DNA from: Alphaproteobacteria bacterium
Lineage (GTDB): Bacteria; Pseudomonadota; Alphaproteobacteria; Bin95
DNA: 64,000 bases
NCBI GenBank assembly: GCA_022827685.1
Contig: JAJEIH010000144.1
Location: forward strand, 1 to 64,000
Direction: 5' to 3'
The notes beneath the pieces are model-generated. The model saw nothing but the letters and a program-made list of their open reading frames with translations, was not told where the DNA came from and ran no database searches. Of the stretch, positions 1 to 64,000 are shown one piece after another. Position 1 is the first letter of the stretch, and each line of letters begins with the position of its first letter. A program made the position numbers and the translations under genes.

Positions 1-652
1 TCGGAGACGGGCATGCCCGATCTGAACATGAAACTCCTGGGGACGTTCCGCTGCGTCACGGACCATCGTGCAACAGAGGCGGGGGCGACTACAGTACCCA
101 GTTCGGCTTCACGGAGACAGTCAACGCTCAAACCGCTTTCGTGCTGCATGCATGTACAGCCGGTCGCTCCAGCGGTAGAAATTCGCGGCTGGTGCTCTAA
201 CAGGGTCCGCCTGGTGCTCGGCCAGGTGAAGATCGATAACGAGTTCAACGAGTTCGCGGCGATGCAGAGGTTGCTGGAGATGCCAGCGCTCAAGGGCAAT
301 CAGGGCAGCCCGCATGGGGATGTGCGCCTGTATCTGGACGATTGCGCCCAGGCGGGCAACCTCCCGTCATGCCGGCATGTTGACGGCGATCACGGGCGCA
401 TCGAGACGCGCCGCGCCATGATCTGCCACGAGATTGCATGGCTGCGCGGGCGCCATGACTGGCCGCCATCGGCAAGATCGAGGCGAGACGCGAAACCGCA
501 AACAACACGGACCCGAAAACCTCGCCCTGCTGCGACGCCTCGCCCGCAACATCGCACGCCGGGAGCCCTCCAAAGATGCCATGCGCGGAAAACTCAAACG
601 CGCCGCCCGGAACGACGACTTCCTCCTCAACCTGATCCGGGCCGCTGCATGA
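1..652 (+). pseudogene. ISAs1-family transposase remnant
   Basis: Broken transposase of the DDE ISAs1 group. In one frame (about 202-318) the translation reads GQVKIDNEFNEFAAMQRLLE, which matches the family's GQxKxDxKSNEIxAIPxLL segment. The same frame continues at 391-465 with HGRIETRRAMICHEIAWL, the conserved HGRIETR block. The reading then shifts by one frame, and the C-terminal block NRKQHGPENLALLRRLARN...PSKDAMRGKLKRA...DDFLLNLI ends at the TGA at 650-652. Comparison with the family suggests roughly 90 residues are missing between the two frames, so the gene is frameshifted and internally deleted. The left end runs off the window. I saw no terminal inverted repeat. It is a dead element, probably part of the debris that built the left island. 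Confidence 0.72.
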
Positions 653-670
653 ACGGCCCCGAGGCAATTG

Positions 671-705
671 CCCTGTGGCCACGAGGATTCCCCGTGGCCA
701 CAGGG
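671..705. promoter_or_regulatory. perfect 13-bp inverted repeat upstream of the large lipoprotein gene
   Basis: CCCTGTGGCCACG at 671-683 is exactly repeated in inverse at 693-705 around a 9-nt loop. Each arm contains the palindrome TGGCCA. It lies between the transposase remnant and the lipoprotein gene at 788. No T-run follows on the plus strand, so it reads better as an operator or an element end than as an intrinsic terminator, but function is inferred only. Confidence 0.5.
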
Positions 706-745
706 TCCATGGGCATGCTATCGTCCCCGGTATATAAGCCGGTGT

Positions 746-769
746 CCGACTCGCCCGCGGGGGAGTCGG
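746..769. promoter_or_regulatory. short hairpin in the leader of the large lipoprotein gene
   Basis: CCGACTC (746-752) pairs with GAGTCGG (763-769), and the GC-rich interior extends the stem. It lies 18 nt before the proposed ATG at 788, and the area lacks a clear Shine-Dalgarno sequence. It could be a leader structure that affects translation or transcript stability. The role is inferred. Confidence 0.3.
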
Positions 770-787
770 CGATGACTCAGGCCTGCC

Positions 788-3700
788 ATGATATCCACGT
801 CTCGTGGTTCTCGCCGTTGTGCGCTGCCTCTCGTCCTCTCGGTCATGCTCGCGCTCGCGGCCTGTCAGCAAGCGGGCCCGATTCAGCGCTCGGACGGCTC
901 GGAGCACCCCGTGTCTCCCGGCGTTGCAGGTGCCATCGGCGAACGACGCGATACGGGACATGCAGGCTACCTCCCGGGGGAGAACGAAAGCGACGCCCCG
1001 CTGTCATCCCGCGGCTTCGGCATGCCGGCGTCGGGTATCCCGTTCGGAGACCGCATGGCAGGGTCATTCGGCGCCGGTCCGGTCTCCACGCTCGGACCGC
1101 TGGAACTCCACCACCCTCACGGCAGCAGTGCGACCGGCGCGGTCGGACTTTTCGACATTTCCGACCCTGGTGGCGGCGAACCGCGTGAACACGCGCTCGT
1201 CACACCCTCTCCCGTAACCTCCGCCGCCATCTCGCCTCACAGTCGCCTGATCGGCCACTCCTTCGACAACCCCATCGCCGCCGATCTCCTCGACCACTGG
1301 GGACACCGTCGCGTCCAGGGCCTCGTGGAGGGCTTCTCCCTGGGCACCGCCGGCCCGGATGCCGAGGTGGCCGGTATGCAGGGACTGTCACCCCGGGACC
1401 TGACGGGCGCGGGAGGGCTGCTGGCCGGCGAGCTTGAGGACGGCGACGAGGTCCGGCTCCTGGGCTCGCGCCACGGCGTCACCTACGGCCGGTGGACGGG
1501 CGGTCCGGCTGACACCCTTTCGATCGAGTTCGACCTTTCGCGAGCGGGACCGGTGATGCGGGACGACCCGGCGTTCCTCGCCATGCTGGAGCGTGCCGGC
1601 AAGGCATGGAGTCATCGAATCGCGGATACCCTCGCTACATGGGAGCGGGCGCCCGGAGACATAAAGGGCTGGCTGTGGAACAACGCCACACTCGAGTCCC
1701 GGGTGTTGGTCGGGACCGATGGTGAGACGAGCGCCGGATTCGAGATCGATGTCAAGGATAGCGACCTTTCCGGGGACGCGGCCGGCCGGGGAGGCGGATC
1801 CTGGAGCAGGCGTTTCGGACACGTCCAGATGGACAGGGATTACCTGGAGAGGGCCGGGGAGCGCTCCCTGATGGGGGTGCTCGCCCACGAGATCGGGCAC
1901 GTGCTCGGCGCCTGGACGACGGGTGACAGCCCCCCGGAGCACATCGAATCCCTCATCGACCGGACGGCGGGAACCTGGTCCGGACCGAACGTGGTCGCTC
2001 TGCACGGCGGTCCGGCGCCGTTCCAGAATGCTGCCGACCCGCACACCTGGGTCGACGGCGAGCGCAGTCCGTACGCCTCGCAGTTCGACTTCAACCACAG
2101 CGGCGTGTGCAGGTCGCTCCTGGCCTACTGCCGGCACCGGGACCCGCGGCCGTCCATTCTGCCGCATGCCATCGACTTCGCGTTCCTCTCGGACATCGGG
2201 GTGACGGTGACGGAGGAGACCGCCCGGCCGGAGACGTACGGCCTTGTCGGGTGGACCGACCACGCCGGGTTTTCGCTCTCCGTGTCTCGCCACCTCGAGT
2301 TCCACCTGCCGAACCGGGACGTGCGGAACAACCGAGGCGCCTGGTTTGCGGGCGCGCTCGACGTCACCGACCGGCTGCGGGTGGAGGTCGGCACGTTCGG
2401 GACGCACAGCGTCGGAGACCTTCTGCAGTCCTTCCCGGCCACGGACCTGCGGGGAACCGTCCGGTATGCGGGCGGGCTGCTGGGCGCGGCGCTCGACCTG
2501 ACGGGGCTCCCGCCGGTGACCGGGAGCAGCAGTCTCGCGGTGAACCTGGGCACCCTGGACGGCACCGCGAGCTTCACCTCGCTCGCGGTCCACGCTGACG
2601 GCGTGTCCGAGCCCTTTGCCGGCGGAGCGCTCCACTACGCCTTCGCACTCGACAGCAACGCGATTGTCGGCACAGAGGCTAATTCGATTCTGCTGGCGGA
2701 CTTCTACGGGCTACGGCACCAGGACGCCGCGGGCACACTCCACGACCCGGATGTCGGACTGCTCGCGAGCTTCGGCGCCACCCACGACGACCGGCCGGCG
2801 CGCGAGGACGTGGTCGCCTCCGCCGACCACCTGTCGGGCCTCGCCTGGCGAAGCGGCTCGGTGGTCGCGGCCGAGAACGGGTGGGCCGAATACCGGTGCG
2901 GCGCCGATTGCCAGGGGCGCGACGTGGTATCGGGCCTGTGGGGCGAGTGGACGCCGGAGACTCGCGCGAGCGTGCTCGCGGCCACGGCCGGATGGAGCCG
3001 CAAAGGCACCGCACGACCTCATGCGGACCACGACTATGTGCGAATCGCGCGCCAGACGGCGCCCTCCGCGGACGGAGGCGCCGATGCGGCCGAGGGCTAT
3101 ACCGGGACGCTGGAGCACGGTGCATTCGGCACCGGATTCGAGACCTACACGGACCCGCGGGCGGATCTCGGCGCGGATGTCGAGGAGGTATGGACCGGCA
3201 TCCAGGGTGAGGCGTCGGGCGGCGTCCCCACCGGGTCGGCGCGGTGGTCCGGCCTCATGCTGGGGTACCGGCAAGGCCACGCGGCCGGTGAAGATCCGTT
3301 CGTCGAGGGACAAGCGAGCCTCGAGCTCTCGCTGCCCGAGAGCGTGCTGGACGTGGCGTTCTCCGGCGTTGCGAGCCTTGACGGCGAGCATCACCTCGAC
3401 GACTTCGGCTTCGAGAACATCTTGATGCAGGACGACGGAACGTTCGCGGGCGGCGGCCGCACCGGAGCCCTGAGAGGTGCGCTCTTCGGTCCCGCCCATG
3501 AGGAGGCCGCGGGCGCGTTCCACCACAATGCGGCGCGGGTCACCGGCAGCTTCGGCGCCACGCGTCTCCCGGATCCGGCGCTGGTGGGGGAGGACGCCTT
3601 TGCCGGGACCGGGCTGCCCATCGTCGACCTGGATGACACCTGGCATGTCGGCGCCGACGTCGCCCCGGAGGCCGACGCGCTCACCCTGGGGCGCGAGCGC

Positions 3701-4999
3701 AACGGGGTCGCCGTCTCGTCCGGAGAGGTGCAGGACGGGGAGAGCGCGGAGCGGGTGGTCGAGTACCTGACACAGCTGATCGATGACCGTTCCGGAAGCA
3801 GAACCGCGGGCCTCCCGACCCTGTCGGCACCGCCGATCGTCCGTCTGGCGGAAGGCACGAGCGACGCGTTCGCCGCGTATGTGGAGCACACCATCCAGCT
3901 CATCAACGCGGCTCTTCCCGTCGAGAAGCGCATCATATTGAGTCCCGAGCCGGCACCGCCCTTGGCCGCGCTCGCGGACGTTCCCGAAGGCCAGATATTC
4001 ATCGACTTCGCACCGTCGAAAGACGACTGGGTGCTTGGAGGCCGTTACAGATATACTGGGGCGGGTCACGCTGTCGAAATCGATCCGACGGCCGAGTACG
4101 ACACCGCCGCGCGGCGATGGGAGTTCGTCGGCATGCGGGCGGGGCGGATATGGTTCGACCGGGAAGTCCTCGAGACCAATCTGAACACAGTGTGGATACG
4201 GGACTGGGACACGGGCGAGTGGCGGACCGAGCAGCGGGAGTCCCGACCCGACGAGAGCGATTCGGTGCAGCACTACTACCCGGACCAGTACGTGCCAAGG
4301 ATGACCATGTCCGCACTTCTTCGCGCGCTCGGATTTTTGCGCCGCGTCGATTCCGCCGATTTCCCGGACTCGTACCTGAATGACGGGACTCGCCCACGGA
4401 TCAGGCACCTCCCGGTCATCGACGGCGAAGCCCTGTTCGCCGCGTACGACAGGCTCGCCCCGGGCACCCTGGCGGAGGACCTGTCGGCCGAGAGCCTGGG
4501 TCCGTGGGACGACACGTCGTTCCACCTTCGGGGGGATCTGGACTTTACGGGCGGAGAGGCCGCATTCGGCGTCGCGTTCCGCAACGGTCTCGCGCGACCC
4601 TGGGCCGTGGGTACCGCCCCGCTGTCGGAGCTCGGGAACAACTCCGCCCTGTTCGGTACGGCGAGCTGGAACGGTGCTTTGCTCGGCGTCACGCCGGCGG
4701 CAGAGACCGTCGTTGGGCAGGCGCGCCTCACCGTCGAGCTCCGGACCCTGGACGCCGACCTCGCTTTCAGCGACCTGGAGCATTGGGGGGTGGAGCAGGC
4801 GCCGGGCGCGGCCGGAACCGGTGCGAGGTGGGGCGATGGCGGCCTTGAATACTCGATCGAGATCCGCGGGAACGCCTTCCATCGCGCTGACGGAGACGAT
4901 GGCGAGATCGTCGGCGCGTTTTTCGGCGCCGCGCACGAGGCGATGGGCGGCGTACTCGAACGAAGCGATCTTGCTGCCGGCTTCGGCGGGGTGCGGTAG
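788..4999 (+). CDS. lipoprotein with HExxH metalloprotease motif and three TbpB-like beta-barrel domains
   Basis: 1,403 residues. The N-terminus has basic residues, a hydrophobic stretch and the lipobox LAAC with Cys26, so a lipid-anchored, exported protein is expected. A zinc-protease signature HEIGHVLG lies at residues 367-374, inside a region that contains further His residues (PPEH, SILPHAIDF); the third ligand is uncertain. After it come three copies of the small barrel seen in transferrin-binding protein B-like lipoproteins. They are at about residues 535-670, 815-925 and 1285-1403, and each ends with a G-x-(L/F)-(F/Y)-G-x-x-H-type strand pair (ADFYGLRHQDAAG, GALFGPAHEEAAG, GAFFGAAHEAMGG) and a closing SFGA or AGFGG. 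A further stretch (about 1000-1280) is unassigned. In known relatives such barrels are displayed on the cell surface by Slam translocators; no Slam gene is in this window. The start at 788 is chosen for the signal sequence, although the ribosome site is weak. The combination of protease and barrels is unusual; the enzymatic activity is inferred. Confidence 0.82.
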   Translation: MISTSRGSRRCALPLVLSVMLALAACQQAGPIQRSDGSEHPVSPGVAGAIGERRDTGHAGYLPGENESDAPLSSRGFGMPASGIPFGDRMAGSFGAGPVSTLGPLELHHPHGSSATGAVGLFDISDPGGGEPREHALVTPSPVTSAAISPHSRLIGHSFDNPIAADLLDHWGHRRVQGLVEGFSLGTAGPDAEVAGMQGLSPRDLTGAGGLLAGELEDGDEVRLLGSRHGVTYGRWTGGPADTLSIEFDLSRAGPVMRDDPAFLAMLERAGKAWSHRIADTLATWERAPGDIKGWLWNNATLESRVLVGTDGETSAGFEIDVKDSDLSGDAAGRGGGSWSRRFGHVQMDRDYLERAGERSLMGVLAHEIGHVLGAWTTGDSPPEHIESLIDRTAGTWSGPNVVALHGGPAPFQNAADPHTWVDGERSPYASQFDFNHSGVCRSLLAYCRHRDPRPSILPHAIDFAFLSDIGVTVTEETARPETYGLVGWTDHAGFSLSVSRHLEFHLPNRDVRNNRGAWFAGALDVTDRLRVEVGTFGTHSVGDLLQSFPATDLRGTVRYAGGLLGAALDLTGLPPVTGSSSLAVNLGTLDGTASFTSLAVHADGVSEPFAGGALHYAFALDSNAIVGTEANSILLADFYGLRHQDAAGTLHDPDVGLLASFGATHDDRPAREDVVASADHLSGLAWRSGSVVAAENGWAEYRCGADCQGRDVVSGLWGEWTPETRASVLAATAGWSRKGTARPHADHDYVRIARQTAPSADGGADAAEGYTGTLEHGAFGTGFETYTDPRADLGADVEEVWTGIQGEASGGVPTGSARWSGLMLGYRQGHAAGEDPFVEGQASLELSLPESVLDVAFSGVASLDGEHHLDDFGFENILMQDDGTFAGGGRTGALRGALFGPAHEEAAGAFHHNAARVTGSFGATRLPDPALVGEDAFAGTGLPIVDLDDTWHVGADVAPEADALTLGRERNGVAVSSGEVQDGESAERVVEYLTQLIDDRSGSRTAGLPTLSAPPIVRLAEGTSDAFAAYVEHTIQLINAALPVEKRIILSPEPAPPLAALADVPEGQIFIDFAPSKDDWVLGGRYRYTGAGHAVEIDPTAEYDTAARRWEFVGMRAGRIWFDREVLETNLNTVWIRDWDTGEWRTEQRESRPDESDSVQHYYPDQYVPRMTMSALLRALGFLRRVDSADFPDSYLNDGTRPRIRHLPVIDGEALFAAYDRLAPGTLAEDLSAESLGPWDDTSFHLRGDLDFTGGEAAFGVAFRNGLARPWAVGTAPLSELGNNSALFGTASWNGALLGVTPAAETVVGQARLTVELRTLDADLAFSDLEHWGVEQAPGAAGTGARWGDGGLEYSIEIRGNAFHRADGDDGEIVGAFFGAAHEAMGGVLERSDLAAGFGGVR

Positions 5000-5247
5000 T
5001 ACCGCGCAATCGGCATGCCGACCAAGCGCAACGCTGTCTCGTACCACGGCATGCGGTCGAGCCCCGGAGGCCCGCCGTCCCGCCACGGTACGCTACCCGT
5101 ATGGCGGGCCACCGGCCAGGCGCGCACCCCGATACGATCGTCGGCGGGCGAGGCGGCGAGCGAGCAGGGGCAACGCCCGAGCAATCGGTCGGATTGCCGA
5201 ATGAACCCGGCCCACATTCCCCCAACCCGAACCGGAGAACAGGACAC

Positions 5248-6246
5248 GTGAACATCATCCGCACTCTCGGCTGTGGCGCTCTTGCGCTGACGATAACCGC
5301 TTGCGGCGGGACCGCCGTGGACCGGTACATGCCGTCGGACGACGAGTTGGCGCGGTTCGAGCGGGTCACGAACTTCGACGGGCGGGTGCTGGAGATCGAC
5401 CTGCCCAGAGGCGACGGGACGCGGGACCGGTTCGATTCGGTTCGCGACGAATGGTCTTCCTGGAGCTATGTTCCGCCGCTCCGCAATCATGCGGGACGGC
5501 GCTGGACACTCGGGAAGACGACCGCCACACACGTCTCACTGGTCTATGCCGTGGTAAGCTGGAACGACGACAACCCCACCGACTACCTGGCCGCGGGCTG
5601 GTGGCTCCAGTTTCCCGGTCCGTACTCGTTCCGTCGGCGCCTTTCGCTGCTGGACGCGGAGGGGGATGCGTTCGTGGACGGCCCGGAACTCGACGTGTTC
5701 TCGCACCCGCCCCGGCTTCCGGTCGCCGGAAACGCCACCTATGTCGGAGGCGCGGGGGGGTTCTATCGGTACCGGGACGGCGGGACGGAATCCGGCACAT
5801 CCGCGCATGTCGAGGAGTTCAGCGGGATCATGACCATGACCGCGGACTTCTCGGCCGGTACGCTGCAGGGCTGCCTGGGCTGCCTCGGAGACCTCGTGGC
5901 GGAGCGCGAGCACCTGTATCTGGTTCTGGGACGCCCGCAGGGGGAGCCGGTGGTGCCGCCGACGGACTACGAGCTGCACTTCGGGGTCACCGACATCAAC
6001 CCTAACGGAACATTCGTGGGCGCCGACGTGAAGGTAATGCATCCCGAGCGGACGGTGACAGAGTCGAGCGGGTACTGGGACGGCCGCCTGTCCAACCGGC
6101 CGGACCCTAACGGCAACCCCAGGCTGGTGGCGGGATCGTCCGATGTGACGTTCGTCGAGGACGACGCGAGCGAGGGTCAGTTCCGGAGCCTGTTCACGGT
6201 CGTCGGCGAGTCGCTCACTCCACCCGTACCGAACCTGAACCAGTGA
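5248..6246 (+). CDS. TbpB-like barrel surface lipoprotein, copy 1
   Basis: 332 residues from a GTG start at 5248, chosen because GGAG lies just upstream and because this start gives a clean lipoprotein signal with lipobox TACGG. The N-terminal half has the block DYLAAGWWL and GPELD. The C-terminal half is a TbpB-like barrel: ATYVGGAGGFYRY, an EFSG strand, ADFSAGTLQGCLGCLG with a CxxC pair, then SNRPDPNGNPRLVAGSS and FVEDDASEGQF. The same blocks recur in the gene at 7637-8662, so the two are paralogues in opposite orientation. Likely outer-membrane and possibly surface exposed; the ligand is unknown. Transcription probably follows the protease-barrel gene at 788, with a 248-nt gap. Confidence 0.8.
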   Translation: MNIIRTLGCGALALTITACGGTAVDRYMPSDDELARFERVTNFDGRVLEIDLPRGDGTRDRFDSVRDEWSSWSYVPPLRNHAGRRWTLGKTTATHVSLVYAVVSWNDDNPTDYLAAGWWLQFPGPYSFRRRLSLLDAEGDAFVDGPELDVFSHPPRLPVAGNATYVGGAGGFYRYRDGGTESGTSAHVEEFSGIMTMTADFSAGTLQGCLGCLGDLVAEREHLYLVLGRPQGEPVVPPTDYELHFGVTDINPNGTFVGADVKVMHPERTVTESSGYWDGRLSNRPDPNGNPRLVAGSSDVTFVEDDASEGQFRSLFTVVGESLTPPVPNLNQ

Positions 6247-6257
6247 ACCGCCGGAAG

Positions 6258-6476
6258 TCAGCCGCGTCGGTGCATGCCAGCCAGCGCCGACGCCATCACC
6301 GCAATGGGGCCAACGACCGCCCCGTTCTCCTGTTCGACAACCGCCTGGTCGCTCTTGCGTCAGGGCCGGCAGCGCCTGAACTCGACGCCAGCGTCGCGAC
6401 AATAGTCCCGAACCGTCTTGTTCATGAACACGCTGTCGTTGTCGGTGTCGAACCCCGGCAAATCCAATAGGTGAAG
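6258..6476 (-). pseudogene. rve-type DDE transposase C-terminal fragment
   Basis: Reading leftward on the minus strand gives DTDNDSVFMNKTVRDYC, GVEFRRCRP, then an in-frame TGA (6360-6362) where the family has a Tyr, then RKSDQAVVEQENGAVVGPI. These are the second catalytic Asp region (DNDSVF) and the catalytic Glu region (VEQENG) of an integrase-core transposase. The 5' two thirds are absent and the 3' end stops at 6258. It is a dead insertion-sequence fragment with one nonsense codon in otherwise readable sequence. Confidence 0.72.
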
Positions 6477-6617
6477 ATTAATTGCGGAAATCTCCAGAAG
6501 CCACCAACACTGTATATTGTGCCTGTTGCATCGGGTAACGGGGCACTCGGCGAGTGCCGTTTCTCTTCCGGCTCTGCCCCATCGATCGACTGATCGAACT
6601 GGGGAGGAAGGGTCTCG

Positions 6618-6745
6618 ATGACGAGGATCGGCAGAACCGACATCAAGGATATTCTTTGCCACCGTCACGGTCTCCGTCTGCCGCGTGCGCGGATTGCGGC
6701 GGCAGTGAGCTCCAGGCACCGGCGCCGGGCCGGGTCCCTGACAGA
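6618..6745 (+). pseudogene. IS21-type IstA N-terminal fragment, copy 1
   Basis: From ATG 6618 the translation begins MTRIGRTDIKDILCHRHGLR and then LPRARIAAAV, resembling the N-terminal helix-turn-helix of IS21 IstA transposases. The similarity is lost after about 30-40 residues and no IstB is present. The 30 or so bases from the start codon resemble those at 9019 (MKRTGMTNIKDI), so two copies of the same element end are present. The small hairpin GGCACTC/GAGTGCC at 6542-6558 lies just upstream. Apart from these pieces I see nothing coding in 6477-7023. Confidence 0.5.
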
Positions 6746-7023
6746 CGAAGAATCCAGGGGCCGTTTCCCTGCTTCCCTGCGCCATGTGGTGCCGGACAAT
6801 TTCGCACGCAGGAGCATCGAGCGGCAATATGCTTTGCTATAGGCGAGTTCCAGCCAGCCACCCTTCACCTCCTCCCGGAGAAGACCAGTGACCCTTTCCC
6901 TCCGGCAGCCGGCAGGCGCGACAATTAACACAAGACGAACCCATCCTTGCGGCCGCTATTGTACGCTGTTCGTGCAGTTATTCTGCCTGTGAACCCAAAA
7001 GACAGGGAAGGGAGTTTTCCTGA

Positions 7024-7281
7024 ATGTTAGACGAATCTGCCCTGACCAAGGGTCAGTTGCGAAAGCTCAACGCACTCCGCAACTCCGTTGGCCCGTCCAT
7101 CGCTGACGAGGCGTTCGCCAAATGGCTCGATCAGGAGCGCGAGATGCAGGAAATCGACGAAAATGCCGAGACGATTTCCGATGCGTTGTGGAGCCTGGTC
7201 CAGGACGGGAAGCTTTCGATCCGGCGGGGCGGCTATATCGTCCGCCGGGGTCGTGGCCGCGTGATTGTGGAAGCCGGATAG
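7024..7281 (+). CDS. small hypothetical protein
   Basis: 85 residues, preceded by GGGAAGGGAG about 9 nt before the ATG, so translation is likely. The protein is charged, mostly helical by eye, with the segment SIADEAFAKWLDQEREMQEIDENAETI followed by a basic C-terminus SIRRGGYIVRRGRGRVIVEAG. No signal peptide or membrane segment. I do not recognise a family. The composition and isolation among insertion-sequence debris suggest an accessory gene; a nucleic-acid-binding role is possible from the basic tail but is only a guess. Confidence 0.6.
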   Translation: MLDESALTKGQLRKLNALRNSVGPSIADEAFAKWLDQEREMQEIDENAETISDALWSLVQDGKLSIRRGGYIVRRGRGRVIVEAG

Positions 7282-7295
7282 GTTATATTCGGTGG

Positions 7296-7424
7296 TTACA
7301 GCCTCGCGATAGTACTGTCGCCGCCATCCGGGTCCGTGGCGCAGGCAACTAGGCGGTCGGCGGCATTCTGGAAGTAGAGTTCGAGTTTGGTGCGAAGCCG
7401 GCCGAACTTGGCCCATACCGGGAC
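7296..7424 (-). other. possible 3' fragment of a lost gene
   Basis: The 355-base stretch 7282-7636 has no complete gene. On the minus strand a short open frame (about 43 codons, ending TAA at 7296-7298) reads AKFGRLRTKLELYFQNAADR and then LVACATDPDGGDSTIARL, which looks coding in composition but begins after an in-frame stop. It may be the tail of a decayed gene. No family recognised. Confidence 0.25.
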
Positions 7425-7636
7425 ATGCCTCTATTGGAGCGACCTTGTTGGGCTGGAGTTGAAGGCGTCGTTTGGCGTTTCGTCACCGAGGGCGCGGCGC
7501 TCGACCTCGTGCTCGGCATTGGAGCCACGCGCATCGAGCCCGTCATTGACGACGCAAAACCTGGGCACGCAGCAATACCAGGAAACCGGCCGAGCTTGGT
7601 TATAGCGGATGCGACTTCGGCCAATACCCCGCCTGC

Positions 7637-8662
7637 CTAGCGCTCGGGCGGCGTGAGCGTAGTGGGTGTCAGCGCATCGAAGATGCCGGTAAAGCGCCCA
7701 TGCGAGCCGTCGTCTTCAGCGAACAGCACATCGGTCGAGCCGACCACTCGCCGAGGATTGCCATCCCCATCGGGCACATTCGAGAACTGTCCCTGCCAGG
7801 TTCCGGCGCTCTTCACGACGGCGCGCTCGGAATGCGCCACGGTAACGGCGGTATCCTCGAAGGCGCCGTTTGCCCCAATCGAGGCTTCGAAGCGCACATT
7901 GTAGTCGGCGGGCAACGCCGTGGGATCGTCCACCCCCCACGGCACGGCGGGAGAGAGATGACGACCGGGCGCGGTTTCGATCGGCCCCAGACACCCGAGG
8001 CACCCGATGAGGCGGTTCCCGTCGAAGTCGGCGATCAACGCGACTGGTCCTGAAAACTCCGTGATCTCGGTGGACTCGGCCAACTCGCCCCACGCCCGTC
8101 CGTAGTTATACGTATATAGACCGCCCATCCCGCCGACATAGGTGGCCGTGCCTGCGAGAGGGAGGTCGGGCGGGTTGGCCGGATCGAGCTCCGGGCCATC
8201 GAGAAAGACCCCGCGGGTGGCGACCTCGAACGCCCGAATGGGGACATCCGGCGGGTAGATCAACCACCATCCCGCCGCGAGGTAATCGGTGGGGTCGGCG
8301 TCGTTCCAATCGACGAGGGCGTAGAGGAAAACCCGGCCGTCATAGTGGTTGTCGGCCAGTATCCATTCGCGGCCGGAATGATCGGGCTGGACGGGGCGGG
8401 GGAGGAACAGAGCCGACGTCCATTCGATGTCCCGGACGGTATTGAGGGTGCGGGTCCGGCCGTCAGGGGTCGGTACATCGATGCTGAGCACGCCGTCCGC
8501 CGTGAAGGAAGTCGCTGTCCGAAACGGCTGCGGCTGGGGAGTGAGCTCGGGAATCTGGACCGGCGGCAGCGGCCCAGCTTCATCGCCATCCCTACCCGTA
8601 CAGCCACTGAATGTAAGCGCCGCCCCTGCCACGGCGACGACAAGCACTCGACGGAATTTCAT
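7637..8662 (-). CDS. TbpB-like barrel surface lipoprotein, copy 2
   Basis: 341 residues from ATG 8662; a TTG nine bases earlier is an alternative. The signal peptide ends in lipobox FSGC at Cys21. It shares the blocks WNDADPTDYLAAGWWL, GPELD, ATYVGGMGGLYTY, EFSG, GCLGCLG and the end motif SNVPDGDGNPRRVVGSTDV/FAEDDGSHGRF with the gene at 5248, so they are paralogues that have diverged substantially. A TbpB-like barrel is therefore expected at about residues 170-341, preceded by a domain specific to this pair. Outer-membrane location is inferred from the lipobox and the fold. Monocistronic, divergent from the insertion-sequence remnants at 8857-9060 and convergent with the gene at 7024. Confidence 0.78.
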   Translation of the reverse strand: MKFRRVLVVAVAGAALTFSGCTGRDGDEAGPLPPVQIPELTPQPQPFRTATSFTADGVLSIDVPTPDGRTRTLNTVRDIEWTSALFLPRPVQPDHSGREWILADNHYDGRVFLYALVDWNDADPTDYLAAGWWLIYPPDVPIRAFEVATRGVFLDGPELDPANPPDLPLAGTATYVGGMGGLYTYNYGRAWGELAESTEITEFSGPVALIADFDGNRLIGCLGCLGPIETAPGRHLSPAVPWGVDDPTALPADYNVRFEASIGANGAFEDTAVTVAHSERAVVKSAGTWQGQFSNVPDGDGNPRRVVGSTDVLFAEDDGSHGRFTGIFDALTPTTLTPPER

Positions 8663-8856
8663 CAGGTCCAACCCCTTCCCCCCAAAATGGATGTTCGGAT
8701 TTTACAACACTTTGCAGCGATTCCCTCCGGCAAGCATCCCTGAATACACGCCCTCGGCCTGAAGGGCATGCCGACGCCTGGCGCTACATGGTCGCAAACG
8801 GGCGAGCCGTCTAACTCGACCGCAAGGACAGGCTCGCCCTCTGCGGATTCCGACGT

Positions 8857-8887
8857 ATTTGACCGTCGTTCTGGCGACATTTGACCG
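8857..8887. repeat. paired ATTTGACCG repeats, likely IS21-type element end
   Basis: ATTTGACCG occurs at 8857-8865 and 8879-8887, 22 bp apart. IS21 elements carry multiple short repeats at their ends, and an IstA-like start lies 130 bp downstream at 9019, so this is probably a remnant left end. I see no functional gene elsewhere in 8663-9354. Confidence 0.4.
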
Positions 8888-9018
8888 CTCTGTTGCCGGC
8901 GCTGTTTCTGACCTGACCGGTTATCGCTGTTTGGCAGCCATGCGGCCGTGTGCGGCGCCGGTTCTCTCTTGGCCCTTTTTCTCTGATCGCTTGGGCGGAT
9001 CGAGGAGGCAGGGGGTCG

Positions 9019-9060
9019 ATGAAGAGGACCGGCATGACGAATATCAAGGATATCCGAGCC
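9019..9060 (+). pseudogene. IS21-type IstA N-terminal fragment, copy 2
   Basis: The start MKRTGMTNIKDI is preceded by GGAGGCAGGGGGTCG and resembles both the coding and the leader sequence of the fragment at 6618. After about 12-14 codons the sequence diverges (RAPRARTPYS) with no further transposase similarity. The downstream stretch 9061-9354 contains open frames on both strands, but none with recognisable domains. Confidence 0.4.
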
Positions 9061-9354
9061 CCACGCGCCAGAACACCGTATAGCGTAGCGTGTAGCGCGT
9101 GTCTGGCGGCTCCACCACGTACTCCGACGCCGGACAGGGCCGCCCGCGGCGCCCGCACCGGGTCACCGTCTTCCAAAACGACCTTGTGAAGATGCCGCGC
9201 AAGCTCGCCGCCAAGGGCCGCCGGGCGCACATCACCGGCAAGCGGCGCACCCGGAAGTGTCAGGATCGCGACGGCAACGGCCGCTACACCGCCGGCCGTT
9301 CAATGCACTGAGCCGCCGGAAACACGCTGAGCGTGTCCATGGTGCCAGCCGCTT

Positions 9355-11952
9355 TTAGAACCGCCGACTGAAGCGAGCGACGATCGAGATATCTTGCTCG
9401 CTTCCCACATGTCCTGCATCGCGCGAGGCGATCGCGGCCATTTGCGCCCGCCCGCCTGCCCAGGGACGCGAGTACGCGACCTCCAGGTCGAGCTGGCGGC
9501 CCGAGGGCTCAAGGCTCAGATCCGCCTGCTCGAGTTTGACCCGTCCGTCGGGGCTTCGCCCGGATACCCATCGCAGTTGCGCCTGCCCCGCTTCGACGCG
9601 CAGCGGCTGCGACAGCCGGATCGCCAGCCGGTCGCCGCCTCGGGCGACATCCTGACCCACGACTCCGACCGCGAAGGCGCTGCTCCGAAGTCCCGATACT
9701 CCCCGCACGATGCCTTGGCGCCGGCTGCCCGTCCGATGCACACCGGCATGCACGCTCCCCAGCACCGTCCAGCTCCCGCTCAGACGACGGGACGCCGAGA
9801 GCCCCGTGAGGATTGTCCCCGTACCAAGCTCGCCGAAGGCGCCGTTGGGCCGACTCCCTAACACTCCGTTCGCTTCCGACATCCATCCCGCCTGCAATGA
9901 CAGGCCTAAATCGGCGAGCCCGCCGAAGCGGTATTCGGTGAGGATGCCTGTGATCCTATCGCCGCGCGCATCGTGTTGGCCGCCATACGGGGCCGTGGCT
10001 GCGAACGCCGCGGTCCGAAGGGACCCCGCGCCCAGGGACGATGCGAAACCGAGGCTGGTCCCGTTATGGGCGAAACCGAGAAAAGGATTGGCGAATGCGT
10101 CGGCGTCGGCGAACGTGCCCGGCGCGAGTTCTCCCGCTCCCAGGCCGAACTGCGAGGCCAGCCGGCTGCGGTATCCAAGCGCAAGCCGGCCGCCGCCGAA
10201 GTCCTGCGTGACCGACAGCGACGCGAGCGCAGCCGGGCTTCCCCTCCGTCCGGTCCCTCTCACGCCCATGCCTCCGACAGCGTGCTCCGCGAAGGCATAA
10301 CCCGGGCCGTCGCCGACGTCGGCGCCGTGTGCGGTCGGCACGACGTCGAGGCGCACCTGCAACCCATGCCCGTCCACCTCCCACGGCGTACCCCGGGGAT
10401 CGCGCCCCAACGCACTCAGGCGCTCGCTGAGCGAGGAACCGGAAAATCCCACCGGGCGAAGGTAGTCGCCAAGGCGCCGGAAGAACGGCGCGTCGAGTTC
10501 ATCGAAGCTTGCCACATGCGCCGAAGCAAGTCCGCGTACGAACGAATCCCCGAAGGCCGGGCCCAGATGCAGGGCGCTCTGCTCCTCCGGTGACGACGAG
10601 CCGGGGAGCGAGAGGCCGGTCAGCATCCGTCTTTCTCCCACCGGCCGGGTCGCTGCGTCGAGGTCCAGGAAGCCCTGTCCGTAGACGTCGGCGTCCGCAT
10701 ACACACCCGTCCTGTCCGCCGTGGCGAGAATGCGTTCCACGATCTCGTCATTGCCGAGCTGGTTGCGAAAATGCTGGGCGAGCAGGCCGATCCCGCCCGT
10801 TACGAACGGGGCCGCGGAGGAGGTGCCGGCCTCTTCAAGCGTGATGAAACACGGCGATGCGCCCGCGTCGCAGTGGAAACGCGGCGCCGTGCTCGTGATG
10901 TCCACGCCGGGTGCCGCCAGACAGAACTCCTTGGCGATCCCGCAGCGGTTGGAGAACTCGGCGATCGTGCCTTGCGGGTTCGTCGCCACAATCGCCAGCG
11001 AATGGCCTCGCAGCTCCGGGATCCGCACCGGAAGCCCAGGCAGGATCTCGACCGAGCTTGCCGATACCGGCGATCCGTCCGGTCCTGTCTCGCCGTGGGC
11101 GTTGCCGGCTGCCCACACATAGACCGTTCGCTCGCCGGCTGCTGTACGGGCCTGCGCCATTGCCTCGATGACGTTGGGAAGGCGTTCCCGCAGCTCCTGC
11201 GCGCCGTAGTCCTCGATATTGCCGGGAAGACCGAAGCTGCAGTTGACGGCCGTCACCCGGCCGTTCAGCCGGGCGAAGGCGATCCCGGTATCTCGCTCGA
11301 GTTCCCTCTCAATTGTCGCTTCGGCACCGAGGACCCGCGCCTGGAGCTCCTCGATCTGTTCGGGCGTGGGAGCCTCCGGGTACTCCGCCACAATCTCGTC
11401 GATGACCTCCTCAAGGTCGCGCGGTCCCACCCCCACCGATATGACCCTGGCGTCGAAAGCCACTCCGTGAATGGCCGACCCGCCTGGCGCGCCCAATTCC
11501 GGACTTTGTTGCCGAGCAGCGGCCATGATCCCCGCGACCAGTGTTCCATGTCCCAGCGCGCTGACGCACGCGCCGTCGGGGCCGACCTCGTCGCAGGTGG
11601 TGAAATCGGGGTCGTAGTCGCCGACGTAGCTCGCTTCGAGCTTGCCTCCGAACTTGGGGTGATCGGGATCGACACCGCTGTCGACGATCCCGAGCGTCAC
11701 TCCCTCGCCGGTCGCACCGCGGGCGTAGGCGTAGTGCGCCTTGACGCGGGCGAGCCCATGCTGGTTGCGGAACTCCTCGTGCCCGGCATATTCCTCGCGT
11801 CGTTGCTCTTCGGTCTTGGGATCGAGGGTCCCGTCGACCGGGCGCACCGTCCCATCAGTGCCGCAACTCGCAAGCGCCAGTGCGAGAACCAGGGCTCCCG
11901 CCGCTCGGCGGGCTCGCCGTTTCGAAGCTGCGTGTTCCGTTGTGCGCTGCAT
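9355..11952 (-). CDS. lipoprotein subtilisin-family autotransporter protease (NalP/SphB1-like)
   Basis: 865 residues from ATG 11952, chosen because GGAG lies 9 nt upstream; earlier in-frame starts reach 12078. Lipobox LASC gives Cys30. Peptidase S8 domain: catalytic Asp91 in GIVDSGVDPDHP, His135 in GHGTLVAG, Ser378 in GTSSAAPFVTGG, with a helical insertion after the His block. From about residue 590 to the end the sequence alternates as in an outer-membrane barrel and ends SIVARFSRRF with a C-terminal Phe, as in type V autotransporters. The expected location is the outer membrane with the protease facing out. Known relatives NalP and SphB1 are also lipidated and process other surface proteins. 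TbpB-like lipoproteins are encoded nearby, so they are candidate substrates; this is inference. The gene has its own 327-nt upstream region. Confidence 0.88.
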   Translation of the reverse strand: MQRTTEHAASKRRARRAAGALVLALALASCGTDGTVRPVDGTLDPKTEEQRREEYAGHEEFRNQHGLARVKAHYAYARGATGEGVTLGIVDSGVDPDHPKFGGKLEASYVGDYDPDFTTCDEVGPDGACVSALGHGTLVAGIMAAARQQSPELGAPGGSAIHGVAFDARVISVGVGPRDLEEVIDEIVAEYPEAPTPEQIEELQARVLGAEATIERELERDTGIAFARLNGRVTAVNCSFGLPGNIEDYGAQELRERLPNVIEAMAQARTAAGERTVYVWAAGNAHGETGPDGSPVSASSVEILPGLPVRIPELRGHSLAIVATNPQGTIAEFSNRCGIAKEFCLAAPGVDITSTAPRFHCDAGASPCFITLEEAGTSSAAPFVTGGIGLLAQHFRNQLGNDEIVERILATADRTGVYADADVYGQGFLDLDAATRPVGERRMLTGLSLPGSSSPEEQSALHLGPAFGDSFVRGLASAHVASFDELDAPFFRRLGDYLRPVGFSGSSLSERLSALGRDPRGTPWEVDGHGLQVRLDVVPTAHGADVGDGPGYAFAEHAVGGMGVRGTGRRGSPAALASLSVTQDFGGGRLALGYRSRLASQFGLGAGELAPGTFADADAFANPFLGFAHNGTSLGFASSLGAGSLRTAAFAATAPYGGQHDARGDRITGILTEYRFGGLADLGLSLQAGWMSEANGVLGSRPNGAFGELGTGTILTGLSASRRLSGSWTVLGSVHAGVHRTGSRRQGIVRGVSGLRSSAFAVGVVGQDVARGGDRLAIRLSQPLRVEAGQAQLRWVSGRSPDGRVKLEQADLSLEPSGRQLDLEVAYSRPWAGGRAQMAAIASRDAGHVGSEQDISIVARFSRRF

Positions 11953-12121
11953 AAGTGCCATCTCCGGTTCTCTGGTTGTTTCGGGTTTGGTTTCAGGCAT
12001 CCGTGGCCCGGCGGCCCCGTCCGGGTAGCCCGGCTCTGTACCGGGCGGACAGCATGGGTTCCCGTGTTCCGATGACAAACCTCAGACCCTTAGGCGGCAC
12101 GCTATACCCCTTGCGGCTCGG

Positions 12122-12152
12122 GGGCACGGGATAGAAGGGTTGATCCGTGCCC
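12122..12152. repeat. 8-bp inverted repeat between protease and integrase genes
   Basis: GGGCACGG (12122-12129) and CCGTGCCC (12145-12152) are perfect inverse copies separated by 15 nt. The site is 170 nt upstream of the protease start and 128 nt downstream of the integrase stop. It could be a terminator for the integrase pair or an operator for the protease; there is no U-run in either direction to decide. Nothing else is seen in 11953-12279. Confidence 0.3.
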
Positions 12153-12279
12153 GAGCGCGCGAAGCGCTCTCGCCAGTTGGCAAAAACGAAACCAACCGGA
12201 TCGGTCCGCAGTCCCCTCCGCCCCGTCGGGCCGCCGGCAGCGTGTCCTGAGTTACACCCGGAAGCGCCTTTCCGTCCCG

Positions 12280-13425
12280 TTAGAGGCCCAAAGCGGTTCC
12301 GATCGCCTGACCGACCCTCTCTGCTGCCGCTTCGACCTCGCGGTCTCCGACATGCGCGTAGCGCATGGTCATATGGACAGTACTATGCCCGAGCAGGCGG
12401 GCGACGACCGGCAGGGAAACCCCGTTCAGGACCGCCTGGCTCGCCACCGTATGGCGCAGGTCGTGAAGGCGGACTTCCTCAATGCCGGCCTCGCGGCGCA
12501 CTGCATACCAGAGGGGAAGCCCGATATGCTGGTGCCGGGATGGATCCTTTACGGACGGGAAAACCCAGGGACTGTCCGTTTGGGCCATACGGTGCCCGAT
12601 GATGTCCCGCGCCGGGACATTCAGCGTGACCGTCTTCGGTCCGGTCTTGCTGTCCTTGAGTTCCAGCCGGTCGTCTCCCACCTCTTCCCGGCTGAGTTTG
12701 ACGATCTCGCTCTTTCGGCAGCCGGTCAGCAGCAGCAGACGGATAATGTCGGCCTGCTGCGCCTGAGAGCGGGAGCCTTCGCTGTAGCGGTCTAGCACCC
12801 GGTGGAGGCGATCGATTTCCTCGCGGGAAAGAAACCGCGTGAACTTCCTGCCGGGATTGAGCCTAATGCCGCGCGCCGGGTTAGCCTCGATATGGCCGTG
12901 GGCGATGGCGTGATTGAAGATCTGGCGCACCAGTTCCAGCCCCTTGTTGGCGCCGCCGGGTGAGGTGCTGCTGTATTTCTCGAACCATCTCAGGACCTCG
13001 ATACGCCGGATGCGGTCGATACGCCGGGACCCGAAGGCCGGAAGCAACCGGTTTTTCAGGAGACCTCGGAACATGCGCTGCGTCGAGGGCTTGCAGCGGT
13101 CGAAGCAGGCCGTCTTCCAGGTGCCGGCGATGAAATCGCGGAAAAGCGGCACTGCCTCGCAAGCGCGATCGTCCGTGTCAACGGTCCCGGTCGCCGCCGC
13201 GAGACAGGCGCGGCGCACCTCTTCCACCCCGCGAAGCATTGCGGGACCGAAGGATGTCTTGCACACGCCCTGGTCCGTCTTGCGGTAATACACCCATGTT
13301 CGGCTGCCGGAGGGCCGGACCCTCACGCCGAGGCCGGCCACCTTGACGTCCCAGACGGTGTATTCGCGCGCCTCCGCCCGGAGCCTCGCGATGCCGGCGT
13401 CGGTCAGTCTCTTGCGTCTCGCCAT
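12280..13425 (-). CDS. tyrosine recombinase (integrase), second of a tandem pair
   Basis: 381 residues. N-terminal arm-type binding region with the KVAGLGVRVRPSG block common in genomic-island integrases, a SAM-like core-binding domain at about 100-200, and a catalytic domain with Arg in TGCRKSEI, the HDLRH motif, LLGHS and the nucleophile Tyr in MTMRYAHV, so all key residues are present. ATG 13425 has GGAAAGG upstream. It begins 3 nt after the stop of the integrase at 13429, so the two are co-transcribed. Expected to insert or excise the left island or a part of it. Related to but clearly different from its neighbour in sequence. Confidence 0.9.
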   Translation of the reverse strand: MARRKRLTDAGIARLRAEAREYTVWDVKVAGLGVRVRPSGSRTWVYYRKTDQGVCKTSFGPAMLRGVEEVRRACLAAATGTVDTDDRACEAVPLFRDFIAGTWKTACFDRCKPSTQRMFRGLLKNRLLPAFGSRRIDRIRRIEVLRWFEKYSSTSPGGANKGLELVRQIFNHAIAHGHIEANPARGIRLNPGRKFTRFLSREEIDRLHRVLDRYSEGSRSQAQQADIIRLLLLTGCRKSEIVKLSREEVGDDRLELKDSKTGPKTVTLNVPARDIIGHRMAQTDSPWVFPSVKDPSRHQHIGLPLWYAVRREAGIEEVRLHDLRHTVASQAVLNGVSLPVVARLLGHSTVHMTMRYAHVGDREVEAAAERVGQAIGTALGL

Positions 13426-13428
13426 CGG

Positions 13429-14550
13429 TTACGCCTTTCCGAGAATGGCGCCCAGATCGTTGGCCGCCTTTCGGACCGCGTCGTCGGAAAGGTGGGCGTA
13501 TTTGAGCGTCGTCTCCGGCCTGCTGTGTCCGAGCAGCCGTCCCGTGGTCGTGATGCTCTCGCCCTGCATGATGGCCATGCTGGCGTATGTGTGACGGAGG
13601 TCATGAAGGCGGACGTCGGCGATACCGGCCTCCTCCCGGACCCGATGCCAGAAGGTGTCCGGGACCGAGGAAGATACCGGCCCGCTTGTCAGCGGCGACG
13701 GAAAGACCCATCGCCCCTTGCGGGGAATCCGATCCAGAATCGTGCGCGCGGGCAAGGATAGCCAGACGGTTCGGGGTCCCGTTTTGCTGTCGCGCAGGAA
13801 CAGGTGCCCTTCCCTGTAGTCGGACCAGCAGATCGTCCTGACTTCATCCTTGCGGCATCCGGTCAGTAGAAGCAGGCGGATGAACGCCACCTCGCCCGGC
13901 TTGTCTTTTTCGTAATCGTCGAGAACCAGCGCGACGCGGCCGAGTTCCTGCATGGAGAGAAACCGCTCACGTCCCCTGCGCCGGTAACGGCGGATGCCGA
14001 CGCACGGATTGCTGTCTTCCTGACGATAGCCGTAAACCTCGGCCTGGCGCATGATGACGGACAGGATCGGCGCCGACCGGTCCGCCGCCACCGGCGTTGC
14101 GCGAATGGACGCGAACCAGCGCTGCACATCGTCGCGCGTGATGTCGGCGATATTCCGTTCGCCGAACCATGGGAGGATATGGCTTCGGAGGTAGCCCCGG
14201 TTGACCCTCATTGTCCGGGGTTTCCAGTTCCGCCCGTAGTGTTCGAACACTTCCCGGGCGACGGCTTCGAAGAGCCGCTCTTCAGGCAGAGCAGGCGCGT
14301 CGTCGCTACGAAGCCCGGCAAGGAAGGCCACGGCGCGCTGACGGGCCTCGTCAAGGCGCATGCCGCCGGCATCGCCGATCGTCTTCCAGATACGGTGGCT
14401 TTCATGCTGGCTGTGAACGAAGAAACGCTTGTTGCCCGAAGGCAGGACACGGACGCCGAAGCCCTTCAGCCCGGTATCGCGAACATCGTATGGCGACTTG
14501 CGGGACTGAAGGGCCTCGATCCGGCTCTCGGTAAGGCGAAGATGGGGCAC
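13429..14550 (-). CDS. tyrosine recombinase (integrase), first of a tandem pair
   Basis: 373 residues from a GTG at 14550, preceded by a perfect AGGAGG seven bases upstream; a longer start at 14610 lacks such a site. The layout matches the other integrase: GLKGFGVRVLPSG near the N-terminus, core-binding domain, then Arg in TGCRKDEV, HDLRH, LLGHS and Tyr in LKYAHL. It sits at the right border of the island and is read leftward into it, as usual for island integrases beside their attachment site. Two different complete recombinases in one operon suggest either cooperative action, as in multi-recombinase elements, or a second acquisition. Confidence 0.9.
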   Translation of the reverse strand: MPHLRLTESRIEALQSRKSPYDVRDTGLKGFGVRVLPSGNKRFFVHSQHESHRIWKTIGDAGGMRLDEARQRAVAFLAGLRSDDAPALPEERLFEAVAREVFEHYGRNWKPRTMRVNRGYLRSHILPWFGERNIADITRDDVQRWFASIRATPVAADRSAPILSVIMRQAEVYGYRQEDSNPCVGIRRYRRRGRERFLSMQELGRVALVLDDYEKDKPGEVAFIRLLLLTGCRKDEVRTICWSDYREGHLFLRDSKTGPRTVWLSLPARTILDRIPRKGRWVFPSPLTSGPVSSSVPDTFWHRVREEAGIADVRLHDLRHTYASMAIMQGESITTTGRLLGHSRPETTLKYAHLSDDAVRKAANDLGAILGKA

Positions 14551-14599
14551 GGGTTTTCCTCCTGCGTTCGTTTGCAGGCGGGGGAAAAAGCGGTTGCAT

Positions 14600-14690
14600 T
14601 TACACCCCAAACCTACTATTGAACGAAGAAAAAACTACGCTATATCAATATGTTAGCACCATCGGTGCGCGGGGTGGTGTGCGAGGCCAT
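14600..14690. other. probable island-chromosome junction (attachment region)
   Basis: Within about 90 nt the sequence passes from the leader of the integrase gene, through an A+T-rich stretch (GAACGAAGAAAAAACTACGC, then TATATCAATATG), to the interior of a CoA-transferase coding sequence whose first third is missing. A small hairpin GCACC-ATC-GGTGC lies at about 14655-14667. I could not find a matching direct repeat inside the window; the left junction is presumably outside it. Confidence 0.45.
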
Positions 14691-15477
14691 GAGCGGGTTG
14701 CGCGACCTCACCGGCGAGCCCGATGCGCCGCCGCCGCGTATGAACACCTCGCTCACCGACTATATCGCCGGGCTCTACGCGGCCTTCGGCGCCATGATGG
14801 CCCTGCAGGAGCGCGCCCGCACCGGCAGCGGGCAGGTGGTGGATGCGGCGCTCCATGAAGGGGCGTTCACCTTCATGGAGCCGCATGTGCCGGCCTTCGA
14901 CAAGCTCGGCGCCGTCGCCGCCCGGGCCGGCCACCGCCTGCCCGGCAACACTCCCAACTCGCTCTACGAGACGCGGGACGGCCGCCATGTCGTCATCGCC
15001 GCGGCGGCCGACGCCGTCTGGCGGCGGCTCGCACATGCGATGGGCCGTCCCGGACTCGGGCCCGACCCGCGCTTCGCCACGGCCCGGGACCGCGCGGCGA
15101 ACGCCGATGCCTGCGAGGAACTGGTGGCCGGCTGGGCGGCGACGCTCGACCTCGACGCCCTGCTGGCGGCGCTGGAGGCCGGGGGCGTGCCGGCGGCCCC
15201 GATCTACAATGTGGCCGACATCTTCTCCGATCCCCACTACCGGGCGCGGGACATGCTGGCGGAGGCCCCCGATCCGGAATGGGGGAGCGTGACCGTCACG
15301 GGCGTGGCGCCGAAGCTCTCGGCCACGCCGGGCCGCATCCGCTGGGCCGGCCGCGAGACGGGCGTCGACACGGTGTCCGTGCTGCAGGGCGAACTGGGCC
15401 TGGACGATGAGGAAATCGGCAGCCTTGCGGCCGACGGCGTCGTGGCGGGCGCGGGCCTCCCGCAGGCGAAGCGGTAG
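14650..15477 (+). pseudogene. CaiB/BaiF-family CoA-transferase, 5' truncated
   Basis: 275 codons remain of a family that is usually about 400 residues. The preserved part starts inside the family motif EAMSGLRDLTGEPD and runs through DYIAGLYAAFGAMMAL, GSGQVVDAALHEGAF, GNTPNSLYETRDGRHV and the C-terminal domain to a normal end. The N-terminal region, which carries the CoA-binding fold half and the catalytic Asp of the family, is missing and replaced by the integrase border. No ribosome binding site precedes the first in-frame ATG, so it is probably inactive. The break marks where the island entered the gene, or a rearrangement there. Confidence 0.8.
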
Positions 15478-15502
15478 CCTGTACCCCGTGTCCAGCCCAC
15501 AA

Positions 15503-15609
15503 TCGTCGCCCCGGCCGGAGCGAAGCGGAGAGCCGGGGTCCGTCTCCCGCTATTCCTGCCGTACCCGGACGATCGAGGCTGGGCCCCGGATCGGGGTCCG
15601 GGGCGACGA
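15503..15609. repeat. palindromic REP-like intergenic element
   Basis: TCGTCGCCCCGG at 15503-15514 is exactly inverted at 15598-15609 (CCGGGGCGACGA). Between them lie GCCGGAGCGAAGCGGAGAGC and a second hairpin, GGCCCCGGATCGGGGTCC. This organisation resembles the dispersed palindromic repeats common in alphaproteobacterial intergenic DNA. Only one copy was noticed in the window. It occupies the gap between the CoA-transferase remnant and the DnaJ-like gene. Confidence 0.5.
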
Positions 15610-15763
15610 ACCCGAGGTGCGGCCGGGTCGATTTCCGCTCTGTTTCCCGATAAATCGCGGCGGCCTTTTCCCGATCCAGGTCCCCGTCGCGTCCTTCGCC
15701 GGCCTGTCTTCCTCTCCGGCGAGAGGATAGTCTGGCGCGGACCGGGACGAGCAGGAGCGGCCT

Positions 15764-16546
15764 ATGGCGATATTCGGCAAGATCCTGGGCGGGGTGCTGG
15801 GCTTCGCGGTCGGCGGGCCGCTCGGCGCGCTGCTCGGCGCGGCCGCCGGCCACGGCCTGATCGACCGGAGCCGGGGCCGCGCAGCCCTGGAAGGCAACGG
15901 GGCGGACGAGGAACAGGCCGGCGTCATGTTCGCGCTCGGCGTCATCGCGCTTTCCGCCAAGGTCGCGAAAGCCGACGGCACGGTCACGCGCGACGAAATC
16001 CGGACCTTCCAGCGCATCTTCCCGTTCGACCCCGGCGAACGGTCCCGAATCGCCGACCTCTACAACGAGGCGCGGCGGAGCACGGACGGGTTCGAGGCCT
16101 ATGCCGAACAGGTGCGCGGCGCGCTCGCGGCCAAGCCCGAATTGCTGGCCGAAGTGGTGGATGCGCTCTACGCCATCGCCGCGGCGGACGGGGAGCTGCA
16201 CCCGACGGAAGAGGGCATGATCTCCCGTATCGGCGCGATCTTCGGCCTCGGAGACTACGAGATGGCCTCGCTCCGCGCCCGCCATGCCGCCGGCCCGGGG
16301 GCAGGGGCGGGCGCCGCAGGCGGCGGGGGCGGGGGTGCTGCGGACGCCTATGCGGTGCTCGGGGTGGAGCCGGGCGTTTCCGACGACGAGTTGCGCGCCG
16401 CGCACCGCAAGCTGGTGCTGACCTACCACCCCGACAAGCTGGCCTCGAAGGGCCTGCCGGAGGAGTTCATGGAACTCGCCAACGACCGGCTCGCCGCCAT
16501 CAACGCCGCCTATGAAACCGTGACGAAGGAGCGCCGGGCGCGCTGA
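15764..16546 (+). CDS. DjlA-like co-chaperone (TerB-like domain plus J-domain)
   Basis: 260 residues. The first 30 residues are a glycine-rich hydrophobic segment (GVLGFAVGGPLGALLGAAAG), probably a membrane anchor. Residues about 45-180 match the TerB-like helical domain with the KADGTVTRDEI and AADGELHPTEE acidic loops. A Gly/Ala linker leads to a C-terminal J-domain with the HPD tripeptide in YHPDKLASKG. This order is that of DjlA, which stimulates DnaK ATPase at the membrane. Monocistronic by position, read away from the island. Confidence 0.88.
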   Translation: MAIFGKILGGVLGFAVGGPLGALLGAAAGHGLIDRSRGRAALEGNGADEEQAGVMFALGVIALSAKVAKADGTVTRDEIRTFQRIFPFDPGERSRIADLYNEARRSTDGFEAYAEQVRGALAAKPELLAEVVDALYAIAAADGELHPTEEGMISRIGAIFGLGDYEMASLRARHAAGPGAGAGAAGGGGGGAADAYAVLGVEPGVSDDELRAAHRKLVLTYHPDKLASKGLPEEFMELANDRLAAINAAYETVTKERRAR

Positions 16547-16674
16547 GGCGGGCGCTCCGGGGACAATCCCAAATTCGCTTTGTTTTTCCTGTCCGGTCTG
16601 GCAGGGTTGCCGCCTTGCACTGCCGTCGATCCGAGCGGAGCGCGATACTCGACATGTAACGGAGGAGGCTGCCG

Positions 16675-17931
16675 ATGACCCGTCTCAACAAACCGACCCG
16701 GCGCGATTTCATGAGAACCGCCGCCGCGGGAGCCGGCGCCGCCGCGTTTTCCTCCGTGTTCCCGGCCATCTCGGCCGATGCCGACGATGCGATCCTGGTC
16801 GGCGGCCTGCACGACCTCTCCGGCTTCATCGATTTCGCCGGCATCCCGATGAACCAGATCATGCTGATGGCCATCGAGGAGATCAACGCGCAGGGCGGCC
16901 TGCTCGGCCGCGAAGTCAAGGGCGTCGTTTACGATCCCCAGTCCAACATGTCGCTCTATTCGCAATATGCGACGCAGCTTGCGCTGAAGGACAAGGTCGC
17001 GGTCGTCATGGGGGGCATCACCAGCGCCAGCCGCGAGACCATCCGCCCGATCTTCCACCGCTTCAAGACGCTCTACTTCTACAACACGCTCTATGAAGGC
17101 GGCGTCTGCGACCGCAACGAGATCACGCTCGGCACCACGCCGGCGCAGACGGTCGAGCAGCTTGTGCCGCACACCATGAATCTGTGGGGCAAGAAGGTCT
17201 ATACCATCGCGGCGGACTACAATTACGGCCAGATCACCGCCGCTTGGGTGAAACGCTATGTCGAGCAGAACGGCGGCGAGGTGCTGTCCACCGACTTCTT
17301 CCCGCTCGACGTGACCAATTTCGGCCCGACGATCTCCAAGATCCAGGAAGCGAAGCCGGACATGGTGATGTCCGTGCTGGTCGGCACCGGCCATCTCGGC
17401 TTCTACAACCAGTGGGCCGCGGGCGGCATGAAGGACGAGATCCCGATCGCGTCCACGACCTTCGGCGCGGCGGGCGCGGAGATCGAGATCATCGCGCCGG
17501 AAGTCGCCAACGGCATCATCACCAGCTACGGCTACTATCCGCAGATCGACACGCCGCTGAACAATGCCTGGGTGGAGTCCGTCAAGAAGCGCTATCCCGA
17601 CGACACGCCCTTCCTGACGGAGCTGTCGGCATTTACCTGGGAAGGCATGATGATCTGGGCCGATGCGGTGCGGACCGCGGGCAGCCTCGACCGCATGGCG
17701 CTTATCGAGGTCATGGAATCGGGCAAGGAGTACGAGTTCCCGTCCGGCAAGGTCACCATCGACCGCAAGACCCACCACGCGATCCGGGACGTCTATGTGG
17801 CTGACCTCCAGGACAAGCAGTTCGTCATCAAGGAGAAGTTCTCCCAGGTCCAACCTGCCGATACCCAGACGGTCTGCGATCTCGAGAAGGACCCGAACGC
17901 CAACAAACACTACGAAATTTCGCTCAACTAG
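16675..17931 (+). CDS. ABC transporter periplasmic binding protein, urea/amide type
   Basis: 418 residues with a twin-arginine-like signal (TRRDFMRTAAAG), start supported by GGAGGAGG. The mature protein is a type I periplasmic binding protein of the AmiC/UrtA group (Peripla_BP_5): GGLHDLSGFIDFAGIPMNQ, AIEEINAQGGLLGREV, VVMGGITSASRETIRPI, TIAADYNYGQ and the FTWEGMMIWADAV helix. It is the first gene of a complete transporter operon followed by two amidases, so a short amide or urea-like ligand is the most economical guess; branched-chain amino acids are the alternative. Confidence 0.88.
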   Translation: MTRLNKPTRRDFMRTAAAGAGAAAFSSVFPAISADADDAILVGGLHDLSGFIDFAGIPMNQIMLMAIEEINAQGGLLGREVKGVVYDPQSNMSLYSQYATQLALKDKVAVVMGGITSASRETIRPIFHRFKTLYFYNTLYEGGVCDRNEITLGTTPAQTVEQLVPHTMNLWGKKVYTIAADYNYGQITAAWVKRYVEQNGGEVLSTDFFPLDVTNFGPTISKIQEAKPDMVMSVLVGTGHLGFYNQWAAGGMKDEIPIASTTFGAAGAEIEIIAPEVANGIITSYGYYPQIDTPLNNAWVESVKKRYPDDTPFLTELSAFTWEGMMIWADAVRTAGSLDRMALIEVMESGKEYEFPSGKVTIDRKTHHAIRDVYVADLQDKQFVIKEKFSQVQPADTQTVCDLEKDPNANKHYEISLN

Positions 17932-17994
17932 CAGGCGTTACCGACCGTCCGCCGCCTTGACCTGCGGGCCGGGGCGGCGGCGGCGGGGTCGTTC

Positions 17995-18861
17995 ATGGAT
18001 TTTGCCCTCATCGTTCTGATCGAGCTGCTTCGCGCGGTTGCGGGGCTTGTGCTGATCGCCGCCGGGCTCGCGATCATCTTCGGCATGATGCGGGTCATCA
18101 ACATCGCCCATGGCGAGTTCCTGATGCTGGGCGGCTACACCGTGGTGCTGACGACCAAGCTGGGCGTGAACCTCTGGGTCGCGATCCTGGTGCTGGCGCC
18201 GCTGTTCGTGGGCGTGTTCGGCATCATCGTCGAGCGCTGCATCATCCAGTTCCTCTATAACCGCCTGCTGGATTCCATCCTTGCGACCTGGGGGTTGAGC
18301 CTGCTCCTCATCGGCGCGGTCACCGTCGTGTTCGGCAACACGGTGGAGGGCGTGGCGACGCCGCTCGGCGGCTTCGACATCGGCGACTACAAGATGGCCA
18401 GCTACACGCTGGTGCTGATCTTCGCGGCCGCGCTGATCCTCGCCGCGATCTACGCCGTGCTCAGATACACCCGCTTCGGGCTGATCGCGCGCTCGACCAT
18501 GCAGAACCCGGGCATGGCCGAGGCGCTCGGGGTCAACTCCAAGCTGGTCTATATGGCGACCTTCGGCATCGGCGCGGCGCTGACCGGGCTGGCGGGCGGC
18601 CTGCTGGCCCCGATCGCCGGCGTCGTGCCCAGCATGGGCGTCTATTTCATCGGACAGGCCTTCATCACCGTGGTCACGGGCGGCTCGGCCATCGTCGCCG
18701 GCACGCTCAGCGCCTCGACCATGCTCGGCACGCTCAGCCAGAGCATCACCTTCCTGTCCGGGCCCGTGTTCGGCGACGCCGCGCTGCTGCTGGTCGCGCT
18801 CATCCTTCTCCGGCTGCTGCCGCAGGGCATCACCGGACGCATCTTTTCGCGCAGCCTCTGA
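17995..18861 (+). CDS. ABC transporter permease, LivH/UrtB family
   Basis: 288 residues, about eight hydrophobic segments. The hallmark VINIAHGEFLMLGGY of LivH-type permeases is near residue 35, and the EAA-like loop RSTMQNPGMAEALGVN lies at about residues 165-180. It pairs with the LivM-type permease that starts 12 nt downstream to form the inner-membrane channel. Length is normal for the family. Confidence 0.92.
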   Translation: MDFALIVLIELLRAVAGLVLIAAGLAIIFGMMRVINIAHGEFLMLGGYTVVLTTKLGVNLWVAILVLAPLFVGVFGIIVERCIIQFLYNRLLDSILATWGLSLLLIGAVTVVFGNTVEGVATPLGGFDIGDYKMASYTLVLIFAAALILAAIYAVLRYTRFGLIARSTMQNPGMAEALGVNSKLVYMATFGIGAALTGLAGGLLAPIAGVVPSMGVYFIGQAFITVVTGGSAIVAGTLSASTMLGTLSQSITFLSGPVFGDAALLLVALILLRLLPQGITGRIFSRSL

Positions 18862-18873
18862 GGCGGGGACGGC

Positions 18874-19890
18874 ATGGCGGCACCCGGATACTGGCGCGGC
18901 GTTGCCCTGGTGGCGGCGGTTTTCCTCGCGATCCTGCTGTTCGTCCCGGCCTGGTTCGACCTCTTCGAGGTCCTCCAGATGACGCAATATGTCGTGCTGG
19001 CGCTCTACGCGCTGAGCCTCGCCTACATCTGGGGCTTCGGCGGCATTGTCAGCTTCGGCCAGGCGGGCTTTTTCGGCCTCGGCGGCTACGCCTTCGCGGT
19101 CCTCTCGATCAATATGGGCGACACCACGGTCCCCTTCCTGCTGACCATCGCGCTCTGCTTCGCCTTCGCGGCCGTGCTCGGCTATTTCATGTTCTACGGG
19201 CGCCTCAGCGACGTCTATCTCGGCGTCGTGACCCTGGTCGTCGCCCTCATCATGTGGAAGCTGATAAGCCACACGGCCGGGCCGGAATACGCCATCGGCA
19301 AGGCGCGGCTCGGCGGCTTCAACGGCATTCCCAGCATCCCGATCATGCGGGTGCCGTTCACGGACCGGGAAATGGATCCGGGGGAGATGTTCCAGTATTT
19401 CATGGGGCTGCTGATCTTCGTCTATCTGCTGCTCCATGTGCTGATCCGCTCCAAATTCGGCCGGATCGCCATCAGCATCCGCGAGAACGAGGTCCGGACC
19501 GGCCTGCTCGGCTACGACATCCGCCGCTACAAGCTCCTGGTGTTCTCCATCGGCGGCGCGCTCGGGGGGGCGTCGGGCGCCATGTGGGCCACCTACCAGA
19601 CCTTCATCGACCCGAACGCCTTCAGCCTCGAAATGTCGGCCAAATGCCTGATCTGGGTGATGGCCGGCGGCGTCGGCACGCTGGTCGGGCCGATCGTCGG
19701 CGTCGTGGCGCTGCAATATCTCTCGCTGAAGCTCGGCGAGACGGCGTTCATCAACAATCTGGTGATCCTCGGCATCGTGCTGGTGCTGCTGGTGCTGCTC
19801 ATGCCGCGCGGCATCGTGCCGACCCTGCATGACTGGCTGCGCAAGGGCATCGCCCTCGTCCGGCAGCCCTCGCGGGGAGGCGCGCCGTGA
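18874..19890 (+). CDS. ABC transporter permease, LivM/UrtC family
   Basis: 338 residues with multiple membrane segments. Signature features are GGIVSFGQAGFFGLGGYAFA near the N-terminus, RFGRIAISIRENE-like loop text (SKFGRIAISIRENEVRTGLL) and GGVGTLVGPIVG near the end. It overlaps the ATPase gene by four bases (ATGA type, 19887-19890), so the genes are translationally coupled. Second permease of the transporter. Confidence 0.92.
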   Translation: MAAPGYWRGVALVAAVFLAILLFVPAWFDLFEVLQMTQYVVLALYALSLAYIWGFGGIVSFGQAGFFGLGGYAFAVLSINMGDTTVPFLLTIALCFAFAAVLGYFMFYGRLSDVYLGVVTLVVALIMWKLISHTAGPEYAIGKARLGGFNGIPSIPIMRVPFTDREMDPGEMFQYFMGLLIFVYLLLHVLIRSKFGRIAISIRENEVRTGLLGYDIRRYKLLVFSIGGALGGASGAMWATYQTFIDPNAFSLEMSAKCLIWVMAGGVGTLVGPIVGVVALQYLSLKLGETAFINNLVILGIVLVLLVLLMPRGIVPTLHDWLRKGIALVRQPSRGGAP

Positions 19891-20624
19891 GCGCCGCGCC
19901 CGGGTCCATCCTGGCCACGTCCAGCCTCACCATGCGCTTCGGCGGCGTGGTGGCGGTGGACAATGTCGATTTCAGCCTGGCGCCGGGCGAGCTGCGCTGC
20001 CTGATCGGGCCGAACGGCGCGGGCAAGAGCACCTTCTTCAAATGCCTCACCGGGCAATTGCGGCCCAGCAGCGGCTCCATCCTGTTCGACGGCGAGGAGA
20101 TCGGCGGGCGCCACACCCACGAGATCGTCGCGCGCGGCATCGGCATCAAGACGCAGGTGCCGAACCTGTTCGAGGGCCTCTCGGCCTATGAGAACGTCAA
20201 TCTCGCGGCCAGCCGCAGGAACCGGGCGGACCGGGCGGCGGAGATTGCCGCCGAGATGCTCGAGCTCATGCAGATTCCGGAGATCGCGGGTGAGGCCGTC
20301 GGCACGCTCGCCCACGGCCAGCGCCAGCTCGTGGAGCTCGCCATGGTGCTCGCCGGCCGGCCGCGCCTGGTGCTGCTCGACGAGCCGGCGGCGGGCATGG
20401 CGGGCGAGGAGCGCGCGCGCCTCGCCGGCGTGGTGCGCAGCCTCGCCGGCGACAACACGCTGATCGTCGTCGAGCACGACATGGACTTCATCAAGGACAT
20501 CGCCAGCACGGTCACCGTGTTCCACCGCGGGCGCATCTTCATCGAGGGCCATGTCGAGGAGATCATGGCGCATTCGGAGGTGCAGGAGATCTATCTGGGG
20601 AAGGAAGCGAATGCCGCTGCTTGA
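19887..20624 (+). CDS. ABC transporter ATPase, LivG/UrtD family
   Basis: 245 residues. Walker A GPNGAGKSTFFK, Q-loop in KTQVPNLFEGLS, signature LAHGQRQLVELAMVLA, Walker B LVLLDEPAAGM and the switch His in EHDMDFI. The LAHGQ form of the signature and the GIGIKTQVPNLF block are typical of the LivG/UrtD subgroup. Overlaps the preceding permease by four bases and the following ATPase by 14 bases. Confidence 0.93.
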   Translation: MSAAPGSILATSSLTMRFGGVVAVDNVDFSLAPGELRCLIGPNGAGKSTFFKCLTGQLRPSSGSILFDGEEIGGRHTHEIVARGIGIKTQVPNLFEGLSAYENVNLAASRRNRADRAAEIAAEMLELMQIPEIAGEAVGTLAHGQRQLVELAMVLAGRPRLVLLDEPAAGMAGEERARLAGVVRSLAGDNTLIVVEHDMDFIKDIASTVTVFHRGRIFIEGHVEEIMAHSEVQEIYLGKEANAAA

Positions 20625-21327
20625 GATACGCGGCTTGCGGGCGACCTACGGGCCGGTTCCGGTCCTGCACGGGATCGAGCTCGATGTCGAGGAGGGGGAG
20701 CTCGTCGGCGTCCTCGGCCATAACGGCATGGGCAAGACGACCCTGCTGCGCGCGCTCATGGGCTTCGTGAATGTCAGCGCCGGCTCCATCCGCTTCGACG
20801 GGCGGGAAATCCAGCGGCTGCCGACCTGGCGGCGCGCCCGGCTCGGCATGGCGCTGGTTCCCCAGGGCCGCGAGATCTTTCCCAACCTCTCCGTGCGGGA
20901 GAACATGCTGGTCGGGGTGCCACGCGGCGAGGAGCCCGAGGCGCGCATCGGGGAAATCCTAGGATATTTCCCGCGCCTCACCGATCTCCTGGACCGCCGC
21001 GGCGGCGCGCTCAGCGGCGGGGAGCAGCAATTGCTGGCGCTCGCCCGCTGCCTCTGCGCGCGCCCGTCCATGATCCTGCTGGACGAGCCGACGGAAGGCA
21101 TACAGCCCTCCATCATCCAGGACATCGCCGCCGTCATCGGCGAGCTGCGGGCGCGGCAGAAGCTGACCATCGTGCTCGTCGAGCAGAATCTGGACTTCAT
21201 CGCCGCGCTGGCTGAGCGCGTGCTAATCCTGCAAAAGGGTGAGATCACCCGCCAGGTCGACAGCCGCGACCTGGGCAATGCCGAGATGATGAGCGCCTAT
21301 ACGGGCTTCAGCACTCCGGCTGCGTGA
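20611..21327 (+). CDS. ABC transporter ATPase, LivF/UrtE family
   Basis: 238 residues from ATG 20611, supported by GGGGAAGGAAG upstream; a longer frame to 20551 would run through the LivG gene. Walker A GHNGMGKTTLL, signature LSGGEQQLLALARCL, Walker B MILLDEPTEGIQPSI and switch VEQNLDF. The EPTEGIQPSI sequence is characteristic of LivF/UrtE. Completes the five-gene transporter. Confidence 0.93.
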   Translation: MPLLEIRGLRATYGPVPVLHGIELDVEEGELVGVLGHNGMGKTTLLRALMGFVNVSAGSIRFDGREIQRLPTWRRARLGMALVPQGREIFPNLSVRENMLVGVPRGEEPEARIGEILGYFPRLTDLLDRRGGALSGGEQQLLALARCLCARPSMILLDEPTEGIQPSIIQDIAAVIGELRARQKLTIVLVEQNLDFIAALAERVLILQKGEITRQVDSRDLGNAEMMSAYTGFSTPAA

Positions 21328-21345
21328 CGTCGAGGGAGGAAGAAA

Positions 21346-22860
21346 ATGCCAGTTCAGATGCCGACTGCGGAGCAGCTGCGCGATGTCGCGGACGAGATGG
21401 GCCTGACGCTCAGCGAGGAGGACGTGCAGTCCTTCCTGGGCCTCATCGCCGGCAGCATCGAGGCCTACAATGTGGTTGACGGCCTCCCCGACAACCTGCC
21501 GCAGGTCCGCTATCCGCGCACGCCCGGCTACCGGCCGGAGGGCGAGGAGAACAAGTACAACGCCTGGTACTACAAGACCCGCATCCAGGGCGCGGCCGGA
21601 GGCAAACTGGAGGGCAAGACCGTCGCGCTCAAGGACAATGTGATGCTGGCCGGCGTGCCGATGATGAACGGCGCGGCCACGCTGGAAGGCTATGTGCCGG
21701 ACATCGACGCGACCATCGTCGAGCGGCTGCTGGACGCCGGCGCCACCATCGAGGGCAAGGCGCATTGCGAGAATTTCTGCCTCTCCGGCGGCAGCCACAC
21801 CAATGCGACGGGCGCGGTCCACAACCCGCACCGCATGGGCTATTCCGCGGGCGGCTCCTCCTCCGGCAGCGCCGCGCTGGTGGCGGCCGGCGAGGTCGAT
21901 ATGGCCGTCGGCGGCGACCAGGGCGGGTCGATCCGCATGCCGGCGGCCTATTGCGGCATTTACGGCATGAAGCCGACGCACGGGCTCGTCCCCTATACCG
22001 GCATCATGCCCATCGAGATCTATGTGGACCACACCGGGCCGATGACCGGCAATGTCCGCGACAATGCGCTGATGCTGGAGGCGATCGCCGGCGCCGACGG
22101 CGTGGACCCCCGGCAGTACGACGTGGAGACGCACCCCTATTCCGAAATGCTGGAAGGCGGCGTCGGCGGCATGAAGATCGGCGTGCTGCAGGAAGGCTTC
22201 GGGCACCCGAACTCGGAAGCCGACGTGGATGCGGCCAACCGGGCGGCGGCGGACATTCTGGGCAAGCTCGGCGCGGAGGTCCGGGAGGTCTCGGTGCCGA
22301 TGCACGCCATCGGCGCCGCGATCTGGACCCCCATCGGCGTCGAGGGGCTGACCGGTACCATGATGTGGGGCGACGGCTACGGCCACAGCCGCCAGGACCT
22401 CTATGTGACCAGCCTGATGGACTTCCACCACCGCTGGCGCGACCGGGCGGACCAGATGTCCGAGACCACCAAGCTGTTCACCATGCTCGGCACCTATATC
22501 CGCAACCATTACGGCCTGCGCTACTACGGCAAGGGGGTGAACCTCTCGCGCCGGCTGGCGGCGGAATATGACAGGGTGCTGGCCGAGTGCGACCTGCTGC
22601 TGCTGCCGACCGTGCCGCTCAAGGCCACGCCGCTGCCGGGCCCCGAGGCCTCGCGCGAGGAATATGTGCAGCGCGCGCTAGAGATGATCGGCAACACCGC
22701 GCCCTTCGACATCACCCACCATCCGGCGATGTCGCTGCCCTGCGGCATGGGCGACGGGCTGCCCATCGGCATGATGCTGGTCGGCAGGCGCTACGCCGAG
22801 CCCGCCATCTACCGGGCCGCCTACGCCTTCGAGCAGGCCGAGGACTGGAAGAGCCTCTGA
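21346..22860 (+). CDS. amidase-signature family amidase, tandem copy 1
   Basis: 504 residues. Amidase-signature triad: Lys96 in VALKDNVMLAGVP, the cis-Ser in GGSSSGSAAL (about 169-178) and nucleophile Ser195 in DQGGSIRMPA. The N-terminal 75 residues with the block RTPGYRPEGEENKYNAWYYK belong to the long bacterial amidases of the Rhodococcus/acrylamide amidase type. Cytoplasmic hydrolysis of an amide to acid and ammonia is expected. It lies 18 nt after the transporter ATPase, so it is likely in the same transcript. Confidence 0.9.
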   Translation: MPVQMPTAEQLRDVADEMGLTLSEEDVQSFLGLIAGSIEAYNVVDGLPDNLPQVRYPRTPGYRPEGEENKYNAWYYKTRIQGAAGGKLEGKTVALKDNVMLAGVPMMNGAATLEGYVPDIDATIVERLLDAGATIEGKAHCENFCLSGGSHTNATGAVHNPHRMGYSAGGSSSGSAALVAAGEVDMAVGGDQGGSIRMPAAYCGIYGMKPTHGLVPYTGIMPIEIYVDHTGPMTGNVRDNALMLEAIAGADGVDPRQYDVETHPYSEMLEGGVGGMKIGVLQEGFGHPNSEADVDAANRAAADILGKLGAEVREVSVPMHAIGAAIWTPIGVEGLTGTMMWGDGYGHSRQDLYVTSLMDFHHRWRDRADQMSETTKLFTMLGTYIRNHYGLRYYGKGVNLSRRLAAEYDRVLAECDLLLLPTVPLKATPLPGPEASREEYVQRALEMIGNTAPFDITHHPAMSLPCGMGDGLPIGMMLVGRRYAEPAIYRAAYAFEQAEDWKSL

Positions 22861-22890
22861 GAGAAACGCGATCACGGGAGGAACGGGCCG

Positions 22891-24405
22891 ATGACGATTC
22901 AGGGTCCCAAAGCGTCTGAACTGCAGGAACTCGGCCGCTCGCTCGGCTTCGGCCTGACCGATGAGGAAGCCCGGGAATACAGCGAACTGCTTGCCCCCCT
23001 GGCCGCCATGGCCGACGCGCAGCAGAAGATGCCGGACTACCTGCCGGCGGTGAAATATCCGCGCACGCCCGGCTACCGGCCGGAGGGCGAGGAAAACAGA
23101 TACAACGCCTGGTACTACAAGAGCCGCATCGAGGGCGCGGCGGAGGGCCCGCTCAAGGGCAAGACCGTCGCGCTGAAGGACAACATCATGCTGGCCGGCG
23201 TGCCGATGATGAACGGGACCTCGATCCTCGAGGGCTATATCCCGGAGGTCGATGCGACCGTCGCGACGCGCCTTCTGGACGCCGGGGCCACGATCCTCGG
23301 CAAGGCGCATTGCGAGAACTACTGCCTCTCCGGCAGCAGCCACAGCAATGCGACCGGCCCGTGCCACAACCCCCACCGGATGGGCTACAGCGCCGGCGGC
23401 TCCTCTTCCGGCAGCGCCGCGCTGGTGGCGGCCGGCGAGGTCGATATGGCCATTGGCGGCGACCAGGGCGGGTCGATCCGGATGCCGGCCTCCTTCTGCG
23501 GCATTTACGGCATGAAGCCGACCCACGGCCTCGTGCCCTATACCGGCGTGCTCGGCATCGAGGCCGGCATCGACCATGTCGGGCCGATGACGGCGACCGT
23601 CGCCGACAACGCGCTCATGCTGGAGGCGATTGCGGGCGCGGACGGCATAGACGGAAGGCAGCGCGATGTGGTCACGCACCCCTATTCGCAGATGCTGGAG
23701 GGCGGCGTCTCCGGCCTCCGGATCGCGGTGATCGAGGAGGGGTTCGACCATCCGGGCTCGGAGGCGGAGTCCGATGCGGTCGTCCGCGCGGCCTGCGCGA
23801 AGTTCAGCGAACTCGGCGCCGAGGTCGAGACGATCTCCTTCCCGCTGCACCGCGAGGCCGCGGTCATGTATTTCCCGGCGCTCGCGGAGGGGCTGGCGCG
23901 GGAGATGATGCTGCAGGGCGGCGTGTTCTACGGCCTGCCCGGCCTGTATGTCGGCGGGGCGCTGGAGCGCAGCAACCGCTGGATGGAACGCGGGCACGAG
24001 CTGCCGCCGACGGTTCGCGCCTTCACCCTGCTCGGGGCCTGGTACATGGAAGCCCTGAACGGGCGCGTTTATGCCAAGGGCATGAACCTCCAGCGCAAGG
24101 CGAAGGACGGCTTCGCGCGCCTGATGGAGAGCTACGACCTGCTGCTGATGCCGACCACGCCGCTGGTGGCGCAGGCGATGCCGGGGCCGGACGCCTCGAT
24201 CACCGAATACTGCATGCACGCCTGGAACATGCTGGCCAACTGCCCGACCTACAACTACACCGGCCAGCCCTCCATGTCCGTGCCCTGCGGCATGGTGGAC
24301 GGCCTGCCTGCCGGCCTGATGATCACCGGGCGCTGGTGGGACGAGCCGACGATCTACAGGGCGGCGGCGGCCTTCGAGGCGAACTACGACTGGCGCGCGC
24401 TTTGA
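22891..24405 (+). CDS. amidase-signature family amidase, tandem copy 2
   Basis: 504 residues, exactly the length of its neighbour, with Lys96 and Ser195 at identical positions and the same block RTPGYRPEGEENRYNAWYYK. Start supported by GGGAGGAACGGGCCG. Differences concentrate after about residue 270, the region that shapes the substrate pocket, so the pair looks like an old duplication with changed specificity. Shares the operon of the amide-type ABC transporter. Confidence 0.9.
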   Translation: MTIQGPKASELQELGRSLGFGLTDEEAREYSELLAPLAAMADAQQKMPDYLPAVKYPRTPGYRPEGEENRYNAWYYKSRIEGAAEGPLKGKTVALKDNIMLAGVPMMNGTSILEGYIPEVDATVATRLLDAGATILGKAHCENYCLSGSSHSNATGPCHNPHRMGYSAGGSSSGSAALVAAGEVDMAIGGDQGGSIRMPASFCGIYGMKPTHGLVPYTGVLGIEAGIDHVGPMTATVADNALMLEAIAGADGIDGRQRDVVTHPYSQMLEGGVSGLRIAVIEEGFDHPGSEAESDAVVRAACAKFSELGAEVETISFPLHREAAVMYFPALAEGLAREMMLQGGVFYGLPGLYVGGALERSNRWMERGHELPPTVRAFTLLGAWYMEALNGRVYAKGMNLQRKAKDGFARLMESYDLLLMPTTPLVAQAMPGPDASITEYCMHAWNMLANCPTYNYTGQPSMSVPCGMVDGLPAGLMITGRWWDEPTIYRAAAAFEANYDWRAL

Positions 24406-24436
24406 GGCGTGGGGTCCCGGAGTTCGCCGCGGCCGG

Positions 24437-25822
24437 CTACTGCGCCGCGGCGGCGGGCCGGGCGGCGAGCGAGCTTGAGGTCGCGTAGTCGAGGTCCCTC
24501 GGGAAGCCCTCCACCGAGCGCTGCACGGCGGTCTCCAGCCGGCCGAGCGTCTCGTCGATCTCCGCCTCGGTGATGATGAGCGCCGGGCAGACGCGGATGA
24601 AGTTCTTGACCGCGATGGTGGCCAGCCCCTCGAGCAGCGCGTTGTAGCGGATGCGCTCGGCCATCGCCGGGTCCGGGCGGCGGCTCTCCGGCGTCTCGAC
24701 GATGTCCAGCAGGTAGTAGAGGCCCTCGCCCCGCACATCGCCGACGACATCGTATTTCCGCCGGATCGCCTCCAGCCCGGCGCGGAGCTTCGCGCCCTTG
24801 GCGGCCGCCTGTTCCGCCAGGTTGTCGCGCAGCACGATCTGGAGCTGCTTCAGCGCAACGGCGGCCGGCAGCGGGTCGCCGGAATAGGTGCCGCCCCAGG
24901 GCAGCCCCGCCTTGCCGCGCGCCTCCTCGGCGATTTCCGGCGTCGTGACGGTCCCGGCGATGCCCATGCCGGCGGTCATGCCCTTCCCGAATGAGACGAT
25001 GTCGGGCATCACGTCATATTGCTCGAACGCCCAGATGCTGCCGGTCTTGGCGGGCGCCAGCTGCGCTTCGTCCAGCATCAGCAGCGCCCCCCAGCGGTCG
25101 GCCATCGCGCGCAGGCGCGGCAGCCATTCCGGCGGCGGCACCACCATGCCGCCCGCCACCGGGATGGTCTCGGCCATGATGAGCGCGAGGTTTCGGCTGG
25201 TGATGTGCTCCATCAGCTCCTCGCTGTGGTCGAGGCAGGCGACGTTGCAGCCGGGATATTCGAGGTTGACCGGGCAGCGGTAGCAGAGCGGGGCGTAGAT
25301 CGCGTTGCGGTGCGAGGGCATCATCAGGGGGCCGAGATGCGCCTTGCGCCCGCCGCCGACGCTGGTGACGGCCTCCGCCGCCAGGCTGCCGCCATGCAGG
25401 CCGCGTATGACCGACACGATGTCGTAGCGCCCGGTGACGCCGAGCGCCATGCGCATGGCGATCTCGTTGGCCTCGGAGCCGGTGACGGCGAAGTTCACCA
25501 CCTTGAGGTCGCCCGGAAGGGTGCCCGCGATCAGCTCGGCGAACTCGATCAGCCAGGGGTTGGAATACCAGGAGGAGGTATGGACCAGCTTGTCCGCCTG
25601 CTCGCGGATCGCCTCGGTCAGCTCCGGGTGGCTGTGGCCCAGCACCATGCACATCATGCCGGCGGTGAGGTCGAAATACTCGTTGCCGTCCACGTCCTTC
25701 AGCACGATCCCCCGGCCGCTCTCGAAGATCACCCTGGGCTCGTAGCGCCAGCCGTAGATATAGGCTTCGTCACGGGCCATCAGCTCGTGGTGCATGTTCG
25801 AGAACTGGAAGCTCTTCTCCAT
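24437..25822 (-). CDS. class III aminotransferase (PLP-dependent)
   Basis: 461 residues from ATG 25822, which has GGAGGAGG nine bases upstream; a longer open frame reaches 25900. The fold type I order is visible: YFDLTAGMMCMVLGHSHPE, FAVTGSEANEIAMRMA, LHGGSLAAEAVT, LMLDEAQLAPAKTGSIWAFE with the PLP Asp, and SFGKGMTAGMGIAG with the Schiff-base Lys. It resembles 2,2-dialkylglycine decarboxylase and omega-aminotransferases. An unusual Cys-containing loop (LCYRCPVNLEYPGCNVACLD) is seen mid-protein. It converges on the amidase genes and may act on the same amino compounds, but the substrate is unknown. Confidence 0.85.
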   Translation of the reverse strand: MEKSFQFSNMHHELMARDEAYIYGWRYEPRVIFESGRGIVLKDVDGNEYFDLTAGMMCMVLGHSHPELTEAIREQADKLVHTSSWYSNPWLIEFAELIAGTLPGDLKVVNFAVTGSEANEIAMRMALGVTGRYDIVSVIRGLHGGSLAAEAVTSVGGGRKAHLGPLMMPSHRNAIYAPLCYRCPVNLEYPGCNVACLDHSEELMEHITSRNLALIMAETIPVAGGMVVPPPEWLPRLRAMADRWGALLMLDEAQLAPAKTGSIWAFEQYDVMPDIVSFGKGMTAGMGIAGTVTTPEIAEEARGKAGLPWGGTYSGDPLPAAVALKQLQIVLRDNLAEQAAAKGAKLRAGLEAIRRKYDVVGDVRGEGLYYLLDIVETPESRRPDPAMAERIRYNALLEGLATIAVKNFIRVCPALIITEAEIDETLGRLETAVQRSVEGFPRDLDYATSSSLAARPAAAAQ

Positions 25823-25917
25823 CGGTCCGGCCTCCTCCGCCTGCCGCGCCGGGCCATCATGGCACAGCCCGGCGCAACTTGCGCGCCCGCCGCCCCGCAC
25901 CTATCTTCCGCTCCGCC

Positions 25918-26008
25918 GGGGAGGTGGCCGAGTGGCTGAAGGCGCACGCCTGGAACGCGTGTATACGGTAACCCCGTATCGTGGGTTCGAATCCCACCCT
26001 CTCCGCCA
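25918..26008 (+). tRNA. tRNA-Ser (anticodon GGA)
   Basis: Acceptor GGGGAGG (25918-25924) pairs with CCTCTCC (25998-26004) with one G-U, then G and an encoded CCA. The anticodon stem CACGC/GCGTG closes the loop CTGGAAC with anticodon GGA. The long variable arm TATACGG...CCGTATC and the T-loop GGGTTCGAATCCC are type II features of serine tRNAs. Confidence 0.95.
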
Positions 26009-26037
26009 TCGGACCGGTCGAAGGGGAGGAGGTAACC

Positions 26038-27087
26038 ATGACGGAGCCGTTTCTCACCACGGTCGTGGGGTCCATGCCGAAGCCGGCCTGGCTGATGGAG
26101 CAGGTGCCGCTCAACGAGGCGGGCAAGCAGGTTCACGGGAAGGGCGCGGACTGGGTCTTCTCGGGCGGTCTGCTGTCCGAGGCCATGGACGACGCAACCC
26201 GGGTGACCCTGCACGACCAGGAGGCCGCCGGGATCGACATCGTCAGCGACGGCGAACAGCGGCGCCGGTCCTATCTCACCTATATCACCATGCGCCTCGA
26301 CGGGTTCGACTACGAGGTGCTGGCGAAGAAATGGACCCGGAACCGGCGCCGGCTGGCGGAGGTCGGCCGCTGCGTCGGCCCGGTGCGGCGCACGAAGCCG
26401 ATGCTCGCGGACGACCTCGAATTCCTGCTGGCGGAGACCGACCGGCCGGTGAAGATCACGATGCCGGGGCCGATGACCGTGGTCGATTCGACGGCCGACG
26501 AGCATTACGGCGACGAGGCGGCGATGGCGATGGATGTAGCGGCCGCCCTCAACGCGGAAGCGCGCGAGCTCGACAGGCTGGGCGCCGCCGTGATCCAGTT
26601 CGACGAGCCCGTGTTCAGCCGCTATCCCGACAAGGTCAGGGAATGGGGCATCGCGGCGCTGGACCGGTGTCTGGAGGGGATCGAGAACACCGAGACGGCC
26701 GCGCATGTCTGCTACAGCTATCCGATGCCCGGCGTGCCCCGGCCGATCATGGACAGCTATCCGGTGATCCTGGAAGCGCTGGAAGGCTCCAGGGTCGATC
26801 AGCTGGCGCTCGAGTTCGAGGCGTCGCGCCTGGACCCCGCGCTGCTTCGCCTCTGCCCCTCCAAAACCGTCATGTTCGGCTGCATCGACAACGGAACCGA
26901 CGAGGTCGAGACGCCGGACTATGTCGCGGGCAAGCTGCTTGCGGCCGCGAAGCATCTGCCGGCTGCGCAGATTCAGGCGGCGCCGGACTGCGGACTGGTC
27001 CCGCTGTCGCTGCCGGTCGCGAGAGCGAAACTGAAGACCATGGTCGAAGGCGCGCGGCTGGCCCGGAAACGGTTGAAAACAGGTTGA
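26038..27087 (+). CDS. MetE-like cobalamin-independent methionine synthase family protein
   Basis: 349 residues from ATG 26038, with AAGGGGAGGAGG just upstream. Corresponds to the C-terminal catalytic (UROD-like barrel) half of MetE. Zinc ligands are visible: His223 and Cys225 in AHVCYSYP, Glu in LEFEAS near 259-261 and Cys318 in APDCGL. The FDEPVFSRY and GCIDNGTDEVET blocks are family features. Short MetE relatives use methyl donors other than the glutamylated folate or act in other methyl transfers; the donor here is unknown. Lies 30 nt after the tRNA. Confidence 0.85.
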   Translation: MTEPFLTTVVGSMPKPAWLMEQVPLNEAGKQVHGKGADWVFSGGLLSEAMDDATRVTLHDQEAAGIDIVSDGEQRRRSYLTYITMRLDGFDYEVLAKKWTRNRRRLAEVGRCVGPVRRTKPMLADDLEFLLAETDRPVKITMPGPMTVVDSTADEHYGDEAAMAMDVAAALNAEARELDRLGAAVIQFDEPVFSRYPDKVREWGIAALDRCLEGIENTETAAHVCYSYPMPGVPRPIMDSYPVILEALEGSRVDQLALEFEASRLDPALLRLCPSKTVMFGCIDNGTDEVETPDYVAGKLLAAAKHLPAAQIQAAPDCGLVPLSLPVARAKLKTMVEGARLARKRLKTG

Positions 27088-27166
27088 GCGGAGCGTCCTC
27101 TCGCCGCCGCCAAGGGACCGGACCTTCGTGGCGTGCTGGACCCGGTGTGAACCCCGGATGCCTGCC

Positions 27167-27604
27167 CTATCCGAGGTGAGCGACTTCTACGCCGCCCCAA
27201 CGGTCGTTCAAATACTCCGCCACCAACCGGCGGTGACAATGGTGGGGCTTGTCCTCGCTACACAGCAGGCACCCGTCCGCAACGAGTTCCTCGGGAATCG
27301 CCCTCTCGATCCGACGCTGGCGCATCAGTTCGAGGAAGCGGGCCTCGTAGGTCTCCCAGTCGCCGCCTTGCTTCTTGTACTCGTCCAGCATCTCCTTCGT
27401 AGGCGCGAGTTCGGGCAGGTGGACGTACTCCATCCCACAGATCTCGGCGAGGAAGAATGCGAGGTCGTTTCGCTTGGCGAAACCGGCGAGCTGGGACATG
27501 TTGTTGAGCCGGACGTCCACCACGCGCTTTGCGCCGGATGCGCGCAGCAGACCGAAGAATCGGTCCGCTGATTTCTTGGTGAAGCCGATGGTGTACACTT
27601 TCAC
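27167..27604 (-). CDS. DUF488 protein, short copy
   Basis: 145 residues. Begins YTIGFTKKSADRFFGLL, the DUF488 opening strand and helix, with VDVRLNN, EYVHLPELAPTKEML and the conserved motif CLLCSEDKPHHCHRRLVAEYL (C-S-E, CHR). The family function is not established; the conserved Cys/His/Arg cluster suggests binding of a nucleic acid or metal. Overlaps the preceding DUF488 gene by four bases (ATGA). Last gene of the four-gene operon read from 30180. Confidence 0.85.
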   Translation of the reverse strand: MKVYTIGFTKKSADRFFGLLRASGAKRVVDVRLNNMSQLAGFAKRNDLAFFLAEICGMEYVHLPELAPTKEMLDEYKKQGGDWETYEARFLELMRQRRIERAIPEELVADGCLLCSEDKPHHCHRRLVAEYLNDRWGGVEVAHLG

Positions 27605-28224
27605 GAAGGTTGCTCCACGGTATGAACAGCGAGTTCGTCATCTACATGCGCGACCCGTTCGGATTGTCGCGTGATAGCTGTGGCAACCAGTTCCTCGCGC
27701 GTAGCATAAAGGTCCCTGCGAGGAAGCCTCTGCAAGTCGAGCAAGCGGTCCATCGCTTCGCCGTGCGGCTCCGCCCGGCCGCTGGCGTGAATATGCGCAA
27801 CATCGACGCCCTGCTCATCCAAAGCCTGGGATACTAGGAGAGTCCGGTGGCAGTCGAGCGGCTCCTTCTCCGCGCACATCAGCGCGATTCGGTACTTGGT
27901 GGCGCCATGAACGACCCGAACCAGTCCGCTCTTGAACGATTCCGTTGCCGCGACACGGTCGTAGCGGATTCGTCCATCTGCGTAGCAAGTGGGATCTTCG
28001 GACCGGCCCCCCAGCACATCGCCGAGATACACGTACCGGATCCCCTCCACGCCCAGGGCTTCTGCAAACGGCTCGCGGTTGAACTGGGGATTGAACCGGC
28101 TGTAAGGCATGGAGCGGACATCGGCTACCGCGGTCACACAATGCGTCTGCAATAACGCAATAAACGCCTTCAGCGTATGTGTCGAATGACCAATGGTAAA
28201 CACGTTACCGCGAACTTCTTTCAT
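27601..28224 (-). CDS. DUF488 protein, long copy
   Basis: 207 residues. Opens with VFTIGHSTHTLKAFIALL, then VADVRSMPYSRFNPQFN, YVYLGDVLGGR and the signature LMCAEKEPLDCHRTLLVSQAL. The first 150 residues cover the domain; the basic tail of about 55 residues is extra. It differs strongly from the short copy, so the pair is not a recent duplication. It starts 5 nt after the dual-OB-like gene and is coupled to the short DUF488 gene. Confidence 0.88.
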   Translation of the reverse strand: MKEVRGNVFTIGHSTHTLKAFIALLQTHCVTAVADVRSMPYSRFNPQFNREPFAEALGVEGIRYVYLGDVLGGRSEDPTCYADGRIRYDRVAATESFKSGLVRVVHGATKYRIALMCAEKEPLDCHRTLLVSQALDEQGVDVAHIHASGRAEPHGEAMDRLLDLQRLPRRDLYATREELVATAITRQSERVAHVDDELAVHTVEQPS

Positions 28225-28229
28225 CGAAG

Positions 28230-28916
28230 CTACCTTCGTTGTTCTTGGATGACCGCGGCGATGAGTTTGTAGACGGCACCCCCGAACGGTTCTCCAAGGC
28301 TAACGGTCAGAAAGCACTCGCCAACGGGATAGGTTCCATCCAGCTTTGCCAGATATTGCCGCTCGTATACCGGATCGGTAACCCACAGGCGGTATCCGCT
28401 TCCCTCATGGGTAAAGCGTCCCTGAACACGCCGTTTTGTGTTTCCAAATGCTTCACCGGGCTTGAACACCGAGAATTGGAGGTCGTCGACATAAACCAGT
28501 TTCAGCGAATCCTTGACCGAATCTGCAATTTCCAGCGGAATCTTGTCGTTCCGCCCATGATACGTACTGTGGCCGTCGAGCCAAAGTCGAGATGCGGGTT
28601 CTGCGAGCGTCGGCAAATCGAACCACGACAGCCTGCCCACCCTCTCCCAGTAGTACTCAGGGTCGAGCAGCCAGTTCTCGGACTGAAAGCTCCGCGGGCG
28701 CGGTTCCACCATCGGAATGTCGATCACATCGAGGACGCGTGGATCGCTGCCGTCCTCGTACTGGCGCTCGTACTCGGATACCTCCTGATGTTCCCGGCTG
28801 CTGACGGGGCGAATCCACCGGCCAGCCCGACCGTCATTCCACTCCCGGCCGGCGATACACCGGCCGTGCAGCTTTCGGGAATTTGCAAGACAGACGATTC
28901 GCTTCAGGTTTTGCAT
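28230..28916 (-). CDS. unknown protein, dual-OB-like, DUF488-associated
   Basis: 228 residues, no signal or membrane segment. N-terminal text RIVCLANSRKLHGRCIAGRE and IRPVSSREHQEVSEYERQYE, a central WLDGHSTYHGRNDKIP and a C-terminal strand-rich block GSGYRLWVTDPVYERQYL. From memory, proteins of this layout are found beside DUF488 genes and described as carrying two OB-type domains; the call is tentative. A nucleic-acid or nucleotide recognition role would fit. Start at ATG 28916 has no strong ribosome site and lies 16 nt after the preceding stop, so coupling is likely. Confidence 0.7.
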   Translation of the reverse strand: MQNLKRIVCLANSRKLHGRCIAGREWNDGRAGRWIRPVSSREHQEVSEYERQYEDGSDPRVLDVIDIPMVEPRPRSFQSENWLLDPEYYWERVGRLSWFDLPTLAEPASRLWLDGHSTYHGRNDKIPLEIADSVKDSLKLVYVDDLQFSVFKPGEAFGNTKRRVQGRFTHEGSGYRLWVTDPVYERQYLAKLDGTYPVGECFLTVSLGEPFGGAVYKLIAAVIQEQRR

Positions 28917-28932
28917 CGGGGTTGCCGCGTCT

Positions 28933-30180
28933 TCACGCTGCAGGAAGTGTTTTTGCCGCGGGAATCACGAGCCGCAATTCGCTTTCGTCGATCATGGCGT
29001 ACTCGGGAAGGCAGCCGGAGAGCTTCTCGCATTCGTCCCTGATAATGGGCACCCCATCTCCGCGGCGGTCCATCAGGCGCGAGCGTCCGACATTCGCCGG
29101 GGCTTGGCACCGCGCCAACAAGGACACGATGAGCTCGTTCCTGCTGGATTGCCGGAGATGCATCGAGTCCGGGGTGAGGGTATTTGGCAGCGCTCCTGGT
29201 ATGTAAAGCTCGATTCGGTCGCTGAACATATGCAACCGTACGCGTGCACCTGCCAATGAGTAGTCCCGGTGTGCGACTGCGTTCACAAGCGCTTCGAATG
29301 CGGCTCTCTCGCCGAACTGCGGGTGTTCGGTCCGCGCCGTCGATTTTGTCGCACGGACGAGCATGTTCCGTTGCACGAAATGCAAGGCTTCCGCGACTTG
29401 TTCGTCAAGCGGCCCGCCGATATCGCGTGTATCCGTTTGGTAGTCGATGTCGGTGCGCTCCCCCGCGTAACTCACTGCCTGGATATACGCATGCGGGAGC
29501 CATCTTTGAGGCTCCCGCGTACACAGGAGAACCCCGGCCAGCGTAAGCCGTGAGACGCCCCGATCATCGTCTGCGACCACGCGAAGCTTCCGTGCAAGCT
29601 CTTCGGTGACGCCTTCATCCGCAAGTCTTTCCCGCAGGAAACGACGCGTCAGCGCGTAATCCAGATCGCTCGGTGTCGTGCCGGGCACCATCGACTCATC
29701 GAAGCGAATGATGCGGCTCTGGCTGCGTTGCTCAAACAGGCGCGCCAGAAGTTCCGGGGCCATTTCGCGCTTCGAACTGCCCAAGCGGCGAAAGTATCCG
29801 CCCGGGCTTCGATGCACGAAGAGGCTGCGGGAAATTTCGATGCAAATAACGGGAACGGCCCTGCCGGACGCGCCCTGTAAATTCAGCTTGTAAATATCGG
29901 CATCCAGCGCAGGCTTGACAGAATCGTTGCAGATCTCGCGAACCCAACCTTCCACTGCGTCGAGGCTGTCGAGCGGTATGCCCGTAACCTTCCGCGTCCT
30001 GTCGTCAACCCCGAGGACTACTGTGCCGCCTTTCGTATTAGCAAAGGCCGCCAGTTCATCTGCGAATTCGTTTCGGCTCGGGCCTTCGACTCGATCTCCG
30101 GCCACCACGACACTCTTGAGTTCCAAGGCCGAGTCCTCGCCGAGTCCGATGCGCTCGGCCAAGTCTTCGAATCGGTTCAC
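28933..30180 (-). CDS. AlbA_2 (Schlafen-like) plus HATPase_c_4 protein
   Basis: 415 residues from GTG 30180 with GGAAG nine bases upstream. The N-terminal domain is AlbA_2: EDSALELKSVVV, EFADELAAFANTKGGTVVLGV and a YFRRLGSS strand at the end. The C-terminal domain is the GHKL-like HATPase_c_4 with RAAFEALVNAVAHRDY, RIELYIPGALPNTLT and RNELIVSLLARC, followed by RRGDGVPIIRDEC. Such proteins are annotated as RecG-like or as transcriptional regulators, and Schlafen-type domains occur in phage-defence genes. First gene of the lower-GC operon; it could regulate it or be the effector. Confidence 0.85.
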   Translation of the reverse strand: MNRFEDLAERIGLGEDSALELKSVVVAGDRVEGPSRNEFADELAAFANTKGGTVVLGVDDRTRKVTGIPLDSLDAVEGWVREICNDSVKPALDADIYKLNLQGASGRAVPVICIEISRSLFVHRSPGGYFRRLGSSKREMAPELLARLFEQRSQSRIIRFDESMVPGTTPSDLDYALTRRFLRERLADEGVTEELARKLRVVADDDRGVSRLTLAGVLLCTREPQRWLPHAYIQAVSYAGERTDIDYQTDTRDIGGPLDEQVAEALHFVQRNMLVRATKSTARTEHPQFGERAAFEALVNAVAHRDYSLAGARVRLHMFSDRIELYIPGALPNTLTPDSMHLRQSSRNELIVSLLARCQAPANVGRSRLMDRRGDGVPIIRDECEKLSGCLPEYAMIDESELRLVIPAAKTLPAA

Positions 30181-30497
30181 GTTCGCGGTCTTCCGTTCAA
30201 CATTTCATGTGTGCGCTTTCAGCGTGCAACCGCCCGCCAAGCTTTCATCGGCATTGTACCACAAGGCGTCCGAAGGTGTCCGGGCGATCGCTTGCCCTTT
30301 GAGAGGCGGGATGGAGGCTGCCGCCGATGCAACCGGACCGGTGCCCCGATGCTGCTGCCCGAATTCGCCACCGCCGCCGAGGGGTCGGATCTTCGGGACG
30401 GGCGGGACCTCGTGTGAAGGGGCGCGCGCAAGGCCGTGACCCCGGCGGGAAATGCAGGCTAGGATTGCGCCTGTCTGACCATGGCGGGAGAACCGGG
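30181..30497. other. intergenic region between the DUF488 operon and the aminotransferase gene
   Basis: 317 bases without a supported gene. The left part is AT-richer and belongs to the leader of the divergent operon. The right part (about 30300-30470) returns to high GC; a plus-strand frame ending at 30417 reads MLLPEFATAAEGSDLRDGRD then LV and could be the tail of a displaced gene, but no family is recognised. The composition change at about 30.25-30.3 kb marks the right edge of the inserted module. Confidence 0.4.
30253..30258 (-). promoter_or_regulatory. candidate -10 element of the DUF488 operon
   Basis: TACAAT on the minus strand, 73 nt upstream of the GTG start, in the only AT-rich part of the leader. 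The -35 position does not show a good match, so the assignment is weak. Confidence 0.25.
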
Positions 30498-31802
30498 GTG
30501 GATATCGCGGCCCTGCGCGCGGCCGGCGCGCGCCACCTGATCCAGAGCGAGCTGTTGTCGGACGTGGTGCCGGCCGTCGAGGGGCCGGTCTTCGTCCGGG
30601 CCGCGGGCGCCGAGATCTTCGATGCCGACGGCCGGGCCTATCTCGACTTCAACTCGGGCCAGATGTGCTCGGCGCTCGGCCACAACAATCCGCGCGTCAC
30701 CGCTGCCGTGCGCGAGGGGCTCGGCACGCTGACCCATGCGAGCTCGGTCTATTTCAACGCGCCGCAGCTTCTTCTCGCCGCGCGTCTGGCGGAGACCTTC
30801 GACGCGCCGCTCAGCCGCTCGCTCTTCATCCAGTCGGGCGCCGATTCCAACGAGGCGGCGCTGCTGTTCGCGCGCCGCGCGACCGGGCGCAGCGGCATCG
30901 GCGCGCTGCATCTGAGCTTCCACGGCTACACGGACGTGACGCGCGCGATCAGCTTCGCCGCGGCCACGCCGGGCAACGGGCCGGCGATCCCGGAAGTGTT
31001 CGCGATCCCCGCGCCCTACGCCTACCGCTCGCCGGTGCCCGCCGAGGGCGGCGACTGGTGGCGCCCGCTGCTCGCCATCGCCTTCGACCTGCTCGACCGC
31101 GAATGCCCGGACAACCTCGCCGCCGTCATCGCCGAGCCGCTCATCAGCGCCGGCGGCGTCATCGAGATGCCGCCCGGCTACCTCAGGGCCCTCAAGGCGG
31201 GGCTCGAGGAGCGGGGCGCGCTGCTCATACTCGACGAGGCGCAGACCGGGCTCGGAAAGCTCGGCAGCATGTATGCCTACCAGCAGCACGGGGTCGTGCC
31301 GGACATCATGACGCTCTCCAAGCATTTCGGCGGCGGGCTGCCGATCAGCGCCATGGTGACGACCGATGCGGTCGCCGAACGCGCGCTGGAAGGCGGGCTC
31401 ACCTTCGGCCACTCGCACTCCTCCGACCCCATCGCCTGCACGGCCGGCCTCGCCAGCCTCGACGAGATTCTGGAAGAGGACGTGCCGGCGAAGGCCCGCG
31501 CCATCGGCGCCCGCTGGCAGGCCGGCATGGAAAGCCTCATGCAGCGCTTCGCGATCATCGGGGACCTGCGCGGGAAGGGCTGCCTGCAGGGGGTGGAGCT
31601 GGTGCGCGACCGCGCCACGAAGGAGCCGGCGGCCGGGGAGGCGCAGGACATCTACCGCGACTGCCTCGCGAACGGCCTGCTGTTCTCGGTGCGGGGCCAG
31701 CACGGCAATGTGCTGCGCTTCGTGCCGCCCTTCTGCTCCAGCGGCGAGCAGATCGACCGCGCCGTCTCGATCCTCGAGGGCGCTCTCGCCCGCCACGGTT
31801 GA
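30498..31802 (+). CDS. class III aminotransferase (dialkylglycine decarboxylase-like)
   Basis: 434 residues from GTG 30498, with GGGAG eight bases upstream; the frame remains open to 30327 but without a start context. Fold type I features: YLDFNSGQMCSALGHNNPRV, SGADSNEAALLFARRATG, LSFHGYTDVTRA, LLILDEAQTGLGKLG (PLP Asp) and TLSKHFGGGLPISAMV with the Schiff-base Lys, then TFGHSHSSDPIACTAGLA. It resembles the enzyme at 24437 in type but not closely in sequence. Substrate not predictable. Confidence 0.87.
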   Translation: MDIAALRAAGARHLIQSELLSDVVPAVEGPVFVRAAGAEIFDADGRAYLDFNSGQMCSALGHNNPRVTAAVREGLGTLTHASSVYFNAPQLLLAARLAETFDAPLSRSLFIQSGADSNEAALLFARRATGRSGIGALHLSFHGYTDVTRAISFAAATPGNGPAIPEVFAIPAPYAYRSPVPAEGGDWWRPLLAIAFDLLDRECPDNLAAVIAEPLISAGGVIEMPPGYLRALKAGLEERGALLILDEAQTGLGKLGSMYAYQQHGVVPDIMTLSKHFGGGLPISAMVTTDAVAERALEGGLTFGHSHSSDPIACTAGLASLDEILEEDVPAKARAIGARWQAGMESLMQRFAIIGDLRGKGCLQGVELVRDRATKEPAAGEAQDIYRDCLANGLLFSVRGQHGNVLRFVPPFCSSGEQIDRAVSILEGALARHG

Positions 31803-31829
31803 AGGGCCGCCCCCGCCGGCCTCATCGGT

Positions 31830-32576
31830 TCAGGGCGCGCCGCCGTCCACGCGGATGACGGAGCCGGTGGTGAAGCCGCTCGCGTCGGAGGCGAGGTAGA
31901 GGGCGGCGGTGACGATCTCCTCCGGCTCGCCGCTGCGCCGGAGCGCGGCCTCGGCATTGCGGCGCGTCTCCTCGTCCCAGGCTCTGGAGATGTCGGTGAG
32001 GAAGCGCCCCGGCATGATGGCGTTGACGCGCACCTTCGGCGCATATTCGCGCGCAAACGCTTCCGTCACCGCGTTCAGCGCCGCCTTGGCGCCTGCATAG
32101 GGCGCAAGCTCCGGGCGCGGGCGGATGGCGCCGGTGCTGGAAATGTTGACCACCGCCCCGCCCCGGCCCATCGCCATGGCCGTGCCGAGGACCGCCGTCA
32201 GCCGGAACGGCCCCTTGAAATTGAGCGCAATCACCTTGTCGAACAGCTCCTCCGGCGTTTCCAGCGAGGAGGGCGCGAGCGGCGAGGACCCCGCATTGTT
32301 GACGAGCACGTCGATGCCGCCCGCCGCGGCCCAGGCCTGTTTCGCGAGGTCCTCCAGCGCGTCCCAGTCCGAGACGTTGCAGGGCATCGCCCAGGCGCGC
32401 CGGCCGAGCGCTTCCACCTCCGCCGCCACGGCCCGGCAGGACTCCTCGCGGCGCGAGACGACGACCGCATCGGCCCCGCGCCGCGCGAAGGCCAGCACCA
32501 TCTCGCGACCGAGCCCGCGGCTGCCGCCGGTGACGAGCACGGTCTTGCCGGTGAAGTCGAACAGCGGATCGGTCAT
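31830..32576 (-). CDS. short-chain dehydrogenase/reductase (SDR)
   Basis: 248 residues from ATG 32576, which has GGAG ten bases upstream; 32615 is an alternative. Classical SDR: cofactor motif TGGSRGLG, NNAG, the catalytic Ser in NISSTGAI and the YxxxK in YAGAK, ending GFTTGSVIRVDGGAP as FabG-type enzymes do. An Arg after the second strand (VVSRREES) favours NADP(H). Substrate unknown. Converges on the aminotransferase gene with a 27-nt gap. Confidence 0.9.
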   Translation of the reverse strand: MTDPLFDFTGKTVLVTGGSRGLGREMVLAFARRGADAVVVSRREESCRAVAAEVEALGRRAWAMPCNVSDWDALEDLAKQAWAAAGGIDVLVNNAGSSPLAPSSLETPEELFDKVIALNFKGPFRLTAVLGTAMAMGRGGAVVNISSTGAIRPRPELAPYAGAKAALNAVTEAFAREYAPKVRVNAIMPGRFLTDISRAWDEETRRNAEAALRRSGEPEEIVTAALYLASDASGFTTGSVIRVDGGAP

Positions 32577-32828
32577 GGGCCCGGGGCTCCGTTCCTTGTC
32601 GTCGGGAAATGACATGGCGGGAAGGTTAAACCCTTTTCCACATGCCGGCCGAGTTCACCGGGATTTGAACGCGGCCCCCGCCCCGGCATTTGGCGGATTG
32701 CGGGACTGTTCCTATCTTATGAAGATGCACGGGATAACGGCGAAACATGCGGTGACAACGGACCGACCCGTATGTGGACCGATTCGAACCGCCCCTGCTG
32801 AAACCTCGACAGTCCGAAAGGAAGCAGA

Positions 32829-33122
32829 ATGACGACTTCGACACTCAAGGGCCTTGCGGTCGCCAGCGCCGTCGCGGCGGCGCTGGCCATGCAGACCGTC
32901 GCCCCGGCTGCGGCCGACGAAAAGGAGAAGTGCTACGGCGTCTCGCTGGCCGGCAAGAACGACTGCGCCGCCGGCCCCGGCACCACCTGCGCCGGCACCT
33001 CCACGGTCGATTACCAGGGCAATGCCTGGACGCTCGTGCCCAAGGGCACCTGCATGACGATGGAGCTGCCGGGAGACCGCAAGGGCTCCCTCGAAGCGCT
33101 CGACCGCGACCTTCCGAGCTGA
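32829..33122 (+). CDS. bufA: bufferin precursor peptide (DUF2282)
   Basis: 97 residues. A Sec-type signal of about 29 residues ending AAPAAAD-like text ([12 protein letters not shown]) is followed by a mature part with four Cys at 35, 46, 54 and 75. The block [14 protein letters not shown] and the end LVPKGTC are the conserved DUF2282 signature. Bufferins are RiPPs whose Cys residues are converted by the DUF692 enzyme to copper-binding heterocycles; that chemistry is known from other bacteria and is inferred here. First gene of bufABCD. Confidence 0.9.
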
Positions 33123-33197
33123 GGACGGCGCCGCCCGCGTCCCGGATACCTCCGGGACGCGGCACGCCGGCCCCCGCCTGGCGGAACAGGACCCGCG

Positions 33198-34052
33198 ATG
33201 GACGGCATGGACAGAAGGCGGAGCGGCCTGCCGCCCAAGGCCGGCGTCGGCTACAAGCCCCGGCATCTGGACGACATCCTCGCCTCGCCCGGCCCGGTCT
33301 GCTGGGTCGAGATCCACGCGGAGAACTACATGGTGGACGGCGGCCCCGCGATCGCGGGGCTTCGGCGGCTCGCGGAGCGCTTCCCGGTCTCCTGCCACGG
33401 CGTCGGCCTCTCCATCGGCTCCGAAGGCCCGCTCGACGCGGAACATCTGGGCCGGCTGGCGCATCTGGTCTCATGGCTCCGGCCGGCCAGCGTCTCCGAA
33501 CATCTCGCCTGGTCCGGCCATGGCGGCTATCTCGCCGACCTTCTGCCGCTCCCCTTGGACGGGGCGACGCTCGGGCGGGTTTCGGACCATATCGACGAAG
33601 TGCAGGAACGGCTCGGCCGCCCCATCCTGCTCGAAAACCCCTCGAACTATCTGAGCTTCTCCTCCAGCAGCATGGACGAGGTCGAGTTCCTCGGCGCGGT
33701 CGCCGCGCGCACCGGCTGCGGCCTCCTGCTCGATGTCAACAATGTGCATGTCTCGGCGGTCAACGGGGCCTATGGCGCGGAAGCCTATCTCGACGCTTTC
33801 CCGCTGGCCCTTGTCGGGGAAATCCATCTCGCCGGCCATGAGGTCGAGGCGGACGAGGGAGGCGGCCCGCTGCTGATCGACGCGCACAACAATCCCGTCG
33901 CCGATCCCGTCTGGGCGCTTTTTGGCCGCGTGCTCGCCCGCTCGGGGCCGCTGCCGACCCTGATCGAATGGGATAATGACGTGCCCGAATGGCCGGTGCT
34001 GGCCGCGGACGCCGCGCGCGCCGACGCCATGCTGGCGGCCTGCCATGCCTGA
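33198..34052 (+). CDS. bufB: DUF692 multinuclear iron oxidase, bufferin maturase
   Basis: 284 residues, TIM-barrel MNIO family. Metal-binding motifs are seen in order: CHGVGLSIGS, SEHLAW, DVNNVHV, EIHLAGHE, LLIDAHNNPV and LIEWDND, with the early EIHAENYM block. MbnB in methanobactin synthesis is the characterised relative. It sits between precursor and partner genes, which supports the maturation role. A 75-nt gap separates it from bufA. Confidence 0.92.
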   Translation: MDGMDRRRSGLPPKAGVGYKPRHLDDILASPGPVCWVEIHAENYMVDGGPAIAGLRRLAERFPVSCHGVGLSIGSEGPLDAEHLGRLAHLVSWLRPASVSEHLAWSGHGGYLADLLPLPLDGATLGRVSDHIDEVQERLGRPILLENPSNYLSFSSSSMDEVEFLGAVAARTGCGLLLDVNNVHVSAVNGAYGAEAYLDAFPLALVGEIHLAGHEVEADEGGGPLLIDAHNNPVADPVWALFGRVLARSGPLPTLIEWDNDVPEWPVLAADAARADAMLAACHA

Positions 34053-34803
34053 CTGGCAGGGCGCGTTCGCGGAAGCCCTGCTCGACCCGGCGAAGCCCCC
34101 GCCGCCGGGCCTCGTCCGGCCGGACGGGCGGCCGGCGGGACGGCGCTTCGACATCTACCGCAACAATGTCGTGGTGGCGCTCATCGAAGCGCTCGGCGAG
34201 GCGTTCCCCGTCCTGCGGGCCCTCGTCGGGGAGGCGTTCTTCGAGGCGATGGCGGGCGTCTATGTGCGCGCCCATCCGCCCTCCTCGCCGCGCATGATGT
34301 TCTACGGAGAGGGGCTCGCGCCCTTCCTGGAGAGTTTCCCGCCGGCGGCCGGGCTTCCCTATCTGCCGGATGTGGCGCGGCTCGAACATGCGCGCCGGCT
34401 GGCCTACCACGCGGCCGACGAGCCGGCCGCCGACCCCTCGGTGCTGGGCGGGCTCGACGCCCCGGCGCTCATGGAGGCCCGGCTCTCGCTGCAGGCCGCC
34501 TGCCATGTCCTGCGCTCGGCGCATCCGGTCCATGCGATCTGGCGCTACAACGCAACGGACGACAAGTCCCCGGTGCGGCCCGCCGCCGAGGACGTGCTGG
34601 TGTCGCGGCCGGAGGAGAGCGTGCTGGTGCAGCTCCTGCCCCCGGGCGGGGCCGCGTTCCTGCTGGCGCTCCGGGCCGGCGCGCCGCTCGGCCGCGCGGC
34701 GGAACGCGCCCTGGCCGACGCGCCGGCCTTCGATCTCGGCGCCAATCTCGCCTCGGTCTTTTCCGCGCTCATCGTCAGCGCCATCTCAACTCAACAGGAC
34801 TAG
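34045..34803 (+). CDS. bufC: DUF2063 partner protein of the bufferin maturase
   Basis: 252 residues from ATG 34045, overlapping the bufB stop by 8 nt. The N-terminal DUF2063 domain shows FDIYRNNVVVALIEALGEAFPV, GEAFFEAMAGVYVRAHPPSS and PYLPDVARLEHARRLAYH; the C-terminal half is a smaller helical/strand domain. Expected to present the precursor to the DUF692 enzyme, by analogy with MbnC-type partners. Confidence 0.9.
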   Translation: MPDWQGAFAEALLDPAKPPPPGLVRPDGRPAGRRFDIYRNNVVVALIEALGEAFPVLRALVGEAFFEAMAGVYVRAHPPSSPRMMFYGEGLAPFLESFPPAAGLPYLPDVARLEHARRLAYHAADEPAADPSVLGGLDAPALMEARLSLQAACHVLRSAHPVHAIWRYNATDDKSPVRPAAEDVLVSRPEESVLVQLLPPGGAAFLLALRAGAPLGRAAERALADAPAFDLGANLASVFSALIVSAISTQQD

Positions 34804-34818
34804 CCGGGAGACCCCGCG

Positions 34819-35370
34819 ATGAATGCCCTCTACCGCCTCGAAGACGCCATACTGGGACCGGTCGGACGATTCCTCGAGGGCGGCGCCATGCCGGTCCTGG
34901 CCCGCCTGGTGTTCCTGGCGACGCTCGCGACCTTCTTCTGGTCGTCGGCCATGACCAAGCTGGGGGAGGGGATCGGCGGCATCTTCTCGCCCTCGGCCGG
35001 CGCCTATGTGCAGATACTCCCCGCGCAGATGGAGGCCGCCGGCTACGACGAGTCGAAGCTCGGCCTCCTCGCGGACCTCGTCGTGCTGGCCGGCACATGG
35101 GCGGAGTTCGTCATTCCCGCGCTGATCGTGGTGGGGCTGTTCACGCGCGCCGCGAGCCTCGCCATGATCGGCTTCATCCTCGTGATGAGCGTCGTCGATA
35201 TCGCGGGCCACGGGGCGGACGCGGCCACGGTCGGCATGTGGTTCGACAATGTGCCGGACGCGAAAATCCTCGACCAGCGGCTCTTCTGGATCTTCCTGCT
35301 GCTCATCCCCGTCGCCCGCGGCGCCGGCCCGGCCTCGCTGGACGCCCTGCTGAGGCGCGGCAGCGCGTAG
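34819..35370 (+). CDS. bufD: DoxX-family membrane protein of the bufferin operon
   Basis: 183 residues with about four hydrophobic segments (GAMPVLARLVFLATLATFFW, LVVLAGTWAEFVIPALIVVG, ASLAMIGFILVMSVVDI and the LFWIFLLLIPV segment). DoxX-like proteins are the usual fourth member of these operons, possibly a redox or quinone-linked membrane subunit. 15 nt after bufC. Confidence 0.88.
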   Translation: MNALYRLEDAILGPVGRFLEGGAMPVLARLVFLATLATFFWSSAMTKLGEGIGGIFSPSAGAYVQILPAQMEAAGYDESKLGLLADLVVLAGTWAEFVIPALIVVGLFTRAASLAMIGFILVMSVVDIAGHGADAATVGMWFDNVPDAKILDQRLFWIFLLLIPVARGAGPASLDALLRRGSA

Positions 35371-35464
35371 AGTTTCCAGGGCCGGACAGCGTCCGGCCGA
35401 ATTTACCGCTTGGGCCGGGCCGGGTTATTCTCGCGCCGGACGCATCGCCGGCAGGGAGGGCACG

Positions 35465-35758
35465 ATGGCGAAGGGCTACTGGGTGAGCTGTTACCGGTCG
35501 ATTACGAATCCCGACGCGCTGGCCGCCTATGCGAAGCTCGCGGGCCCGGCGATAGAAGCCGGCGGCGGCAGGTTCCTCGCACGCGGCGGGCGGGTGCAGG
35601 CTTACGAGGCGGGGGTCAACGAACGCACCGTGGTCATCGAGTTCGCAAGCTTCGAGCAGGCCGTGGCGACCCATGACAGCGAGGCCTACCGGGCGGCGGC
35701 CGCAAAGCTCGAAGGGGCGGTCGAGCGCGACCTGCGGGTGGTCGAAGGCGTCGATTGA
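35465..35758 (+). CDS. DUF1330 protein
   Basis: 97 residues. AKGYWVSCYRSITNPDALAAY, FLARGGRVQAYEAG, RTVVIEFASFEQAV and SEAYRAAAAKLEGA match the dimeric alpha/beta-barrel DUF1330 family. Preceded by GCAGGGAGGGCACG. Cytoplasmic; function of the family is not defined. Neighbour of another ferredoxin-like fold protein at 35820. Confidence 0.9.
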   Translation: MAKGYWVSCYRSITNPDALAAYAKLAGPAIEAGGGRFLARGGRVQAYEAGVNERTVVIEFASFEQAVATHDSEAYRAAAAKLEGAVERDLRVVEGVD

Positions 35759-35819
35759 CGCCGCGCCGGGCCCGGATGATAGTCTGGCGCCCGGACACCG
35801 AACCGAGGAGGCCCGAATC

Positions 35820-36137
35820 ATGGCGGTGACAGCAATCGTCCGCATCCCGCTCTCCGACGGCATGACGCGCGAGGCGGCGAGGGCCGCGTTCGAGGCATCC
35901 GCCCCGCGCTATCGCGGCATAAGGGGGCTGGTGCGGAAATACTATCTCTTCTCCGAAGAAGCCCGGACGGGCGGCGGCGTCTATCTGTTCGCCTCGCGGG
36001 AGGACGCCGAGCGACTCTACGACGACGCCTGGAAGGCCAATATCCGCGAGCGCTACGGCGCCGACCCGTCGATAGAGATTTTCGAGTCGCCGGTGATCGT
36101 GGACAACGACGCAGGCGCCATCTCCGTCGCGGCCTGA
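35820..36137 (+). CDS. YdhR-like putative monooxygenase
   Basis: 105 residues from ATG 35820 with GAGGAGG upstream. The text VTAIVRIPLSDGMTREAARA, FEASAPRYRGIRGLVRKYYL and IFESPVIVDN fits the YdhR/EthD-like dimeric alpha/beta-barrel family, related to antibiotic-biosynthesis monooxygenases. Small cytoplasmic protein; substrate unknown. Converges on the antitoxin gene with an 11-nt gap. Confidence 0.85.
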   Translation: MAVTAIVRIPLSDGMTREAARAAFEASAPRYRGIRGLVRKYYLFSEEARTGGGVYLFASREDAERLYDDAWKANIRERYGADPSIEIFESPVIVDNDAGAISVAA

Positions 36138-36148
36138 CCCGCGTCCGC

Positions 36149-36439
36149 TCACCTTCGGCGACCGCCTTCCTCCGAAAAGGGAACCTCCTTCCGGGACCGC
36201 CTGTCCGCGGAGGCGTCCGGATTTGTGCCGCGGGGCATGTTCTCCAGCAGCCACCGGCCCATGGGCGGCCGGGGCTGTGTTTTCGCATACCACTCGGCTG
36301 CGGGCACGACCACGAAGGTTCGCCTCCTGCCGACAAGCTGCGGCCCCTCCTCCTCGGCGAGGCGCAGCACTTCCGAGAGACGCGCCCTGGCCTCGGCGAC
36401 GGTCCAGACCCGACGGGGTCCCGGGCGGTGGCGATTCAT
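36149..36439 (-). CDS. Phd/YefM-like antitoxin without an adjacent toxin
   Basis: 96 residues from ATG 36439 with GGGGAAGGAG upstream. VWTVAEARARLSEVLRLAEE followed by GPQLVGRRRTFVVVPAAEW is the DNA-binding part of type II Phd/YefM antitoxins. The C-terminal tail (RPPMGRWLLENMPRGTNPDA) is where a toxin would bind. No toxin gene follows: the next gene downstream on this strand would overlap the convergent YdhR gene. It may be an orphan regulator or rely on a toxin elsewhere. Confidence 0.8.
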   Translation of the reverse strand: MNRHRPGPRRVWTVAEARARLSEVLRLAEEEGPQLVGRRRTFVVVPAAEWYAKTQPRPPMGRWLLENMPRGTNPDASADRRSRKEVPFSEEGGRRR

Positions 36440-36456
36440 GGGCCTTCTCCTTCCCC

Positions 36457-37074
36457 CTACCGGTCGCCGTAGTGGCGGCGCCAGAGCGGGCCGACGACCG
36501 GGTGGCGGCGGACCGCGTCCCCGATCCGGGCGAGGCGCGGCGGCTTCGCGTCGCCGCGGTACCAGACGAGGAACATGGCGAGGTAGATGTCGGCGACCGT
36601 CATCTCGGCGCCCAGCAGGAACGGCCCCTCGACATGCGCGTCGATGAGGGCCAGCGCCTCGCCCATACGGCGGATGGCGGCGCTCCTGAGCGCATCGTGC
36701 CCCTCGGGGTCGTCGGTGAAACGGAACGGGTAGCCGCGCCTGAGCACCGCCTCGTAAAGATTGATGTTGGCGAACACGGTCCAGCGCAGGAAGGCCGCGT
36801 GCGCCGGCGTGCCGGGCGGCGGCGCCAGGCGCTTCTCCGGGAAAGCGAGCGCGAGGTGGACCAAGATCGCCGAGGTTTCCGTCATCACCGACCCGTCCGG
36901 CAGGATCAGGGTCGGCAGCTGGCCCCAGGGGTTGGTGGTGCGGAAGCTCTCCGGCAGGGGCATTCCGGGCTTCGAGTCCAGCTCGATCAGCTCGAGCGGC
37001 GCCTCCGCCAGGGCGAGCGCCGCCTCGACGACGAACCCGCCGGAGCCCGGGCGGTTGTAGAGCGTGTAGCTCAC
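36457..37074 (-). CDS. glutathione S-transferase family protein
   Basis: 205 residues from GTG 37074 with AAGGAGG just upstream (a TTG at 37077 is possible). Thioredoxin-like N-domain: SYTLYNRPGSGGFVVEAALA, NPWGQLPTLILPDGSVMTETSAILVHLA, with the cis-Pro in QLPT and the Glu-Thr-Ser pair; helical C-domain with LLGAEMTVADIYLAM. Probably in one transcript with the metA-like gene 11 nt upstream. Confidence 0.9.
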   Translation of the reverse strand: MSYTLYNRPGSGGFVVEAALALAEAPLELIELDSKPGMPLPESFRTTNPWGQLPTLILPDGSVMTETSAILVHLALAFPEKRLAPPPGTPAHAAFLRWTVFANINLYEAVLRRGYPFRFTDDPEGHDALRSAAIRRMGEALALIDAHVEGPFLLGAEMTVADIYLAMFLVWYRGDAKPPRLARIGDAVRRHPVVGPLWRRHYGDR

Positions 37075-37085
37075 CAATCCCTCCT

Positions 37086-37949
37086 TCAGCGCGCCAGCAT
37101 GGCGGCCCAGTTGGCGTAGAAGCGCTCGCCCGCGGCGCGCCAGCGGTCTCCGGGCGGCTCTGCCGGATCGTCGTCCGGGTAGTAGGCCTTCGGCACCGGC
37201 ACGTCGTCGCGGCGGCCGAGGTCGCGCCTGTATTCGTCGTCGAGCGTCCCCGCCTCATATTCGAAATGGTTGAGCGCGTGGACATGGCCCAGCGCCGGCT
37301 CCGAGACCGCGCCGACATTGGCCTCGTCATGGTCGAGCAGCAGGTCGAGGCCCGCGCCGGCCCGCGCAATGTCGTCGCGGCGGGTTTCGGTATGGCGCGA
37401 GACCGGCATCGCCACCGGCCCTTCAAGACCCGAGACGGCCGGGCTTGCGGGCGCGGCGATCCGGTGCTCAAACACGCCGAAGCGCTTCTCCGCGAGCGCA
37501 TGCTTGGGCACGCCGTAATAGCGGTAGAGCGCCGCCTGCGCCGCCCAGCAGAGCGTGAACAGCGGCGTCTTCCGGGCGCGCAGCCCGTCCAGCAGATGCG
37601 CGATCTCCTCCCAGTAATCGACCGCCTCGAAATCGAGCAGTTCGATGGGCGCGCCGGTCAGGATCACGCCGTCCGCCTCCTCCGCCGCCTCCAGCCCCCC
37701 ATAGAAGGCGCCCATATGCCCGGGATCGGCGTTCTTGCCCCGGTAGCGCGAGGGAACCGCGAGCGAGAGCGCGATGTCCGGTCCGGCGAGGCCGAGCTTG
37801 CGGGCGATCTGGCGCTCGGTCTTCTGTTTCTCCGGCATGAGGTTGACCAGCAGCACGCGCCGCGCGGGCCGGTCGTCGGAGAAGAGCGGCACGCCCTCCT
37901 CCGCAAGCTCGGCCGCCGCCGGCAGTCCCTCCGCAAGCCGAATGGCCAT
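37086..37949 (-). CDS. homoserine O-acyltransferase-like (MetA family) protein
   Basis: 287 residues. MetA-type features: VLLVNLMPEKQKTERQIA, DGVILTGAPIELLDFEAVDYW, the nucleophile Cys in LCWAAQAALYRYYGV, and His and Glu in LNHFEYEAGTL. MetA enzymes acylate homoserine in methionine synthesis. At this length (MetA is usually about 300) and with GAPIELLDFEAVDYWEE conserved, the fold is secure, but the acyl donor (succinyl or acetyl) cannot be told by eye. Start ATG shares one base with the stop of the P-loop gene upstream (TGATG). Confidence 0.87.
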   Translation of the reverse strand: MAIRLAEGLPAAAELAEEGVPLFSDDRPARRVLLVNLMPEKQKTERQIARKLGLAGPDIALSLAVPSRYRGKNADPGHMGAFYGGLEAAEEADGVILTGAPIELLDFEAVDYWEEIAHLLDGLRARKTPLFTLCWAAQAALYRYYGVPKHALAEKRFGVFEHRIAAPASPAVSGLEGPVAMPVSRHTETRRDDIARAGAGLDLLLDHDEANVGAVSEPALGHVHALNHFEYEAGTLDDEYRRDLGRRDDVPVPKAYYPDDDPAEPPGDRWRAAGERFYANWAAMLAR

Positions 37950-38854
37950 CAGCCGCCCTTCCTTTCCGCCCGCCGCCGCTCGCAGAGCCCGATATAGCTC
38001 TCCAGCCGGTCGCCGCCATGCTCCCAGAGCGTGGCGAGGAACCGGTCGGCGTCCGGTATCCCGCCGTTCGGGAACACGTCCGCGGTCTCCAGCGCCAGCC
38101 CCCGCTCCGCCAGGCGCTCATAGCGCGGCCGGCGGAAGGCCAGCAGCTCCGGGAAAAGCGGGCGCGCGAAGCCCACCGGGTCGATGCCCGCGCCGTCCTC
38201 CGGCATGTCTTCGAGGCGCGGCGTCAGGAAATCGGGATTGTAGAACAGCGGCTTGGGGTGGGTGCGGGCGCGCTCCTTCAGGGTCTCCTCGAAGGCGGCG
38301 TCGGCGCGGATATAGACGATCAGGCTGTGGGCCGTCAGGCGCTCCAGCACCGGGTCTTCCGGGTCGTCGGGATCGGCCACCTCGCAGAGCGAGCCGGAGG
38401 CGTCGTTGACGAAGCTCTCGCAGCCGTAGAGCCGCCAGCCCTTGGCGATGAAGTCCGGCACGTCGAGCATCGACTGTATCTCGGCGTCCCGGTAAAGCCT
38501 CTGGCGGTGGAGGAAGGTCTCCATGTCGAGCCCGCCCGCGGCCGGGTCGCCATACATGCCGAGAAAGGTCGAGACCGGCTCCAGATTGTCCACGGAGATA
38601 TTGTGCTCGATATAGATCGAATCGGACCGCAGCAGGTCGGCGACGAAGCGGTCCGCCATCGACATGATCTTGAACTTGATATTGTCGAGGATGTGCTCCG
38701 CCAGGTAGCGCGTGCCGATGCGGTAGTCGGCGGAATAGTGGAACCAGTCGGCCGACCGGCGCAGCGACGTCGAGAGCATCGTCTTGCCGACGCCCGACAT
38801 GCCGAGCAGCGTGATGGCGTGGGGAAGCGCCCGGAAGGTCTCGAAGCTGCCCAT
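37949..38854 (-). CDS. P-loop ATPase/kinase-like protein of unknown function
   Basis: 301 residues from ATG 38854. A Walker A motif GMSGVGKTMLS lies 18 residues in, preceded by a strand HAITLL. Downstream text DWFHYSADYRIGTRYLAEHI and IYIEHNISVDNLEPVSTFLG has the look of a nucleoside or small-molecule kinase, with LTAHSLIVYIRADA as a later core strand. No family name recognised. It is translationally coupled to the metA-like gene and nearly abuts the amidase gene, so it may modify a metabolite in the same pathway; this is inference. Confidence 0.72.
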   Translation of the reverse strand: MGSFETFRALPHAITLLGMSGVGKTMLSTSLRRSADWFHYSADYRIGTRYLAEHILDNIKFKIMSMADRFVADLLRSDSIYIEHNISVDNLEPVSTFLGMYGDPAAGGLDMETFLHRQRLYRDAEIQSMLDVPDFIAKGWRLYGCESFVNDASGSLCEVADPDDPEDPVLERLTAHSLIVYIRADAAFEETLKERARTHPKPLFYNPDFLTPRLEDMPEDGAGIDPVGFARPLFPELLAFRRPRYERLAERGLALETADVFPNGGIPDADRFLATLWEHGGDRLESYIGLCERRRAERKGG

Positions 38855-38862
38855 GGGCGCGC

Positions 38863-40131
38863 TCACCCGGCGAGGCGCGGATGCAGCCAGGCGGCGGCGG
38901 CGAGCAGGTCGGCGTCTCCGCCCGCCCGGCCGACAAGCTGGACCCCGACCGGCAGGCCGTTGCCGGCCGAGAAACCCGGCAGGGTGATGCAGGGCACGCC
39001 CAGGGTCGTCCAGATGCGGTTGCATTCCGGCGAGCCGGTCCAGCCGAGGCCTTCCGGCGCCTCGCCCGGCGCGGCCGGGGTGATGAGCGCGTCCACGCCG
39101 TCGAAGACCTTGTCGAAGGCCGCCCGCGCCGCCTCGCGGACGCCGAGCGCCCAGAGATAGCGCTCATGGTCGAGGCCGAGGCCGGTTTCCACGATCTGGC
39201 GGATGGCGTCGCTCATCTGCTCCCGGCGCATGCGGTATTCCCAGGCGAGCAGGCGGGCGCCCTCATAGGGCATGATGACATCGTGGGCCGCCGGCACCTC
39301 GTCGCAGGGCGGCGGCAGCACCAGATCGTCCGGTCCCGCGCCGGCAGCCGCGCGCGCCACCTCCATCGCCTTGACCGACGCCGGCTCGACGCAATGCCAG
39401 GCCGGGCTCGGGCACATGGCGAAGCGCGCCGGACGGGCCTCGACCCGCGAGATCGGGATGCCCGCCATCGCCTGCACGAAGGCGCCGGCATCGGCGACCG
39501 TGCGCGCCATGGAGCCCACCGTGTCCAGCGTCTCGGAGATCGGCTTCACGCCCGCGCGCGGCACGGTGCCGAAGGTCGGCTTGAAGCCGACCGCGCCGCA
39601 ATAGGAGGCCGGGCGGACCACCGAGCCCGCGGTCTGGGTGCCGATGGCCAGCGGTACCTGGAAATCGGCCACTCCCGCGGCCGAGCCCTGCGAGGAGCCG
39701 CCCGGCGTGTGGGCCGGGTCCGCCGGATTGCGGGTCTTGCCCGGATGGCGCATGGCGAATTCGGTCGTGACCGTCTTGCCGAGCACCACCATGCCGGCGT
39801 CGCGCAGCAGCGCCACGGAGGCGGCGTCCCAGGCCGGGCGGTTGCCGGGCGTGTAGATCGGCGAGCCGTAGCCGGTCGGCATGTCATGTGTGTCGATGAT
39901 GTCCTTGACGCCGGCCGGCACGCCGTGAAGCGCCGAGCGCGGCTCCTCCCGGTCGCGCTGCCTGGCTTCGGCCAGCGCGGCCTCCGGGTCGAGATGGATC
40001 CAGGCGGCGACCGTCTCGTCGCGTGCCTCGATGTGCGCGAGGCAGGATTCGACCAGGCGCTCGGAGGTCAGGTCCCCCGCCCGGATGGCGGCGGCGGCGT
40101 CTAGGCCGGAGAGGAGATGGGGTTGGGTCAT
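38863..40131 (-). CDS. amidase-signature family protein
   Basis: 422 residues from ATG 40131, overlapping the dehydrogenase stop (ATGA). Triad: Lys76 in AGVKDIIDTHDMP, cis-Ser in GGSSQGSAAG (144-152), nucleophile Ser170 in TQTAGSVVRPA. Resembles AtzF/GatA-type amidases and differs from the 504-residue pair at 21346 and 22891. The TAGSV form replaces the common GGSIR. Co-transcribed with an acyl-CoA dehydrogenase and SDR, so an amide linked to a fatty or aromatic acid pathway is possible. Confidence 0.88.
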   Translation of the reverse strand: MTQPHLLSGLDAAAAIRAGDLTSERLVESCLAHIEARDETVAAWIHLDPEAALAEARQRDREEPRSALHGVPAGVKDIIDTHDMPTGYGSPIYTPGNRPAWDAASVALLRDAGMVVLGKTVTTEFAMRHPGKTRNPADPAHTPGGSSQGSAAGVADFQVPLAIGTQTAGSVVRPASYCGAVGFKPTFGTVPRAGVKPISETLDTVGSMARTVADAGAFVQAMAGIPISRVEARPARFAMCPSPAWHCVEPASVKAMEVARAAAGAGPDDLVLPPPCDEVPAAHDVIMPYEGARLLAWEYRMRREQMSDAIRQIVETGLGLDHERYLWALGVREAARAAFDKVFDGVDALITPAAPGEAPEGLGWTGSPECNRIWTTLGVPCITLPGFSAGNGLPVGVQLVGRAGGDADLLAAAAWLHPRLAG

Positions 40132-41303
40132 GCCTGCCTCGCGAAACTGCGGCCGATGAGTTGGCGGTGGATCTGGTTCGTCCCTTCCCAGATCTGGGTG
40201 ATCTTGGCGTCGCGCAGCAGCCGTTCCGCGCGATACTCCCTGATATAGCCGTATCCGCCGTGAAGCTGCACGCACATATCGGCGGCCTTCATGGCGAGGT
40301 CGGACGCGGAGAGCTTCGCCATGGAGGCCTCGATGCCGATATCGTCGAGCCCCTCGTCCACCAGCCCCGCGACGTAGCCCAGCCAGAGCTCCGCCTGGGC
40401 AAGCTCGGTGGCGAGGTCCGCCAGCATGAACTGGATGCCCTGGAAATCCGCGATGCGCCGGCCGGACTGGCGGCGCTGGCCGATATAGTCCACGGCGTCG
40501 CCGAAGGCGGCGCGCGCGATGCCGAGCGCATGCGCGGCGATGGACGGCCGGGACTTGTTGAGCGCGCCGAACAGCACCTTCAGCCCCTCGCCCGGCCCGA
40601 GCACCAGGTTCCCGCGCGGCACGCGCACGCCCTCGAAGGCCAGCGCTGCGGTGGAGCTCGCGCGCAGCCCCAGCTTGTCCTCCAGCCGCAGCACGCTTAT
40701 GCCGGCGGCCTCCTTCTCGACGGCGAGCGCCGTGATGGCCGCGCGCCCGTCCTCGATCTCCGCCCATTTGCCGAACAGCACATAGACGTCCGCCACGTCG
40801 CCATTGGTGATGAAGGTCTTGGCGCCGTCGATCACGATGTCGCCGCCGTCAGGGCGGAAGCGGGTGCGCATGCCGGTGGCGTCGGAGCCGGCGTCGGCTT
40901 CGGTGATGCAGAGCGCGGCGAGGCCGCCGTCGGCGATGCGCGGCAGAATGCGGCGCTTGAGGTCCCCGCTGCCGAAGTCGATCACCGGCTTGATCGCGTG
41001 GAAGGTGGTGGACCACACGATGCCGGTCGCCGCGCAGGCCCGCGCCATCTCGTGCGCCGCGCGGACATAGCAGGCGAAGGACAGGCCGGCGCCGCCATAG
41101 GCCTCGGGCACGAACATCCGGTTGAGTTCGAGTTCGCGCATGGCGGCGAGATTGTCCCAGGGGAAGCGGCCCTTCGCGTCGAGGGCGGCCGCGGCCGGGG
41201 CCACCACCCGTTCCGCAAGGCGCTTCACGGCCTCCAGCACCGCCGCTTCCTCGTCCGGCAGCGCTTTTTCGAGGCGGGCGTCGAGGCGGTCCAGCACGGT
41301 CAT
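40128..41303 (-). CDS. acyl-CoA dehydrogenase
   Basis: 391 residues from ATG 41303, overlapping the SDR stop by ATGA. Family blocks: MFVPEAYGGAGLSFACYVRA, ALCITEADAGSDATGMRT, ITNGDVADVYVLF, ALNKSRPSIAAHALGIARAA, FMLADLATELAQAELWL and the C-terminal QLHGGYGYIREYRAERLLRD then ITQIWEGTNQIHRQLIGR. The catalytic base position in YIREYRAERLLRD is Glu-rich as in short-chain enzymes. FAD-dependent oxidation of an acyl-CoA. Confidence 0.92.
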   Translation of the reverse strand: MTVLDRLDARLEKALPDEEAAVLEAVKRLAERVVAPAAAALDAKGRFPWDNLAAMRELELNRMFVPEAYGGAGLSFACYVRAAHEMARACAATGIVWSTTFHAIKPVIDFGSGDLKRRILPRIADGGLAALCITEADAGSDATGMRTRFRPDGGDIVIDGAKTFITNGDVADVYVLFGKWAEIEDGRAAITALAVEKEAAGISVLRLEDKLGLRASSTAALAFEGVRVPRGNLVLGPGEGLKVLFGALNKSRPSIAAHALGIARAAFGDAVDYIGQRRQSGRRIADFQGIQFMLADLATELAQAELWLGYVAGLVDEGLDDIGIEASMAKLSASDLAMKAADMCVQLHGGYGYIREYRAERLLRDAKITQIWEGTNQIHRQLIGRSFARQA

Positions 41304-42013
41304 TGGTTGATGCTCTGCGCCCCGTCCATCACGATGGTCTCGCCGGTGAGGTAGTGGATCTTCTCGGCGAACAGCAGCGCGACGAAACGCGCCACCTCGT
41401 CCACGCTTCCGGGCCGTCCGACCGGGATGCGCCGCTCCAGCCAGGCGCGGAAGCGCGGATTGGCGAGGATTTCGGCGTTCATGTCCGTCTCCACATAGCC
41501 GGGGGCGACGGTATAGACGGAAATATTGTCCCGCGCCCATTCCACGGCGAGGCAGCGCGTCAGGCCGGAGACGGCGGCCTTGGAGGCGCAGTAGGCGGTG
41601 TTGGCGCGCACGCCGAGCCGCTCCCAGTAGGAGCCCAGATTGACCACGATGCCGCCGCCATTGGCCTTCAGATGCGGATAGGCAGCCTGCGCGGCGGCGA
41701 AGACGGCGGTGGTGTTGACCGCCATGGTCCGGGCGAAGTCCTCGACGGGGAAGTCCGCGCTCGGCCCCTGCAGGTGGACGCCGGCATTGTTCACCAGCCC
41801 TTCGAGGCCGCCAAGGTCCCGCGCCGCCGCGTCGAGCGCGCGGGCGAGGCCGGCCGCGTCGGTCACGTCCACGGGCCAGGCCGGCAGGTCCAGCCCCTCC
41901 GGGCCGCGCCCGGAGCGCGTCAGGCAGGCCACCGCGAAGCCCCGCTCCGCCAGCGCCGCCGCAATCCCCGCGCCGATGCCCCGATTGGCCCCGGTCACCG
42001 CAATCGCCGCCAT
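41300..42013 (-). CDS. short-chain dehydrogenase/reductase
   Basis: 237 residues. Cofactor motif TGANRGIG, NNAG, Ser in LGSYWERLG and YCASK, ending IHYLTGETIVMDGAQ. Classical FabG-type SDR. First gene of an operon with acyl-CoA dehydrogenase and amidase; all three are joined by ATGA overlaps, so they are probably one pathway. The gene diverges from the antitoxin at 42188. Confidence 0.9.
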   Translation of the reverse strand: MAAIAVTGANRGIGAGIAAALAERGFAVACLTRSGRGPEGLDLPAWPVDVTDAAGLARALDAAARDLGGLEGLVNNAGVHLQGPSADFPVEDFARTMAVNTTAVFAAAQAAYPHLKANGGGIVVNLGSYWERLGVRANTAYCASKAAVSGLTRCLAVEWARDNISVYTVAPGYVETDMNAEILANPRFRAWLERRIPVGRPGSVDEVARFVALLFAEKIHYLTGETIVMDGAQSINQ

Positions 42014-42187
42014 CGGTCCTCCGTCTTTGCCCGTTCCTCCACCGCCGGCCAGAATGGCACGGAGACGGCCGCCCGTCAGCCTGAGCGTCCCGGCTCTGCC
42101 CGACGGATATTTGTTGTGGTGTTTGTGTCATTTGTTGCATTTACGGCGTTTGATGTTTATCTTTCCGCCGGATGGTGGAGAGGCGCG

Positions 42188-42634
42188 ATGAACGGAAGAA
42201 CGGCGGCTGGAATTCCCAGCGAGCGCGACGCGGTCCTGGCGGGTGAGGCAGGCCGCAAACTCACGGCATGGGGCGACGGTACGGACCCGGTGCCTGCGCG
42301 TTTCGGTAGCGCTGAAGAGGAACCCGTGGACATTCCGTTGTCTGCGTTGCGCCTGCTCAAGGAGATTCTCGCCCAGATGGCGCACGGAAACGGTGTGACC
42401 CTGACACCGCTGCATGCCGAACTGACGACGCGGCAGGCGGCCGACCTCCTGCAGGTATCGCGAACGCACCTGGTGCAGTTGCTCGACGAAGGCCGCATAC
42501 CCTGCCGCAAGGTTGGCGCACACCGGCGGGTCCGCGCCCGGGACATTCTTGTCTATCGCCGCGAGACGGAATTCACGCGCCGCGAGGCGCTGGACGAGCT
42601 CACGGCCCTCGATCAAAGCCTCGGCCTCCAATAG
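42188..42634 (+). CDS. excisionase-type HTH antitoxin
   Basis: 148 residues from ATG 42188 with GGTGGAGAGGCGCG upstream. The C-terminal half contains a MerR/excisionase-like helix-turn-helix: LTTRQAADLLQVSRTHLVQL, RIPCRKVGAHRRVRARDIL. The N-terminal 70 residues (VDIPLSALRLLKEILAQMA) are an oligomerisation-type helix. Such proteins are antitoxins of PIN toxins; the PIN gene follows 3 nt downstream. The gene starts in a lower-GC, AT-rich leader. Confidence 0.85.
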   Translation: MNGRTAAGIPSERDAVLAGEAGRKLTAWGDGTDPVPARFGSAEEEPVDIPLSALRLLKEILAQMAHGNGVTLTPLHAELTTRQAADLLQVSRTHLVQLLDEGRIPCRKVGAHRRVRARDILVYRRETEFTRREALDELTALDQSLGLQ

Positions 42635-42637
42635 GCG

Positions 42638-43012
42638 ATGCCGCCTCCAACGGCGTTGCTCGACGCCAATGTTCTTTATCCCGCCGGCCTCCGGGACCTG
42701 CTCTTGCGTCTGGCCGACCGGTACCTGTATGCGCCGCTCTGGAGTGCGGACATCCACGAGGAGTGGATGCGGAGCCTTCTGGCGGACCGACCGGATATCC
42801 CGGCCGGTGCGCTCGAGCGCACCCGTGCGATTATGGACGAGCACTTTCCCGGCGCCGTCGTGACAGGGTACGCCGCCCTCGCCGCGTCGCTCGACCTGCC
42901 TGACCCCGGCGACGCACATGTGCTGGCGGCTGCAATTGAGGGCGGGGCGAGCACCATCGTGACCCGGAACCTGCGGCATTTCCCGTCCGAACGCCTTGCT
43001 CCCCGCCGTTAG
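42638..43012 (+). CDS. PIN-domain toxin, shortened
   Basis: 124 residues. PIN nuclease features: first Asp in LLDANVLYP, WSADIHEEWMRSLL, DLPDPGDAHVLAAAIEGGAS and TIVTRNLRHFP. Related PIN proteins of this pair type usually continue about 60 residues beyond the LAP(Y/W)G position; here the frame ends at LAPRR. The active-site Asp residues are still present. Either a natural short form or the 3' end was lost, which may have inactivated it. Partner of the antitoxin at 42188. Confidence 0.82.
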   Translation: MPPPTALLDANVLYPAGLRDLLLRLADRYLYAPLWSADIHEEWMRSLLADRPDIPAGALERTRAIMDEHFPGAVVTGYAALAASLDLPDPGDAHVLAAAIEGGASTIVTRNLRHFPSERLAPRR

Positions 43013-43116
43013 ACGGGCCGCATTTCTTCTCCAACCATGCTGCCGCCTGCCGCCGTTGATCCCCTCCGGCAGGCCCCCTACGCTGTCTTCGACGGGGCAT
43101 TTCGGGGCGGCGGATT

Positions 43117-44265
43117 ATGGGCGGTGACATGGATTTCGAGGCTTATCTGGCCGAGGTGGAGGCGTTCACGCGCGAGGAGCTGATCCCGAACGAGGAGCGG
43201 GTGGAAGAGCTGGGCCATGTGCCCGAAGACCTCGTGCGGCGGATTTGCGAGATGCGGCTCTTCGCCATCTCGATCCCGGAGGAGTATGGCGGGCTCGGCC
43301 TCACCCAGGAGCAGCAGGTGCGGCTCACCTTCGCGTTCACGCAGGCCTCGGCCGTGTTCCGCGCCCGCTTCTCGACCACGATCGGGCTCTGCAGCCAGGC
43401 GATCCTCGACTTCGCCACGGAGGCGCAGAAGCGGAAATACCTGCCCGCCATGGCGGAGGGCCGCTGCACCGGCGCCTTCTCGCTGACCGAGCCGGACTAC
43501 GGCTCCGACGCGGCCAATCTCGCGACGACGGCGGTGCGCGACGGCGCGGACTATGTGCTGAACGGCACCAAGCGCTACATCACCAACGCGGCGGACGCCG
43601 ACATGTTCCTGGTCATGGCGCGCACGGGCGGCCCGGGCGCGGGCGGCGTCTCGGCCTTCGCGGTCGATGCCGGCACGCCGGGCATCCGCGCGGGCGCGCC
43701 CGTCGCCATGATGGGGCATAGCGGGTCCCGGGTATCGGAGGTCTATCTGGAGGACTGCCGCGTGCCCGGGGACGCGCTGGTCGGCGGACAGGAGGGGCTC
43801 GGGCTCAAGGCGGCGCTCAGGGGCATCAACCATGCGCGCACCCATGTCGCCGCCACCTGCGTCGGGCAGGCGAAGCGGCTGGTCGGCGAGGCGGTCCGCT
43901 ATGCCCGCGGGCGCCGCCAGTTCGGCAAGGCCATCGGCGAGCACCAGCTCGTCCAGGCCATGCTTGCCGACATGCGCGCCGACACCTATGCGGCCGAAGC
44001 GATGGTGCTGGACTGCGCCCGGCGGTTCGAACGGCGCCCGCTGCCCTTCGCGGACATCGCCTGCGCCAAGTATTTCGCCTCCGAGATGGTGAGCCGGGTC
44101 GCCGACAAGGCGGTCCAGATCCTCGGCGGCCAGGGCTATATGGCCGAAAACGCCGTCGCCCGCCTTTACCGCGACACGCGGCTGTTCCGCATCTTCGAGG
44201 GCACGTCGCAGATCCAGCAGCAGCAGATCGCCCGCGCCATGCTGCGCGACGAAGCCGACGCTTAA
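43117..44265 (+). CDS. acyl-CoA dehydrogenase
   Basis: 382 residues; ATG 43129 is an equally possible start. Blocks: SIPEEYGGLGLTQEQQVRL, GAFSLTEPDYGSDAANLATT, YITNAADADMFLVM, QFGKAIGEHQLVQAMLADMR, VQILGGQGYMAENAVARLYRD and FEGTSQIQQQQIARAML. The GYMAENAVARLYRD segment carries the usual C-terminal substrate-side residues. Function in fatty or branched acyl-CoA oxidation. Stands alone between the TA pair and UspA. Confidence 0.92.
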   Translation: MGGDMDFEAYLAEVEAFTREELIPNEERVEELGHVPEDLVRRICEMRLFAISIPEEYGGLGLTQEQQVRLTFAFTQASAVFRARFSTTIGLCSQAILDFATEAQKRKYLPAMAEGRCTGAFSLTEPDYGSDAANLATTAVRDGADYVLNGTKRYITNAADADMFLVMARTGGPGAGGVSAFAVDAGTPGIRAGAPVAMMGHSGSRVSEVYLEDCRVPGDALVGGQEGLGLKAALRGINHARTHVAATCVGQAKRLVGEAVRYARGRRQFGKAIGEHQLVQAMLADMRADTYAAEAMVLDCARRFERRPLPFADIACAKYFASEMVSRVADKAVQILGGQGYMAENAVARLYRDTRLFRIFEGTSQIQQQQIARAMLRDEADA

Positions 44266-44337
44266 ATTCCCCGCCCCGGCGCACCATATCGAGGGCATGG
44301 GGGCGGCGGCCGCCGCCCGTTGCCGGAGGGGTGTGAG

Positions 44338-45177
44338 ATGGGTCTCAAGAACATTCTCGTGCATGTGGATGGCAGCGACCGCGCCGGGGAGCGCATTCGC
44401 GTGGCCGCAAGTCTCGCCGGGGCGGATGACGGCCATCTGACCGGCGTCTTCGTTTCTCCGGACCCGCTGATTCCGACCTGGATGGTGGCGGGGATGCCGC
44501 CGAGCACGCTGGAGGCCGCCGTCGAAAGGGTCCGCGGCGAGGGCGAAGCGGCGCGCGGGCGCTTCCTGGAGATCGCGGAACGGGCCGGCGTCCATGCAGA
44601 ATGGCGCATGGCGTCGGGGTCGGTCAGCCATGTGACGGCGTTGCACGCGCGCTATGCGGACCTCGCCGTGGTCGGCAAGGGCAGCGCGTCGGAGCCGGAG
44701 CTCTATCCCTATCCGGACCTCGCAGCGGACCTCACCATGAGCTGCGGACGCCCGGTCCTGGTGGTGCCCAACTCCGGACGGTTCGACGTGCTGGGCGAGA
44801 ACATACTCGTGTGCTGGAACGCCAGCCGCGAGGCCACGCGGGCGGTCAACGACGCCATGCCGCTCCTGCGCCGGGCGGAGAAGGTGGTGGTCCTCTCCGT
44901 CAATGCGCACCGGCCTTCCGGCGGCGACCACGGCGAAATCCCGAGCGCCAATATCGCGCTGCACCTGGCGCGCCACGGCGTGAACGCCGAAGCCGCGAAC
45001 ACCGTCGCCGACGGCATTGCCGTCTCGGACATCGTGCTCTCGCATGTGAGCGACCGCGGCATCGACCTCATCGTCACGGGCGCCTGGGGCCATTCCCGGA
45101 TGCGCGAATGGGCGTTCGGCGGCGTCACGGCCTCGCTGCTGCGCGACACCACGGTTCCCGCCCTGATGTCGCATTGA
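44338..45177 (+). CDS. universal stress protein, two Usp domains
   Basis: 279 residues from ATG 44338 with GGAGGGG upstream. Two Usp folds in tandem: residues 1-140 (NILVHVDGSDRAGERIRVAA, DLAVVGKGSASEP) and 150-279 (NILVCWNASREATRAVNDAM, DLIVTGAWGHSRMREWAFGG). The second half has the GxWGHSRxxEWxFGGVT ATP-binding loop. Cytoplasmic stress protein. Confidence 0.9.
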   Translation: MGLKNILVHVDGSDRAGERIRVAASLAGADDGHLTGVFVSPDPLIPTWMVAGMPPSTLEAAVERVRGEGEAARGRFLEIAERAGVHAEWRMASGSVSHVTALHARYADLAVVGKGSASEPELYPYPDLAADLTMSCGRPVLVVPNSGRFDVLGENILVCWNASREATRAVNDAMPLLRRAEKVVVLSVNAHRPSGGDHGEIPSANIALHLARHGVNAEAANTVADGIAVSDIVLSHVSDRGIDLIVTGAWGHSRMREWAFGGVTASLLRDTTVPALMSH

Positions 45178-45241
45178 AGTCGGACCCTGCCGGGAGTATG
45201 AACGGAACGAGAAGGACTGCGTTCAAGCGGGGGAGACGGTC

Positions 45242-46507
<1,266 letters not shown>

Positions 46508-46513
46508 AACGTC

Positions 46514-49369
46514 TTAGTCAGGCGGCGAGGAAATCGGGATGCAGTCAGCGCCGGCGAGCGGCACCAGCCCGTTGGGGTGCTTGAAGCGCGTGCTTTCAGC
46601 CGACAGTCGTTGATTGGCAACGACCATAATACTGTCAAAGGTCTTTCTCCGTTCTTCTCTGTCCATGTTTGGTGCCTGTGCCGTCATGACCGGCGAAACA
46701 AGCCAATGGGAGACGAATGGCGGATTTGCTTCGATTACACCGTTCGAACCGGTGAAGAGCGTCACGAAATCCTCGGTGAGCGGGTCCCCCTGATCGTTTT
46801 GCCAGCGAAGTTTGACCGCAGCCAACGTACCTGGCCCGCCGGCGGAGGAATTCGTCGCAGCGTAAAACCCATCGAATTGCTCAGATTTTGCAAACTCAAT
46901 CAAATCTTGAAAGAACGGCGTTTCAAAGTCTAGCAACACAACATCCCGGGCTCTCTGCGCGATGCGTCGGTCGGTCGTGATCCTAACCACCGTTCGCTGC
47001 CCAAACTCAGCGAAGTCCCCCCGCATATTGTCCGGCAGCCGAATCTCCAGAACGCCTCCGTTATAGAGCTCCGATTCTATCTGTATCCCCATGATTGGCA
47101 GCATACCTCGGACGAACAAATCGACATGCTGCATTGTGAAACCAAGTGTTCCGCTAAGCGCATTCGGGTCGTATCCTGCGACATGCGTGAACAACTCGTC
47201 CTGTAGCTCCTTCGCCGATTTCGCGCGCTCCAACGCTTCGTCAATCTGTTCTCGCGTTCGTTCCACTTGCATATCTGTGGCGGACTGGAGTATTGTGGAC
47301 AGGTCAATATTGTCCAATACTTCGCCCAAAATCTCAGCATATAGCCGTTCATTGTATTCAGTACCAACCGGAGTCATATCCTGGACGATTTGAGATACAC
47401 GCTGAAGCATCAAGTCAATCACGCCGTTATCGAAGCTATCCTGTGCATGAAGATTGAATACAACAACTGTTTCTGTCTGGCCATATCGGTAGAGGCGGCC
47501 AATACGTTGAACGAGACGCGCTGGGTTCCAAGGAAGATCGTAATTGACCATTACGTGGCAGGATCGATGAAGATTTATGCCTTCTCCACCGGCCTCAGTT
47601 GAAATTAAGAATTGCGAAGACTCGTTAAATGCGTCAATCGCATCGAGTTTTTCATCTAACGTCATCGAACCGTTGATTAGCTCAACTGTCCCCACTTGCT
47701 GAAAGCGACGCTCGACGGCTTCTTTCAGGTAGGTTTGTGTTGCTCGATATTCAGTAAAGATCACCAGCTTCTTTTTCTCGGATACAAGGGGAGACACGAC
47801 ATCATCTAAGAATATGCGAAGCTTTTCGTCGTCTGCCTTAGCTTGCTCAGCTGCTTCCAAAAGATCCTCGATAAGGTCCTGCTCAAACTCGAAAAACTGT
47901 CCGATTCTGCTGTCTGTGGAAACGTCGGCCAGATTATCCTGATCGTCGCTGCCCTCTGCCAAATCGTCCAACGTCAGCCGGTCGTGATTCTGCGTCGCCT
48001 TGTCGTGTATGAACTCGCCCGCGAGGCGTTCCAACCGTCGATATAGTGCATGCTCAATCGCCGCGATGCTTGAAGAAGAAAGTTTGCGGTATGTCGTCAT
48101 AACGAAACCAATAGCGCGCCCGGCCATTCCACGGCTATCGCCCGCCCGATATCCGCGCCGTAAATAATCCTGCAACAAGCGTTGAAACCGCCTGGTGTCC
48201 TTTGATGGTGTGACAGCAACACGGTGAATCTGCTGCCCGTGAAAGATAAAGTTACCATCCGTATCCGTGACTTCGCTCTTCCGGTTGCGGAGTATTAACT
48301 CGCTCACGACTTCAGGATTCGCCGCCAGCGTATGGATTCGTTCGCGTAAATCCGGCCGGACTAGGTCCAGCAGCGCAATGAACCTATCAGCATAACCTTG
48401 GTGGGGAGTGCCACTGAGGAGAAGGAAGGCGTCCGACATGCCGCGCAATGCTTCCGCTAGCCGATAGCGCTCCGTCCGCTCGCCGCTGGCATAGCGCGTC
48501 AACTTGTGGCCTTCGTCGAAGACGACAATGTCCCAACCGGGTGCCTGACGAAACAAGCGGAGATGCTCTTCCCGTTTTGCCATGTCGATAGACACAATGA
48601 CCTGATCGTAAAGTTTCCAGTGTTCGCGCTTCTGGATCTGGATATCGCGACCATAGATCATGTAGTGCTGGTCGAACTTATACTGCATCTCATCCTGCCA
48701 CTGGCGGGTCAGGCCGGCAGGTGCGACGACAAGCACTCGGCGTGCTTGGCCTTTCCGTTTCATCGCCGCCAGCAGTAGGCCAACCTCAATGGTTTTGCCG
48801 AGGCCGACATCATCTGCGATCAACCAGTTATAGTTTCCGGAGCTGAGGATACGATGGACAAGCTGAATCTGGTGTGGCAGGGGGTCGACATCGAGCCGAT
48901 CGAGTGCTCCAGTCAGGTGATTCCAGTTTTCCAACGCGTGCGCCAGCAGCCGTAACCGTAGTCGCTCAGCGTGGTCGGCGACGCGCGTTTCGGCCCGCTC
49001 ATAGCGCAGGCGGACCCCTTTGATCCGGCGGAGGTTTTCATAGGGTAGCCAGACCGAGCGGCCGTCTTCGTCGAGTTGCACCAGAATCTGCTGGCGTCCA
49101 CCGAGCTCCCGACGACTAACGACGGTGCCGGTGCCGAGCGGCTTTCGTGTGTTTGAGATAGGCACGTCCTGTACCGCCCAGCCGAGGCTGAACCCGGAGA
49201 CGAGACGTTGCGGATCGTACCATTCGGTGTCGCCGTTGCCCCATCGCACCTTCACTTGGTCCCTGGCCTTCCCCGGCCTGCGACCTTCGACCTGACCGGG
49301 CACACGCTGTTCGGCATCCTTACGCATCACCCAGCAACCCACGACCGGAACGAGGCCTTCAGTTACCAT
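46514..49369 (-). CDS. RapA-like SNF2 helicase
   Basis: 951 residues from ATG 49369, chosen because CGAGGAAA lies upstream; ATGs at 49387 and 49405 are possible. N-terminal Tudor/KOW-like strands (QVKVRWGNGDTEWYDPQRLV, VWLPYENLRRIKG) precede a two-lobe SNF2 motor: DDVGLGKT (189-193 for GLGKT), DEGH (285-288), LLSGTPHQG, FTEYRATQTYL, STEAGGEGINLH and VQRIGRLYRYGQ. The organisation is that of RapA/HepA, with DDVG in place of DEVG. The C-terminal 230 residues are of no family I can name. Coupled to the acidic protein upstream (11-nt overlap). The line at 47101 counts 30/60 GC against 44/60 at 46381 in the P450 gene, so the gene is foreign. SNF2 helicases of this kind occur in several phage-defence systems. 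Confidence 0.88.
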   Translation of the reverse strand: MVTEGLVPVVGCWVMRKDAEQRVPGQVEGRRPGKARDQVKVRWGNGDTEWYDPQRLVSGFSLGWAVQDVPISNTRKPLGTGTVVSRRELGGRQQILVQLDEDGRSVWLPYENLRRIKGVRLRYERAETRVADHAERLRLRLLAHALENWNHLTGALDRLDVDPLPHQIQLVHRILSSGNYNWLIADDVGLGKTIEVGLLLAAMKRKGQARRVLVVAPAGLTRQWQDEMQYKFDQHYMIYGRDIQIQKREHWKLYDQVIVSIDMAKREEHLRLFRQAPGWDIVVFDEGHKLTRYASGERTERYRLAEALRGMSDAFLLLSGTPHQGYADRFIALLDLVRPDLRERIHTLAANPEVVSELILRNRKSEVTDTDGNFIFHGQQIHRVAVTPSKDTRRFQRLLQDYLRRGYRAGDSRGMAGRAIGFVMTTYRKLSSSSIAAIEHALYRRLERLAGEFIHDKATQNHDRLTLDDLAEGSDDQDNLADVSTDSRIGQFFEFEQDLIEDLLEAAEQAKADDEKLRIFLDDVVSPLVSEKKKLVIFTEYRATQTYLKEAVERRFQQVGTVELINGSMTLDEKLDAIDAFNESSQFLISTEAGGEGINLHRSCHVMVNYDLPWNPARLVQRIGRLYRYGQTETVVVFNLHAQDSFDNGVIDLMLQRVSQIVQDMTPVGTEYNERLYAEILGEVLDNIDLSTILQSATDMQVERTREQIDEALERAKSAKELQDELFTHVAGYDPNALSGTLGFTMQHVDLFVRGMLPIMGIQIESELYNGGVLEIRLPDNMRGDFAEFGQRTVVRITTDRRIAQRARDVVLLDFETPFFQDLIEFAKSEQFDGFYAATNSSAGGPGTLAAVKLRWQNDQGDPLTEDFVTLFTGSNGVIEANPPFVSHWLVSPVMTAQAPNMDREERRKTFDSIMVVANQRLSAESTRFKHPNGLVPLAGADCIPISSPPD

Positions 49370-50591
49370 CGCCGTTTCCTCGGACATTATTTTGAGAGGC
49401 GACACCCGCCGGGCTGTTGGGCTGTTCGCCAGAGGGCAATGGGTGTCCCCAGGCTATGGCGTGGCTCTCCACGTCGCTGAATGCGCTTTCGACTTGGTCC
49501 CGGCGGTCCCCGAACTCGTCGGGCTCGCGCTGCTGCAGGTCGCTCCAACTTGGCACATCCTGAAACGTCTCATCGACGGCCATCACCTTCATTCCTATGA
49601 ATTGTGGAAAATTCCGGCACTTGTCGTCGTAGGGGGGCAGACACAGCCATTCATACACCCAAGAATCGTCGATCATGTATTCCGGTGGAAAATCTGATCG
49701 TGCCTCGCAAATCGAACGGGCCAGTTTCCAAGTCAAAGCGGTATCGCCGTTGCGCAAAGTCCTGACACTGCGACCCCATCCGTAGCGGCCGAGCCACCAC
49801 TCCTGTCGGTCCTCCCAGATGTCGCGCAGTGCTGCCATGTTGCGCAGTGTCTCGCTGCTAACCCCGCTGTCCACTGCGGCGAGAATGGCGCGGTAGGTCG
49901 TGGGGTGATTGCGATGCTGGAACAGGTCAATCAGCCAAGGCAAGATTGCATGCCGTTCCCGTTGTGAAGTGAAGGATAGCCGGGAGATGACTTCGGCCGC
50001 CTTCTGTCGCGCGCGCAGTGGCAGGTCAGCAACATCTTCCGGATCATCGTCCCAGACGCTCTGGTGCGCTTCTTCATCGTAGTCGAAGAGCTCGATCTCA
50101 ATGTCGGGTCCCGTTTCGAAATAGTTTGCATCGGGATCCTCTGAGTACCCAAGATCTTCCTCTAAATCGTCTTCGTCCCAGTCGTCTCCCTTATCATCGC
50201 CGTCGATGTCCACGACGGGTGGGTTCTTACTTTCTTCTAGAACTGGCAGTTCTGCACGCGCTTCTTCTTTCTGCTGCGCTTCCGGCTGTTCCGCGAAACC
50301 AGAATCAAGTGGCAGTGGCAGGATAGGCGCCGCGTGTGGTGGAGATTCAGGAACCTCCGGTTCGACGGTTTCCCGCGAGACAAGCCGTTGCTCTGGCGTG
50401 TCGTCGTGCCAAGGATCGAAGATCGCCTCCTCGTCCTCGCTGGTCTGTAGGAAGTCTTCGTTTTCCCATGTTTCAAGCGTGGCGGAGGGAGCCGGTGCGG
50501 TGGCGCGGAACAACGGCAGGCGAAGGCGGCCAAACCAATCCCGGACAAGGGGGCGCCCTGGGTTTTCCTGCTTTGAACCGCGGGAGGTCAC
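49359..50591 (-). CDS. acidic unknown protein, partner of the SNF2 helicase
   Basis: 410 residues from GTG 50591. Residues about 60-200 are low complexity and strongly acidic (DIDGDDKGDDWDEDDLEEDL and FDYDEEAHQSVWDDDPEDVA). A folded C-terminal half follows: RARQKAAEVISRLSFTSQRE, WLIDLFQHRNHPTTYRAILA, VSSETLRNMAALRDIWEDRQ and EYMIDDSWVYEWLCLPPYDD. No signal or membrane segment and no catalytic motif recognised. The acidic linker could mimic DNA or bind a basic partner such as the helicase N-terminus. Found only with the helicase here; the two form a two-gene low-GC unit. Confidence 0.72.
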   Translation of the reverse strand: MTSRGSKQENPGRPLVRDWFGRLRLPLFRATAPAPSATLETWENEDFLQTSEDEEAIFDPWHDDTPEQRLVSRETVEPEVPESPPHAAPILPLPLDSGFAEQPEAQQKEEARAELPVLEESKNPPVVDIDGDDKGDDWDEDDLEEDLGYSEDPDANYFETGPDIEIELFDYDEEAHQSVWDDDPEDVADLPLRARQKAAEVISRLSFTSQRERHAILPWLIDLFQHRNHPTTYRAILAAVDSGVSSETLRNMAALRDIWEDRQEWWLGRYGWGRSVRTLRNGDTALTWKLARSICEARSDFPPEYMIDDSWVYEWLCLPPYDDKCRNFPQFIGMKVMAVDETFQDVPSWSDLQQREPDEFGDRRDQVESAFSDVESHAIAWGHPLPSGEQPNSPAGVASQNNVRGNGDGN

Positions 50592-50653
50592 AACAAACCT
50601 ATCCCCCCAACACTCTCACTGGGTACTCCCCGGACGGCTTCGTCAAACTGTAT

Positions 50654-50682
50654 ATATCAGCAAAATCAATATAGACCGGCAA
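50654..50682 (-). promoter_or_regulatory. candidate promoter of the helicase module
   Basis: On the minus strand TTGCCG (50677-50682) and TGATAT (50654-50659) are separated by 17 nt, in a markedly AT-rich leader about 62 nt before the GTG. The match to a sigma-70 promoter is moderate only. The 205-nt gap 50592-50796 has no gene. Confidence 0.3.
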
Positions 50683-50796
50683 TAGATTTTGGAAATTGCA
50701 GCCATTTCTCGGCTTTAGCCCACCTTATCGTTTACTCACCACGCTACTGCTGCCTCGGCTTGGAATCCCTGCCGGTCGCCGCCGCGTCGTAAGGCG

Positions 50797-52281
50797 CTAC
50801 CCGCAGGCATACTCCGCGGCGAAGCGGCCGGCGCGGCGGCCGAACACGCTGCCGGACATGAGGCCGGAGCCGCCCGGATAGTTCTCGAAGAAGAGGCCGC
50901 CCACCAGTTCGCCCGCGGCGTAGAGCCCGTCTATGGGGCGCCCGGAAAGGTCCTGGACCCGGTTCTCGTTGTCGATCTGCAGGCCGCCGAAGGTAAAGGT
51001 GATGCCCGTGGTGGTGACGAAGGCGACATAGGGCGGCCGGTCGATGGGCAGCGCCCAGTTGGTCTTGTCCGGGCTCAGCCCCCCGGTCGAGACGCCGTCC
51101 AGCACGGCGGGGTTGTAGGCGTTGGAGGACCGGCAGGCGGCGTTGTAGTCGCGGACCGTCTTCGCCAGCGCCGCCGGATCGACCTCCAGCCCCGCCGCCA
51201 GCTCCTCGATCGAGTCCGCCTCCACTTTCGTCACCTCGCGGATGCGGTATTCGTCGCGCAGCATGTGGACGGTCTTGGCGTCGAAGATCTGCGCGCACCA
51301 GCGGTGCGGCTGCTCCATGATGGCGCGGCCGAAGCGCACATAGGTGAGGTTGCGGTAGTCCTCGCCCTCGTCGACGAAGCGCTCGCCGTCGAGGTTCACC
51401 ATGATGCCGAGCGGGTAGCTGTGCTTCTGGAAATTGTCTCCGACGGCGCGGTCCCCGTAGGGCGGGGCGGAAATGTCCCAGCCGACGGAGTGGCAGCCGG
51501 ACCAGTTTCCGTGCGGCCGCGCGCCGGCCTCCAGCGCCATGCGGATGCCGTCGCCGGTATTGTGGCGGGTGCCCCGGACCCGGCAGAGGTCCCAGCCGTG
51601 GCCGAGATAGCGCGCGCGCATCTCCGGGTTGGCCTCGAACCCGCCGCAGGCCAGCACCACCGAGCCGGTCTCCAGCGCCTCGTAGCCATCCGGCGTGCGC
51701 AGCCGGAGGCCGGTAATGCGCCCGGTGTCGTCCTGCAGGAGGCCGGTGGCGCCGGTCTCGTAGCGGATCTCGATGCCGACCGCCTCGGCCCGGCGCAGCA
51801 GGAAATCGACCAGCCCCGCCCCGCCGCCGACGGCCTCGATGTTCACGCCTCCGTAGAAAACCTGCTTGCCGTCCACCTCGTAGGACTGGCGGCCGAACAT
51901 CGGCACGAAGCGCACGCCGTTCTCCCGCAGCCACGCCATGGCCGGGCGCGAGTCGTCGATCAGGGTCCAGGCGAGGTCCTCCTCCGCCTGGTGGCGCGTC
52001 ACCTTCATCAGCGTGTCGTAGAAGAACTGCCGGTCGTGGGTGGGGAGCTCGATGCGCGCCTTCTCCGCTTCCGAGAGGTCGGTCAGCACATCGGCGCAGA
52101 CGTCCTCCAGCCCGTCATGGACGAAGCGGAAGCCGCCGGCGGTGAAGAAGGAGTTGCCGCCCCGCTCCTCCTCCGGCGCCTTTTCCAGCACCACCACGCG
52201 CGCGCCCTGCTCGCGCGCCGAAATCGCCGCGCACAAGGCCGCGTTGCCGCAGCCGACGACCGCGACATCCCATGCCGTCAT
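50797..52281 (-). CDS. FAD-dependent dehydrogenase (fumarate reductase/TcuA-like)
   Basis: 494 residues. Rossmann FAD motif VAVVGCGNAALCAAISAREQ, then RGGNSFFTAGGFRF, HNTGDGIRMALEAGA, the capping-domain text GIMVNLDGERFVDEGEDYRN and the end GLYAAGELVGGLFFENYPGG then SGLMSG. The family includes tricarballylate dehydrogenase, fumarate reductase flavoprotein and 3-ketosteroid dehydrogenase. The two MaoC-type genes directly upstream suggest a CoA-dependent degradation pathway. Substrate unknown. Confidence 0.88.
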   Translation of the reverse strand: MTAWDVAVVGCGNAALCAAISAREQGARVVVLEKAPEEERGGNSFFTAGGFRFVHDGLEDVCADVLTDLSEAEKARIELPTHDRQFFYDTLMKVTRHQAEEDLAWTLIDDSRPAMAWLRENGVRFVPMFGRQSYEVDGKQVFYGGVNIEAVGGGAGLVDFLLRRAEAVGIEIRYETGATGLLQDDTGRITGLRLRTPDGYEALETGSVVLACGGFEANPEMRARYLGHGWDLCRVRGTRHNTGDGIRMALEAGARPHGNWSGCHSVGWDISAPPYGDRAVGDNFQKHSYPLGIMVNLDGERFVDEGEDYRNLTYVRFGRAIMEQPHRWCAQIFDAKTVHMLRDEYRIREVTKVEADSIEELAAGLEVDPAALAKTVRDYNAACRSSNAYNPAVLDGVSTGGLSPDKTNWALPIDRPPYVAFVTTTGITFTFGGLQIDNENRVQDLSGRPIDGLYAAGELVGGLFFENYPGGSGLMSGSVFGRRAGRFAAEYACG

Positions 52282-52311
52282 GGCGTCAGTCCCCCCGGGT
52301 CAGGTCTTCGT

Positions 52312-52728
52312 TCAGTCTTCCAGCAGGCCCGTCGCGGAGCCGAGAACGACCGTCTTGCCGTCCTGGTTCACCGTCTCGATGCCGATCTCCGCCACCGGCC
52401 GGCCGTCCTCGTCGCGGATGTCCTGCACCGTGGCGGTGGCGGTCAGGGTGTCGCCCGGCCAGACCTGGTTGGTGAAGCGCACGCCGTATTTGCGCACGTT
52501 CTCCGCCCCGAACAGGTCGGTGACGAGCGTGCCGGTCATGCCCATGGTCAGCATGCCGTGGGCGAACACGCCCGGATAGCCGGCGGCCTCCTTGCAGTAG
52601 AGGTCGTCGGTATGCAGCGGGTTGTAGTCGCCGCTGGCGCCCGAATACATGACGAGCTGGGTGCGCTTCAGGTCCTCGACCACGACCTTCTCGAAGGTCT
52701 GGCCGACCGAGATTTCGCTGGCTTTCAT
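52312..52728 (-). CDS. MaoC-family (R)-specific hydratase
   Basis: 138 residues from ATG 52728. Hotdog fold with the hydratase motif YSGASGDYNPLHTDDLY (Asp and His), GVFAHGMLTMGMTGTLVTDL and RFTNQVWPGDTLTATATVQD. Adds water to an enoyl-CoA. It follows the related gene at 52743 by 14 nt, and the two probably form a heteromeric or two-part enzyme. Confidence 0.9.
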   Translation of the reverse strand: MKASEISVGQTFEKVVVEDLKRTQLVMYSGASGDYNPLHTDDLYCKEAAGYPGVFAHGMLTMGMTGTLVTDLFGAENVRKYGVRFTNQVWPGDTLTATATVQDIRDEDGRPVAEIGIETVNQDGKTVVLGSATGLLED

Positions 52729-52742
52729 CCTCTGGATTCCCC

Positions 52743-53234
52743 TTATCCCTGATCGACCGGCCGTTCGGTCCTCACGCCGACGCCGCGCGCCCGGCAGACA
52801 TGGTTGCCGTCCTGGTCGTAGTAATCGACAAGGCGCTCGGTGAAGGTGAGCTTGCCGGCGCGCCGGCTCTCCTTCTCCCAGGTCTCGCCCTGGCTGTAGC
52901 GCGCGGTGAGCACATCGCCCGGCCGGACCGGGCGGGTATATTCGAAATGCTGCTCGGCATGGAGCCCGCCCGAAGTCGCCGGCTTGCCCTCGATGCCGGA
53001 CGGACTGCCGCCCGAGCCGAACCAGGCCTCGCCGTCCTTGATGCGCAGCGGGTATTCGGGGTCGAACTGGGCCACCGCCTGCGGGAAGGTCGGCGGCGCC
53101 ACCTGCGCGCCCACCGGGTTGCCCTCGCCTTGGCCCGGATCGTGATAGGCGGGGTTGTAGTCTCCGATCGAGCGGGCGAACATCATCACATGCGTGCCCT
53201 CGACCGGGAAGGTGACGGTCTTTTCGTCCGACAC
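52743..53234 (-). CDS. MaoC-like N-terminal-type hydratase subunit
   Basis: 163 residues. FARSIGDYNPAYHDPGQGEG, VAPPTFPQAVAQFDPEYPL, GGLHAEQHFEYTRPVRPGDV and RRAGKLTFTERLVDYYDQDG match the FAS1-type/HTD2 MaoC N-terminal domain, in which the usual catalytic pair is incomplete. Such subunits combine with a catalytic MaoC protein; the next gene supplies one. The gene starts the operon with the flavoprotein. Confidence 0.85.
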   Translation of the reverse strand: MSDEKTVTFPVEGTHVMMFARSIGDYNPAYHDPGQGEGNPVGAQVAPPTFPQAVAQFDPEYPLRIKDGEAWFGSGGSPSGIEGKPATSGGLHAEQHFEYTRPVRPGDVLTARYSQGETWEKESRRAGKLTFTERLVDYYDQDGNHVCRARGVGVRTERPVDQG

Positions 53235-53283
53235 GGGGCGGCTCTCCTTGCTTGGATGCTGACCGGGCGACTATAGCGGGGCC

Positions 53284-53742
53284 ATGGACGCGGACAAGAG
53301 CACGCTTCACCTCATCAAGCTGTCGGTCGGAACCGGGAGCGTCGAAGGGCTGGCGGACTGGCAGGCCAGCCGCCGGGCCCACTGGAAGGCCGTGGAAGGC
53401 CGCGCCATCGCAAGACACATCACCCGCATGACGCCGCGCCGGGGCGAGGAAATACTGGCCGGCGACGGGTCGATCTACTGGGTCATCAAGGGCTTCGTGC
53501 TGGCACGGCAGCGCATCCTCGCCTTCGAGCCGGCGCCGGGTGCGGGCGGCAGGCCCAGCTGCGCCATCCTGCTCGACGAGGCGCTCGTCCGCGTGGTGCC
53601 GCGCGCCCACCGCCCCTTCCAGGGCTGGCGCTACCTGCGCGGCGAGGACGCGCCCGCCGACCTGCCGCCCGGCCTCGACGCCGACGGCGACGCGCTCCCC
53701 CCGCGCCTCGCCGCCGAACTCGGCGAACTCGGGCTTCTGTAG
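53284..53742 (+). CDS. DUF1489 protein
   Basis: 152 residues. LHLIKLSVGTGSVEGLADWQ, HITRMTPRRGEEILAGDGSI, YWVIKGFVLARQRILAFEP and RPFQGWRYLRGEDAPADLP are the conserved blocks of a family that is almost confined to alphaproteobacteria. Function not known. Divergent from the hydratase genes across a 49-nt gap. Confidence 0.9.
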   Translation: MDADKSTLHLIKLSVGTGSVEGLADWQASRRAHWKAVEGRAIARHITRMTPRRGEEILAGDGSIYWVIKGFVLARQRILAFEPAPGAGGRPSCAILLDEALVRVVPRAHRPFQGWRYLRGEDAPADLPPGLDADGDALPPRLAAELGELGLL

Positions 53743-53803
53743 CGATGGCCGCAGGCAAGCTGCAATCCCGGAACAGGACTATTCGAGCAACAGGCAGGCC
53801 CGG

Positions 53804-54022
53804 TTGAAGTTGCCCAACGCCGACCGGGTTATCGTCGACCGCCGCAAGATCGTCGGTTATTGCCTCAATCCCGGACACGACGACGGCGTCCACAAGGCCC
53901 GCCTGTTTCAAGCAATCGTCGGCGTGAACCGAGAGAATTCCGGTTTGCTGATCGACGCGCTCCGGAGAGCTGCCGTGGTCAGATCCGCATGGATCGTAAG
54001 GACGGGTAGTGTCTCACTTTGA
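53804..54022 (+). pseudogene. DUF6883 fragment
   Basis: About 72 codons from a TTG at 53804. LKLPNADRVIVDRRKIVGYC, then LNPGHDDGVHKARLFQAIVG and a partial end match the small DUF6883 family of about 100 residues. The frame ends inside the 20-nt repeat at 54003-54022, whose TTTGA supplies the stop, so the 3' part was probably cut off by an inserted element. No ATG is present. DUF6883 genes often lie next to DUF4926 genes, and one occurs at 55216. The gap 53743-53803 holds nothing. Confidence 0.55.
54003..54022. repeat. 20-nt direct repeat, copy A
   Basis: CGGGTAGTGTCTCACTTTGA, one mismatch from the copy at 55045-55064. Both copies have the same orientation and flank the glycosyltransferase gene, whose stop codon (minus-strand TGA) lies inside this copy. 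Looks like the terminal sequence of an insertion element. Confidence 0.55.
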
Positions 54023-54754
54023 CTTTGCTCTTGCCCGCGAGAACAGCATGTCGGCTTTCCGGTAGGGAAACCCGGCCACGCGCTCCGACGGCGTCCGTTT
54101 CAGCGTCGGCCACGGGCCGGCGGCCGTGATAGAGGAGGGCATCCCCGCGTCACGGACGATTGCCGGATCGACGGCATAAACGCGCAAACCGTTCTTCCAC
54201 CATTTCGAGTAGAGATCGTCGATTTGGGAGCGGATACGCCAGCAGTATCGCAGCAACACTTCCGCCGCCTCCAGCCGGATGAGATAGCCTCTGCCGCTCA
54301 TGCGCCTGCGGCACTGGATGAGCCGCCGGCCGCTGTCCAGCGCGGCGACCATGCGGACCATCCGCTGCGGCCTTTTCGTTTCGGCGAGATAGGCGATATC
54401 CCATTCGTCCCGAATGGACATGACCTCCGCGACGATCTCCCGGAACCCGTCTTCCAGCCGCGCGTCGTCTTCCAGGATGAGCGCATAGGGCGTCCGGGTC
54501 TCGACCAGGCGCTCCCACAAGCCGTAGTGCGACAGGAAACAGCCGACCTCGCCCGGGCGCAGGTTGCGACGCCGCATGATGCGGAACCACATGGTGTCCA
54601 GACGATCGGCAAAGCTCGCGACATCAAGCGCCGCGCCGTCCACGCCTTCGAAGAATTCGAAGTCGAAGCCGGTCAGTTCCTGCGCCATGAGGGCGCGGCG
54701 CTCCGGCTCGCGGGTGAGGGAAATAACGAAGATAGGCGGCATTGCGCTCGACAT
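54014..54754 (-). CDS. glycosyltransferase family 25 (LPS-type)
   Basis: 246 residues from ATG 54754 with GAGGTCC upstream (a second ATG at 54742). GT25 blocks: FVISLTREPERRALMAQEL, GEVGCFLSHYGLWERLVETR and ALILEDDARLEDGFREIV with the acidic ExD-type motif, then YLIRLEAAEVLLRYCWRIRS. GT25 enzymes add galactose or related sugars to lipooligosaccharide. Flanked by the 20-nt repeats, it may be mobile cargo. It is not near other cell-surface genes. Confidence 0.87.
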   Translation of the reverse strand: MSSAMPPIFVISLTREPERRALMAQELTGFDFEFFEGVDGAALDVASFADRLDTMWFRIMRRRNLRPGEVGCFLSHYGLWERLVETRTPYALILEDDARLEDGFREIVAEVMSIRDEWDIAYLAETKRPQRMVRMVAALDSGRRLIQCRRRMSGRGYLIRLEAAEVLLRYCWRIRSQIDDLYSKWWKNGLRVYAVDPAIVRDAGMPSSITAAGPWPTLKRTPSERVAGFPYRKADMLFSRARAKSK

Positions 54755-54796
54755 GACGGACCTCGCAAGGCCCGACCGGGTGCCGGGCCGTTGCAA

Positions 54797-55197
54797 TCAC
54801 CGCACGAGGCTTAGTCGTGAGAGACCCCGCCTATTCGCCGGGCTCCGGGTGATCGGCCCGGTGCCGGGTTTCGGCTGTTGTATTTGACGGGCGACCCGAC
54901 AGAGCGGGAAGCCTCATTCGGTGATTGCAGGAGTCAGTCTGCGTTCTGAAAATCCTCGATGCAAGCACGGCATGACTCTGTTGACGCCGCGATCACCGTC
55001 GTCCGCTTTCTTGCGCGGAGTGTTGACCGTGCTTATGTAAAGCGCGGGTAGTGTCTCAGTTTGAAATATGAAGCCGGCCCCGGAGGCATGGGCAGGCGCT
55101 ACGGGGCCACCCCGCCGATGTCATAGGCAACGCCTGAGGACGGGCGAGGAGTTGCCGCAACCGGTTACTTGCCATATTCGGTAAATGAAGACCATCC
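54797..55197. other. non-coding region holding the second repeat copy
   Basis: About 400 bases with no gene I can support on either strand. Contains the repeat copy at 55045-55064, and just after it a GC-rich stretch (CCGGCCCCGGAGGCATGGGC) that could be the remaining end of an insertion element. No transposase text found. Confidence 0.4.
55045..55064. repeat. 20-nt direct repeat, copy B
   Basis: CGGGTAGTGTCTCAGTTTGA, same orientation as copy A at 54003-54022 with one mismatch, 1,042 bp apart. Interpretation: two ends of the same kind of mobile element, one at each side of the GT25 gene. Confidence 0.55.
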
Positions 55198-55215
55198 TTG
55201 GCTCCGGTTGATGAC

Positions 55216-55440
55216 ATGACCGAATCGCGACGACCGGAATTGCTGGACTTGGTAGCCGTGCTCGCGAGCCCGGCCGATTCGGAGGTTCGCGCCGGCGACG
55301 TCGGCACCGTTGTTGAGCTCCTCCCGCCCGACGCCGTGGAAATCGAGTTCCTGAGCCGCGACGGTCGAACCCGGCATGTCGGTATATTGCCCCTGAGCGA
55401 TGTATTGGCCCTCAACCGCGAACGAACCCGCGTCGCCTGA
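55216..55440 (+). CDS. DUF4926 protein
   Basis: 74 residues from ATG 55216 (a TTG at 55198 would add six). ELLDLVAVLASP, VRAGDVGTVVELLPPDAVEI and the beta-strand end VGILPLSDVLAL fit the small SH3-like DUF4926 family (RAGDVGTVV). Function unknown; family members often accompany DUF6883 genes, which here lie 1.2 kb away beyond an inserted glycosyltransferase gene. Convergent with cobQ. Confidence 0.78.
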   Translation: MTESRRPELLDLVAVLASPADSEVRAGDVGTVVELLPPDAVEIEFLSRDGRTRHVGILPLSDVLALNRERTRVA

Positions 55441-55468
55441 TCCGGCGCAGCGGAGCGCTTCCGCCCTC

Positions 55469-56899
55469 TCAGGCGGCAAGCGCGAACAGGCGGTCCAGGT
55501 CGAGATGCGTTTCCAGATGGTCGGCGAGGCCGTCCAGCGCGGCGTCGATCTCCGCCTCCCAGGCCCGTTGCCGCTCCGCGCCCATGCGCGCGAGGAAGCG
55601 TTCGCGGAACCCGTCATTCGCGAACAGGCCGTGGCAGTAGGTGCCGAACACGAGGCCGTCTTCCGAGACCGCGCCCTCCGGGCGTCCGTCGAGATTGAGG
55701 AACGGCCGCGCCAGCGCGGGCCCGGAGCTGCGGCCCATGTGGATTTCGTAGCCGGTGAGCCCGTCGGCGGTCCTGACCGGCACGGTGCGTTTTTCGCCCG
55801 CCAGCACCGTCTCGATGTCGAGCAGGCCGAGGCCGGCGCTCGATCCGGGAGGACCCTCGATCCCGTCCGGGTCCGACACGCGCCGGCCCAGCATCTGGAA
55901 GCCGCCGCAGAGCCCCAGCACGCGGCCGCCCCGGCGCAGATGGGCGCGGATGTCGATATCCCAGCCCTGGTCCTTGAGGAAGGCGAGGTCGGCCCGCGTG
56001 TTCTTGCTGCCGGGCAGCACGGCGAGGTCGATATCGGCGGGCAGCGCCTCGCCGGGACGCACGAAGCGCACGCCGACCTCGCCGGCAAGCGGGTCGAGAT
56101 CGTCGAAATTGGCGATGCGCGGATAGCGGAAGGCCGCGACGCGCGGCGGCCCCGCCGGCGAGCGGTCGGCTTCCAGAGCCATGGAGTCCTCCGCCGGCAG
56201 CTTGCCCGCGTCCTCGAACCAGGGCACGACCCCGAGGCAGGGCAGCCCCGCGAGGCGCTCCAGCGCGGGAATTGCCGGATCGAACAGGGCGGGGTCGCCC
56301 CGGAACCTGTTGACGATATAGCCTTTGAGGCGGGCTGCATCGGCGGGCGGCAGCACATGGCGCGTGCCGGCGATTGCCGCGATGACGCCGCCCCGGTCGA
56401 TATCGGCGACCAGCACCACCGGCAGCCCGGCCGCCTCGGCAAAGCCCATATTGGCGATGTCGCCGGCGCGCAGATTGATCTCCGAGGCGCTGCCGGCCCC
56501 CTCGACCAGAACGAGGTCCGCATCGGCGGCGAGCCGGCCGAAGGCATCCAGCGCGCCTTCCAGAAGGCCGGCCTTCAGGCGCGCATACTCCTTCGCATCC
56601 GCCCGCCCGACGGCGCGTCCCGCCAGCACGACCTGTGCGCCGAGCTCCGATTCGGGTTTCAGCAGCACCGGGTTCATGTCCACATGCGGCGCCACGCCGG
56701 CGGCCCGCGCCTGCAGCGCCTGGGCGCGGCCGATCTCGCCGCCTTCCGGCGTGACCGCGGCGTTGTTCGACATGTTCTGCGGCTTGAACGGCCTGACGCG
56801 CAGCCCGCGCCGCGCCCAGCCCCGGCAGAGCCCCGCCACGATCAGCGACTTGCCGGCGTCCGAGCCGGTCCCCTGCACCATCAGCGCCCTGGCCGGCAT
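55469..56899 (-). CDS. cobQ: cobyric acid synthase
   Basis: 476 residues. N-terminal P-loop-like ATPase domain [20 protein letters not shown], with [12 protein letters not shown] and [12 protein letters not shown], then the glutamine amidotransferase domain with the Cys nucleophile in [14 protein letters not shown] and the final [18 protein letters not shown]. Amidates four side chains of adenosylcobyrinic acid a,c-diamide. Length and motifs are standard. Last gene of the cobalamin operon, 47 nt after the SYLF gene. Confidence 0.93.
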
Positions 56900-56946
56900 G
56901 GCGTCGCGCCCGCTTCGAGAGCGACCGGAACCGGCGCTCCGGCCCG

Positions 56947-57645
56947 CTAGAACCGGCTCAACGCCTCGCGAAGCGCATCGGCGGCGGGGTTGGCGTGGGC
57001 GCGCTCGACGACAATGGCGTGAGGCGTCGCGCCCTCCTTGTAGAAGGCCCGGTTCCAGTCATGGCGGCGCGCAATCACCGCGCCTTCGAGGGAGGCGCCG
57101 GCGAAGAGGCCCTGGCTTGTGGAGAAGGTGAGAATGTCGGGGCCGACATTGCTGGTTATCGCACCCTCTATGCCCGCGCCCTTGGGGCCGGCTGCGGCGG
57201 AGGCGTCGGCGCCGATCTTCATCTGGTCTTCGAGCACCGCCTCGACGCCGCCGTCCGTGCGTATCACCAGCATCGCCTCGGCGGTCTGGCCGCCGATCTG
57301 GATGCCGAAGCTGATCGACGCCATGGTGTAGAAAGCCGGGTAGCTCCACGATCCCTTCTCATTGCGCGCCAGCAGCACGCCGCTGCCGCCCTCGCCGCCC
57401 ACCAGGAACGCGCCCTTGATGAGGGTCGGGAAGATCAGCACCGCTTTCGCCTGGCCGAGAAAATGCTGGAGGCTCGGCCCGACATCCGGATCGCGGGCAA
57501 GGCGCTGGACCGTGATCCGGGCCTTGTCCACGAGTTCGGTCGCCTCCGTCTCGTCCGTCGAGGCCGCGGCAGGCGCTGACCAGAGCGCGGCGACCAGCAG
57601 CAGCGGGAGGATCGGGCGGGCTGACATGTGCTTCATCGGCGCCAT
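56947..57645 (-). CDS. SYLF-domain (Ysc84-like) exported protein
   Basis: 232 residues with an N-terminal signal ([18 protein letters not shown]). SYLF domain text: [79 protein letters not shown] and [22 protein letters not shown] proteins bind lipids. It starts 4 nt after the cobO stop, so it is read with the cobalamin genes although no B12 role is known. Confidence 0.87.
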
Positions 57646-57649
57646 GCTC

Positions 57650-58279
57650 CTAGAATTCGATGCCGATCTGAGCCTTCACACCGGCGCGGAAGGGGTGTTT
57701 CACCAGGGTCATTTCGGTGACGAGGTCGGCGACTTCAATCAATTCCGGCCGGGCGTTGCGCCCGGTGATGACGACATGCAGGTCCTCGCGGCGGCCTGTC
57801 AGCGCCGACAGCACCCGGTCGAGGTCCAGATAGCCGTAACGCAGCACGATGTTCAGCTCGTCGAGGATCACCATGGCGTTCGACGGGTCGGCCATCATGG
57901 CTTCGGACATTTCCCAGGCGGCTTCGGCGGCGGCGATGTCGCGCGCGCGGTCCTGCGTCTCCCAGGTGAAGCCCTCGCCCATGGCGCGAATCTCGACCAG
58001 CTCCGGGAAACGGGCGAAGACCTGGCGCTCGCCGGTTTTCCACACGCCCTTGACGAACTGCACCACACCGACCTTGAGGCCGTTGCCGACGGCGCGGGCC
58101 GCCAGCCCGAAGGCCGCTGTCGATTTGCCCTTGCCCTTGCCGGTATGGACGATCAGCAGGCCCTTTTCGATGGTCTTTGTGGCCAGCATCCGGTCGCGCG
58201 CGGCCTTGCGCTTGCGGGCTTTTTCGTTGGCGCGGGCATTGACGGTTTCTTCGTCGGGGAGGCTGGGCTCCGGGCTCAT
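57650..58279 (-). CDS. cobO: cob(I)yrinic acid a,c-diamide adenosyltransferase
   Basis: 209 residues. P-loop GKGKGKSTAAFGLAARAVGN, GVVQFVKGVWKTGER, MVILDELNIVLRYGYLD and HVVITGRNARPELIEVADLV are the CobO/BtuR signatures. Forms the adenosyl bond to cobalt. Overlaps the cobN stop by four bases (ATGA). Confidence 0.95.
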   Translation of the reverse strand: MSPEPSLPDEETVNARANEKARKRKAARDRMLATKTIEKGLLIVHTGKGKGKSTAAFGLAARAVGNGLKVGVVQFVKGVWKTGERQVFARFPELVEIRAMGEGFTWETQDRARDIAAAEAAWEMSEAMMADPSNAMVILDELNIVLRYGYLDLDRVLSALTGRREDLHVVITGRNARPELIEVADLVTEMTLVKHPFRAGVKAQIGIEF

Positions 58280-61200
58280 GGGCGCTCTCCGCTCGCCAGC
58301 GACCGGAGCAGATCATAGCCGAAATTGGCTCTCGGACGCCACAGGCCCCGGTCCAGCGCCTCCAGGAACCGCGCCGCCGTCTCGCGAAGCGCGGCGGGGT
58401 TGCTGCTCTCCATGAACGCGCGCACCGCCTCGTCGCGGATATAGGCGTCGAACAGCATCTCGAAATGATGGTCCTTCACCGCGCCCGTCGTGGCCGCGAA
58501 GGCGAAGAGGTAATCGACCGTGGCGGCGATCTCGAAAGCGCCCTTGTAGCCGTGGCGCATGACGCCGCGGATCCATTTGGGGTTGGCGGCGCGCGCGCGC
58601 ACCGTGCGGGCGATCTCCTCCTCCAGGCTCATGATGCGCGGGCGTTCCGGGCGGGTGTGGTCGTTGTGATAGACCGCGGGCCGGCGCCCGGAGAGCATCG
58701 CCGCCGCCGCCGCCAGCCCGCCCTCGAACTGGTAGTAGTCGTCGCTGTCGAGCAGGTCGTGCTCGCGGTTGTCCTGGTTGTGGACGACGGCCTCGATGCG
58801 CGCGAGCCGGCGCTCGAACGCATGATGCGCGGGCCGGCCCTCCTCGCCCGCGCCATAGGCGTAGCCGCCCCAGGCGACATAGGCGCGCGCGAGGTCCCCG
58901 GGCCCGTCCCAGCCGCCCTCGTCGATCAGGGCCTGCAGGCCCGCGCCATACGCGCCCGGCATGGAGCCGAAGACGCGCCAGGTCGCCTCGCGGAAGCCGT
59001 CTCCTTCCGGCGTGCGGAGCGGGTTGTCGTCCTCCTCGAGCCGGGCGACCGCGCGGACCGCGCTGTCGAACAGGTCGATCAGGCCCGGAAAGGCGTCGCG
59101 GAAGAACCCGGAAATGCGCAGCGTGACATCGACCCGCGGGCGGTCGAGCACGCTGCGCGGCACGATCTCGAAGCCTGTGACCCGCCCGGAGCCGCTGTCC
59201 CATGTCGGGCGCACGCCCATCAGCGCCAGCGCCTGGGCGATGTCGTCGCCGCCGGTCCGCATGCAGCTGGTTCCCCAGGCGGAGAGCGCCAGCGCGCGCG
59301 GCCATTCGCCGTGGTCGCGGACATGGCGCTCCACCAGCAGCGTGGCCGAATGCCAGCCGAGCTGCACGGCGGCGGGCGTCGGCACGGCGCGCGTGTCGAC
59401 GGAGTAGAAGTTGCGCCCCGTCGGCAGCACGTCCGGCCGTCCCCGCGTCGGCGCGCCGGAGGGGCCGGGCTCGATGAAACGGCCGGCGAGGCCCGCCTTG
59501 AGGCCGGCGATTTCCGCGGCGCCCGAGCGGTCCAGAGCCGGGGCCAGCGTTTCCGTCAGGAAGCCGAGCGCGGCGGCGCTTTCGGGGCCGGGCGGTTCGT
59601 CCGCGCCGTCCGCCAGCCGGGCCATCGCGGCTTCCAGCCGCTCCAGTGTGTCGCCGGCCGTGCGCCAGAGCGCGTCGCCGGTCAGGAAGGAAGGCCGGGG
59701 GCCGGTCCAGGGCGCGCCGAGGTCCTCGCCCATTTCGAGGCCGAGGTCCGCCATGAGCGCCGGCAGTAGGCGCGAGCGCATGGCGGCCACCAGCAGGTCG
59801 CGCCGCTGCCGGCCTTGCGGAGACGCGCCGAAGACGTGCAGCCCGTCGCGGATCTGCAGCTCCTTCAGCTCGCAGAGATAACCGTCGAGCTTGCCGAGCG
59901 CCGCCGCCTCGCCGTCCTCCGGGCGGATGCCGCAATCGGCCGCCAGCCCGCCGCGCCCCGCCAGGTCGAGGATCGCCTCGGCCAGCACGGGCAGGCGGCG
60001 CGGGTCGAGCACCGTTGCCTGGAAATATTCGTCCACCATCCTTTCCAACTCCACCATGGCCCCGTGGCTCTCCGCGCGTGTGAGCGGGGGCGTGAGGTGA
60101 TCGACAATTGCGGCATGAGTGCGGCGTTTGGCCTGCGCGCCCTCGCCCGGATCGTTGACGATGAAGGGATAGAAGTTCGGCAGAGGGCCGAGCACGGCGT
60201 CGGGGAAGCAGTCCCCTGAAAGCGCCAACGCCTTGCCCGGCAGCCATTCCAGATTGCCGTGCTTGCCGAGATGGACGACCGCATGCGCCCCGAAGCCGCG
60301 CCTCAGCCAGCCATAGAAGGCGAGATAGGCGGGCGGCGGCGGCAGGGCCGGGTCGTGGTAGCTGGAGGCCGGGTCGATGTCGTAGCCGCGCGATGGCTGC
60401 ACCGCGACGGTGATGTCGCCGAACAGGAGCGCGGGTATCACGGTGTCCCGGCAGGCGAGACCCCAGCGTTCCCGGACCAGATCGATTGCGCCAGCGGGCA
60501 GGCCGTCCAGGAAGGCCCGGAAATCGCGTTCCGGAAAGACCGGTCCCCCGGTCCGCGCTCCCTGCAGCCGGCGCATGAGCGCATCGCCGTCCGCCGGCAG
60601 TCCCTCGGCCCCAAGCGCGCGGAGCGCGGCGAGCGCCGAAGCCGGCGTGTCGAGGCCGACGCCGTTGCCGATGCGCCCGTCGCGCGTCGGGTAATTGGCA
60701 AGAATCACGGCGATGCGCTTGCGCCCCGGCCGGCGGAGCCGCGCCCAGTTCGCGGCGAGTTCGGCGACGAACCGCGCCCGGTCCGGCACCGGCCGGTAGC
60801 GGGTGATGTCGCACTCCGTCGCCGCATCGCGCCGGCTGGCGGCCTTGAACGAGACCGCGCGCGAGATCAGCCGCCCGTCCACTTCCGGCAGCGCGATGTT
60901 CATGGCGATGTCGCGCGGCGAGAGGCCGCGCGTCCCTTCCCGCCAGGCGGCCTCCGCGCCGCCCGAGAGCACCGCCTGGACCACCGGGCAGTCATAGCGG
61001 TCGAGCGGCCCCGGGCCGGCCGCGCCGCGCGCCGCGAAGCCGGTTGTATTCACGATGACGGAGGGCGGTTCGTCCGCGAACAGGCGGTGCAGCAGGGCGA
61101 GCGAGTCCGGGTCCTTGAGGCTGGAAATCGCGACCGGCCGGGGCGAAAGGCCCGCCGCCGCCATCTCTTCGGCCAGCATGTCGATCGCCGCGACATTGCC

Positions 61201-61794
61201 TGCCTGAAGATGCGCCCGGTAGAACAGCAGCGGCGCAACCGGGCCGTCGCCGGCGGCTGCCGCATAGGGCCGGGCGCGCGGGATCGGCGCGGGCTCCTGC
61301 CAGCGGGCGGGGCGGCCGAGCAGGTGGGCGGCGTAGCGCAGGCAGTTCAGCGCGTTGTCGGGGCCGCCCTCGGCCAGGTAGCGCCAGAAGCGCCGGCAGG
61401 CTTCGGCGTCGAGGCTGGAGAAGGCACCGAGTTCCGGGTCCGGCCGGTCGTCCCCGGGCAGCAGCGCCACCGGGGCCTCCAGCGCTTCCAGCCGCTCGAC
61501 GCCGTAGGGCCAGTAGCCGCGCCCGCCGAGCAGGCGCACCACCACCAGCCGGGCGCGTGAGAGCACGCGCTCGACATGCAGATCGACGGAGAGGTTGTGG
61601 CCGAGGGCCATGATGTTGGCGAGCCGCAGCGTCGGGGCCCGCTCATCCTCGGCGAGGCGTTTTCGCTGCGCTTCGGCGAGGAGCGCGAGCTCGGTGTCGG
61701 CCGCGCTCAGGATCGCGATGTCGCCCGGCGTCTGGCCGAGATCGACGGCCTCGCCTTCCTCGACCGCGCCCGGGGTTGCGGCTAGGAGATGCAC
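58276..61794 (-). CDS. cobN: cobaltochelatase large subunit
   Basis: 1,172 residues, within the usual range. Magnesium-chelatase H-type family: DRYDCPVVQAVLSGG, KRIAVILANYPTRDGRIGNG, HLGKHGNLEWLPGKALALSG, PFIVNDPGEGAQAKRRTHAA, TSCMRTGGDDIAQALALMGV and VMRHGYKGAFEIAATVDYLF. ATP-dependent insertion of cobalt into hydrogenobyrinic acid a,c-diamide (aerobic pathway), with CobS and CobT not in the window. Overlaps the cobW stop by 13 nt. Confidence 0.95.
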   Translation of the reverse strand: MHLLAATPGAVEEGEAVDLGQTPGDIAILSAADTELALLAEAQRKRLAEDERAPTLRLANIMALGHNLSVDLHVERVLSRARLVVVRLLGGRGYWPYGVERLEALEAPVALLPGDDRPDPELGAFSSLDAEACRRFWRYLAEGGPDNALNCLRYAAHLLGRPARWQEPAPIPRARPYAAAAGDGPVAPLLFYRAHLQAGNVAAIDMLAEEMAAAGLSPRPVAISSLKDPDSLALLHRLFADEPPSVIVNTTGFAARGAAGPGPLDRYDCPVVQAVLSGGAEAAWREGTRGLSPRDIAMNIALPEVDGRLISRAVSFKAASRRDAATECDITRYRPVPDRARFVAELAANWARLRRPGRKRIAVILANYPTRDGRIGNGVGLDTPASALAALRALGAEGLPADGDALMRRLQGARTGGPVFPERDFRAFLDGLPAGAIDLVRERWGLACRDTVIPALLFGDITVAVQPSRGYDIDPASSYHDPALPPPPAYLAFYGWLRRGFGAHAVVHLGKHGNLEWLPGKALALSGDCFPDAVLGPLPNFYPFIVNDPGEGAQAKRRTHAAIVDHLTPPLTRAESHGAMVELERMVDEYFQATVLDPRRLPVLAEAILDLAGRGGLAADCGIRPEDGEAAALGKLDGYLCELKELQIRDGLHVFGASPQGRQRRDLLVAAMRSRLLPALMADLGLEMGEDLGAPWTGPRPSFLTGDALWRTAGDTLERLEAAMARLADGADEPPGPESAAALGFLTETLAPALDRSGAAEIAGLKAGLAGRFIEPGPSGAPTRGRPDVLPTGRNFYSVDTRAVPTPAAVQLGWHSATLLVERHVRDHGEWPRALALSAWGTSCMRTGGDDIAQALALMGVRPTWDSGSGRVTGFEIVPRSVLDRPRVDVTLRISGFFRDAFPGLIDLFDSAVRAVARLEEDDNPLRTPEGDGFREATWRVFGSMPGAYGAGLQALIDEGGWDGPGDLARAYVAWGGYAYGAGEEGRPAHHAFERRLARIEAVVHNQDNREHDLLDSDDYYQFEGGLAAAAAMLSGRRPAVYHNDHTRPERPRIMSLEEEIARTVRARAANPKWIRGVMRHGYKGAFEIAATVDYLFAFAATTGAVKDHHFEMLFDAYIRDEAVRAFMESSNPAALRETAARFLEALDRGLWRPRANFGYDLLRSLASGERP

Positions 61795-62825
61795 CGCCCG
61801 CCAAGCGTCCGGGCGACAGCCTCGCGGTCGAGGCCGGCAAAGCCGATCACCACCAGCCGCGTCAGCGGCTCCTCTTCCGCCTGCCAGGGCCGGTCGTACC
61901 AGGTCTCGGCGCGGGCGCCGACGCCCTGCACGGCGAGCCGCATCGCCTTGCCCTCGACTGCGGCGAACCCCTTGATGCGCAGGACATCATGGTCCCGCGC
62001 GGCTTCCGCGATGCGTTCGGCGAGCGCGACCGGTTCGACCGGTCCCGCCTCGACCGCGAAGCTCTCGAAGTCGTCATGGTCGTGCCCGTCCTCGCCGTCA
62101 TGGTGCGAGGGGCGCGCGTCGAGGTCGTCTTCCGCCGCCGCTTCCAGGCCGAGGAGCAGGCGCGCATCGAGGACGCCGCCGGTCGCGCCGACAGCCTTGA
62201 CCGCGGGCGAGCGCAGCCCGGCCCGCACCTCTTCCAGCACGCCCTCCCAGGCGGGTGCGTCCAGCAGGTCGCGCTTGTTGACGACGACGAGGTCGGCGGC
62301 GGCGAGCTGGTCTTCGAACAGCTCCTCCAGCGGCGCGTCGTGGTCGAGCGCCGGATCGGCCCGGCGCGCCGCGTCCACGGCTTCCGGGTCGGCGGCGAAG
62401 CGCCCGGCGGCGACGGCCGCGGCGTCCACCACCGCGACGACGCCGTCCACCGTGGTGCGCGAGCGGACCTCCGGCCAGGCGAAGGCCTGCACAAGCGGCT
62501 TGGGCAGCGCCAGGCCCGAGGTCTCGATGACGATATGGTCGGGCGGGTCGGGACGGTCGAGAAGCGCCTGCATGGTCGGCAGGAAATCGTCGGCGACCGT
62601 GCAGCAGATGCAGCCATTGGCGAGCTCGACGATGTCCTCGTCCCCGCAGCCCTCAATGCCGCAGGCGCGCAGAAGCTCGCCGTCTATGCCGAGATCGCCG
62701 AATTCGTTGACGACCACCGCGAGGCGCCGCCCGCCCGCATTCTCCAGCAGGTGGCGGACCAGGCTGGTCTTGCCGGCGCCGAGAAAGCCGGTGACGACGG
62801 TTGCCGGTATCTTCGGTTTCAGCAT
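61782..62825 (-). CDS. cobW: CobW-type GTPase (metal chaperone)
   Basis: 347 residues. GTPase P-loop VTGFLGAGKTSLVRHLLEN, the CxCC metal motif in GCICCTVADDF, ETSGLALPKPLVQAF, VVNKRDLLD, a His/Asp-rich loop (SHHDGEDGHDHDDFE) and the C-terminal CobW_C domain. COG0523 metal chaperone, expected to help deliver cobalt to the chelatase. Starts 13 nt after cobU; encoded with cobN, which supports the assignment over other COG0523 members. Confidence 0.92.
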   Translation of the reverse strand: MLKPKIPATVVTGFLGAGKTSLVRHLLENAGGRRLAVVVNEFGDLGIDGELLRACGIEGCGDEDIVELANGCICCTVADDFLPTMQALLDRPDPPDHIVIETSGLALPKPLVQAFAWPEVRSRTTVDGVVAVVDAAAVAAGRFAADPEAVDAARRADPALDHDAPLEELFEDQLAAADLVVVNKRDLLDAPAWEGVLEEVRAGLRSPAVKAVGATGGVLDARLLLGLEAAAEDDLDARPSHHDGEDGHDHDDFESFAVEAGPVEPVALAERIAEAARDHDVLRIKGFAAVEGKAMRLAVQGVGARAETWYDRPWQAEEEPLTRLVVIGFAGLDREAVARTLGGRCIS

Positions 62826-62838
62826 GAGGCGCGCGCTT

Positions 62839-63330
62839 TCACGGCTTGAGCGGGAGGGGGAGGCCGGCAGCGACGAACACCACCCGGTCCGCGATGCGCG
62901 CGACTTCCTCGTTCAGCCGCCCCTGCGCCTCGCGGAAGCGCCGGCCGAGCGGCGTGGCGGGCACGAGGCCCATGCCGGTTTCGTTGGAGACCAGCACAGT
63001 CTGCACGCTGCGGTTCGCGAGCGCCTCCAGCAGCGCGCCGGTGTCCGGCTCGCGCCCGGCGGCGAGCGCGTTGGAGAGCCAGAGCGTGAGGCAATCCGCC
63101 AGCACCGGCATGCCGCGGGCCTGCCGGAGCGCCTCGGGCAGGCGCGAGGGCGCCTCGACGGTCGTCCAGCAGGGGCCCCGCCGGGCGCGGTGGCGGGCGA
63201 TGCGCGCCGCCATCTCGGCGTCGCCCGCCTCGGCCGTGGCGATATAGACGGCGGGTCCGTCGAACAGCGATTCGGCGTAGCGGCTCTTGCCGGAGGCGGC
63301 GCCGCCCAGCACCAGGGTCGTGGCGGTCAT
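62839..63330 (-). CDS. cobU: adenosylcobinamide kinase/guanylyltransferase
   Basis: 163 residues. P-loop LVLGGAASGKSRYAE (residues 9-16 for GGAASGKS), the PAVYIATAEAGDAEM block, VLADCLTLWLSNAL and VSNETGMGLVPATPLGRRFREAQ then GRLN. Also called CobP in aerobic-pathway organisms. First gene of the operon; the whole 63331-63471 region is its leader. Confidence 0.94.
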   Translation of the reverse strand: MTATTLVLGGAASGKSRYAESLFDGPAVYIATAEAGDAEMAARIARHRARRGPCWTTVEAPSRLPEALRQARGMPVLADCLTLWLSNALAAGREPDTGALLEALANRSVQTVLVSNETGMGLVPATPLGRRFREAQGRLNEEVARIADRVVFVAAGLPLPLKP

Positions 63331-63471
63331 GGGGATGTTTGCTACCGGCGTTTCGCCGGCCGTTCAAGGCGTGCGCCTTGCGGCCAGGTGCGAATCTCTT
63401 CAACATCCTCTTTGGATCGAGTGTGCCGGCTCAATCCAACTCTCTGCTCGCCCCCCGGCTATGCCCTGCCG
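63331..63471. other. leader between cobU and the HD-domain gene
   Basis: 141 bases shared by the divergent cobU and HD genes. A stem CCGGC-GTTTC-GCCGG lies at about 63345. I looked for a cobalamin riboswitch and could not find its conserved B12 box here; the string GGTGCGAATC at about 63388 is similar to part of it, but the rest of the consensus is absent. Confidence 0.3.
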
Positions 63472-64000
63472 ATGCAGCACGTACATGAAATTAGGGACCC
63501 TATCCATGTCTTCATCCGCATGGATGGCGATGAACGAAAGGTATTGGACTCTCGCCCGTTTCAGCGGCTGCGACATATTCACCAGCTTGCAACGACCTAT
63601 CTGGTTTATCTGGGCGCAACACATCGCCGGTTTGAGCATTCCCTTGGTGTCATGGACCTTGCTGGTCGGGTGTTCGATGTTGTCACCAATCCAGATAACG
63701 TCTCTGAAGCAATCAAGGATCGTCTGGAACATATTTCACGAACAGACGCGCGTGCCTATTGGAAACGAATTATTAGAATGGCGGCCCTTTGTCACGATAT
63801 AGGCCATTTGCCGTTCTCTCATGCCGCAGAGAAGGAGCTGTTGCCAGAGGGTTGGGATCACGAACGGTTAACGCGAGAACTTATTTCGAGTCCTGAAATG
63901 GAAGAAATTTGGAAATCGGTTACGCCGCCGCTTCGCAGCGAAGATATAGTTAAACTCGCCATAGGCCCTCAAAAAGCAGACGATCTGGTATTTTCCGATT
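63472..64000 (+). CDS. HD-domain phosphohydrolase, partial (runs off the window)
   Basis: 176 codons are visible from ATG 63472, with no strong ribosome site. VHEIRDPIHVFIRMDGDERK, then SRPFQRLRHIHQLATTYLVY, the His in FEHSLGVMDLAG and the HD pair in ALCHDIGHLPFSHAAEKEL match the HD superfamily of SAMHD1/dGTPase-like proteins (COG1078). The 60-base line at 63661 counts 29 G+C, far below the cobalamin genes next to it. Probably the start of another acquired module; HD nucleotide hydrolases are common in such modules. Confidence 0.85.
   Translation, partial: MQHVHEIRDPIHVFIRMDGDERKVLDSRPFQRLRHIHQLATTYLVYLGATHRRFEHSLGVMDLAGRVFDVVTNPDNVSEAIKDRLEHISRTDARAYWKRIIRMAALCHDIGHLPFSHAAEKELLPEGWDHERLTRELISSPEMEEIWKSVTPPLRSEDIVKLAIGPQKADDLVFSD

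Follow-up and report, generated by a model that had tools for sequence, protein, structure and literature searches.

SNF2 helicases of the RapA/BrxHII type occur in the BREX, BR/Hma, DISARM and ARMADA systems, to our knowledge always together with several other proteins, so that the immune role of the helicase itself is difficult to separate out, and a two-protein unit occurring in nature would allow that role to be questioned directly. A methyltransferase, an ATPase or both are required in the multi-gene systems known to use helicases of this type. RapA is a housekeeping SNF2 protein, an RNA polymerase recycling factor that has no obligatory partner gene. In type 3 BREX, BrxHII acts within an operon that also carries PglZ, BrxC and a methyltransferase, and in DISARM the SNF2 helicase is DrmD. 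The BR/Hma systems combine a DUF499 ATPase, an N6-methyltransferase and an SNF2 helicase (PMC12839542), and ARMADA combines the BrxHII/RapA-like helicase ArmA with a YprA-like helicase and a PglX-like methyltransferase (PMC12458937).

The pair of genes described here is probably a small immune system, absent from the catalogues searched, and no description of it was found in the open literature, subscription journals lying mostly outside the search. It is located in the window, i.e., the whole stretch of 64,000 nucleotides that was analysed, with the following coordinates:

46514–50591, minus strand: two-gene cassette, the gene for an acidic protein of 410 aa followed by that for an SNF2-family helicase
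49359–50591, minus strand: partner protein coding sequence, 410 aa, GTG start, matching no family
46514–49369, minus strand: SNF2-family helicase coding sequence, 951 aa from the ATG at 49369, assigned by Pfam and by a 19-member clade; the open frame reaches 49405
46514–49405, minus strand: helicase open frame from its GTG start, 963 aa
50592–50756: AT-rich leader 5' of the operon
46472–46507, plus strand: 3' end of the intact P450 gene (GLESLPVAASA and stop), left boundary of the insert
50757–50792, plus strand: second, incomplete copy of the P450 3' end (GLESLPVAAAS and stop), 24/33 identical, right boundary of the insert

The two genes had been described from the sequence as coupled by an 11-nt overlap, which is right given the helicase ATG at 49369, preceded by GAGGAA (CCGAGGAAACGGCG-ATG); longer helicase starts would give overlaps of 29 or 47 nt. 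The abrupt change in composition noted in the same reading was confirmed, the GC content falling from about 70% outside to 49–60% between approximately 46.5 and 50.7 kb and returning to about 70%, with an uneven dip (49% in the 3' half of the helicase gene, about 58–60% in the partner gene). The proposed insertion was likewise borne out, with the P450 stop (46507) on one side of it and the flavoprotein gene (ending at 50797) on the other. A genus mate (G1320) carries an empty site with a P450–flavoprotein spacer of just 211 bp, and at the other edge of the insert 36 bp of the P450 3' end recur as a partial copy, the best match to that end within the window; both features indicate that the cassette was inserted. 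The neighbouring open reading frames, read by eye, encode the P450, a USP, an acyl-CoA dehydrogenase and the flavoprotein. Promoter and terminator matches were at or near chance level, the leader containing one weak sigma-70-like match (50695–50668, minus strand) not clearly better than chance, and no RNA families were found between 46 and 51.2 kb.

The helicase is divided into three regions, numbered on the 963-aa frame:

47201–48904, minus strand: SNF2 motor, approximately residues 168–735, with intact ATPase/translocase motifs
49031–49348, minus strand: N-terminal beta-strand region, approximately residues 20–125, its likeness to Tudor/SH3 domains limited to the strand pattern of a low-confidence model
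46514–47200, minus strand: post-motor C-terminal region, residues 736–963, in the position of the RapA/BrxHII-type alpha+beta domains

The full SNF2 motor that had been recognised by eye was found with Walker A DDVGLGKT, motif II DEGH (many relatives have DEAH) and QRIGRLYRYGQ, and the core motifs are invariant across the 19 homologous helicases. The Pfam models SNF2-rel_dom and Helicase_C matched above their cut-offs (68.4 and 71.7 bits), and with both domains and intact Walker A, DExH and motif VI the protein is an SNF2-family ATPase. Judged by its sequence, the motor is probably active, as a RapA/BrxHII-type translocase on double-stranded DNA. The flanking domains (Tudor, inactive REase and C-terminal alpha+beta) appeared only in a low-confidence model (mean pLDDT 46), of insufficient quality for fold comparison, the structure models being built from three-sequence alignments; the beta strands of the supposed Tudor-like N-terminus are present there, and the Tudor likeness goes no further than their pattern. 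Both ends of the protein contain invariant residues in the 19 homologues, W55, G91, G93 and P121 in the N-terminal region and R867, W868, Q869 and G873 in the C-terminal region, where the alpha+beta placement follows an architectural analogy (PMC12839542).

The closest PADLOC helicase models were those of defence helicases, BrxH (344 bits) and DrmD (300 bits). The closest solved structure was E. coli RapA (6bog, E 2e-30), with a similar motor position and architecture, although architecture alone is no proof of defence since RapA itself is a housekeeping protein. An orphan RapA was rejected as the identity of the helicase, which scored 169.2 bits in two separated stretches against an NCBIfam NF003426 cut-off of 576, and falls in a clade apart from RapA; the prediction that its homologues would not usually be lone RapA proteins thus stood. 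Similarly, it reached 328.6 bits with the NCBIfam DrmD model (cut-off 610) and 202.9 bits with that of DpdE from the Dpd system (cut-off 500), below the threshold in each case. It resembles BrxHII in its RapA-type SNF2 motor, putative small N-terminal beta domain, extra C-terminal region, length of about 950 aa and defence context; however, neither PglZ, BrxC nor a methyltransferase adjoins the pair, and the libraries used contain no BREX protein that corresponds to the partner. Unlike DISARM, the window pair has no DrmA/DrmB-like or methyltransferase genes beside it, and its helicase belongs to a clade separate from DrmD. The BR/Hma helicases belong to the same broad SNF2 group, but the pair has an exclusive acidic, TPR-like or coiled-coil adaptor instead of the DUF499 ATPase and methyltransferase; DUF499 had no match in the whole window genome, no large ATPase gene is adjacent, and an N6-methyltransferase is absent beside the window pair and not common to the 19 loci. 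A BrxHII/RapA-like helicase is shared with ARMADA, whereas the YprA-like helicase and PglX-like methyltransferase are absent near the window pair. By the libraries used, the pair is not a known system, in agreement with the sequence-only reading, which had also seen no methylase nearby.

The partner protein contains two distinguishable parts:

50025–50204, minus strand: most acidic stretch, 29/60 residues D/E, predicted unstructured
49557–50039, minus strand: conserved C-terminal helical domain, approximately residues 185–345, with W259 and F328 unchanged across the 19 homologues

The fold had been called unassignable, and the partner indeed had no match in Pfam, NCBIfam, PADLOC or PHROGs, nor did a profile search of PDB sequences find anything, so that no known non-defence family claims it. 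By sequence comparison, it is a new protein family, recognised by none of the libraries used. The C-terminal domain was modelled as helices (pLDDT mostly 75–89); against the PDB it had no Foldseek match at E < 3 and a best VIA-align Z of 5.6 over 64 residues (part of the clamp loader), which is noise level for helical bundles. Such a missing match does not demonstrate a new fold. The acidic tract is real in the window partner (28% D/E against 7% K/R in residues 1–181), but not a defining feature, being absent from the Deinococcus partners (9–10% D/E) and nearly absent from that of Chloroflexota. The helical domain is the constant part, present in every partner, and the N-terminal part is an acidic linker, TPR-like repeats or a long coiled coil depending on the lineage.

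Eighteen further loci were recovered from Pseudomonadota, Gemmatimonadota, Chloroflexota and Deinococcota. In 19/19 loci, the window included, the gene immediately upstream of the helicase gene, in the same orientation, encodes a partner with the shared C-terminal domain; most of these gene pairs overlap or are at most about 40 nt apart. The 19 helicases group in a single clade (support 100/100) apart from the RapA, DrmD, DpdE and BR/Hma references, with the helicases of two loci, L010 and L011, as its sister branch (94/89). The partner was found only alongside the helicase (nine and nine among 529 genomes searched for both): both occurred in the same four of 289 genomes of the class sample, and in the order sample the helicase was present in 5/245 genomes and the partner, searched in 240, in the same five. 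The pair is rare, at approximately 1–3% of genomes in most samples. Cross-phylum relatives included a Gemmatimonadota protein (67% identity), and the tree placed Gemmatimonadota sequences among alphaproteobacterial ones. These cross-phylum relatives, the empty site, the low GC content and three plasmid-borne copies point to horizontal mobility of the cassette. Single-protein queries of IMG/VR gave no close relative of either protein, a profile query gave only distant SNF2 helicases (at most 37% identity), and the matches in phage records were all partial and distant.

The expectation that the pair would co-occur in defence islands held for the pairing and in part for the islands. Restriction–modification, Wadjet, DrmD-like, Dsr1 or WYL genes adjoin 11/19 loci, a share without a matched control in which eight of the 11 belong to one bacterial family and are hence not independent. 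The island neighbours were Dsr1, WYL and an IIG-like methylase, Mrr with HsdM and HsdS, type III restriction–modification, a DrmD-like helicase, and Wadjet JetA/JetC and an Hhe-like protein. The other 8/19 loci, including the window, stand alone among metabolic or plasmid neighbours with no recognisable defence gene; in five of these (L005, L006, L016, L039 and L049), no DrmA/DrmB or methyltransferase gene was seen by eye in the ORF lists. Taken together, a two-gene module against mobile elements, most likely phages, with an obligatory adaptor and spread by horizontal transfer, is favoured with a probability of roughly 0.6.

Other explanations were considered. An unlikely one is a mobile toxin–antitoxin-like or abortive-infection pair, in which the acidic partner neutralises a harmful helicase that phage attack sets free. 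The small, strictly paired and overlapping genes, of which the putative neutraliser comes first, the DNA-mimic-like acidic tract, the plasmid copies and the island location would suit it; nevertheless, the absence of that tract from the Deinococcus partners and its near absence from the Chloroflexota one do not, partners of 500–1300 aa are large for antitoxins, and helicases are unusual toxins. Slightly less probable is a horizontally acquired RapA-like transcription or nucleoid accessory with host RNA polymerase or DNA repair, and not invaders, as its target, as the RapA structure being the closest solved one, the RapA-like architecture and the several loci among metabolic genes might suggest, because the distribution is patchy, mobility strong and the location often an island, and because the RapA score is low and RapA itself sits elsewhere in the tree, together with DpdE (on long branches).

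It is improbable that the pair is a degenerate or orphaned piece of type 3 BREX, BR/Hma, DISARM or ARMADA that has lost its methyltransferase and ATPase or has them at another site. The BrxH- and DrmD-like helicase core is compatible with such an origin, as is the sister branch, whose L010 and L011 operons each contain a methylase gene, joined by DUF499 in L011. However, the possession of an own clade with an own exclusive partner largely refutes it, and the idea of a DISARM or BREX fragment was dropped; moreover, both genes are intact. A selfish or plasmid-stability function, with defence neighbours merely because mobile genes accumulate together, is very improbable: plasmid copies exist and islands gather many types of cargo, but most copies lie on contigs without replication or transfer genes alongside.

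Under the favoured reading of an anti-phage module, the second gene would encode an active SNF2-type translocase and the first its adaptor, whose conserved C-terminal helical domain may bind the helicase in a physical complex; the variation of the N-termini while the C-terminal domain persists is what is expected of an adaptor. The variable N-terminal part could keep the motor inactive and/or guide it to invader nucleoprotein, and the engaged motor would then track along invader DNA and strip off or remodel the proteins bound there, for example polymerase or packaging complexes, and restriction would accordingly require neither methylation nor a built-in nuclease. A fully specified version, i.e., a two-protein immune system in which the translocase and an adaptor of a new family remodel invader nucleoprotein with no methylation mark or intrinsic nuclease, and with acidic, TPR-like and coiled-coil modules as exchangeable sensors, is put forward tentatively. 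The earlier remark that no nuclease gene accompanies the pair is correct for the window but does not extend to one gammaproteobacterial family, in which a gene for a HEPN RNase-like protein, a possible added effector, precedes the pair.

The cassette's two genes overlap and share the minus strand:

49359-50591, minus: partner gene, 410 aa, by ORF reading
46514-49405, minus: SNF2-type helicase open frame, by ORF reading

The best helicase start is the ATG at 49369, preceded by GAGGAA, which bears out the 11-nt overlap by which the sequence-only reading had coupled the two genes. The drop in GC content reported there was also recovered (49–60% in the insert, about 70% around it), though the dip is uneven along the insert. 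Relatives were found in metagenome-assembled genomes of Gemmatimonadota (67% identity) and Chloroflexota (49%) in a genome-collection scan, and on plasmids of Nitrosococcus halophilus (44%) and two Deinococcus species (42–43%). Helicase profile searches, whose counts take in the seed genomes, gave 3/398 genomes for the phylum sample, 4/289 for the window's class, 2/64 for Gemmatimonadota, 1/350 for Chloroflexota and 5/245 for the order of genome G356, with 8/46 for one family within it; this order, called gammaproteobacterial from gene content, shares the window's phylum, not its class. By these counts, the system is rare, patchy and widely scattered.

A survey of helicase genome neighbourhoods, as the sequence-only reading had suggested, found the partner beside the helicase in all 19 loci, where the frame that matches the partner profile stops shortly ahead of the helicase frame or overlaps its start. 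Searches with the partner alone recovered exactly the genomes that carry the helicase, 4/289 in the window's class and 5/240 in the order of G356, with a first-look filter that could miss very diverged solo partners. Within this sample, the pair is obligate.

Searches of Pfam, NCBIfam, PADLOC and PHROGs gave nothing for the partner. All 19 proteins have in common a C-terminal domain of roughly 160 residues, helical in the predicted structure, with W259 and F328 invariant, and searches of solved structures gave no convincing relative for this domain. Unlike the C-terminal domain, the N-terminal part varies between lineages. The Asp/Glu-rich tract described earlier holds for the window and loci L005 and L039, where this part is an acidic linker (28–31% D/E), but not for the Deinococcus partners, in which an N-terminal region longer than 1,100 residues is coiled-coil-like by eye and not acidic. 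Gammaproteobacterial partners combine TPR-like repeats (TPR_16, E = 8.9e-06, below the curated Pfam cut-off) with an acidic linker, and the Chloroflexota partner has almost no N-terminal part. The partner showed no strongly conserved, catalytic-site-like pattern and would resemble an adaptor or sensor subunit rather than an enzyme.

The full SNF2 motor proposed for the helicase was confirmed by SNF2-rel_dom and Helicase_C matches above the Pfam cut-offs and by 177 positions invariant in the 19 helicases, core motor motifs included; C-terminal R867, W868, Q869 and G873 are likewise invariant. The supposed N-terminal Tudor-like strands appear as beta strands in a low-confidence model, but their Tudor identity is not proven. 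The closest PADLOC models were BrxH (344 bits) and DrmD (300 bits). Scores against the NCBIfam models DrmD (328.6, cut-off 610), DpdE (202.9, cut-off 500) and RapA (169.2, cut-off 576) fell under the cut-offs, and the helicase is therefore a member of none of these. In a maximum-likelihood tree, the 19 pair helicases formed one clade (100/100), with E. coli RapA, Bradyrhizobium DrmD, Trichormus DpdE, BR/Hma helicases and a haloarchaeal helicase all outside it; deeper branch order is unsure because several reference branches are long.

BrxHII and DUF499-centred BR (Hma) systems have been described (PMC12839542), the BR (Hma) helicases having Tudor, SNF2, inactive REase and alpha/beta domains, with an ATPase and a methyltransferase alongside (PMC12839542). 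ARMADA comprises a BrxHII/RapA-like helicase, a YprA-like helicase and a methyltransferase (PMC12458937). The pair has the helicase type in common with both, but neither the ATPase and methyltransferase of BR nor the YprA-like helicase and methyltransferase of ARMADA. DUF499 had no match anywhere in the window genome, and no description of the helicase–partner pair was found in the open literature searched.

In the profile search of 289 genomes of the window's class, the genus mate G1320 was without the helicase. Its acyl-CoA dehydrogenase, P450 and flavoprotein genes keep the window's order (82–86% DNA identity), and its P450–flavoprotein interval has no cassette and a 211-bp spacer after the P450 stop, which confirms the insertion proposed between these genes. 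The helicase stop lies 6 bp beyond the P450 stop in the window, and the other insert end carries a second feature:

50757-50792, same strand as P450: partial second copy of the P450 3' end, GLESLPVAAAS*

The true P450 end reads GLESLPVAASA*, and the partial copy (24/33 bases identical) is its top match in the whole window, the next best having 22. Because this same-strand copy stands at the insert boundary, the P450 3' end is the likely site of the recombination that brought the cassette in; neither an integrase nor a transposase was seen within the cassette. A stretch with a universal-stress-protein gene (44262-45177), between acyl-CoA dehydrogenase and P450, is also missing from G1320, and the neighbourhood is therefore generally plastic.

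Defence genes adjoin the pair in 11/19 loci, a raw count, uncorrected for lineage, in which 8/11 come from one bacterial family:

Nitrosococcus plasmid: Dsr1, as annotated on the plasmid record
L017: WYL regulator and IIG-like methylase
L040, L044: WYL (L040 by sequence similarity to tested neighbours)
L041, L042: Mrr with HsdM and HsdS (L042 RM genes by similarity to tested neighbours)
L042: Wadjet JetA and JetC
L043: Hhe/PDC-S37-like protein
L044, L047, L048: type III RM genes
L045, L046: DrmD-like helicase directly downstream of the pair (L046 by similarity to tested neighbours)

The DrmD-like SNF2 helicase of L045 (4024-6927, minus) scored 330 bits to a PADLOC DrmD model, and L045 and L046 thus hold two SNF2 helicases side by side. 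The expected defence-island setting accordingly applies to these 11 loci but not to the other eight (the window, L005, L006, L016, L039, L049 and two Deinococcus plasmids), where no defence neighbour was seen on reading. Just downstream of the pair, L048 carries a UvrD/GajB-like helicase (4996-7074, minus) and a Z1-domain helicase (2514-4712, minus), and is possibly another multi-helicase defence locus.

The absence of a nuclease gene noted earlier stands for the window but not for one gammaproteobacterial family, in which 7/8 loci encode, just upstream of the partner, a protein of 218 aa that bears the motif RNQ(I/L)(I/V)H, i.e. RNxxxH:

L041 8268-8924 (also L040, L042-L046): HEPN-like gene, immediately upstream of the pair
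L017 15295-15774: broken HEPN-like copy, downstream, in the eighth family locus

HEPN domains have their RNase site in the Rx4-6H motif (PMC3710099). Plasmid relatives of the 218-aa protein carry HEPN-domain annotations and occur also without the pair, those on alphaproteobacterial plasmids adjoining SbcCD-like or WYL/RecB-like genes. Since one family only has the HEPN-like gene and relatives occur without the pair, HEPN is placed as an accessory outside the core.

Pairing, exclusivity within the sample, a motor intact by sequence, transfer and a defence-island context are established here. Mechanistically, helicase and partner would form a physical complex, the partner N-terminal part may control the helicase, the helicase would act on invader DNA, and the pair would serve defence. 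That the pair is an anti-mobile-element system working about in this manner is considered rather probable (about 0.6).

A second low-GC stretch of the window (27601-30180, GC 57–60%) holds three minus-strand genes near a tRNA gene:

25918-26008: tRNA-Ser gene, 1.6 kb from the stretch
27601-28224, minus: DUF488-like protein, by eye
28230-28916, minus: 228-aa protein, by ORF reading
28933-30180, minus: AlbA_2/Schlafen-like ATP-binding protein, by eye

This stretch is possibly another cargo cassette.
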